In this document: piece after piece, positions 1 through 33,123 of the stretch
Layout: each line of letters begins with the position of its first letter
Numbering within the stretch: position 1 is the first letter of the stretch
Origin: Lachnospiraceae bacterium
Lineage (GTDB): Bacteria; Bacillota; Clostridia; Lachnospirales; Lachnospiraceae
DNA: 33,123 nucleotides
Assembly (NCBI GenBank): GCA_017408025.1
Contig: JAFQVJ010000001.1
Span: 1 to 33,123, forward strand
Direction: 5' to 3'
The notes under the pieces: generated by a model
The model's database searches: none
Seen by the model: the letters and a program-made list of their open reading frames with translations, nothing else
What the model was told of the DNA's origin: nothing
Translations under genes and position numbers: made by a program

Positions 1-66
1 CCCTTTGATAATGTAAATTATGTGTATTGGTGCAAAGGGTGATAATTGGAGAATGAAAAAATTTTG

Positions 67-95
67 TTGACAAAATTGGATTTCGGTTACATAAT
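67..95 (+). promoter_or_regulatory. Sigma-A promoter of pyrG-gltBD
   Basis: TTGACA at 67-72 is followed after exactly 17 bp by CATAAT at 90-95, a 5/6 match to the -10 consensus. Transcription should begin near 101-104, so the attenuator lies entirely in the leader. Confidence 0.8.
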
Positions 96-120
96 GTAAC
101 AAACAAAAAACAAATAGCGA

Positions 121-136
121 CTGACAATGGCGTCAG
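121..136 (+). promoter_or_regulatory. ANTAR-type antiterminator hairpin, pyrG leader
   Basis: Stem CTGAC/GTCAG (121-125 with 132-136) closes a hexaloop AATGGC with A at position 1 and G at position 4, the pattern recognised by ANTAR RNA-binding antiterminators such as NasR and EutV. The 3' arm is also the 5' arm of the following terminator, so the two folds exclude each other. The glnA leader carries the same GAC-AANGGC-GTC core. ANTAR targets usually have two hexaloop hairpins. I find only one canonical loop here, so binding is an inference. Confidence 0.6.
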
Positions 137-183
137 AAATCTAATTACATTCAGTAATGGGTTTCTGACGTCTTTTTATTTTT
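132..183 (+). terminator. Leader attenuator (intrinsic terminator) before pyrG
   Basis: GTCAGAAA (132-139) pairs perfectly with TTTCTGAC (162-169). An inner stem ATTAC/GTAAT stacks near the tip, and a U-rich run follows at 171-183. It sits between promoter and start codon, so it must be conditional. B. subtilis pyrG is also attenuated, but by reiterative transcription of a G-run at the transcript start. No such start is seen here. Confidence 0.75.
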
Positions 184-184
184 G

Positions 185-212
185 TATAGGAAAGTTTCGA
201 AACTTTTCTATA
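185..212 (+). repeat. TATAGGAAAG palindrome, copy 1
   Basis: The 13-bp arms TATAGGAAAGTTT and AAACTTTTCTATA are complementary with one G-U pair and a 2-nt loop. It lies between the attenuator and the pyrG ribosome site. Related palindromes occur in the glnA leader and after metG. Confidence 0.8.
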
Positions 213-237
213 GAACAAGAAATTGGAGGAAAATGTG

Positions 238-1857
238 ATGGCAGTAAAATATGTATTTGTGACGGGTGGTGTTGTATCAGGCTTAGGTAAAGGTATAACA
301 GCAGCGTCCCTTGGCAGGTTACTTAAAGCAAGAGGCTATCAGGTAACTATGCAGAAATTTGATCCATACATAAATGTGGACCCTGGAACGATGAATCCAA
401 TACAGCATGGAGAGGTCTTTGTGACAGATGATGGAACAGAGACTGATTTGGATCTGGGACATTATGAGAGATTTATAGATGAAAGTCTTGACAAGAATTC
501 GAATGTTACAACAGGAAAGATATACTGGTCAGTTCTTAATAAGGAACGCCGAGGGGATTACGGTGGAGGAACAGTTCAGGTTATACCTCACATCACAAAT
601 GAGATTAAGAGTAGATTCTATCAGAGCAAGGATAGTGAAGATAATAGAATAGCAATTATAGAAGTTGGAGGAACTGTCGGTGATATAGAGAGCCAGCCAT
701 TTCTTGAGGCTATAAGACAGTTTCAGCATGAAGTGGGACATGAAAATGCAGTTCTTATCCATGTAACGCTGATACCTTATCTCAAAGCGTCAGGCGAGAT
801 TAAGACTAAACCTACGCAGCAGAGCGTAAAGGAGCTTCAGGGAATGGGATTATGGCCGGATGTACTGGTGTGCAGAAGTGAACATCCACTTCCGGAAGAG
901 GTTAAGAAAAAGATAGCACAGTTTTGTAATGTACCGGAAGGTAATGTATTGCAGAATCTTGATGTTGAATATTTATATGAAGCGCCATTGGCAATGGAAC
1001 AGGAGAGATTAGCTCAGGTAGTATGCGAAGCATTGAATCTGGCATGCCCAGAGCCAGATCTATCAGATTGGAAACAGATGGTTAAAAATCTGAGACATCC
1101 TGAGATGGATGTGGAGATAGCCGTGGTAGGAAAATATATACAGCTTCATGATGCATACTTAAGTGTTGTGGAGGCGTTGAAGCACGGTGGTATAGCGGCA
1201 AAGGCAAGTGTAAAGATTCGATGGATAGATTCAGAGGAGCTTACAAGAGAAAATGCAGCATATGTATTACAGGGAGTTCATGGAGTTCTTGTACCTGGAG
1301 GCTTTGGAACAAGAGGAACAGAAGGTAAAATTGTGGCAATAGAGTACGCCAGAGAGCAGAAAATTCCATTCTTAGGAATATGTCTTGGTATGCAGATGGC
1401 GATAGTAGAGTTTGCAAGAAATGTATTAGGCTATAAGGATGCACACAGCATAGAGTTGAAGCCTGATACAACCTATCCGGTTATAGCACTAATGGCTGAA
1501 CAGAATGGTGTTGTGAACATAGGTGGAACATTAAGACTTGGAGCATATCCATGTAAGCTCAAGGAAAATAGTCTCGCCCATAAGCTGTATGGAGCAACGG
1601 ACATAAGTGAGCGTCATCGTCATCGCTATGAAGTTAATAATGATTACAGAGAAGAATTGGAAAGTCATGGTATGACATTATCGGGACAGTCTCCTGATGG
1701 AAGAATAGTGGAGATGGTTGAGATAAGTGACCATCCATATTTCATCGGAACACAGGGCCATCCGGAATTTAAATCACGCCCTAACAAGCCACATCCATTA
1801 TTCAGGGGACTTATAATGGCAGCAGTAGAATATGAAAATCAGCTAACTAATCAGTAG
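238..1857 (+). CDS. pyrG: CTP synthase (glutamine-hydrolysing)
   Basis: A 539-residue enzyme that makes CTP from UTP, ATP and glutamine, the last step of pyrimidine nucleotide synthesis in the cytosol. The N-terminal synthase (amidoligase) domain, roughly residues 1-265, opens with the hallmark [13 protein letters not shown]-loop. The C-terminal class I glutamine amidotransferase domain, about 290-535, has the oxyanion motif PGGFG and the nucleophile elbow GICLGMQ with its catalytic Cys. The closing His-Glu pair is in GHPEF. Length is normal for the family. I place the start at 238 because the GGAGGA ribosome site lies just upstream, inside the longer frame that opens with TTG at 223. It is the first gene of a unit with gltB and gltD, behind an attenuator. 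Confidence 0.97.
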
Positions 1858-1882
1858 CAAATGGGAAGATACTGGTTAGTTA
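1844..1882 (+). other. Intercistronic stem-loop over the pyrG stop codon
   Basis: A 13-bp stem (1844-1856 with 1870-1882, one G-U pair) encloses a 13-nt loop and covers the pyrG stop codon. No U-tract follows, so it is unlikely to terminate. A role in mRNA processing, stability or setting the pyrG:gltB ratio is possible. Confidence 0.55.
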
Positions 1883-1903
1883 CGGAGTCAGGAGGAATAG
1901 AGA

Positions 1904-4900
1904 ATGAGAGAAATAACACAGGAAATCAGAGATATAGGAACACAGCAAACAGAGATAGAGCAGGTGCAGACAAAGAGAAGGGGTAGGGGTCTGTACAGAC
2001 CAGAATTTGAGCATGACAACTGTGGTATCGGAGCAGTTATAAACAGCAAGGGCATAAAGACACATGGTACAGTAGAAAATGCACTTCACATAGTAGAAAA
2101 TCTTGAGCATAGAGCGGGAAAGGATGCAGAGGGAAAAACTGGTGACGGTGTTGGTATTCTTTTACAGATTTGTCATAGCTTCTTTAAAAAGGAGTGCGCA
2201 AAGCTTGGCATCGCTCTTGGCGATGAAAGGGAATATGGCATTGCACAGATATTTTTTCCAAGCGACGAGCTTAAATATAAGCAGGCAAAGAAAATGTTTG
2301 AGATAATAGTAGCAAAGGAAGATCTTGAGATTCTTGGATACAGAGATGTGCCAAATTTTCCTGAAGTATTAGGTCACAAGGCTAGAGAGTGCATGCCTAG
2401 AATCCAGCAGATATTTATAAAGAAGCCGGCTAATGTAGAGAAGGGTCTTGCCTTTGACAGAAAGCTTTACATAGCCAGAAGAGAGTTTGAACAGAGTAAT
2501 GACAATGCATATATTGTATCTATGTCCAGCAGAACTATTGTCTACAAAGGAATGTTTCTTGTAGGTGAGCTTAGAACATTTTTTGCCGACCTTCAGGATG
2601 AGGCATATGAGTCAGCTATAGCTCTTGTACATTCAAGATTTAGTACAAATACAAACCCAAGCTGGAAGAGAGCTCATCCAAACAGATTTATCGTTCATAA
2701 TGGTGAGATTAATACAATTCGTGGAAATGCAGATAAGATGCTTGCCCGTGAGGAGACCATGGAATCGGAGCTTCTTAAGGGACAGCTTCATAAAATACTT
2801 CCAGTGGTAGACACCAGAGGTTCAGATTCAGCCATGCTGGACAATACACTTGAGTTTCTTGTAATGAGTGGAATGGAGCTTCCGCTGGCGGTAATGATTA
2901 CAATTCCTGAGCCTTGGAGCAATAACAAGACATTAAGTGATGAGGAGACAGCCTTCTATCAGTATTACGCAACGATGATGGAGCCATGGGACGGACCGGC
3001 ATCAATCATATTCTCAGATGGAGATGTAGTAGGTGCGGTTCTTGACAGAAATGGTCTTAGACCATCCAGATATTATGTATTGAAGAATGGCGATGTTGTA
3101 CTTTCATCAGAGGTTGGAGCTGTAGAGATTGATGAGGAGACTATTATCAAAAAGGAGAGATTACATCCGGGAAAAATGCTTCTTATCGATACAGTTAAGG
3201 GTGAGATAATGGATGATGAGCAGGTAAAGGCAAAGTACATCACAAAGCAGCCATACGGTGAATGGATTGACAGTAATCTCTTGGAACTCAGGGACTTGAA
3301 GATTCCAAACAAGAGAGTTGAAGAATATAATGATACACAGAGAAAGCAGCTTCAGAAAGCATTTGGTTACACATACGAGGAATACAAGAATTCCATAAGA
3401 GCCATGGCATTAAACGGGGGAGAGGCCATAGCAGCCATGGGTACAGATATTCCATTGGCAGCATTGTCAGAGCATCAGCCACCTTTATTTGATTATTTCA
3501 AGCAGTTGTTTGCTCAGGTTACAAATCCGCCTATTGATGCTATCAGAGAGGAAATCGTTACAAGTACTACAATATATGCAGGAAAGAAAGGAAATCTCCT
3601 TGAGGAGAAGGCAGAGAATTGCCATGTGCTCAAGATAGAGAATCCAATACTGACAAATACAGATATGTTGAAAATTAAAAATATGAATCGCCCTGGATTT
3701 AAGGTGTCAGTTATACCTATCACATATTACAAGAGTGCAAAGCTTGAGAGAGCCATTGACCGCCTGTGTATAGAGGTAGATAAGGCATATAGAGAGGGTG
3801 CAAATATTCTTGTGCTGTCAGACAGAGGCGTGGACGAAAATCACGTGCCAATGCCATCACTTCTTGCAGTGTCAGCTGTTCATCAGCATCTTGTAAGAAC
3901 TAAGAAGCAGACATCACTTGCACTTATACTTGAGTCTGGTGAGCCAAGAGAGGTACATCACTTTGCAACACTTCTTGGATATGGTGCATGTGCTGTCAAT
4001 CCATACCTTGCCATTGACACAATAAAGGAGCTTATAGATGAACATTTATTGGATAAAGAATATAATGCAGCAGTTGATGATTATGCGTCAGCAGTTATTC
4101 ATGGCATAGTTAAGATTGCATCGAAGATGGGTATATCCACTATTCAGTCATATCAGGGTGCAAAGATATTTGAGGCTATAGGTATATCTGAAAATGTTAT
4201 AGATAAATATTTCGCAGGAACAGTCAGCCGTGTAGGCGGTATTGATATGGAGGATATTGAGAGTCAGGTTGAAAACAGACATTCTAAGGCATTTGACCCA
4301 CTTGGACTTGAAACAGACTTAACGCTTGACAGTGTAGGTAAGCATAAGAGAAGAAGCGGTGGCGAGGAACACCGATATAATCCAGAGACAATTCATGCAT
4401 TGCAACAGGCTACATGGACAGGAGACTACAACCTATTCAAGGAATATACATCTATGATTGACGGAGAGAGAACAGGATATCTAAGAAGCCTTATGGATTT
4501 CAATTATCCTGAGGAGGGTATCTCCATAGATGAGGTTGAAAGTGTAGATAAAATCGTTAAAAGATTTAAGACTGGTGCCATGTCATACGGTTCTATCTCT
4601 GGGGAGGCTCATGAAACATTGGCAATAGCTATGAATCGTCTTCACGGTAAGTCAAACAGTGGTGAGGGCGGTGAGAGTGATGAGAGACTTGATTCGGCAG
4701 GAACGGAGAACGACAGATGTTCAGCTATCAAGCAGGTTGCATCCGGCAGATTTGGTGTAACAAGCAGATACCTTGTAAGTGCAAAGGAAATTCAGATAAA
4801 GATGGCACAGGGTGCTAAGCCGGGCGAGGGTGGACATCTTCCGGGCACAAAGGTATATCCATGGATTGCCAAGACAAGACATTCCACACCGGGAGTAAGC

Positions 4901-6499
4901 CTTATATCTCCACCACCACATCACGATATTTACTCTATCGAGGATTTGGCACAGCTAATTTACGACTTAAAAAATGCAAATAAATACGCAGATATCTCTG
5001 TAAAGCTTGTATCTGAGGCAGGTGTAGGAACAATTGCAGCAGGTGTTGCAAAGGCAGGAGCACAGACCGTTCTTATATCAGGCTATGACGGCGGTACAGG
5101 TGCTGCACCTGAAAGCTCTATCCACAATGCCGGTCTTCCTTGGGAGCTTGGTCTGGCAGAGACACATCAGACTCTTATCAAGAATGGTCTTAGAAACAGG
5201 GTACGCATCGAGACAGACGGAAAGCTTATGAGTGGTAGAGATGTTGTTATCGCGGCATTGCTCGGCGCTGAGGAATTCGGCTTCGCAACAGCTCCACTTG
5301 TAACTATGGGCTGTGTAATGATGAGAGTATGTAACTTAGATACATGTCCTGTAGGTGTGGCAACTCAGAATCCAGAGCTTAGAAAGAGATTTGCAGGTAA
5401 GCCTGAGTATGTTGAGAACTTCATGAGATTTATAGCTATGGAGCTTCGTGAGTATATGGCAAAATTAGGTATTCGTACTGTAAATGAATTAGTGGGAAGA
5501 ACTGATTTATTGAAGATGAAGGAGTGTCCTGAAAAATTTTCAGTGGATGGAAAATCTGTACAGATAGGTAATTCGGCGAAGTCGATGTCAGTAACTGAGA
5601 AGATGTTAAAAAAGATGGATCTAAGCCAGATACTTGACAATCCTTTTGCAAATGATGACCAGTGTGTCACATTTATGCCAGAGCAGAAGTATGATTTCGG
5701 TTTGGAGTATACTCTTGATGACAAGGTGTTATTGAAGGAACTTGGAGGTGCTGTTAAAAAGGGAGCAAAGGCATCTCTTGATATAAAGGTAGGTAATACA
5801 GACAGAGCATTTGGTACAATGCTTGGCGCGGAGATTACACGTAATCACAAGACAGGTCTTTCTGAGGATACCATAACAGTAAACGCTACCGGAGCAGGTG
5901 GACAGAGCTTTGGAGCATTCATTCCAAAGGGGCTTACAATCAATCTTTGCGGTGATACAAATGACTACTTTGGCAAAGGACTCTCTGGCGGTAAGCTTGT
6001 TGTTTATCCTCCAAAGAACAGAAGCTATAAGGCAGAAGAAAATATTATCGCAGGAAATGTTGCATTGTACGGAGCTACATCAGGTAAGGCATTTATAAAT
6101 GGTATTGCAGGAGAGAGATTTGCAGTGAGAAATTCTGGCGCATATGCGGTAGTAGAGGGTGTTGGAGAGCATGGCTGTGAGTACATGACAGGTGGCAGAG
6201 TAGTTGTACTCGGAAGAACGGGCAAGAACTTTGCTGCTGGTATGAGCGGTGGTATCGCTTATGTAATAGATGAGGACAACAAGCTCTATAAGAATCTTAA
6301 CAAGGCTATGATATTGATAGAAAGAGTGGAGGAAGAGCAGGATATAGAGGAGCTTAGAACACTTATAGAGGAGCACGTAAAAGCAACTGGTTCAGAGAGA
6401 GGAAAACAGATTCTCGACGACTTTGAGGAGTATTTACCTAAGTTTAAAAAGATTATTCCAAGAGAATATAAGCAGACCTTGAGACAACTTGAGAAATAG
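1904..6499 (+). CDS. gltB: Glutamate synthase (GOGAT), large subunit
   Basis: A 1531-residue enzyme that hydrolyses glutamine and passes the ammonia to 2-oxoglutarate, giving two glutamates. The class II amidotransferase domain starts at the nucleophile Cys40 in DNCGIG, after a 39-residue leader expected to be removed. The central and FMN-binding synthase domains follow, with the motif GAKPGEGGHLPG. The [3Fe-4S] cysteines are Cys1137, Cys1143 and Cys1148. The C-terminal GXGXG beta-helix fills the last 250 or so residues (for example GTMLGAEI, GAGGQSFGAF, GGRVVVLG). Length matches bacterial GltB. GGAGG lies 9 bp before the ATG. It follows pyrG by 46 bp and precedes the small subunit by 54 bp. 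Confidence 0.97.
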   Translation: MREITQEIRDIGTQQTEIEQVQTKRRGRGLYRPEFEHDNCGIGAVINSKGIKTHGTVENALHIVENLEHRAGKDAEGKTGDGVGILLQICHSFFKKECAKLGIALGDEREYGIAQIFFPSDELKYKQAKKMFEIIVAKEDLEILGYRDVPNFPEVLGHKARECMPRIQQIFIKKPANVEKGLAFDRKLYIARREFEQSNDNAYIVSMSSRTIVYKGMFLVGELRTFFADLQDEAYESAIALVHSRFSTNTNPSWKRAHPNRFIVHNGEINTIRGNADKMLAREETMESELLKGQLHKILPVVDTRGSDSAMLDNTLEFLVMSGMELPLAVMITIPEPWSNNKTLSDEETAFYQYYATMMEPWDGPASIIFSDGDVVGAVLDRNGLRPSRYYVLKNGDVVLSSEVGAVEIDEETIIKKERLHPGKMLLIDTVKGEIMDDEQVKAKYITKQPYGEWIDSNLLELRDLKIPNKRVEEYNDTQRKQLQKAFGYTYEEYKNSIRAMALNGGEAIAAMGTDIPLAALSEHQPPLFDYFKQLFAQVTNPPIDAIREEIVTSTTIYAGKKGNLLEEKAENCHVLKIENPILTNTDMLKIKNMNRPGFKVSVIPITYYKSAKLERAIDRLCIEVDKAYREGANILVLSDRGVDENHVPMPSLLAVSAVHQHLVRTKKQTSLALILESGEPREVHHFATLLGYGACAVNPYLAIDTIKELIDEHLLDKEYNAAVDDYASAVIHGIVKIASKMGISTIQSYQGAKIFEAIGISENVIDKYFAGTVSRVGGIDMEDIESQVENRHSKAFDPLGLETDLTLDSVGKHKRRSGGEEHRYNPETIHALQQATWTGDYNLFKEYTSMIDGERTGYLRSLMDFNYPEEGISIDEVESVDKIVKRFKTGAMSYGSISGEAHETLAIAMNRLHGKSNSGEGGESDERLDSAGTENDRCSAIKQVASGRFGVTSRYLVSAKEIQIKMAQGAKPGEGGHLPGTKVYPWIAKTRHSTPGVSLISPPPHHDIYSIEDLAQLIYDLKNANKYADISVKLVSEAGVGTIAAGVAKAGAQTVLISGYDGGTGAAPESSIHNAGLPWELGLAETHQTLIKNGLRNRVRIETDGKLMSGRDVVIAALLGAEEFGFATAPLVTMGCVMMRVCNLDTCPVGVATQNPELRKRFAGKPEYVENFMRFIAMELREYMAKLGIRTVNELVGRTDLLKMKECPEKFSVDGKSVQIGNSAKSMSVTEKMLKKMDLSQILDNPFANDDQCVTFMPEQKYDFGLEYTLDDKVLLKELGGAVKKGAKASLDIKVGNTDRAFGTMLGAEITRNHKTGLSEDTITVNATGAGGQSFGAFIPKGLTINLCGDTNDYFGKGLSGGKLVVYPPKNRSYKAEENIIAGNVALYGATSGKAFINGIAGERFAVRNSGAYAVVEGVGEHGCEYMTGGRVVVLGRTGKNFAAGMSGGIAYVIDEDNKLYKNLNKAMILIERVEEEQDIEELRTLIEEHVKATGSERGKQILDDFEEYLPKFKKIIPREYKQTLRQLEK

Positions 6500-6553
6500 C
6501 AAGTAAGAGGAAAACGTAGCAGCCGGTTTCAAGAAATATAAGGAGAGAAAAAG

Positions 6554-8038
6554 ATGGGAAAGCCAACAGGATTTTTAGAATATGAGAGAAAAACAGCTTC
6601 AGCAGAAAAACCACTGGAGCGAATAAAGCATTTCAACGAATTTCATACACCCCTTTCATTGGAAGAGCAACAGAAGCAGGGAGCGCGTTGTATGGAATGT
6701 GGTGTGCCATTTTGTCAAAGTGGTGCTATGTTAGGAGGGATGGCTTCAGGCTGTCCTCTCCATAATCTTGTGCCAGAAACAAACGAATTAGTGTACAACG
6801 GAAATTGGGGGCAGGCATATAAAAGACTTTCGAAGACACATTGCTTTCCAGAGTTTACAAGCCGTGTCTGCCCTGCACTTTGCGAGGCGGCGTGTACATG
6901 TAATGTAAATGGTGAGCCAGTGGCAACAAAGGAAAATGAGAGAGCTATTATCGAGACTGCGTTTGCAGAGGGATGGGTTAAGGCTGAGCCACCGAAGGCG
7001 AGAACAGGCAAGAGGGTTGCTATAATAGGTAGTGGTCCAGCAGGTCTCTCGGCGGCATACTGGCTCAATAAGAGAGGCCATGAGGTGACGGTATACGAAA
7101 GAAACGACAGACTTGGTGGCCTGCTTAGATATGGTATACCAAATATGAAGCTTGAAAAGAGTGTTATCGATAGAAGAATTGCTCTTATGGAAGAAGAGGG
7201 TGTTCAGTTTAAGACAGGCGTTAATGTAGGTGTGGATATCAAGGCAGCAGACCTTGCAAAGCAGTATGACAGAGTAATACTTGCCTGTGGTGCATCCAAT
7301 CCAAGAGATATAAGCGTTCCGGGAAGAGAGAGCGAGAATATACATTTTGCAGTTGATTATCTTACATCTGTTACAAAGAGTCTTCTTGATTCTGAGTTTA
7401 AGGATGGTAAGGCAATTCTGGCCAAGGGCAAGCATGTCCTTGTAATCGGTGGCGGTGATACAGGAAATGACTGTGTGGGAACAGCAATCCGTCAGGGGGC
7501 AAAGTCAGTTACACAGCTCGAGATGATGCCAAAGCCACCGGTATGCAGAGCTACATCTAACCCATGGCCGCAGTGGCCAAAGGTCTTAAAGACTGATTAC
7601 GGTCAGGAAGAGGCTATAGCGGTATTTGGCGATGATCCAAGAGTTTACCAGACAACTGTAAAGGAATTTGTGGCAGATAAGAATGGTAAGGTGAAGAAGG
7701 CTGTCATCATAAGTCTTCAATCGAAGAAGGATGACAAGACAGGCAGAATGATGATGGTACCTGTGGAAGGTAGTGAGAAGACGATTGATGCAGAGCTTGT
7801 ACTCATAGCAGCAGGCTTCCTGGGAAGTGAAAGGTATGTGACAGACGACTTCAAGGTAAAGCTTGATGGCAGAACAAATGTTGAGACAGGGTCAGGCTCT
7901 TATGCAACATCAGTGGACAATGTATTTGCAGCAGGTGATGTAAGAAGAGGTCAGTCGCTTGTAGTTTGGGCGATTGCTGAAGGACGAAATGTAGCTAAAG
8001 CAGTGGATGAGTCGTTGATGGGGTACAGTAATCTATAG
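6554..8038 (+). CDS. gltD: Glutamate synthase, small (NADPH) subunit
   Basis: A 494-residue partner of GltB that carries FAD, binds NAD(P)H and sends electrons through [4Fe-4S] clusters to the large subunit. The N-terminal Cys-rich domain has Cys46, Cys49 and Cys54 and a second group near VCPALCEAACTC. A first dinucleotide fold begins at GSGPAGLSAAYW (FAD) and a second at GGGDTGNDCVG (NADPH). The C-terminal FAD segment has VFAAGDVRRGQS. Start has AAGGAGAG 8 bp upstream. Last gene of the pyrG unit. I see no clear terminator in the 42 bp before the glnA promoter, so some read-through into glnA is possible. Confidence 0.96.
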   Translation: MGKPTGFLEYERKTASAEKPLERIKHFNEFHTPLSLEEQQKQGARCMECGVPFCQSGAMLGGMASGCPLHNLVPETNELVYNGNWGQAYKRLSKTHCFPEFTSRVCPALCEAACTCNVNGEPVATKENERAIIETAFAEGWVKAEPPKARTGKRVAIIGSGPAGLSAAYWLNKRGHEVTVYERNDRLGGLLRYGIPNMKLEKSVIDRRIALMEEEGVQFKTGVNVGVDIKAADLAKQYDRVILACGASNPRDISVPGRESENIHFAVDYLTSVTKSLLDSEFKDGKAILAKGKHVLVIGGGDTGNDCVGTAIRQGAKSVTQLEMMPKPPVCRATSNPWPQWPKVLKTDYGQEEAIAVFGDDPRVYQTTVKEFVADKNGKVKKAVIISLQSKKDDKTGRMMMVPVEGSEKTIDAELVLIAAGFLGSERYVTDDFKVKLDGRTNVETGSGSYATSVDNVFAAGDVRRGQSLVVWAIAEGRNVAKAVDESLMGYSNL

Positions 8039-8080
8039 AACGAACTGAAGATTTATCTGAAAATTTAATACACTAAACTA

Positions 8081-8109
8081 TTGACAACCCCAAATTCTGT
8101 CGTTATAAT
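8081..8109 (+). promoter_or_regulatory. Perfect consensus sigma-A promoter of glnA
   Basis: TTGACA (8081-8086), 17-bp spacer, TATAAT (8104-8109). The start of transcription is expected near 8115-8117, only a few bases before the antiterminator hairpin. With such a strong promoter, control is likely to rest on the attenuator downstream. Confidence 0.9.
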
Positions 8110-8119
8110 ACCAAACATA

Positions 8120-8137
8120 AAAGACAAGGGCGTCTTT
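8120..8137 (+). promoter_or_regulatory. ANTAR-type antiterminator hairpin, glnA leader
   Basis: A perfect 6-bp stem AAAGAC/GTCTTT closes the hexaloop AAGGGC with A1 and G4. Its 3' arm (8132-8137) is shared with the 5' arm of the attenuator. The core matches the pyrG leader hairpin at 121-136. The ANTAR protein encoded right after glnA is the obvious candidate ligand. Confidence 0.65.
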
Positions 8138-8170
8138 ATGCAGAAAATACTGTGTAAAGTGCGCTCTTTT
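8130..8170 (+). terminator. Leader attenuator before glnA
   Basis: A 14-bp stem (8130-8143 with 8150-8164, one bulged T and a few G-U pairs) carries the hexaloop AAAATA, followed by TCTTTT. It cannot form when hairpin 8120-8137 is held. The right arm also overlaps the left end of the long inverted repeat at 8157. Confidence 0.65.
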
Positions 8171-8227
8171 GTTATTGTATAGGAAAGCTAGCGAAACTTT
8201 TCTATACAGTAACAAAAGAACGCACTT
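8157..8227 (+). repeat. TATAGGAAAG palindrome, copy 2 (31-bp stem)
   Basis: Positions 8157-8187 pair with 8197-8227 over 31 bp with one mismatch and two G-U pairs, leaving a 9-nt loop. The core TATAGGAAAG is the same as in the pyrG leader and the post-metG repeat, and only the flanks differ. In glnA mRNA this gives a very stable hairpin upstream of the ribosome site. Confidence 0.85.
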
Positions 8228-8267
8228 GCACGAGAAGAAAATGTCAGCTAAAGCTGACGGTGCTCGG
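8228..8267 (+). repeat. Structured repeat module B in the glnA leader
   Basis: GCAC (8228-8231) pairs with GTGC (8260-8263). A purine-rich unpaired 5' side, AGAAGAAAAT, separates this from a 7-bp hairpin GTCAGCT/AGCTGAC with loop AA. The same layout recurs at 32844-32893 and, truncated, at 32650. In both complete copies it directly follows the TATAGGAAAG palindrome. Confidence 0.7.
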
Positions 8268-8294
8268 ACAGCAAAGTAGAAAGGAAAATGTGAT

Positions 8295-9620
8295 ATGGAA
8301 AACTATAGTAAAGCAGAGATACTACAGCTTGTCGAAGACGAAGGGGTGGAATTCATACGTCTTCAATTTACAGGACAGTGTGGTGTGTTGAAGAATGTGG
8401 CAATTCCAGCCAGCAAGCTATGTAAGGCACTTGAAAATCGTTGTAGCATAGATAGAGCAGCCATTGAGGGATTTGCAGATGGCGAGGAAGTGGATTTGTA
8501 TTTAAAGCCGGATTTAGACACATTTACAATTCTTCCATGGAGACCACAGCAGGGTAAGGTTGCAAGATTTATATGCGATGTGATTGATGAGAATGGACAG
8601 GAATATGAAGGAAGCTCAAGGTATATACTAAAAAAAGTGATGGAACAGGCATCAGCCAAGGGATATACACTTAATATTAATCCGGAGTGTGAGTTTTATT
8701 TGTTCCATACAGATGACAATGGTCTGCCAACGACTATCACCCACGAGAAGGCTGGATATCTTGATACATCACCAGTTGATTTGGGAGAAAATACAAGAAG
8801 AGATATTATATTGGCCCTAGAGGATATGGGATATGAGATTGATTCATCTCACCATGAGATAGCACCGGCACAGCATGAGATAGATTTTACATTTGAAAAT
8901 GCCATAAAGACAGCTGATAAGATAGTGACATTTAAGATGGCAGTGAGGACAATAGCAAAAAGATACGGCCTTCAGGCAACCTTTATGCCAAAACCAAAGG
9001 CTGACGCAAATGGTTCTGGAATGCATGTGAATATGCGCCTGATGAAGGGTGGAAAAAATGTTTTTGTTGACGAGAATGGTGAGCTTAGTGAAGAAGGAAA
9101 AGCATTTATGGCAGGAATACTTCACCACATTCCAGGTATGACAGCCGTGCTAAATCCAATAGTTAATTCATATAAGCGCTTAGTTCCAGGAACAGGAGCA
9201 CCATCGGATATTACATGGTCGCAAAAACAGAGAAGTGCACTTATACATGTGAGAAAGCAGATAGGTGGAGGCTTGGATTTGGAGCTTAGAAGCCCAGATG
9301 CAGCAGCAGACCCATACCTTGTATTTGCACTTTGTCTGGCAGCAGGAATGGACGGAATAGAACAAAATATGGTAGCACCTTCAGAGCTTACAGAGGATAT
9401 TCGTAATTTTTCAGAGGAGGAGAAGGAGACAAAAGGTATAGAGAGTCTTCCGGAAAATCTTGGAGAAGCTATAAAAGCTATGAAAAAGGACACACTTGTA
9501 AGAGAGACACTTGGATCAGAATTTGCCACAGATTACATGAAGGCAAAGAGAGCAGAGTGGAAGGGCTATCTTGAACAGATTTCTGAATGGGAAATAGATA
9601 AATACCTGTACCTTGTGTAG
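8295..9620 (+). CDS. glnA: Glutamine synthetase type I, divergent form
   Basis: A 441-residue enzyme making glutamine from glutamate, ammonia and ATP, expected as a cytosolic dodecamer. It has the short Gram-positive (GSI-alpha) length. Visible conserved segments are the N-terminal beta-grasp (residues 1-100), the metal and ATP site motifs NPECEFYLF, HHEIAPAQHEID and NGSGMHVN, YKRLVPG, and ELRSPD near the C-terminus. Two places differ from the B. subtilis enzyme as I recall it. The segment with the feedback-inhibition Arg62 reads EGFADGEE, without Arg. The usual IRIP segment reads IHVR. GAAAGGAAAATGTGAT provides the ribosome site. It is the first gene of a unit with the ANTAR regulator, tRNA amidation genes and dapL. 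Confidence 0.93.
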   Translation: MENYSKAEILQLVEDEGVEFIRLQFTGQCGVLKNVAIPASKLCKALENRCSIDRAAIEGFADGEEVDLYLKPDLDTFTILPWRPQQGKVARFICDVIDENGQEYEGSSRYILKKVMEQASAKGYTLNINPECEFYLFHTDDNGLPTTITHEKAGYLDTSPVDLGENTRRDIILALEDMGYEIDSSHHEIAPAQHEIDFTFENAIKTADKIVTFKMAVRTIAKRYGLQATFMPKPKADANGSGMHVNMRLMKGGKNVFVDENGELSEEGKAFMAGILHHIPGMTAVLNPIVNSYKRLVPGTGAPSDITWSQKQRSALIHVRKQIGGGLDLELRSPDAAADPYLVFALCLAAGMDGIEQNMVAPSELTEDIRNFSEEEKETKGIESLPENLGEAIKAMKKDTLVRETLGSEFATDYMKAKRAEWKGYLEQISEWEIDKYLYLV

Positions 9621-9672
9621 AGGTTATGTTGTACAAGATTTGCTCCGCATTGACAGAAAACGGAGGCAGTGA

Positions 9673-10227
9673 ATGAGTACGATTGTTATAGTTTTGCGAA
9701 AGCTGGAGGATTCGAAGAAAATCCAGAAGATTCTTATGAATCACGGATATACAGGGGTATTCACTTGTGCGACTGCTGCATTAGCTATTCAGGAAATAAG
9801 TAATCATAGTCATGGTCTTGTCATAAGTGGCTATAGATTACAGGATATGTACTACTTGGATTTGAAGGAAAGTCTTCCGTCAGGCTTCGAGCTTCTTCTT
9901 ATGGGTTCGGCGAATGTTATAAGTGATGCAGAAGCAGGAGTTCTCTCCATAGAGACGCCTATAAAGGTATTCGACTTAGTAAATACAGTGGATATGATAT
10001 TGGCGCAGATTGAAAGGAGAGTAAAGCGGGAAAAAAAGGCAAAGAAAAATGTACGAAGCGAAAAAGAGGAAATGTATATAAAAAAAGCAAAGTATCTTCT
10101 GATGGAGAGAAATCATTTATCAGAAGAGGAGGCATTTAGGTATATTCAAAAGAGTAGTATGGATAATAGTACAAATATGGTTGAGACCGCACAGATGATT
10201 TTGACATTGTTATACGAAGAGGCGTAG
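9673..10227 (+). CDS. nitR: ANTAR-domain RNA-binding antiterminator (NitR type)
   Basis: A 184-residue protein with an N-terminal receiver-like fold (about 1-115), a charged linker rich in Lys/Glu (about 116-133) and a C-terminal ANTAR three-helix RNA-binding domain (about 134-182; KAKYLLMERNHLSEEEAFRY and the MVETAQMIL helix). ANTAR proteins stop terminator formation by holding hexaloop hairpins, and a homologue beside glnA in solventogenic clostridia has been called NitR. The receiver is degenerate: the strand that should carry the phospho-acceptor Asp reads VISGYRL, and the N-terminal acidic pair is missing, so phosphorylation control is unlikely. Start has CGGAGG upstream. Likely targets are its own glnA leader and the pyrG leader. 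The symbol rests on context. Confidence 0.85.
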   Translation: MSTIVIVLRKLEDSKKIQKILMNHGYTGVFTCATAALAIQEISNHSHGLVISGYRLQDMYYLDLKESLPSGFELLLMGSANVISDAEAGVLSIETPIKVFDLVNTVDMILAQIERRVKREKKAKKNVRSEKEEMYIKKAKYLLMERNHLSEEEAFRYIQKSSMDNSTNMVETAQMILTLLYEEA

Positions 10228-10307
10228 GCCTGGTGTGAAGCAATGGGTTTTTGATGATACGAAGTAGCCAGCTTTACACATAATATATTATAAAGGAGGA
10301 TGTAGAT

Positions 10308-11639
10308 ATGGAATTTGTTACTGGTACAATCGACGAAAGAAGTATAGGGCTTAAGGAGTTATTTAACAATAATAATCAGGGCAATAACGTTTTTATCGAA
10401 GGAGCAGTCCATAGCATCCGAAATATGGGTGAGATAACATTTATCATCTTAAGAAAGCGGGACGGTCTGGTACAGACTGTACTTGAAGAAAATAAGCTTA
10501 ATAGCCAGTCTGATAAGGTCAGAGAGGGCGATTACATAAGGGTAAAGGGAACTGTAAGAGATGAGGAGAGAGCACCACATGGCAAGGAAATATGCATAGA
10601 GAGCTATGAGCATATCACGAGGATAACTGAAAGCTTACCTATAGCCATAGACAAATGGAAGCTAAATACGTCATTGGAGACAAAGCTTAATCACAGAGCT
10701 ATAGCCCTAAGGAACATAAGAGAGAGGGCAAAGTTCCGTATACAGGAAGCCATAGGCAGAGGTTTTAGAGAATATCTGCAAAAGGAAGGCTTTACAGAGA
10801 TACATACACCGAAGGTTGGTGCAAAGAGCGCCGAGGGTGGAGCTAATATGTTTAAGCTGACATATTTTCACAGACCTGCGGTATTGCAGCAGAGTCCACA
10901 GCTCTATAAGCAGATGATGGTAGGTGTATTTGACAGAGTATTTGAGGTCGGACCAGTATTCAGAGCTGAAAAGCACAATACAAGACGTCATCTCAACGAG
11001 TACACAAGTATGGACTTTGAGATGGGATATATTCAGAGCTTTATGGATATATGTCAGATGGAGACTGGATTTTTACAGTATACCATGGAGCTTTTAGCAA
11101 ATGAGTATGCCGACGAACTTAGAATATTGAAGCTTGAGCTTCCAAAGGTGGATAAAATACCATATGTAAGATTTGATGAAGCCAAAAAGCTTGTGTCGGA
11201 AAAATATGGAAAAACCATAAAAAATCCCTTTGACTTAGAGCCAGAGGAAGAGGAGCTAATTGGAAAATATTTTAAAGAGGAGTATGATTCAGACTTTGTG
11301 TTTGTAACACATTATCCATCTAAGAAGCGTCCATTTTATGCGCTGGATGACCCATCAGATGACAGATATACTTTGAGTTTTGATTTGCTCTATAAAGGAC
11401 TTGAGATAACAACAGGCGGACAGAGAATACATGAGTATGATATGCTGCTTGAAAAGATTGAAAAAAAGGGTATGACAGAGGAAGGCCTTGAGGATTATCT
11501 GGATGTATTCAAATACGGAATGCCACCACATGGCGGCTTGGGAATAGGTCTTGAGAGACTGACAATGCAGCTTTTGGGAGAGGACAATGTCAGGGAAGCT
11601 TGTCTGTTCCCAAGAGATTTGAGCAGACTAACGCCGTAG
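10308..11639 (+). CDS. aspS: Aspartyl-tRNA synthetase, archaeal type, probably non-discriminating
   Basis: A 443-residue class II synthetase. The N-terminal OB-fold anticodon domain (about 1-115) leads into a class II catalytic core. Motif 2 is [15 protein letters not shown] and motif 3 [10 protein letters not shown]. The C-terminus RDLSRLTP is typical of archaeal-type AspRS and unlike AsnRS. It is far shorter than the bacterial AspRS of about 590 residues and lacks the GAD insertion. In clostridia this form charges Asp onto both tRNA-Asp and tRNA-Asn, and GatCAB then amidates the mischarged Asp-tRNA-Asn. The presence of gatCAB downstream fits that. Start has AAAGGAGG upstream. Dual specificity is inferred, not seen. 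Confidence 0.92.
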
Positions 11640-11671
11640 GGAAAATGGTTATCAATGAAAGGAGTTTAAGG

Positions 11672-12886
11672 ATGTTTAAGATAAATGAAAATTATTTAAA
11701 GTTACCAGGAAGTTATTTATTTTCAACAATAGCAAAGAAGGTCAATGCATATGGGAATGAAAACCCGGAGAAAAAGATTATTCGTCTGGGTATCGGTGAT
11801 GTAACACAGCCATTGGCACCAGCTATTATCGACGCTCTCCACAAGGCTGTGGATGAGATGGGAAGCGAGCAGGGATTTCATGGATATGCACCGGATTTAG
11901 GTTATGAGTTTCTTAGAAATACTATTGCAAAGAAGGATTATGAGGCAAGAGGCTGTAACATAGCTCCTGATGAGATATTTGTATCTGATGGAGCAAAGAG
12001 CGATTCAGGAAATATTCAGGAGATATTTGCAACTGATAACAAAATTGCAGTTTGTGACCCTGTTTATCCGGTGTATGTAGACACAAATGTTATGGCTGGC
12101 AGAACAGGTACTTATGACATAAATACAGAGGTTTGGAGTGACGTTATCTACATGCCATGTAATGCAGATAATAATTTTGCACCAGAGCTTCCTAAGGAGA
12201 TACCAGACCTTATCTATCTGTGTTTTCCAAATAATCCAACAGGAGCAACCATCACAAAGGATGAGCTTCAGAAATGGGTTGATTATGCCAACAAGAATGG
12301 CTGTGTTATAATATATGATGCGGCTTATGAGGCATATATATCAGAGGAGAACGTTCCACACAGCATATATGAGTGTGAGGGAGCCAGAACATGTGCCATA
12401 GAGCTTCATTCATTTTCCAAGAATGCCGGGTTTACCGGGCTTCGTCTGGGATATACAGTTGTGCCAAAGGATTTGAAGAGTGGTGATGTAATGCTTCATT
12501 CACTTTGGGCAAGAAGACATGGTACAAAGTATAATGGTGCACCATATATTGTACAGCGTGCCGGCGAGGCTGTTTATTCAGAGGAAGGCAGAAAGCAGCT
12601 TAAAGCACAGGTTGATTATTATATGAACAATGCCAAGTATATATTAAATGGATTAAAGGAGGCAGGTTACACTGTATCAGGTGGTGTCAATGCCCCATAC
12701 ATCTGGCTAAAGACACCGCATAAGATGACAAGCTGGCAGTTCTTTGATTATCTTCTTGAAAATGCAAATGTAGTAGGTACACCAGGTTCCGGATTTGGTC
12801 CTAACGGCGAGGGATATTTCAGACTGACAGCATTTGGTACATATGAGAATACTGTAGAGGCTATTGAGAGAATTAAGGCACTGTAA
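11672..12886 (+). CDS. dapL: LL-diaminopimelate aminotransferase
   Basis: A 404-residue fold-type I PLP enzyme that converts tetrahydrodipicolinate plus glutamate directly to LL-diaminopimelate, feeding lysine and peptidoglycan synthesis. The N-terminus [16 protein letters not shown] and the segment [11 protein letters not shown] are characteristic of DapL. The PLP Lys is Lys250 in [15 protein letters not shown], and FPNNPTGA is the cofactor-ring motif. I place the start at 11672, where GGAG lies 7 bp upstream, rather than at earlier in-frame starts inside aspS. It follows aspS by 32 bp. Use of glutamate as amino donor links it to the rest of the operon. Confidence 0.95.
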
Positions 12887-12990
12887 AAGAAAATATAAGT
12901 TCTAAGTATGTGAAATACTGTGGACAGATAATAGTCGAGGAACGTAAAAAATCAGGTTTACAGTTATATAGATGTACAAGGAGGGATATG

Positions 12991-13308
12991 ATGTCCGAAA
13001 TAATGATGGATGATAATGGTGAAAAAAAGATAGATGACAAGACCATGGATAATGTGGAAATTTTGGCAAAGCTGGCCCTGACAGGTGAAGAGCGCTATAA
13101 AGCTATGGCTGAGATGGAAAAGATACTGTCATATGTAGATAAGCTTAATGAGCTTGATACTAAGGATGTAGAGCCACTTGTTCATGTTATGCCACATACA
13201 AATGTTTTTCGTGAGGATGAGATTGAAAATGATGATGGTGCGGAAGCAACATTGTCAAATGCACCAAAAAAGAAGGAAAATCAATTTATGGTACCCAAGA
13301 CTGTGTAA
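12991..13308 (+). CDS. gatC: Asp/Glu-tRNA amidotransferase subunit C
   Basis: A 105-residue small subunit that clamps GatA to GatB in the GatCAB transamidosome. Family landmarks are an N-terminal helix with LAKLALTGEE, the helix MAEMEKILSYVDKLNELDT, and the wrapping tail VEPLVHVMPHTNVFREDE. I choose ATG 12991 because GGAGG lies 6 bp upstream. ATG 12988 is adjacent and only 3 bp from that site. It begins after a 104-bp gap following dapL and is tightly coupled to gatA (12 bp). Confidence 0.92.
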   Translation: MSEIMMDDNGEKKIDDKTMDNVEILAKLALTGEERYKAMAEMEKILSYVDKLNELDTKDVEPLVHVMPHTNVFREDEIENDDGAEATLSNAPKKKENQFMVPKTV

Positions 13309-13320
13309 GGAGGAAGGCTC

Positions 13321-14850
13321 ATGGAAATAATAGGTATGACAGCGTTGGAGCTTGCCGAGAAAATAAAAAATGGGGAAGTGACAGTTAAAGACGCTGTTGA
13401 AGCATATATAAAACAGATAGAAGAGAAGGACGGGCAGTATAACGCATTTATCACTGTGGCAGAGAAGGAAAAGCTGGAGCAGAGAATTGCAGAGGTACAG
13501 CAGGGAATTGCTGATGGAAAATATAGAAGCAACCTTGCAGGTGTACCCATCGCTGTAAAGGATAATATTTGCACTAAGGGCATGAAGACAACATGTGCGT
13601 CAAAGATGCTTGAAGGCTTCGTGCCTACATATGATGCCACAGCAGTGACAAAGCTTGAAGAAGCAGGTATGATAGTTATAGGAAAGACAAACATGGATGA
13701 GTTTGCTATGGGAAGTACTACAGAGACTTCTGCATTTGGTGTCACCAGAAATCCATGGAATACTGACCATGTTCCCGGTGGTTCATCAGGTGGCTCATGT
13801 GCAGCAGTGGCAGCAGGAGAAGCACCCATGGCACTGGGTTCAGATACAGGTGGATCTATAAGACAGCCGGCCTCATACTGCGGTGTAACAGGTCTTAAGC
13901 CAACATATGGCAGAGTGTCCCGCATGGGTCTTATAGCTTATGCATCATCACTTGACCAGATTGGTCCAGTGGGAAAAAATGTGGAGGACTGTGCTGCGCT
14001 TTACCAGATTATAGCTGGGCATGATGAGAAGGACAGCACTTCATTGAAAAAGACGGTTGAAAAAATTGATGACCTTGCCATGGCGAGCCTTAGAGGAAAG
14101 ACCATAGGCATACCAAAGGAATATATAGGCGAAGGAACTGATGATGAAGTAAAATCTGCCATCTTAAAGGCTGTTATGATTATGGAGGATGCCGGTGCGC
14201 GAGTAGAGTTTTTCTCATTGAAGATGGTTGATTATGTTATTCCGGCTTATTATATTATCGCATGTGCGGAAGCAAGCTCAAATCTTGAGAGATTCGATGG
14301 CGTGAAGTACGGATACAGAAATATGGAAGCTGAGGGTCTTCACGAGATGTATAAGTTAAGTCGTGCAGAAGGCTTCGGTGAGGAGGTCAAGAGAAGAATT
14401 CTCTTAGGGTCATTCGTACTCAGTGCCGGTTATTATGACGCATATTACATTAAGGCGCTTAAGACAAAGCGACTTATCAAAGAAGAATTTGATGAGGCAT
14501 TTAAGAAATATGATTGTATATTAGCGCCTGCTGCACCAACGACGGCACCTAAGCTCGGAACCAGCTTAAGCGACCCATTGCAGATGTACTTAAGCGATAT
14601 TTATACTGTAGCGGTGAATTTATGTGGATTTCCTGCCTTATCTATGCCATGTGGTGTGGATAGCAAGGGGCTTCCTATTGGTGTACAATTTATAGGTGAT
14701 TTATTCAATGAGAATAAGATATTAAATATGGCAACAGCTTACGAAAAGGTTCGCGAAGATTTTTCATGTGGAAAATTTTCAAGTAAGAATAATCGAGACA
14801 AGGAGCCTGTACAAAATATTTTGAAAATAAAACAGGAAGGAGAGGTGTGA
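13321..14850 (+). CDS. gatA: Asp/Glu-tRNA amidotransferase subunit A (amidase)
   Basis: A 509-residue amidase-signature enzyme that strips ammonia from glutamine for transfer onto Asp-tRNA-Asn or Glu-tRNA-Gln. The catalytic Lys-Ser-Ser triad is visible: Lys80 (AVKDNIC), Ser155 in the Gly/Ser-rich GGSSGGS segment, and Ser179 in GSDTGGSIRQP. AGGAGG stands 7 bp before the ATG. The stop lies 4 bp before gatB, so translation is probably coupled. The last 25 or so residues are a charged extension beyond the usual end. Confidence 0.96.
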   Translation: MEIIGMTALELAEKIKNGEVTVKDAVEAYIKQIEEKDGQYNAFITVAEKEKLEQRIAEVQQGIADGKYRSNLAGVPIAVKDNICTKGMKTTCASKMLEGFVPTYDATAVTKLEEAGMIVIGKTNMDEFAMGSTTETSAFGVTRNPWNTDHVPGGSSGGSCAAVAAGEAPMALGSDTGGSIRQPASYCGVTGLKPTYGRVSRMGLIAYASSLDQIGPVGKNVEDCAALYQIIAGHDEKDSTSLKKTVEKIDDLAMASLRGKTIGIPKEYIGEGTDDEVKSAILKAVMIMEDAGARVEFFSLKMVDYVIPAYYIIACAEASSNLERFDGVKYGYRNMEAEGLHEMYKLSRAEGFGEEVKRRILLGSFVLSAGYYDAYYIKALKTKRLIKEEFDEAFKKYDCILAPAAPTTAPKLGTSLSDPLQMYLSDIYTVAVNLCGFPALSMPCGVDSKGLPIGVQFIGDLFNENKILNMATAYEKVREDFSCGKFSSKNNRDKEPVQNILKIKQEGEV

Positions 14851-14854
14851 GAAT

Positions 14855-16285
14855 ATGGCGAAGCAGTATGAAACAGTCATTGGGCTTGAAGTCCATGTAG
14901 AGCTTGCAACAAAGACAAAGATATTCTGCGGATGTTCTACAAGGTTTGGCGGTGCAGTCAACTCACATACCTGTCCTGTATGTACAGGTATGCCGGGGGC
15001 GTTGCCTGTTCTTAATAAGAAGGTTGTAAAGTTTGCTATCGCCTTAGGAAAGGCTACAAATTGTACGATAACTCAGTATTGCAGATTCGACAGAAAGAAT
15101 TATTTTTACCCTGATAATCCACAAAATTATCAGATATCACAGCTTTATCTGCCAATATGCAGGGATGGACATATCGATGTTGAAACCTCTAATGGCACAA
15201 AAACCATCAGAATCCATGAGATGCATATGGAGGAGGATGCAGGAAAGCTTATTCATGATAATTACGAGGACTGCTCACTTGTAGACTACAACAGAAGTGG
15301 TGTGCCTCTTATAGAGATTGTTTCAGAGCCTGATATGCGCACAGCTGATGAGGTTATAGCGTATCTTGAAAAGCTTAGAATGATATGTCAGTATCTGGGA
15401 GTATCAGACTGTAAGCTTCAGGAGGGCTCTATGAGAGCCGATGTAAACCTGTCGGTGCGTGAGATTGGAAGTGAGAAGCTTGGTACAAGAACAGAGATGA
15501 AGAATCTAAACTCATTTAAGGCAATTTTGCATGCAATCGAAGGAGAGCGAGAGAGACAGATAGAGCTATTAGAGAGTGGTAGAGAGATTATTCAGGAGAC
15601 GAGACGTTGGGATGACAACAAAGAGGCATCATTTACCATGCGTTCAAAGGAGGATGCCAAGGATTACAGATATTTCCCGGAGCCAGATTTGCAGCCAATA
15701 CTTATATCAGACCAGTGGATAGATGAAATAAAAGCAAAACAGCCGGAATTTCAGCCGGAGAAGGCTGAACGCTACAAAGAAGAGTACGGTTTATCAGACT
15801 ATGATACTGATATTCTTACTCAGAACAGACATATGGCTGATATGTTTGAGGAGACAGCCAAGCTTTGTGGCAATCCTAAGAAGGCGGCTAACTGGTTTAT
15901 GGGCGAGGTGCTTCGCACCCTTAAGGACAAGGCCATGGACCCAGAGGAATTGACATTTTCGCCAAAGAATCTTGCTGCTATTATCAAGGCAATGGATGAG
16001 GGTAAGATTAATCAAGGCAATGCCCAAAAGGTCTTTGCGCAGGTTTTTATATCGGATGTAGAGCCACTGGCGTACATGGAAGAGCACGGTCTTATGATGG
16101 TATCAGATGCAGGTGCTATCGAGAAGGTTGTAGATGAGGTGCTTGCTGAGAACGAAGGAGTAATAGCAGACTACCATAATGGCAAGGATAAAGCATTTGG
16201 ATTTCTGGTAGGTCAGGTTATGAAGAAGATGAAGGGCAAGGGAGACCCGGCCAAGGTAAATGAGGTGCTTAAAGGCAAGCTGTAA
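14855..16285 (+). CDS. gatB: Asp/Glu-tRNA amidotransferase subunit B
   Basis: A 476-residue subunit that binds the mischarged tRNA, phosphorylates its aspartyl or glutamyl group and receives ammonia from GatA. The family opening YETVIGLEVHVEL is present, followed by CGCSTRFGG and CPVCTGMPG (metal-site Cys pairs), DRKNYFYPDNP, EEDAGKL, and the TRRWDD segment. The C-terminal YqeY-like tail domain spans about residues 330-476 and ends VNEVLKGKL. Last gene of the glnA unit, with a terminator 73 bp after the stop. Confidence 0.97.
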   Translation: MAKQYETVIGLEVHVELATKTKIFCGCSTRFGGAVNSHTCPVCTGMPGALPVLNKKVVKFAIALGKATNCTITQYCRFDRKNYFYPDNPQNYQISQLYLPICRDGHIDVETSNGTKTIRIHEMHMEEDAGKLIHDNYEDCSLVDYNRSGVPLIEIVSEPDMRTADEVIAYLEKLRMICQYLGVSDCKLQEGSMRADVNLSVREIGSEKLGTRTEMKNLNSFKAILHAIEGERERQIELLESGREIIQETRRWDDNKEASFTMRSKEDAKDYRYFPEPDLQPILISDQWIDEIKAKQPEFQPEKAERYKEEYGLSDYDTDILTQNRHMADMFEETAKLCGNPKKAANWFMGEVLRTLKDKAMDPEELTFSPKNLAAIIKAMDEGKINQGNAQKVFAQVFISDVEPLAYMEEHGLMMVSDAGAIEKVVDEVLAENEGVIADYHNGKDKAFGFLVGQVMKKMKGKGDPAKVNEVLKGKL

Positions 16286-16357
16286 ATGAGAAAGCTTAAA
16301 GAATAGATAAATAATTACTATGGCGCTACTTATACACCATATATAATAACATCAAAG

Positions 16358-16392
16358 AAGGCTGGTTGCAGTTATACTGCATCCAGCCTTTT
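16358..16392 (+). terminator. Intrinsic terminator of the glnA-gatB unit
   Basis: AAGGCTGG and CCAGCCTT flank TTGCAG/CTGCA, giving a 14-position stem (16358-16371 with 16377-16390) with a single T-T mismatch and a 5-nt loop. It runs into TTTT. Confidence 0.85.
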
Positions 16393-16655
16393 CAACGTAT
16401 AAACATAAAGAATTGCTGATTCATTAGCAATTTATATTGTCATTCTCATTGAAATTATGCTTTTTGCGATAGTATGATATGGCATTATGAGATGTAATAA
16501 ACTAAAAAATATTGCATAAATCCACACCTATTGCTATAATTTAAATAGTTGTGTTTTCAAAAATAACCGCAGTGAATACAGGCGGTTATTTTTACAATAT
16601 AGAAGAGTTTATGGTATTTTAAGTTTAAGGACTTAAAAGATTATGGGAGGCTGAT
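16393..16655 (+). promoter_or_regulatory. Leader of the HD gene: two candidate promoters and an attenuator
   Basis: This gene-free stretch holds TTGAAA-N18-TATGAT (16449-16478) and TTGCAT-N17-TATAAT (16512-16540), the second the stronger. Downstream, before the ribosome site GGGAGG, a 12-bp stem (16559-16570 with 16582-16593) with an 11-nt loop ends in a T-run, so it is a terminator inside the leader. A weak hairpin AATTGCT/AGCAATT lies at 16411-16432. No ANTAR-type hexaloop is seen here. Confidence 0.6.
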
Positions 16656-17312
16656 ATGACTTACGAAGAAATAAAGAAAAATCCAGAGATTAACGCCTTT
16701 ATAAAAAAGGGAAATGATAACTTGGGAACATTGGGGTTTACAGACCATTCAGCGGCTCATACAGCTTTAGTTGCCGAGACAGCAGCGTGGATACTTGAGC
16801 AGTTTGGAAGAAGTCAACACGAGATAGAGCTTGCAAAGATGGCAGGCTATATGCACGATATAGGTAATGCTGTCAACAGAAAGAATCATGCAGAGTATGG
16901 GGCTATTCTTGCAAATGAGATTCTTAGAGGCACAGATATGCCATTTGAGGACAAGGTTCAGATAGTATCTACCATTGGAGCTCATGACGAGTCAACAGGA
17001 GGAGCAGTTGATGCCATATCGGCAGCAGTGATTATAGCGGATAAGACGGATGTGCGTAGAAATCGTGTGAGGGCACAGGATATGTCTTCATTTGACATCC
17101 ACGACAGAGTTAATTATGCTGTAACAGAGACAGATTTGAAGGTTGATGTGGAAGCGGGAATTATATCATTTGACCTGACTGTTGATGAGAGCATATGTAC
17201 TATGTTTGAGTATTTTGAAATATTCCTTGGACGTATGATGATGTGTAGAAAAGCGGCAGAGGTTCTTGGGGCCAAGTTTACTATGTCAGTAAACGGAAGT
17301 AAGGTTCTGTAA
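16656..17312 (+). CDS. HD-domain phosphohydrolase, substrate unknown
   Basis: A 218-residue cytosolic protein with an HD metal-binding core. His31/His35 in DHSAAH lie in the first helix, His67-Asp68 (YMHDIG) give the motif its name, His78 follows, and Asp128 (IIADKTD) is the distal ligand. Such proteins cleave phosphoester bonds of nucleotides or second messengers, but nothing here fixes the substrate. A C-terminal region of about 75 residues (VRRNRVRA to the end) is beta-rich and not assigned. It sits 81 bp before a stand-alone receiver gene, suggesting a joint signalling role. It has its own attenuated promoter. Confidence 0.85.
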   Translation: MTYEEIKKNPEINAFIKKGNDNLGTLGFTDHSAAHTALVAETAAWILEQFGRSQHEIELAKMAGYMHDIGNAVNRKNHAEYGAILANEILRGTDMPFEDKVQIVSTIGAHDESTGGAVDAISAAVIIADKTDVRRNRVRAQDMSSFDIHDRVNYAVTETDLKVDVEAGIISFDLTVDESICTMFEYFEIFLGRMMMCRKAAEVLGAKFTMSVNGSKVL

Positions 17313-17313
17313 T

Positions 17314-17346
17314 AAAAAGCAACAATTTTATATAGCAAAAAGCAAC
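17314..17346 (+). repeat. AAAAAGCAAC direct repeats between HD and receiver genes
   Basis: Exact copies of the 10-mer AAAAAGCAAC stand at 17314-17323 and 17337-17346, a 23-bp step. More exact copies follow the next gene at 17819 and 17861. They could be protein-binding sites or a simple A-rich repeat. Confidence 0.6.
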
Positions 17347-17393
17347 TTATCAATGAGAAATAAATATGAAAATACTAAAGGAGATTTAAAATT

Positions 17394-17810
17394 ATGAAAA
17401 AAGTGTTGGTAGTAGATGATACAAAATCTATTCTTAAAATGGTCAAATTTGTGCTAGGTGAGAAGTATGACTTGTACATGGCAAACTCTGGAAGTCTTGC
17501 ACTTGAGATATTGGAGAGAAAACCTATCGATATAGTGTTGATGGACGTGGATATGCCTGATATGGATGGTATAGAGACGGTTCAGAAGATAAGAGAGATG
17601 GAAAATATAAAGGATATTCCTGTTATGTTCTTTACTGCCATGTCCAGCAAGAAAACTGTAGAAAAATGTGCTAAGGCAGGTATGGTCGATTATATAGTAA
17701 AACCATATCAGCCAGATGTGTTGATTGACAAACTGGACAATTTTTTTGCTACAACTACTTATGTTGCTCCAGAAAATGGCAATGGCAATTCAGAGAAGGA
17801 AGAAGACTAA
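17394..17810 (+). CDS. Single-domain (CheY-like) response regulator
   Basis: A 138-residue receiver without an output domain. All key residues are there: Asp8-Asp9 for metal, phospho-acceptor Asp51 (VLMDVDMPDMDG), Thr81 (FFTAMSS) and Lys103 (IVKPYQ). After residue 120 comes a short hydrophilic tail rich in Asn/Gly and Glu. The target must be another protein. The preceding HD hydrolase is the nearest candidate. AAAGGAG lies 9 bp before the ATG. No histidine kinase gene is nearby. Confidence 0.92.
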   Translation: MKKVLVVDDTKSILKMVKFVLGEKYDLYMANSGSLALEILERKPIDIVLMDVDMPDMDGIETVQKIREMENIKDIPVMFFTAMSSKKTVEKCAKAGMVDYIVKPYQPDVLIDKLDNFFATTTYVAPENGNGNSEKEED

Positions 17811-17818
17811 AAATATAC

Positions 17819-17880
17819 AAAAAGCAACAAGAAGCAACGATTTATACAACAAAATGGAATAAAAAGCAACAAAAAGTAAT
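17819..17880 (+). repeat. AAAAAGCAAC repeats after the receiver gene
   Basis: Exact 10-mers at 17819-17828 and 17861-17870. One-mismatch and degenerate neighbours are AAGAAGCAAC at 17829-17838 and AAAAAGTAAT at 17871-17880, both in tandem with the exact copies. With the pair at 17314-17346 this gives four exact and two variant copies bracketing one gene. Confidence 0.6.
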
Positions 17881-17892
17881 ACAAATTTGTAT
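17879..17892. promoter_or_regulatory. 14-bp perfect palindrome before the decarboxylase gene
   Basis: ATACAAATTTGTAT is fully self-complementary and lies 53 bp before the start codon, in A+T-rich DNA where the promoter would be expected. It resembles a dimeric regulator site, but A+T richness makes chance palindromes commoner. Confidence 0.4.
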
Positions 17893-17944
17893 AAATATAC
17901 CACGAAATTTACAGAAACTGAGGGATAGGAGAATATAGACCACC

Positions 17945-19495
17945 ATGAGTCAGTATGATGAAGGTTTATACGACAAACTAAATAATTATGTGAAAAGCCA
18001 CATATATCCTTTTCATATGCCAGGGCACAAGCGAAATGTGAAAAGTGGAGATAGCCCATATGCATATGACATAACGGAGATAGATGGCTTTGATAACCTT
18101 CATCATCCAAGAGGAATACTCAGAGCCTCTATGGATATGGCGACCACCTTTTATGGAACAAGGAGAACTTATTATCTTGTAAATGGCAGTACCAGTGGCA
18201 TATTATCAGCCATAAGTGCCAGTACTACACAGGGCGGAACTATTATCATGGCAAGAAATTGTCATAAGTCAGTATACAATGCGGTTTATATGAGACAGCT
18301 TAAAGCATATTATGTCTATCCAAAGAACATTGAAGGAATGAGTATGTCAGGAGGTATACATCCAAAGGATGTAGAGAGTCTTTTAGATGAATATCCAGAG
18401 ACAGAGGCTGTTGTTATTACATCACCAACCTATGAAGGCGTGTCCTCTTATGTGTCTGCTATTGCCAAGATAGTACATAGATACGGAAAGATTCTTATAG
18501 TGGATGAGGCCCATGGAGCACATTTCAGTATGCATGAATATTTTCCAAGCAGTGCCATAGAGAGTGGGGCGGATATAGTTATACAGAGTGTGCATAAGAC
18601 ATTGCCATCCCTTACACAGACAGCACTTCTCCATGTGTGTACTGATGTAGTAGACAGAGAAAAAGTGGAGAGATTTTTGTCTATATATCAGTCTAGCAGT
18701 CCGTCCTATGTACTCATGTCATCAGTAGATGGCTGCATACGAGGCATATTTGCACATGGAACACAGATATTTGATATGTATGTGGAGAGGTTAAAAGCAT
18801 TTAGAGAAAAGGTTAAAACATTTACACATATTAAGCTTCTCGATAAAAGCATACTTGGAAAAAGTGCAGTCTATGATTTGGACTTGGGAAAGCTTGTTAT
18901 AGTTATCAATAGCAAGCGATATACGGGTCATGATGTGTATGAGATATTGCTTGAGAAATATGAGCTTCAGCTGGAAATGGCGGCATCGGATTATGTTATC
19001 GCCATGACCTCTATGGCTGATACAGATGAGGGATTTGACAGATTGTATGGCGCACTTGAAGAAATAGATAGAGATATTCGCATCAATGAAGGTTATGGAG
19101 CATCTGAAAACACACAGGGTGATAGGGACGAAGAACTTAAACAGCAAAATGATGCCATGCAACAGAAGAAGGCAGTGGTTTGTGAGGGTATCTATGAGGC
19201 CATGGAGTCGGAGCATGAGGTAGTAAATTTCCAAACCTGTAGTGGTAGAATATCTGCTGAGTACATTTATCTATATCCACCAGGAATACCAGTTGTGGCA
19301 CCAGGTGAGATTATGGATACAACAATTATTGAATATCTGTTAAAATGTAAACGTCAGGGCCTTGATGTTCAAGGACTTATGGACGATAGCTTAAGTAAGA
19401 TAAAGGTTATTAAAGAAGACTGGAAGGAATTCGACTATGGGAAAAATATTTTACCTGATGGGAAAAAGCTCATCGGGGAAGGATACCATATTTAA
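17945..19495 (+). CDS. Orn/Lys/Arg decarboxylase family PLP enzyme (YaaO-like)
   Basis: A 516-residue fold-type I PLP enzyme. It opens with the family signature YPFHMPGHKRN, has the Asp-His pair VDEAHGAHF, and the Schiff-base Lys is Lys218 in SVHKTLPSLTQ. The C-terminal domain ends with the YPPGIPVVAPGE motif of this family. Members decarboxylate arginine, lysine or ornithine towards agmatine, cadaverine or putrescine. The substrate cannot be read from the sequence. B. subtilis yaaO has the same position relative to yaaR-holB. The 3' end overlaps the next gene by 59 bp. The ribosome site is weak (GGATAGGAG, then 15 bp). Confidence 0.9.
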   Translation: MSQYDEGLYDKLNNYVKSHIYPFHMPGHKRNVKSGDSPYAYDITEIDGFDNLHHPRGILRASMDMATTFYGTRRTYYLVNGSTSGILSAISASTTQGGTIIMARNCHKSVYNAVYMRQLKAYYVYPKNIEGMSMSGGIHPKDVESLLDEYPETEAVVITSPTYEGVSSYVSAIAKIVHRYGKILIVDEAHGAHFSMHEYFPSSAIESGADIVIQSVHKTLPSLTQTALLHVCTDVVDREKVERFLSIYQSSSPSYVLMSSVDGCIRGIFAHGTQIFDMYVERLKAFREKVKTFTHIKLLDKSILGKSAVYDLDLGKLVIVINSKRYTGHDVYEILLEKYELQLEMAASDYVIAMTSMADTDEGFDRLYGALEEIDRDIRINEGYGASENTQGDRDEELKQQNDAMQQKKAVVCEGIYEAMESEHEVVNFQTCSGRISAEYIYLYPPGIPVVAPGEIMDTTIIEYLLKCKRQGLDVQGLMDDSLSKIKVIKEDWKEFDYGKNILPDGKKLIGEGYHI

Positions 19496-20039
19496 AAAGC
19501 TTATAGAGGATAGTGAGCTCGCTTTGAAAACAATCGTGGGCTACACAACGAGACCTATGAGAGAGGGCGAGACGGAGGGAGTGGAGTACCACTTTATAGA
19601 TGAGGATGCGCTGGTCAAGCTCGATGCAGATGGCAAAATCATAGAGCTTCGGGCATACAATACAGTGTATGGAGTATGGAAATATCTGACCGTGGATGAT
19701 GGTCAGATAGACCTTGATAATAATTCTAATTATCTTCTTATAGGCACCCTTGAATCCTATGAGAAAGTGAGAAATTATTTTGGCAAGGACATGCTTGTAC
19801 CGCTGTATATAAATGTTGATGACGGTGTGCGCCTACAGAGAGCACTTGACAGAGAGAAAACTCAGGATAAGCCAAAATATGCAGAGCTGTGTAGAAGATT
19901 TCTGGCGGATGAGGCGGATTTCTCTGTAGAAAATATTGCCAGATGTAACATTGATAAAGCTTATGAAAATGACGATTTAGACCGATGTTATAAAGAGATA
20001 AAATCAGTTATACAAAATAAAGAAGTGAAGCAAAATTAG
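19437..20039 (+). CDS. Guanylate kinase-like nucleotide kinase
   Basis: A 200-residue P-loop protein. GKSSSGKDT (residues 9-17) is the Walker A, with Asp in place of the usual second Ser/Thr. YTTRPMREGE and GVEYHFID match the GMP-binding segments of guanylate kinase, and a lid-like Arg-rich segment follows (LQRALDREK). The start lies inside the decarboxylase gene in the +1 frame, with AAGGAA 8 bp upstream. B. subtilis has tmk, a thymidylate kinase, at this point of the cluster. Whether this is the cell's main gmk or a paralogue cannot be told here. Confidence 0.8.
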   Translation: MGKIFYLMGKSSSGKDTIFKKLIEDSELALKTIVGYTTRPMREGETEGVEYHFIDEDALVKLDADGKIIELRAYNTVYGVWKYLTVDDGQIDLDNNSNYLLIGTLESYEKVRNYFGKDMLVPLYINVDDGVRLQRALDREKTQDKPKYAELCRRFLADEADFSVENIARCNIDKAYENDDLDRCYKEIKSVIQNKEVKQN

Positions 20040-20068
20040 GTAGCAGTTCGAAATGAGGAGGTGAGCTT

Positions 20069-20518
20069 ATGGACAATATGGATATGCGAATATCAGAGCT
20101 TCTCAATGCAAATCGAGTAGAAAATGCAAAATATATAAAAGAGAGTGACGGTACATTTAAGTTTACACTTATTAGTAATATACAGGAGGCAGATATTCAG
20201 GCAAAGGTAAGCGCCCTTGTAAATGAGATATCAGAGCAGGGAAAGAAGATATCAAAGAGAACTGATATAAGAGATATGAGAAGGTACAGAGAGCTCATCA
20301 AATCATTTTTAAATGAGGTAGTATACAGAAGTCATAAGTTCTCAAGAGAGAATTTCCTTGATAGAAGAGGAAGACACAGGGTATATGGTATTATACGTTT
20401 GATAGATGAGAATCTGGACGAGCTGGCAGGAGAGCTTTTAAAGGACGAGAAGGATAACCTTGCCATACTGTCCAAGGTTGGTGAAATAGAGGGATTGCTT
20501 CTTGATATTTTGACATAA
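20069..20518 (+). CDS. yaaR: YaaR family protein (DUF327)
   Basis: A 149-residue, highly charged, mostly helical protein with no signal or membrane segment. The [18 protein letters not shown] core and the hydrophobic-repeat C-terminus match the DUF327/YaaR family, whose function is not established. It sits just before holB as in B. subtilis, which supports the assignment. AGGAGG lies 6 bp before the ATG. Confidence 0.85.
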
Positions 20519-20578
20519 AAAGCTATTCGATTATTGAAAAGTATCACATAAAAAATATTATTAAAGACAGGAGACATC

Positions 20579-21577
20579 ATGGCGGGCTTTAAGGATGTGA
20601 TTGGGCAAAAGAGTGTTATTGCCCATATGAAGAAAGCATTACAACTTCAAACGGTATCCCATGCATATATATTAAATGGTGAAAAGGGCATGGGAAAGAA
20701 GCTGATTGCAGACATTTTTTCTACGGCATTGCAATGCGAAGCCGGAGGAGATGAGCCTTGCATGGAATGCAGAAGCTGCAAGCAGGCAGTGGGGCGCAAC
20801 CATCCCGACATCAAGTGGATTACCCATGAGAAGCCGGCAAGTATATCTGTTGATGAGATAAGAGAGCAACTTGTAAATGATATGGGCATCAAGCCTTATT
20901 CGGGAAGATATAAGATATATATAATAGACGAAGGTGAGAAGATGACCCCATCGGCGCAGAACACGTTGCTAAAGACTATAGAAGAACCTCCTGCATATGG
21001 AATAGTTATTATTTTAACTGCAAATAGAGAGATGCTTCTGCAGACTATTTTATCAAGGTGTGTGAGCCTGAATCTCAGACCTTTGGATTCAAGAGATATA
21101 CAGAGATACCTTATGGAAAAGGTGAATATGCCTGACTACAGAGCTGCTATGGCGGCAAAATTTGCAGGGGGTAATCTGGGTAAGGCAATGGATATGGCAT
21201 CATCAGAGGATTTCAATCAGATGAAGGATGATGTGGTGCGTACCATGAAAAATCTGGAGAAGATGACTGCGGTGGATATAAACCAGACTATTAAGGAGAT
21301 GTCTGTATACAAAGAAAATATAGACAGTTACTTAAGCCTTGTAACCACATGGTTTAGAGATGTGCTTTTGCGCAAGGCATCTATGGAAAAGAGTCAGCTT
21401 ATATTCGCAGATGAAGGCGCGATCATAAAAAAACAGGCAGATGTTGCAAGCTATGAAGGTTTGGAAGAGATATTTAAGGAAATTGATGAGTTGAAGGGAA
21501 GACTTAAATCAAATGTTAATTTTGATATATCCATGGAGCTTTTGTTTATAAAGATTAGGTCGGTATTAGCGGAATAA
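20579..21577 (+). CDS. holB: DNA polymerase III, delta-prime subunit
   Basis: A 332-residue clamp-loader subunit. It has the AAA+ fold with a Walker A-like GEKGMGKK (34-41), the Cys4 zinc module Cys53, Cys61, Cys64 and Cys67, EGEKMTPSAQNTLLKTIEEPP in the region of Walker B/sensor 1, and the LSRC motif used as arginine finger. It helps load the sliding clamp onto primed DNA. AGGAG lies just before the ATG. The 131 bp to ricT hold no clear terminator. Confidence 0.94.
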   Translation: MAGFKDVIGQKSVIAHMKKALQLQTVSHAYILNGEKGMGKKLIADIFSTALQCEAGGDEPCMECRSCKQAVGRNHPDIKWITHEKPASISVDEIREQLVNDMGIKPYSGRYKIYIIDEGEKMTPSAQNTLLKTIEEPPAYGIVIILTANREMLLQTILSRCVSLNLRPLDSRDIQRYLMEKVNMPDYRAAMAAKFAGGNLGKAMDMASSEDFNQMKDDVVRTMKNLEKMTAVDINQTIKEMSVYKENIDSYLSLVTTWFRDVLLRKASMEKSQLIFADEGAIIKKQADVASYEGLEEIFKEIDELKGRLKSNVNFDISMELLFIKIRSVLAE

Positions 21578-21708
21578 ATTAATAGTAGAAAAAGCCTGAC
21601 TAAGTATGGTATGATTGTAAGGTGTGAATTAAAAATGGTATGGATACGAGAGGCAGAATAAGCTGAGTAATCGTTTCAAGTTATATAAAAGACAGATTGG
21701 AGATTTAT

Positions 21709-22614
21709 ATGATAAAGGTAATAGGAGTTAGATTTAGAAAAACGGGAAAGATATACTATTTCGATCCTTTGGGATTGGATATAGAGACAGGGCAGCATGT
21801 AATCGTAGAGACAGCCAGAGGCGTGGAGTATGGTCATGTTGTACTTGGTGCAAGAGAAGTAGAAGACAACAAGGTAGTACAGCCACTTAAGCCGGTTATC
21901 CGTGTGGCAACACCAGAGGATGACGAGATAGACGCCAACAATCGCGTGAAAGAGAAAAAAGCTTTTGAGATATGTATTGAAAAAATTAAAAAACATAATC
22001 TTGATATGAAGCTTATCGATACAGAGTATACATTTGATAACAATAAAGTACTGTTTTATTTCACGGCAGATGGAAGAATAGATTTTAGAGAGTTAGTAAA
22101 GGATCTGGCAGCAGTATTCAAGATAAGAATTGAGCTTAGACAGATAGGAGTAAGAGACGAGACAAAGGTTCTCGGTGGCATCGGTATATGCGGCAGACCA
22201 CTTTGCTGTAGCTCATATCTTTCTGAGTTTGTGCCTGTGTCTATCAAGATGGCGAAGGAACAGAATCTTTCACTCAATCCAGTGAAGATATCAGGTGTGT
22301 GTGGCAGACTTATGTGCTGTCTCAAGAACGAAGAGGAGACATATGAGTATCTAAATTCTAGACTTCCAGACGTGGGTGATTTTGTCAACACAATCGATGG
22401 CAATAGAGGCGAGGTAAGCAGTGTAAATGTTCTTCGTCAGCTTGTGAAGGTTATTGTAGAGGTTGGGGACGAAAAGGAAATCCGTGAATACAAAGTGGAC
22501 GAGCTTAAGTTTAAGCCTAAGAAAAGAAGAGAGAAGTTTAACGTAAATGATGAAGAGTTAAAGGCTCTTGAAGCGTTGGAGAGACAGGAAGGAAAGTCAA
22601 AGTTCGATGACTAA
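21709..22614 (+). CDS. ricT: RicT (YaaT) PSP1-domain protein
   Basis: A 301-residue PSP1-domain protein. In B. subtilis RicT forms the Y-complex with RicA and RicF, carries Fe-S clusters and assists RNase Y in mRNA processing. The PSP1 core includes GGIGICGRPLCCSS and GVCGRLMCCLKNE, whose five or more Cys are the expected cluster ligands. The tail after residue 265 is Lys/Glu-rich. I start at ATG 21709 with GGAG 6 bp upstream, not at the TTG 12 bp earlier. It overlaps the methyltransferase start by 8 bp. No yabA follows, unlike B. subtilis. Confidence 0.93.
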   Translation: MIKVIGVRFRKTGKIYYFDPLGLDIETGQHVIVETARGVEYGHVVLGAREVEDNKVVQPLKPVIRVATPEDDEIDANNRVKEKKAFEICIEKIKKHNLDMKLIDTEYTFDNNKVLFYFTADGRIDFRELVKDLAAVFKIRIELRQIGVRDETKVLGGIGICGRPLCCSSYLSEFVPVSIKMAKEQNLSLNPVKISGVCGRLMCCLKNEEETYEYLNSRLPDVGDFVNTIDGNRGEVSSVNVLRQLVKVIVEVGDEKEIREYKVDELKFKPKKRREKFNVNDEELKALEALERQEGKSKFDD

Positions 22615-23353
22615 TTTACTACCGGGAGAGCGCATAGACGATTTACAGCGCAAGGGATACAAGATAATTCAAAACGTGGAAAAGTTCTGTTTCGGCATGG
22701 ATGCAGTACTACTTAGCAGCTTTGCAACGGTAAAGCAAGGGGAGAAAGTGCTGGATATGGGTACTGGAACAGGTATTATCCCTATACTACTCGAGGCAAA
22801 AACAGATGGAGAACATTTTACAGGTCTTGAAATACAGGCTGAGAGTGTTGATATGGCGAGAAGAAGCGTGGAGCTTAATCATCTATCTGAAAAGATAGAT
22901 ATAGTAGAGGGCGATATCAAGGAGGCATCAGGGATATTTGGCAAGGGTGTGATGAATGTAGTTACAGTCAATCCACCGTATATGAATGACCTACATGGTA
23001 TCAAGAATCCTGACATGCCAAAGGCTATTGCCAGACATGAGATTTTGTGTACTCTTGAGGACGTAGTCAGAGAGGGAGCGGCAGTTTTAAAGCAGAATGG
23101 CAGAATGTACATGGTTCACAGACCACATAGACTGGTAGAGATTATAAATATGATGACAAGGTATAAGCTGGAGCCGAAGCGTATACGGTTTGTGCATCCC
23201 TACAAGGACAAGGAAGCCAATATGGTGCTGATAGAGGCATTGAAGGGCGGAAAATCCATGGTAAAGATAGAAGAACCTTTGGTGGTATACAAAGAAGTAA
23301 ATGTGTACACAGAAGAGCTAGTTAATCTATATGGAAATGAAGTGAGCTGTTAG
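22607..23353 (+). CDS. yabB: tRNA1(Val) adenine-37 N6-methyltransferase family (YabB)
   Basis: A 248-residue SAM-dependent methyltransferase. Motif I is LDMGTGTGIIPIL, GLEIQ is the acidic SAM-binding strand, and NPPY is the catalytic motif of N6-adenine methyltransferases. The N-terminus GERIDDLQRKGYKIIQ is characteristic of the YfiC/YabB group that modifies A37 of tRNA-Val. The start at 22607 overlaps the ricT stop. An earlier in-frame TTG lies deep inside ricT. Between it and rsmI the small yazA gene of B. subtilis is missing. Confidence 0.9.
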   Translation: MTNLLPGERIDDLQRKGYKIIQNVEKFCFGMDAVLLSSFATVKQGEKVLDMGTGTGIIPILLEAKTDGEHFTGLEIQAESVDMARRSVELNHLSEKIDIVEGDIKEASGIFGKGVMNVVTVNPPYMNDLHGIKNPDMPKAIARHEILCTLEDVVREGAAVLKQNGRMYMVHRPHRLVEIINMMTRYKLEPKRIRFVHPYKDKEANMVLIEALKGGKSMVKIEEPLVVYKEVNVYTEELVNLYGNEVSC

Positions 23354-23384
23354 CCCACAATTTCTTAAAGAGAAAGGATAAGTA

Positions 23385-24227
23385 ATGGCAGGTAAATTGT
23401 ATTTGTGTGCAACGCCCATAGGGAATCTTGAGGATATTACTTTCAGAGTATTAAGGATTCTCAAGGAGGTTGACCTTATAGCGGCAGAAGATACCAGACA
23501 TAGTATAAAACTTCTGAACCATTTTGAGATAAAGACACCTATGACAAGCTATCATGAGTATAACAAGGTGGACAAAGCCAGGTATCTTGTAAGAGAAATG
23601 CAGTCGGGAAAGAATATAGCGATTATAACTGATGCAGGTACGCCCGGTATATCAGATCCAGGCGAAGAGCTTGTGAGACAGTGCATAGAAGCTGGTATAG
23701 AGGTATCTTCCGTTCCGGGTCCAGCTGCGTGTATCACAGCGCTTACCATGTCAGGTCAGGCTACAAGAAGATTTGCATTTGAGGCGTTTCTTCCGGCTGA
23801 TAAAAAAGAGAGAGCAATAGTTTTAGAAGAGCTTCGGGAAGAAACTAGAACCATTATCATATATGAAGCGCCACATCATCTTCTAAAGACCTTAAAGGAG
23901 CTTTACGAAGTGCTGGGCGATAGAAGCATAACGCTCTGCAAGGAGCTTACCAAGCTTCATGAAAATGCAGAAAAGACTACCCTTGCAGCACTTATGGACA
24001 AATACGAGACAACAGAGCCAAAGGGTGAGCATGTGCTGGTAATCGCAGGAAAAACCTTTGAGGAAAAACGAGAGGAAAGTATACAATCATTTATGGAAAT
24101 GACCATAGATGACCACATGAAGATGTATCTGGAAAAGGGAATGGACAAAAAGGAAGCAATGAAAGCAGTGGCTAAGGATAGAGGCGTGTCAAAGCGCGAT
24201 ATCTACGATGCATTGTTGGAAAAATAA
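23385..24227 (+). CDS. rsmI: 16S rRNA 2'-O-methyltransferase RsmI
   Basis: A 280-residue SAM-dependent tetrapyrrole-methylase fold enzyme that methylates the 2'-O of C1402 in 16S rRNA. Signature segments are LYLCATPIGNLEDIT at the N-terminus, AAEDTRHS, TDAGTPGISDPGEEL and VPGPAACITAL. The C-terminal helical extension ends RGVSKRDIYDALL. AAAGGATAAGTA precedes the ATG. It is the last gene of the yaaO-like cluster and is closed by a 14-bp bidirectional terminator. Confidence 0.95.
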   Translation: MAGKLYLCATPIGNLEDITFRVLRILKEVDLIAAEDTRHSIKLLNHFEIKTPMTSYHEYNKVDKARYLVREMQSGKNIAIITDAGTPGISDPGEELVRQCIEAGIEVSSVPGPAACITALTMSGQATRRFAFEAFLPADKKERAIVLEELREETRTIIIYEAPHHLLKTLKELYEVLGDRSITLCKELTKLHENAEKTTLAALMDKYETTEPKGEHVLVIAGKTFEEKREESIQSFMEMTIDDHMKMYLEKGMDKKEAMKAVAKDRGVSKRDIYDALLEK

Positions 24228-24230
24228 TAT

Positions 24231-24262
24231 ACAAGGGACTGTCATTTTTGACAGTCCCTTGT
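24231..24262. terminator. Bidirectional terminator between rsmI and the minus-strand genes
   Basis: A perfect 14-bp inverted repeat (24231-24244 with 24249-24262) with a 4-nt T loop, starting 3 bp after the rsmI stop. A-runs on one side and T-rich sequence on the other suit both convergent transcripts. Confidence 0.85.
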
Positions 24263-24309
24263 CTTAAGTGTAATCGCATTTATACAATTTTAGGATATAA
24301 ACAATAAAA

Positions 24310-24462
24310 TTAATCGTTATCCATATGTTTTTCGATGTAGGAATCACATCTAGCCTGTGAAGCCTTCATCTCGTCAGTCATCAGTTCATCTTCGTAGTTG
24401 ACATCTCCAAGTGCTGACAAAGCGTTTTCTAAATCAGAAAGGTCAATAAGATTTTTATCCAT
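24310..24462 (-). CDS. Small acidic protein of 50 residues
   Basis: The frame encodes 50 residues starting MDKNLIDLSDLENALSAL and ending YIEKHMDND. It is acidic, probably helical, with one Cys and no signal or membrane segment. AAAGGAGG with 7-bp spacing stands before the ATG, a strong ribosome site, which argues that it is real. It begins 21 bp after the marR stop, so it is probably cotranscribed with marR. No family recognised. It was found by reading the minus strand directly. Confidence 0.65.
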   Translation of the reverse strand: MDKNLIDLSDLENALSALGDVNYEDELMTDEMKASQARCDSYIEKHMDND

Positions 24463-24483
24463 ATATAATCCTCCTTTGTATTA

Positions 24484-24933
24484 CTATTGCCACTTCTTGA
24501 AGAAATCAACAAGGTTGGTCAATGATTTTACCAGTATAGTAACCTCATTGGCTTCAAGTCCTTCTATAGTAGCTTTAATCATTTGTTTATGGAATTCTGC
24601 GTGATGCTCATATGCCTTTAGCCCCTTGGCACTTAAGGAAATGAATACAACACGTCTGTCCTTTTCGCTTCTTACTCTGTTTACATAACCTTTTTTTACC
24701 AGATTGTTTATAGCGATAGTCAGTGTGCCTACAGTAACGGATAAAGTCTTAGCAACAGATGACATATTTTTAGGTTCATCTATGCCGATAGCTTCAATAA
24801 TGTGCATATCATTATTGCTGATATCTTTGAATTCATCAGTTATGATGGCTTTTTCTTCTATATGCATTATATCTGTGAATAATTTTACTAATACTTCATT
24901 GAAAGTATCGTAAACGTTATTATTTGAATCCAT
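24484..24933 (-). CDS. MarR family transcriptional regulator
   Basis: A 149-residue winged-helix regulator expected to bind DNA as a dimer. The recognition helix region reads VTVGTLTIAINNLVKKGYV and the wing carries the family's RSEKDRRVV. Terminal helices supply the dimer interface. I start at ATG 24933 because GGAGG lies 5 bp upstream. The earlier ATG at 24945 overlaps that ribosome site and has none of its own. It lies 33 bp after spmA on the same strand. The ligand is unknown. Confidence 0.9.
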   Translation of the reverse strand: MDSNNNVYDTFNEVLVKLFTDIMHIEEKAIITDEFKDISNNDMHIIEAIGIDEPKNMSSVAKTLSVTVGTLTIAINNLVKKGYVNRVRSEKDRRVVFISLSAKGLKAYEHHAEFHKQMIKATIEGLEANEVTILVKSLTNLVDFFKKWQ

Positions 24934-24966
24934 CGGTTCCTCCATCTATCCGTTATATTGCTATTA

Positions 24967-25560
24967 TCATAACATCTTTTTCTGTTTAATTCTAGTACAT
25001 TTTATCTTACAAAATACAATTGCTACTAATGTGCTTATAAGAGTGGCTATGATAGCAGGGGCAACGATAAGAGAAGGGTTGGCACTGCCATATTGGGTTC
25101 TGTAGGCAATCATATTAACTGGTATAAGTTGAAGAGAAGAAATGTTTATGACAAGAAATGTACACATAGCATTGCTTGCAATATGTGAATTATTGTTGAG
25201 CTTCGACAGCTCATCCATAGCCTTTAGACCAGCTGGTGTAGCAGCCCATCCCAAACCAAATATGTTTGCTATAATATTCGTAGTAATATATTCTGAGGCT
25301 TTGTGGTCCTTTGGAATATCTGGAAATAAGAAATGTATAACAGGAGATAAAAATCTGGAAGCCCCAGCTATGATGCCACAGTTTTCTGCTATTTTCATAA
25401 GACCAGTCCACATGCTTATGATACCAAGCAGGGTAATGGAGAGAGATACTGCTTCACCTGCTGCATTTAAAGCTCCATCCCCAAGTTCTGTCAGATTGCC
25501 AGTGATAGCCCCATAGCAGACTCCGATTATAATCATACCAGCCCATAAGTAATTAAGCAT
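24967..25560 (-). CDS. spmA: SpmA-type membrane protein (nucleoside recognition domain)
   Basis: A 197-residue integral membrane protein with about four or five hydrophobic segments (near 1-20, 40-62, 95-112, 130-150, 165-188). The opening MLNYLWAGMIIIGVCYGAITG and GLGWAATPAGLKAMDEL match spore maturation protein A, a Gate-domain protein. In spore formers spmA is normally followed by spmB. Here a MarR gene follows, and no spmB is in the window. The start codon lies in one arm of a 15-bp inverted repeat, and the ribosome site AGGTG is weak. Confidence 0.85.
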   Translation of the reverse strand: MLNYLWAGMIIIGVCYGAITGNLTELGDGALNAAGEAVSLSITLLGIISMWTGLMKIAENCGIIAGASRFLSPVIHFLFPDIPKDHKASEYITTNIIANIFGLGWAATPAGLKAMDELSKLNNNSHIASNAMCTFLVINISSLQLIPVNMIAYRTQYGSANPSLIVAPAIIATLISTLVAIVFCKIKCTRIKQKKML

Positions 25561-25600
25561 ATATTACACCTATTTATGTTTATCAGTGTAATATATGCTT
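25555..25600. promoter_or_regulatory. 15-bp inverted repeat over the spmA start codon
   Basis: Positions 25555-25569 and 25586-25600 are exact reverse complements around a 16-bp spacer. In spmA mRNA one arm contains the start codon and second codon, and the ribosome site partly abuts it, so folding would hinder translation. As DNA it could be an operator, for example for the MarR protein. Confidence 0.5.
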
Positions 25601-25621
25601 ATGTTAATAATAATATTCTAG

Positions 25622-25637
25622 GAATACTGTAGTATTC
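25622..25637. promoter_or_regulatory. Palindrome GAATACT-GT-AGTATTC
   Basis: Seven-bp arms (25622-25628 and 25631-25637) with a 2-bp centre, touching the stop codon of the upstream lipoprotein gene and lying before spmA. Size and symmetry fit a regulator site. No U-run follows on the minus strand, so a terminator is less likely. Confidence 0.4.
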
Positions 25638-27493
25638 TAATATTCTTCAATCCAATCTTCCATGCGATCCTCGATAATATCGAAGTATGTTGGTCCCACC
25701 TCTAAGAAGAACTGGTGAAATTCCTTTATATCGAAGTCATTGCCCAGTTCGTCCATAGCCTTTTCCTTCAATTCAAGAATCTCAAGCTCACCGATGTAGT
25801 ACTGCAGATAGATACCAGGATCATTGATGAACAGTTCGTATAACTCACCTGAAATACTTGTATCTGTAAGATAGTCCTTTAGGTAGTTTTCGATATCTTT
25901 CACATCCCAGCCCTCATAATTTACGCCGATATCGATTCTTGAATAAAGTGCAAAACTAAACTTATCATCGATAACCATTATGTCAGCAACGTTTTCATCG
26001 ATTCCAGACCAGTTGTATGAGTAGTGCTCTACATATTGTGCCCAACCTTCAGCGTATCCATCAAAGCTTAGGAGAGAACGTACTGGGTTAGGGTTCAGGC
26101 TTAAGAAATAGTTTATCTGATACATGTGTCCAGGCATGCCCTCATGTGCAAGCAGCGGGAATAAGTCCATGTGTGCATATTCATCACTGTTATTGACATA
26201 TATGATATTGTGCTTGTAATTGTCTGATGGTGGCACCAGATAGAAAGCTGGGTTTGATGAGCTTTCCATGGATTCTGCAACATATTTAAGGGTGTAACCA
26301 GTATATACAGGTGCAGGGAAATCTGATTCTAACATATATATGAGATAAGCAAGTATCTCGTCAGGTTCTGTTTTTGCATACACAAGCTCGTCATTAAGCT
26401 TTGTCTCGATATCTGGGTCAGACATAGCAATTGAAGAGTATTTAAGAAGACCACTGTAAATATCCTGCTCTATGGCGTCTATAAGCTCTTCCATAGATTT
26501 CTCTGAACCCGTGTAGAGTCTTATAAGTGATTCATAATACTCTTTACCATTTTCGTAATTGCAAAGACCACCTTCTACAGAGCGGGAACCTTTGATTGCA
26601 GTCAGAGTTGAAATAATATTTTCATAAGCAGGGATGAAATTCTCAGTAGCAAGTGTGGTAATCTGTGTCTTATAGGTTGATTTTTCGTCATCACTAAGGA
26701 AATCGCATCCGTCTATTACCTCTCGTATAACCGGAAGAAATGCTGGCTCTGATGCTGCAAGAATGTCCTGACACTGACCGATAACATCATCTATAGCACT
26801 GTCGGTCATGGCATATCCGTTATCTGCTCTCCATTTTTCATACTCAAGAAGATTGTTTATATAGTCATCACATGTAGATAATGTTTCTATATAATTTGTC
26901 AAGTCATCTTTATCGTTGATTCTAAATTCCGACAATATAAGGTTCAGCTCAAACTGAGAACCTGACGTTGGTGAAAATGCTTCGCCGAAATAGTAAAATT
27001 CATCCAGATCAAAGCAATTTTCAAGAAATTTTTCCAATGTGTCATAGGTTAACTGCTGATCTTCTGTAAGGGCGTCATAATTAAAAGCAGTTAATTCATT
27101 GTAAAGCTCTTTGTCTTCTTCCAAAGCTTTTTCGTAGCTTTCCAGGAAATCGTCACCCCAGATAGAATCATATTCAGTGATACCATAATCCTCCGGATGT
27201 TCTAAATCGAAGTGTGCAGATACAAGGCTTGATGACATAGAATCTATATATGTATCTAATAAAAATTGGTCAAATTCCTCCTGAATCTTTTTGTTATCCT
27301 CAGAAGTGCCACTGTTTGGAGTGTTTCCGTGATGACCAGTAGTTTCATCTTCAGAACCACTTGAGCCAGTGGTGGTTGATTCTGTCTCGGTTTCGCCGAA
27401 GCGGTCATAGCGACTGTTCTGACAACCTGAAAATATAATGACAGAAGACACTAATATGGCTGTGAATTTTATAAGTATACTTTTTTTTCTCAT
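25637..27493 (-). CDS. DUF885 family lipoprotein, putative zinc peptidase
   Basis: A 618-residue exported lipoprotein. The signal peptide ends in a lipobox IFSGC with lipidated Cys24, followed by a Ser/Thr/Gly/Glu-rich linker to about residue 72. The DUF885 helical domain fills the rest. The family's metal motif HEGMPGH is at 450-456 (two His and Glu, as in HExxH-like sites). Aromatic and acidic residues follow in GYAEGWAQYVEHYS, which carries a further conserved Glu/His. DUF885 proteins are thought to be metallopeptidases on the outer face of the membrane. The substrate is unknown. AAAGGGGA lies 8 bp before the ATG. Confidence 0.85.
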   Translation of the reverse strand: MRKKSILIKFTAILVSSVIIFSGCQNSRYDRFGETETESTTTGSSGSEDETTGHHGNTPNSGTSEDNKKIQEEFDQFLLDTYIDSMSSSLVSAHFDLEHPEDYGITEYDSIWGDDFLESYEKALEEDKELYNELTAFNYDALTEDQQLTYDTLEKFLENCFDLDEFYYFGEAFSPTSGSQFELNLILSEFRINDKDDLTNYIETLSTCDDYINNLLEYEKWRADNGYAMTDSAIDDVIGQCQDILAASEPAFLPVIREVIDGCDFLSDDEKSTYKTQITTLATENFIPAYENIISTLTAIKGSRSVEGGLCNYENGKEYYESLIRLYTGSEKSMEELIDAIEQDIYSGLLKYSSIAMSDPDIETKLNDELVYAKTEPDEILAYLIYMLESDFPAPVYTGYTLKYVAESMESSSNPAFYLVPPSDNYKHNIIYVNNSDEYAHMDLFPLLAHEGMPGHMYQINYFLSLNPNPVRSLLSFDGYAEGWAQYVEHYSYNWSGIDENVADIMVIDDKFSFALYSRIDIGVNYEGWDVKDIENYLKDYLTDTSISGELYELFINDPGIYLQYYIGELEILELKEKAMDELGNDFDIKEFHQFFLEVGPTYFDIIEDRMEDWIEEY

Positions 27494-27526
27494 TAAAATA
27501 TGTCCCCTTTCGTTTTGTACTTCCCC

Positions 27527-27578
27527 ATTCTACCATATGGAAGGGGAGGTTTACAATACACTTATTTTATGATATGAT
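27527..27578. promoter_or_regulatory. Divergent promoters with overlapping -35 boxes
   Basis: Plus strand: TTTACA 27550-27555, 17 bp, TATGAT 27573-27578, serving the secreted-protein gene. Minus strand: TTGTAA (27556-27551), 18 bp, TAGAAT (27532-27527), serving the DUF885 gene. The two -35 elements occupy the same bases, so polymerase can hold only one promoter at a time. Confidence 0.6.
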
Positions 27579-27640
27579 GTTGTCATTGAATTGATGTGGA
27601 TATTTCAACTGTTCATTTTCGGAGAGGGAAAGGACAGTGT

Positions 27641-30214
27641 ATGGAATTAGTATGTAAAACAAAAAAATACTCAAAATCTTATCTAAAGCTTCTCATAGCA
27701 GGGCTCTTTTTTCTAATGATTTTTTTTAATGTTAATCCAATGGTGGCAAAGGCAAGTGAGGATGAACTCTATTTTGATGAGGATGGCAGTCTGTATTTTA
27801 ATACGAGAGACAAGAAGGCATCTGGAAGTGTGCGCTATAAAACTATTGGATGGATTATCAAAAGATACGACATGCCTATAGATGCTCCTGAACAACAGTA
27901 TGTTATTGTCACAAAGCAGAATTATAAGCCAGATGAGCCAGACCCCAATAATTCAAAGTATATTTATTGCTATTTCAAATCTGATAAGACTGAGATATTG
28001 AATGCTGTAATGAGTGTGTCTAAGGAGTGGCATACCATATTAACGGGTTATGGAGATGATGTGTACATTGACAGCGTTATGACGGTTGTAGAGGATGGCG
28101 AAGACAAGGGAACTTTGTATGTAGGAGGTTCTTATGAAGGAGAGGTATATTTAACATATGAGGGCATATCCGGTGCGAGAGATTGGGCATCTCCAGAGAG
28201 TTTAGAAGCTCATTTCAATATGAAGATTGCGTTTCCGCAGATTGTAAAAAAATGGGAGAGCTATGCAGAAATCGTAGACAAAGAAGATGTATATTTTAAT
28301 ACTTCCCAGTATTCATCGTTTATGTTGGGGGCAGGTTCAGATAGAAATCAGACCTTTGATGTTGGGAAGGGAATTCCATCAGGTGAGTCACTGTTTATAA
28401 AAGGGCGTGCTGATAGGACACAGAGTATTTTGAAATTGACTTATGTTCATGCACGCCTGCATGAATGCGTTGAGGTGCCAGTAACCTATATATTGCAGTG
28501 GAAGGACTATTATGGTGTGGAACAGCAGGATACAAGGGTTGTATATAGGTATTATGATGTTACAAGGGATTTTTACTATTATGAATTTGGAGAAATGGAT
28601 GTATATACATTAAGTAATATACAAGTGAACAGTAATATATTTGATGGTGACCAGACTATAGACATACCTGCTATAAGTGTAGATGATGTTACGTGGAGTT
28701 ATGTTTCCTATGGACAGGCAAAGAATCATATTGCAGATTGCTCTGTGAATACAGCAGATAGTATAGATACAATTGCGTTGAAAGGAAGTAATGGAAAAAA
28801 ACCGGTTATCCCAGATGCGAATTACAGTACAATTGCAAATACCTTAGTGGGAAATGTATATGTTAGAAATGACAGTGTAAATGTAAATGGAGTAACAGTA
28901 TTGTCTGACGACGTACAAATGCAGCAAGGGAGCAAGCCGAATGTTGTACTGACATCGTCTGATACAGATTTATATGAGGATGATATAAAAATAACCCGAA
29001 GTACTTTAATTGGTGAATACAATGATTGTCAGATGGAGCTGGTATATAAGAATAAGTCAGGAAAAACTCTAACCTATAAGGATGAGTTGAATTTGGTAAC
29101 TATTCATACGCCTGTGTATTGTGACATAAAAGCCTACAGTGACAAGTCGGTGAATCAGGCTGTAACGCCGACTATAGATGATGTGGTGTTGGGGGAAAGT
29201 ATGACCATAACCTTTAATGACTTTGGTATGCATAGAGACATAAAGGGTTATGGTCTTGGAAGCTATGCCAAGTATGTAGGCATGAGGCAGATTTGCTGCC
29301 CGTTTGCGGTGGAGTACAAGGGTGTGAGATATGAGGCAGACACATGGATAAATGTTGATAAATACAATATTAAGCTCAGAGTATGTGAAGATAATGCAGA
29401 AGGCATATATACTATATATGCCAGAACACAGGCATACAATGGACTGGAGGATATGGCACATAAGCCCATAGAGGAAAATGCAAATATGAATATAGAAAAC
29501 TATGGAGCTTGGGACACCACAGAGGTCCGTATCATAGGAAAGCTGCACAATCTACAAATCCAAAATGGAGATAATGTATATGGTCCAGCCCAGATGCCAA
29601 TGGAGATAATTGGTGAAGACAGGGATTCTTATGAACTGTCGTTTGAAACCGTGGGTGATATGTCAGAAAGTGATTATGTGGAAATTAAATATACATATTA
29701 TCATGAGGATAAGGATGGGATATTGACACCGGTAGATGTATATGGTGTGGAAGGCAGAAATTATATAGATGGAGTTATCGCAGGGAAATTTGTAGACAAA
29801 GAAGTCTTGACGTATTCTGTTGACATAAATAAAGAAAATGGGGAAGGTAGTGTAGATGGTTCGGATGACTATAATATGCATAAGCTTAAGTGGACAACAA
29901 AACATCAGCTGTACAATGAATTGCTGATAGTATCTAAGGGAACTTCAATAGAAGAGATAAAAGAGGCTGTTGTAAAAGATAGGATGGGAGATCTGTGCCT
30001 GCGAGGTGGTTCTATTATAGTGTGCACAGACATAACAAGTTATAAGGATGGTGTTCCTCATCTTTCTTATATCAATGAGGAGAATGCAAAAAAGGGATAT
30101 TGCAATATGTGGCTTAAAGAGGGAGGCACAGCTGGCTATCCATGGGGAGCAGTATTAAAGATAGGTCTTGGGGATTATACCTATTATGATTATGAGATAT
30201 CGGGAACACATTAA
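27641..30214 (+). CDS. Large secreted protein of unknown function
   Basis: An 857-residue exported protein. The N-terminus has Lys-rich residues, a hydrophobic stretch LLIAGLFFLMIFF and a likely signal peptidase I site after VAKA. The mature chain is Tyr-, Asp- and Val-rich and looks like successive beta domains. Its first region (FDEDGSLYF, YKTIGWIIKRYDMPI) resembles, from memory, secreted clostridial proteins annotated DUF5704; this is uncertain. No LPXTG, membrane anchor, S-layer or dockerin repeat is seen at the C-terminus. I start at 27641 where AAAGGA lies 6 bp upstream; an in-frame GTG at 27596 has no ribosome site. Divergent from the DUF885 lipoprotein gene. Confidence 0.8.
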   Translation: MELVCKTKKYSKSYLKLLIAGLFFLMIFFNVNPMVAKASEDELYFDEDGSLYFNTRDKKASGSVRYKTIGWIIKRYDMPIDAPEQQYVIVTKQNYKPDEPDPNNSKYIYCYFKSDKTEILNAVMSVSKEWHTILTGYGDDVYIDSVMTVVEDGEDKGTLYVGGSYEGEVYLTYEGISGARDWASPESLEAHFNMKIAFPQIVKKWESYAEIVDKEDVYFNTSQYSSFMLGAGSDRNQTFDVGKGIPSGESLFIKGRADRTQSILKLTYVHARLHECVEVPVTYILQWKDYYGVEQQDTRVVYRYYDVTRDFYYYEFGEMDVYTLSNIQVNSNIFDGDQTIDIPAISVDDVTWSYVSYGQAKNHIADCSVNTADSIDTIALKGSNGKKPVIPDANYSTIANTLVGNVYVRNDSVNVNGVTVLSDDVQMQQGSKPNVVLTSSDTDLYEDDIKITRSTLIGEYNDCQMELVYKNKSGKTLTYKDELNLVTIHTPVYCDIKAYSDKSVNQAVTPTIDDVVLGESMTITFNDFGMHRDIKGYGLGSYAKYVGMRQICCPFAVEYKGVRYEADTWINVDKYNIKLRVCEDNAEGIYTIYARTQAYNGLEDMAHKPIEENANMNIENYGAWDTTEVRIIGKLHNLQIQNGDNVYGPAQMPMEIIGEDRDSYELSFETVGDMSESDYVEIKYTYYHEDKDGILTPVDVYGVEGRNYIDGVIAGKFVDKEVLTYSVDINKENGEGSVDGSDDYNMHKLKWTTKHQLYNELLIVSKGTSIEEIKEAVVKDRMGDLCLRGGSIIVCTDITSYKDGVPHLSYINEENAKKGYCNMWLKEGGTAGYPWGAVLKIGLGDYTYYDYEISGTH

Positions 30215-30234
30215 AAAAACGCGAAAAATTAGCC

Positions 30235-30263
30235 TTGACAAAATCTTGTAATATTACTAAACT
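30235..30263 (+). promoter_or_regulatory. Promoter of the metG T-box leader
   Basis: TTGACA (30235-30240), 17-bp spacer, TAAACT (30258-30263). It lies 20 bp after the secreted-protein stop and about 18 bp before Stem I of the T-box. Confidence 0.7.
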
Positions 30264-30280
30264 ACATTTATATATGAAAA

Positions 30281-30595
30281 AAGCTATGAAGAGAAGAGTA
30301 ATTCCAAAGTATATGAACAGAGAACTCCGTTAGCTGAGAAGGAGACATAGAGAGTGGAATGAAGATGGCCTTGGAGCTTCGCACCGAGTCATATATGCGC
30401 CTAGCGGAAAGTGTTTAATTGTTTCCTAATATCGCTGGTCGCCTGAGATAAGGCTGCGACGGATTACCACCGTTACAGGGTAAGACTGTGATAGCAGTCG
30501 GTGAGGCAGATGGCGCGAGCCACCTGTGAAGTAAAGTGGTACCACGTGAGATTCTCTCCCGTCTTTATATATTTTATAAAGGCGGGAGTTTTTTC
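30281..30595 (+). promoter_or_regulatory. Methionine T-box riboswitch with terminator
   Basis: Stem I starts at AAGCT (30281) and closes with AGCTT near 30375. Its apical CTGAGAAGG element is present. The ATTCC/GGAAT stem places the specifier at ATG 30365-30367; a second ATG overlaps it at 30359. The T-box AAAGTGGTACCACG is at 30533-30546 with the bulge TGGT, whose last base suits a tRNA with discriminator A, as tRNA-Met has. The terminator is a 14-bp stem (30556-30569 with 30575-30588) followed by a T-run to 30595. Uncharged tRNA-Met should favour metG expression. Confidence 0.93.
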
Positions 30596-30623
30596 TTAGA
30601 TAAATCGAAATGGAGGATTTAAA

Positions 30624-32573
30624 ATGAACAAGAAACCATATTACATTACAACAGCAATAGCTTACACATCAGGCAAGCCACATATTGGAAACACATACGA
30701 GGCAGTTCTGGCTGACAGTATTGCTCGTTTCAAGAGACAGCAGGGCTATGATGTATTTTTTCAGACAGGAACAGATGAGCATGGTCAGAAAATCGAACTG
30801 AAGGCAGAGGCAGCAGGCATTACACCACAGGAGTTTGTAGACGGTGTTGCAGGAGAGATAAAGAATATATGGGATTTGATGAATACATCATATGATAAAT
30901 TTATCAGAACTACGGACAAAGACCATGAGAAGCAGGTTCAGAAGATATTTAAGAAGCTCTATGAGCAGGGCGACATCTATAAAGGACATTATGAGGGAAT
31001 GTACTGTACTCCATGTGAGTCATTTTTCACATCATCGCAGCTTGTAGATGGCAAGTGTCCTGACTGTGGACGTGAGTGTCAGCCAGCAAAGGAAGAAGCA
31101 TATTTCTTTAAAATGAGTAAGTACACAGATAAATTAGTTAAGCATATTGAGGAGAATCCGGAATTTATACAGCCTGAGTCCAGAAAAAATGAGATGATGA
31201 ATAACTTTATAAAGGCGGGCTTACAGGATTTGTGCGTATCAAGAACATCATTTAAGTGGGGAATTCCTGTGGATTTCGATGATAAGCATGTTGTATATGT
31301 GTGGGTAGATGCCCTTTCAAACTACATCACAGGACTTGGATATGATGTAGATGGCAATCATGGCGAGAACTTTAAAAAGTATTGGCCGGCAGACCTTCAC
31401 CTTATCGGCAAGGATATTCTTAGATTCCATACTATCTATTGGCCTATCATACTTATGGCTCTGGATGTTCCATTGCCAAAGCAGGTATTTGGACATCCTT
31501 GGTTGCTTCAGGGCGATGGCAAGATGAGTAAGTCTAAGGGAAATGTTATCTACGCAGATGAACTTGTAGATTTCTTCGGTGTAGATGCAGTTCGTTACTT
31601 TGTGCTTCATGAGATGCCATTTGAAAATGATGGTGTTATCACATGGGAGCTTCTTATAGAGAGGCTTAACTCAGAGCTTGCTAACACACTTGGAAACCTT
31701 GTAAATAGAACAATATCCATGTCAAACAAGTACTTTGACGGTGTTGTGACAAATCCAGAGGTACACGGAGAAGGCGGATATGACGAAGGCCTTAAGAAGT
31801 GTGCATTAGAGGCGGTAGAAAAGGTTAGTGTCAAGATGGATAAGCTTCGTGTAGCAGATGCTATAACAGAGGTGTTTACATTATTTAAGAGATGTAACAA
31901 ATATATAGATGAGACAATGCCTTGGGCACTTGCAAAAGACGAGGCGCAGGCTGACAGACTTAAGACCGTTCTATACAACTTAGTTGAGGCAATCTGCATC
32001 GGTGCAACTCTTCTTGAATCATTTATGCCAGAAACAACAAACAAGATTCTCGGCCAGTTAAATGCGGAAAAGAGAAGTCTTGAGGACCTTACAACATTTG
32101 GTCTTTACCCATCTGGAAATAAGGTTACAGACAAGCCAGAGATTCTCTTTATGAGACTTGACAGTGCAGAGGTTATGGCAAAGGTTGAGGAGCTTCAGAA
32201 GAAGAATGCAGAGCCAGAGGTTAAGTACCCAGAGGTAGAGCCAAAGGCTGAAATCTCTATAGATGATTTTGACAAGGTTCAGCTTCGCGTAGGTGAGGTT
32301 ATCAAGTGTGAGCCAGTTCCAAAGGCTAAGAAGCTTCTCTGCTCACAGATTAGAATTGGTAACGAAGTTCGTCAGATAGTATCGGGCATAGCAGCATACT
32401 ACAAGCCAGAAGAGATGGTGGGCAAGAAGGTTGCTGTTATCACTAACCTTAAGCCTGTAAAGCTCTGCGGAGTGTTATCAGAGGGCATGATACTTGCAGC
32501 ATCAGATGATGATGGAAATCTTTCTGTTCTTACTGTGGATAAGGATATCATTGCCGGAAGTGAGATATGCTAA
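30624..32573 (+). CDS. metG: Methionyl-tRNA synthetase with C-terminal tRNA-binding domain
   Basis: A 649-residue class I synthetase that charges tRNA-Met and initiator tRNA. The HIGH-type signature is PHIGNTY near residue 20, and KMSKS is at 300-304. A Cys4 zinc knuckle is formed by Cys128, Cys131, Cys145 and Cys148. The helical anticodon-binding domain covers about 340-510, and an EMAP-II/Trbp111-like tRNA-binding domain about 545-649 serves dimerisation. GGAGG lies 7 bp before the ATG. Controlled by the T-box upstream. In B. subtilis metS follows the rsmI region directly; here five genes intervene. Confidence 0.97.
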   Translation: MNKKPYYITTAIAYTSGKPHIGNTYEAVLADSIARFKRQQGYDVFFQTGTDEHGQKIELKAEAAGITPQEFVDGVAGEIKNIWDLMNTSYDKFIRTTDKDHEKQVQKIFKKLYEQGDIYKGHYEGMYCTPCESFFTSSQLVDGKCPDCGRECQPAKEEAYFFKMSKYTDKLVKHIEENPEFIQPESRKNEMMNNFIKAGLQDLCVSRTSFKWGIPVDFDDKHVVYVWVDALSNYITGLGYDVDGNHGENFKKYWPADLHLIGKDILRFHTIYWPIILMALDVPLPKQVFGHPWLLQGDGKMSKSKGNVIYADELVDFFGVDAVRYFVLHEMPFENDGVITWELLIERLNSELANTLGNLVNRTISMSNKYFDGVVTNPEVHGEGGYDEGLKKCALEAVEKVSVKMDKLRVADAITEVFTLFKRCNKYIDETMPWALAKDEAQADRLKTVLYNLVEAICIGATLLESFMPETTNKILGQLNAEKRSLEDLTTFGLYPSGNKVTDKPEILFMRLDSAEVMAKVEELQKKNAEPEVKYPEVEPKAEISIDDFDKVQLRVGEVIKCEPVPKAKKLLCSQIRIGNEVRQIVSGIAAYYKPEEMVGKKVAVITNLKPVKLCGVLSEGMILAASDDDGNLSVLTVDKDIIAGSEIC

Positions 32574-32612
32574 GAAGCTACGGTTACGGTAGGATTTTAG
32601 TTAATTAAAAAT

Positions 32613-32717
32613 TATAGAATTCAAATCTATAGACGGCATTTTAACAAATAAAAGAAGATGTTAGCTGAAGCTGACCGTGCTCGGCTCGCAAAGTGAAGCT
32701 AATCCTTCATGAATGAG
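32613..32717 (+). repeat. Truncated structured repeat, copy A
   Basis: Positions 32650-32717 match 32857-32924 at 62 of 68 bases. The core hairpin is preserved (GTTAGCT against AGCTGAC, one G-U pair), but the 5' GCACG arm and the perfect TATAGGAAAG palindrome are missing. A short TATAGA/TCTATA palindrome at 32613-32631 may be an eroded form of the latter. Confidence 0.75.
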
Positions 32718-32748
32718 CAATGTCATTAAGATAAGATAACTATAATCT

Positions 32749-32786
32749 AGAACAGATGTGAAACTAATCATGTCTGTTCTTTTTTT
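32749..32786 (+). terminator. Intrinsic terminator downstream of metG
   Basis: AGAACAGA (32749-32756) pairs with TCTGTTCT (32773-32780), then a run of T to 32786. The T-run is shared with the left end of the next palindrome. It lies 175 bp after the metG stop, beyond repeat copy A. Confidence 0.65.
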
Positions 32787-32828
32787 GTTGTATAGGAAAG
32801 TTCTCGAAACTTTCCTATACAACAAAAA
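32782..32828 (+). repeat. TATAGGAAAG palindrome, copy 3 (21-bp perfect stem)
   Basis: Positions 32782-32802 and 32808-32828 are exact reverse complements around a 5-nt loop. The core is identical to that in the pyrG and glnA leaders, and the outer arm sequence is different in each. Confidence 0.85.
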
Positions 32829-32843
32829 TGCTCCGCAAAGGAT

Positions 32844-32926
32844 GAGCACTCGCACGAAAAGAAGATGTCAGCTGAAGCTGACCGTGCTCGGCTCTCAAAG
32901 TGGAGCAAGTCCCTCATGAATGAGGG
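32844..32926 (+). repeat. Structured repeat module B, full copy
   Basis: GCACG (32852-32856) pairs with CGTGC (32883-32887). Between them lie the unpaired AAAAGAAGAT and hairpin GTCAGCT/AGCTGAC with loop GA. An outer GAGC/GCTC pair is possible. A second 7-bp hairpin CCCTCAT/ATGAGGG with loop GA follows at 32911-32926. Same layout as the glnA leader module at 8228. Confidence 0.75.
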
Positions 32927-32939
32927 ATTTAGGGAGTTG

Positions 32940-32957
32940 AAGTGGACTTGTCCACTT
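32940..32957 (+). other. Short stem-loop AAGTGGA/TCCACTT
   Basis: A perfect 7-bp stem with loop CTTG between the repeat and the replication-protein fragment. A weak T-rich stretch follows. It may be a terminator or part of the repeat. Confidence 0.45.
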
Positions 32958-32990
32958 TGTTCTTGTATATGTTATAATCGTGTCTATTAG

Positions 32991-33123
32991 TTTCTAAAAA
33001 ATGTAAAAGACCAAAACCCAGATTTTAAATATCTATTTGTTCCAGAGTTGCACAAGAGCAAGCGTTGGCATTTTCATGGTATCGGTGTTAATTGTGATAA
33101 GTTGAAATTTGAAAATAGTGGCA
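32991..33123 (+). pseudogene. Fragment of a rolling-circle (HUH) replication protein, 5'-truncated, runs off the window
   Basis: From just after a TAG at 32988, 44 codons read to the window edge. The segment FKYLFVPELHKSKRWHFHG matches the style of Rep proteins of small rolling-circle phages, plasmids and integrated elements in Firmicutes. The His-Phe-His at 33069-33077 is the metal-binding HUH motif. No start codon or ribosome site fits this frame between the stop and the match, and the N-terminal portion expected of such proteins is absent. It is therefore probably a remnant. The other half of the gene lies outside the window. Confidence 0.55.

Follow-up and report, generated by a model that had tools for sequence, protein, structure and literature searches.

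Predicted single-hexaloop ANTAR attenuators before pyrG-gltBD and glnA-nitR in a Lachnospiraceae bacterium

The window, i.e. the whole stretch of DNA analysed here (33,123 nucleotides from a Lachnospiraceae bacterium), carries pyrG-gltBD and glnA-nitR, each behind a leader in which a hairpin with an A1/G4 hexaloop overlaps an intrinsic terminator, and nitR encodes an ANTAR protein (Table 1). Antitermination by the ANTAR protein EutV requires both of its hexaloops (PMC8934654, PMC3369931), so that the single one present in each window leader may not suffice. The locus raises the question of whether these leaders are ANTAR attenuators at all and, if so, of what kind. Both are predicted, with a probability of about 0.85, to attenuate transcription under the control of NitR, each through a single ANTAR hexaloop. 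In support, the computation yields two structures that exclude one another and covary, a conserved loop, the gene context, joint occurrence with ANTAR genes and no conserved second hexaloop.

Table 1. Features of the two leaders and their genes in the window
Feature	Position	Strand	Basis
Promoter of pyrG-gltBD, sigma-70-type, TTGACA 67-72 / 17 / CATAAT 90-95	67..95	+	consensus match only, 11/12
pyrG-leader antiterminator hairpin, 5 bp: CTGAC (121-125), hexaloop AATGGC (A1, G4; 126-131), GTCAG (132-136)	121..136	+	covariation in relatives
pyrG-leader intrinsic terminator: stem 129-172, T tract 173-177	129..177	+	covariation in relatives
pyrG, CTP synthase with class-I glutamine amidotransferase domain	238..1857	+	
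gltB, glutamate synthase large subunit	1904..6499	+	
gltD, glutamate synthase small subunit	6554..8038	+	
Promoter of glnA, sigma-70-type, TTGACA 8081-8086 / 17 / TATAAT 8104-8109	8081..8109	+	consensus match only, 12/12
glnA-leader antiterminator hairpin, 6 bp: AAAGAC (8120-8125), hexaloop AAGGGC (A1, G4; 8126-8131), GTCTTT (8132-8137)	8120..8137	+	
glnA-leader intrinsic terminator: stem 8126-8168, tip loop AAAATA, T tract from 8167	8126..8170	+	
glnA, glutamine synthetase	8295..9620	+	
nitR, ANTAR protein	9673..10227	+	PF03861

The hairpin common to the two leaders (121-177 and 8120-8170), proposed in the first-pass annotation, is confirmed by sequence and folding. Both follow the loop rule for ANTAR targets, A1 and G4 in a hexaloop closed by 3 bp or more, and in both the hairpin overlaps the terminator, as is expected of such targets. 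Folded alone, the hairpins reach -6.0 (pyrG) and -4.8 (glnA) kcal/mol; the terminators fold at about -21 kcal/mol in both leaders, with z-scores of -8.2 and -6.2, respectively. The suggestion that the terminator borrows the 3' arm of the hairpin stands, and both terminators also use loop bases, its 3' half among them (positions 129-136 are common to both structures in the pyrG leader); the glnA terminator starts at the loop, at 8126 instead of the proposed 8130. The two leader promoters are the top promoter matches within positions 1-17000. The glnA hairpin begins at about +5 of the predicted transcript. In Bacillus subtilis, pyrG is also governed by attenuation, through a reiterative-transcription attenuator that requires a GGG start, whereas the predicted start of the window's pyrG transcript lies near 101-103, where the sequence is A-rich.

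A strict scan for a hexaloop with an overlapping terminator over 353 kb (the window and relatives) returned 16 rows against 2.0 per shuffled pass, the 16 counting the window pyrG site twice and including some rows that are clearly not leaders; the glnA site, with a bulge in its terminator, was missed. At the gathering threshold, Rfam gave no match in the window. Sub-threshold matches were mostly to microRNA families, the Clostridiales-1 match scoring 20.7 bits against a gathering value of 48, and a known Rfam family was rejected for the leaders. A separate hairpin at 185-212, TATAGGAAAG, was considered as a dispersed repeat and dismissed, as its own genome holds no further copy within 3 mismatches.

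The covariance-model search suggested in the first-pass annotation was carried out with a model built from 14 leaders (L043 and L046 excluded), in which the terminator pairs alone were modelled. Across the Lachnospiraceae it located the element upstream of glutamine and ammonium genes, pyrG loci included. A hexaloop stem of at least 4 bp occurs in 81% of 73 held-out elements (shuffled 28%; largest of 2000 shuffles 45%) and in 80% of a further 93 (shuffled 37%; largest 55%). From the pyrG-locus search, 31 of 35 matches entered the held-out stem test, both L137 (= G035) matches and two antisense rows being left out; set R2 includes one antisense artefact (L126:5913-), and alignment A4 a few antisense or doubtful rows. 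The 182 elements amount to 181 distinct ones, since the Dorea phocaeensis carA element is present in both element sets. Both exclusive structures covary: in 79 matches outside the training set, 94 cells of the hairpin were altered on both sides (shuffled 37.3), as were 29 of the terminator (shuffled 0.7). G4 is found in 73/73 held-out loops and A1 in 66/73, the other seven having G1, although the model itself favours such sequence. These leaders might still be mere terminators whose sequence happens to yield the hexaloop hairpin; the 3' arm of the hairpin is indeed common to the terminator, so that hairpin conservation is partly forced. Yet the 5' arm, which is not among the terminator pairs in the model, shows covariation with the 3' arm, and the held-out elements, like the training set, have conserved loop positions 1-2, which makes this explanation scarcely tenable. 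Of 19 glnA leaders with sufficient upstream DNA, six have no such hairpin.

Is the single hexaloop, then, a true feature or an incomplete view of the ordinary dual arrangement, with the second hexaloop degenerate or placed in the terminator tip? The tip had been put forward as a degenerate second site, and an A1/G4 hexaloop on at least 4 bp is indeed found in the tips of 8-9 of 89 elements (8/89 against a shuffled mean of 1.7, largest 5), an excess that is weak evidence because shuffling destroys the terminator stem too. At most 9/89 tips qualify, and neither window leader is among them: the glnA tip, AAAATA, is a hexaloop without G4, and the pyrG tip, ATTCA, is a pentaloop. Upstream, no A1/G4 hexaloop of at least 4 bp is reported for the pyrG or glnA window leader, and among relatives such hexaloops stand at the chance level (17/89 and 21/93, against 16.1 shuffled in each case). 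Moreover, in 108 of the 181 distinct elements the hairpin is 4-14 nt away from a promoter -10 box, and the predicted transcript starts at the hairpin or just before it. Two hexaloops do occur in at least two leaders (L319 and L121). A dual arrangement of the ordinary kind is thus unlikely, and the single canonical hexaloop, already pointed out for the window, proves to be the rule among the relatives found. The leaders lack the dual motif of two hexaloops with a short linker (Ramesh 2012) and are therefore filed as a single-hexaloop variant.

The ANTAR gene directly after glnA, as first annotated, encodes a protein that matches PF03861 with 56 bits (gathering cut-off 27.3); no other ANTAR match was found in the genome, which is 91% complete. 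In the best 20 of 40 matching genomes, its own excluded, nitR adjoins glnA. The proposed link between element and NitR was examined by co-occurrence: among 120 genomes of the family, 71 of the 111 that have an ANTAR gene carry the element (E <= 0.003), as does 1 of the 9 that lack one (Fisher p 0.003). It could be argued that some other RNA-binding protein or a small molecule binds the hairpins and that nitR is a mere neighbour, for 40 of the 111 ANTAR-bearing genomes have no element match at this threshold; either sites escape the model, or part of the ANTAR proteins act on different ones. This association, together with the finding of exactly one ANTAR match in 108/111 ANTAR-bearing genomes, the adherence of 66/73 held-out elements to the ANTAR loop rule and the lack of a known leader family at gathering level, renders such a ligand highly improbable. 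NitR is thus retained as the predicted partner of the hexaloop.

The predicted fold of NitR resembles Rv1626, EutV and AmiR (1qo0), with a receiver-like domain. In favour of the NitR reading, the Met equivalent to EutV Met172 does not vary among 27 aligned proteins; against it, NitR has Phe at the position equivalent to EutV Tyr164, where the homologue consensus is His. Receiver strand 3 of NitR and of its aligned homologues does not end in the phospho-acceptor Asp, a position set by eye from the receiver motif, and Pfam Response_reg gave no match in NitR at E <= 0.001. Judged from its sequence, NitR does not appear to be a phosphorylated response regulator of the EutV type.

The regulon was first described as two operons, which is too small, as a third site in the same genome lies upstream of the gene for an oligopeptide-binding protein (from a search followed to E ~0.012, with G039 skipped and 58 matches left). 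Across relatives, 107 of 151 elements stand before genes with 42% or more identity to references for glnA, GSIII, amt, gltB, pyrG, asnB or purF (93/137 without the 14 training elements); 40 lie before other proteins, some clearly unrelated, and 2 have no ORF. Two further assignments, one gltB and the sole gltD, are weak (26-27% identity) and were not counted as support, and a class-level "gltB" assignment (L313) was discarded, glutamine synthetase fitting instead. The inclusion of pyrG had been noted as unusual; it holds as a target but not as an oddity, since 20 of 80 pyrG loci have the element within the 250 nt upstream of the gene (E <= 0.5). Other glutamine users among the targets are gltB, asnB and, once each, purF and carA. 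Downstream of nitR, on the same strand (10308..16285, +), are genes that we take by resemblance to be aspS, a dapL-like aminotransferase, gatC, gatA and gatB, possibly co-transcribed with glnA-nitR.

As summarised in a review (PMC6316151), NitR of Clostridium saccharobutylicum is an ANTAR protein acting by antitermination on GS/GOGAT genes induced by nitrogen limitation (Stutz et al. 2007), features which the present system is predicted to share; leader anatomy, pyrG and nucleotide genes do not figure in the passage of the review. As in P2 of the Enterococcus faecalis EutV system, the 3' arm of an A1/G4 hexaloop hairpin overlaps the terminator, and EutV and NitR have in common a receiver-like domain, a coiled coil and ANTAR (PMC3369931, PMC8934654). 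Unlike that system, the window leaders have no upstream recruitment hairpin P1, their hairpin lies near the 5' end of the transcript, and the NitR receiver has no phospho-acceptor Asp at the usual position. AmiR of Pseudomonas aeruginosa similarly combines a pseudo-receiver with ANTAR (PMC8934654; fold match 1qo0), yet its amiE leader has both P1 and P2 (PMC3369936), and a counterpart of AmiC, its signal partner, was not identified here. If the C. saccharobutylicum system is a guide, NitR would be the ligand, and both the direction of control and the nitrogen signal may be similar. In the default state the terminator would form and RNA polymerase would halt before pyrG-gltBD or glnA-nitR. Upon shortage of nitrogen (glutamine), NitR would bind the A1/G4 hexaloop as it emerges from the polymerase and hold the short antiterminator hairpin, whereby the loop bases and 3' arm are withheld from the terminator and read-through follows; the pseudo-receiver presumably relays the signal without phosphorylation.

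NitR control of GS/GOGAT genes was already known; the single-hexaloop form of ANTAR control would be new. Among the papers covered, none links ANTAR with the regulation of pyrG, and none reports a single-hexaloop attenuator. The evidence leans towards a large natural class of such attenuators, with the hairpin often at the very 5' end, which would dispense with the recruitment hairpin considered essential for EutV and, read out by a non-phosphorylated NitR, serve a glutamine regulon that extends from ammonium uptake and glutamine synthesis to those steps of pyrimidine (pyrG, carA), purine (purF, possibly guaA) and asparagine (asnB) synthesis that consume glutamine. In the published model, it takes two hexaloops for an ANTAR dimer to overcome the terminator, whereas more than 100 predicted natural attenuators have one, in many cases closely spaced from the promoter; with this set, what the first hairpin does becomes directly testable. 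It is predicted that gut Lachnospiraceae couple nucleotide and asparagine synthesis to nitrogen supply via one RNA-binding protein.

The window spans the whole of contig C63 (33123 bases), which belongs to an assembly of 2.35 Mb that is 91% complete. It carries pyrG, gltB, gltD, glnA, nitR and what we take, by resemblance, to be aspS, a dapL-like aminotransferase gene and gatCAB, in that order; the names of the best pyrG matches in the GTDB contigs searched include Blautia, Dorea and Oliverpabstia, the last being a member of the Lachnospiraceae. Both the pyrG and the glnA leader combine a near-consensus sigma-70 promoter, a hexaloop hairpin with A at position 1 and G at position 4 (A1/G4), and a terminator which takes in loop bases and the 3' arm of that hairpin. 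The lone hairpins of pyrG and glnA have folding energies of -6.0 and -4.8 kcal/mol, far above those of the terminators (about -21), and termination should therefore be the default. The glnA attenuator is followed by a long, nearly perfect hairpin and the pyrG attenuator by a shorter one of related sequence, whose pattern has no further copy in the same genome. The interval between attenuator and glnA appears alike, by eye, in the window and in a second locus (L033); the Rfam family Clostridiales-1 matches the window stretch weakly (20.7 bits, gathering 48) and the L033 stretch not at all at E <= 0.1.

A set of 14 leaders served to build the covariance model R1, in which only five terminator pairs were specified and the hexaloop stem was left unpaired, so that pairing of this stem in new matches is an independent test. 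A stem of at least 4 bp occurs in 81% of 73 distinct held-out elements, versus 28% with the 3' arms shuffled among elements (maximum over 2000 shuffles, 45%). Among 79 aligned out-of-training matches, which include a few antisense or doubtful ones, double-changed cells number 94 for the hairpin (shuffled 37.3) and 29 for the terminator (shuffled 0.7), the latter count leaning towards the terminator because the alignment was fitted to it; both counts clearly drop when the partner is shifted by 1 to 3 columns.

The first-pass annotation had predicted antitermination by NitR, the ANTAR protein encoded after glnA, and the covariance-model search and co-occurrence check that it proposed agree with this. 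Across 120 family genomes, drawn for a completeness of at least 95% with the window's own genome (91%) included, the element turned up in 71 of the 111 that have an ANTAR match and in 1 of the 9 that lack one (Fisher p 0.003), the sameness of the genomes in the element and ANTAR searches being read from their labels, 28 of which are absent from the element listing. The ANTAR-less exception (G091) is a weak match before an ORF without a reference match. A search with NitR gave matches in 40 of 61 genomes, its own counted, the weaker ones spanning little beyond the ANTAR domain. In the stretches fetched around the 20 best-matching relatives, nitR always adjoins glnA; upstream of glnA, 13 of the 19 relatives with sufficient upstream DNA carry the hexaloop hairpin in the same or a closely similar form, typically as RGGAC-AAAGGC-GTTCT shortly after a -10 box, and no such hairpin was found there in the other six (L038, L041, L047, L048, L049 and L051). 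The genome G035 has the operon as in the window, with three elements nearby: one precedes pyrG, one precedes glnA, and a third, divergently oriented, precedes a gene for type III glutamine synthetase.

The predicted structure of NitR (pLDDT 94.9, pTM 0.72) resembles Rv1626, AmiR and EutV, the dual-hexaloop antiterminator protein of Enterococcus faecalis. In EutV, Tyr164 stacks on G4 (PMC8934654), whereas by sequence this position is Phe in NitR and His in the homologue consensus; the Met corresponding to EutV Met172 is invariant in the NitR alignment, both residue numbers following from spacing. The usual phospho-acceptor Asp, its position placed by eye from the receiver motif, is absent from NitR and its aligned homologues, and signal input is thus probably through a partner or metabolite rather than phosphorylation.

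Upstream A1/G4 hexaloops of at least 3 bp were counted in 17 of 89 elements (16.1 in single-base shuffles) and, in a further set, in 21 of 93 (shuffled 16.1, largest 29). Under the same control, a promoter matching at least 9/12 whose -10 box precedes the hairpin by 4 to 14 nt was seen in 50/89 (shuffled 6.6) and 58/93 (shuffled 7.2), or 108 of 181 distinct elements when pooled. In these 108 the predicted transcript should begin at the hairpin or just before it, which leaves no room for a first hairpin. The window's glnA leader is of this close-spaced kind (11 nt from -10 box to hairpin), and the distance in the pyrG leader is 25 nt. Dual hexaloops were found before an ammonium transporter gene (L319, 6-nt linker) and in G049 (L121, 22-nt linker), and the scanner is therefore able to detect dual arrangements. 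A class-level sample gave matches in 30 of 118 genomes; 28 of the 29 new loci were re-read, and four had any upstream candidate. At one locus (L317), an apparent second complete hairpin-plus-terminator unit lies 43 nt before the element, ahead of a gene for type III glutamine synthetase, possibly as a double gate.

For 151 elements (58 from a first survey down to E ~0.012 and 93 from a second at E <= 0.003), the target was taken to be the longest of the ORFs whose start lies no more than 700 nt downstream, and it was assigned by its best BLAST match among reference proteins. The targets comprise type III glutamine synthetase (38), ammonium transporters (22), GlnA (21), PyrG (11), AsnB (8), GltB (7), GltD (1) and PurF (1); discounting one GltB of only 26% identity and the sole GltD of only 27%, firm assignments amount to 107/151, or 93/137 when the training elements are excluded. 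For selected cases, family searches confirm AsnB, PurF, an ammonium transporter with a PII domain and type III glutamine synthetase. Two elements have no ORF, and 40 have one without a reference match, among which family searches recognized a carbamoyl-phosphate synthase small subunit, a circularly permuted ATP-grasp protein, an amino-acid-type binding protein and a glutamate dehydrogenase, while others appear unrelated. Alike genes recur 3' of the element at several sites (see table). A GMP synthase gene follows the element in one class-level genome (L318), and the three sites of the window's genome precede glnA, pyrG and a solute-binding protein gene. Glutamine is the common denominator of the targets, since most of these enzymes make or spend it.

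Coordinates of leaders, elements and neighbouring features
Feature	Position	Strand	Remark
pyrG leader	window 121-177		
Hairpin after pyrG attenuator	window 181-215		TATAGGAAAG..CTTTTCTATA; searched pattern 185-212
glnA leader	window 8120-8170		
Hairpin after glnA attenuator	window 8157-8227		
Attenuator-glnA interval	window 8215-8270		CGAGAAGAAAATG + hairpin
Attenuator-glnA interval	L033 ~10470-10530		CGAGAAGAAAATG + hairpin
Third site of the window's genome	G000:C60:25906-25950; L085 5007-5051	(-)	AAAGGG loop; before 802-aa solute-binding protein of family 5, permease-like gene next
Element with apparent second unit	L317 ~1500		
Element before carA	L131 1651-1696		Dorea phocaeensis
Alike genes 3' of element	G026:C2:3967; G061:C52:32858; G065:C135:4278; L308		G026 gene: circularly permuted ATP-grasp protein

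PyrG is usually an essential enzyme, so it is odd that no match to it was found in five of eight same-genus genomes (G001, G002, G004, G006, G007), which may reflect incompleteness or a limit of the search. With R1 at E <= 0.5, an element lies within 250 nt upstream of pyrG, on the coding strand, in 20 of 80 pyrG loci. It is present in 14 of the 18 loci with gltB after pyrG and upstream DNA, compared with 6 of 60 loci outside this group (Fisher p 8e-8), one of the 14 coming from the training set and some contigs stopping shortly after pyrG. This contrast argues that pyrG comes under control mostly by virtue of being the first gene of pyrG-gltBD, though six pyrG loci bear the element with no gltB found behind pyrG. 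The carA element of Dorea phocaeensis (L131, the contig also labelled G152) is succeeded about 4 kb further on by pyrG, glnA and nitR, all on the same strand, with carB presumed to lie between carA and pyrG.

The work on NitR antitermination in Clostridium saccharobutylicum reportedly originates with Stutz 2007. In a review, NitR of this species is credited with antitermination of GS/GOGAT genes under nitrogen limitation (PMC6316151). Ramesh 2012 defines ANTAR targets as dual hairpins and already includes ammonium transporters and glutamate, glutamine and arginine synthase genes (PMC3369931), the dual motif being described also by Stewart 2012 (PMC3369936) and in a further paper (PMC8164766). 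Walshe 2022 accepts single hexaloops, though in settings free of the time limit that a moving polymerase imposes (PMC8934654). As far as the literature searched shows, what is new is predicted single-hexaloop attenuators as the rule in a clade, the placement of their hairpins close to where the transcript begins, and the extension of this control to pyrG, asnB, purF and carA.
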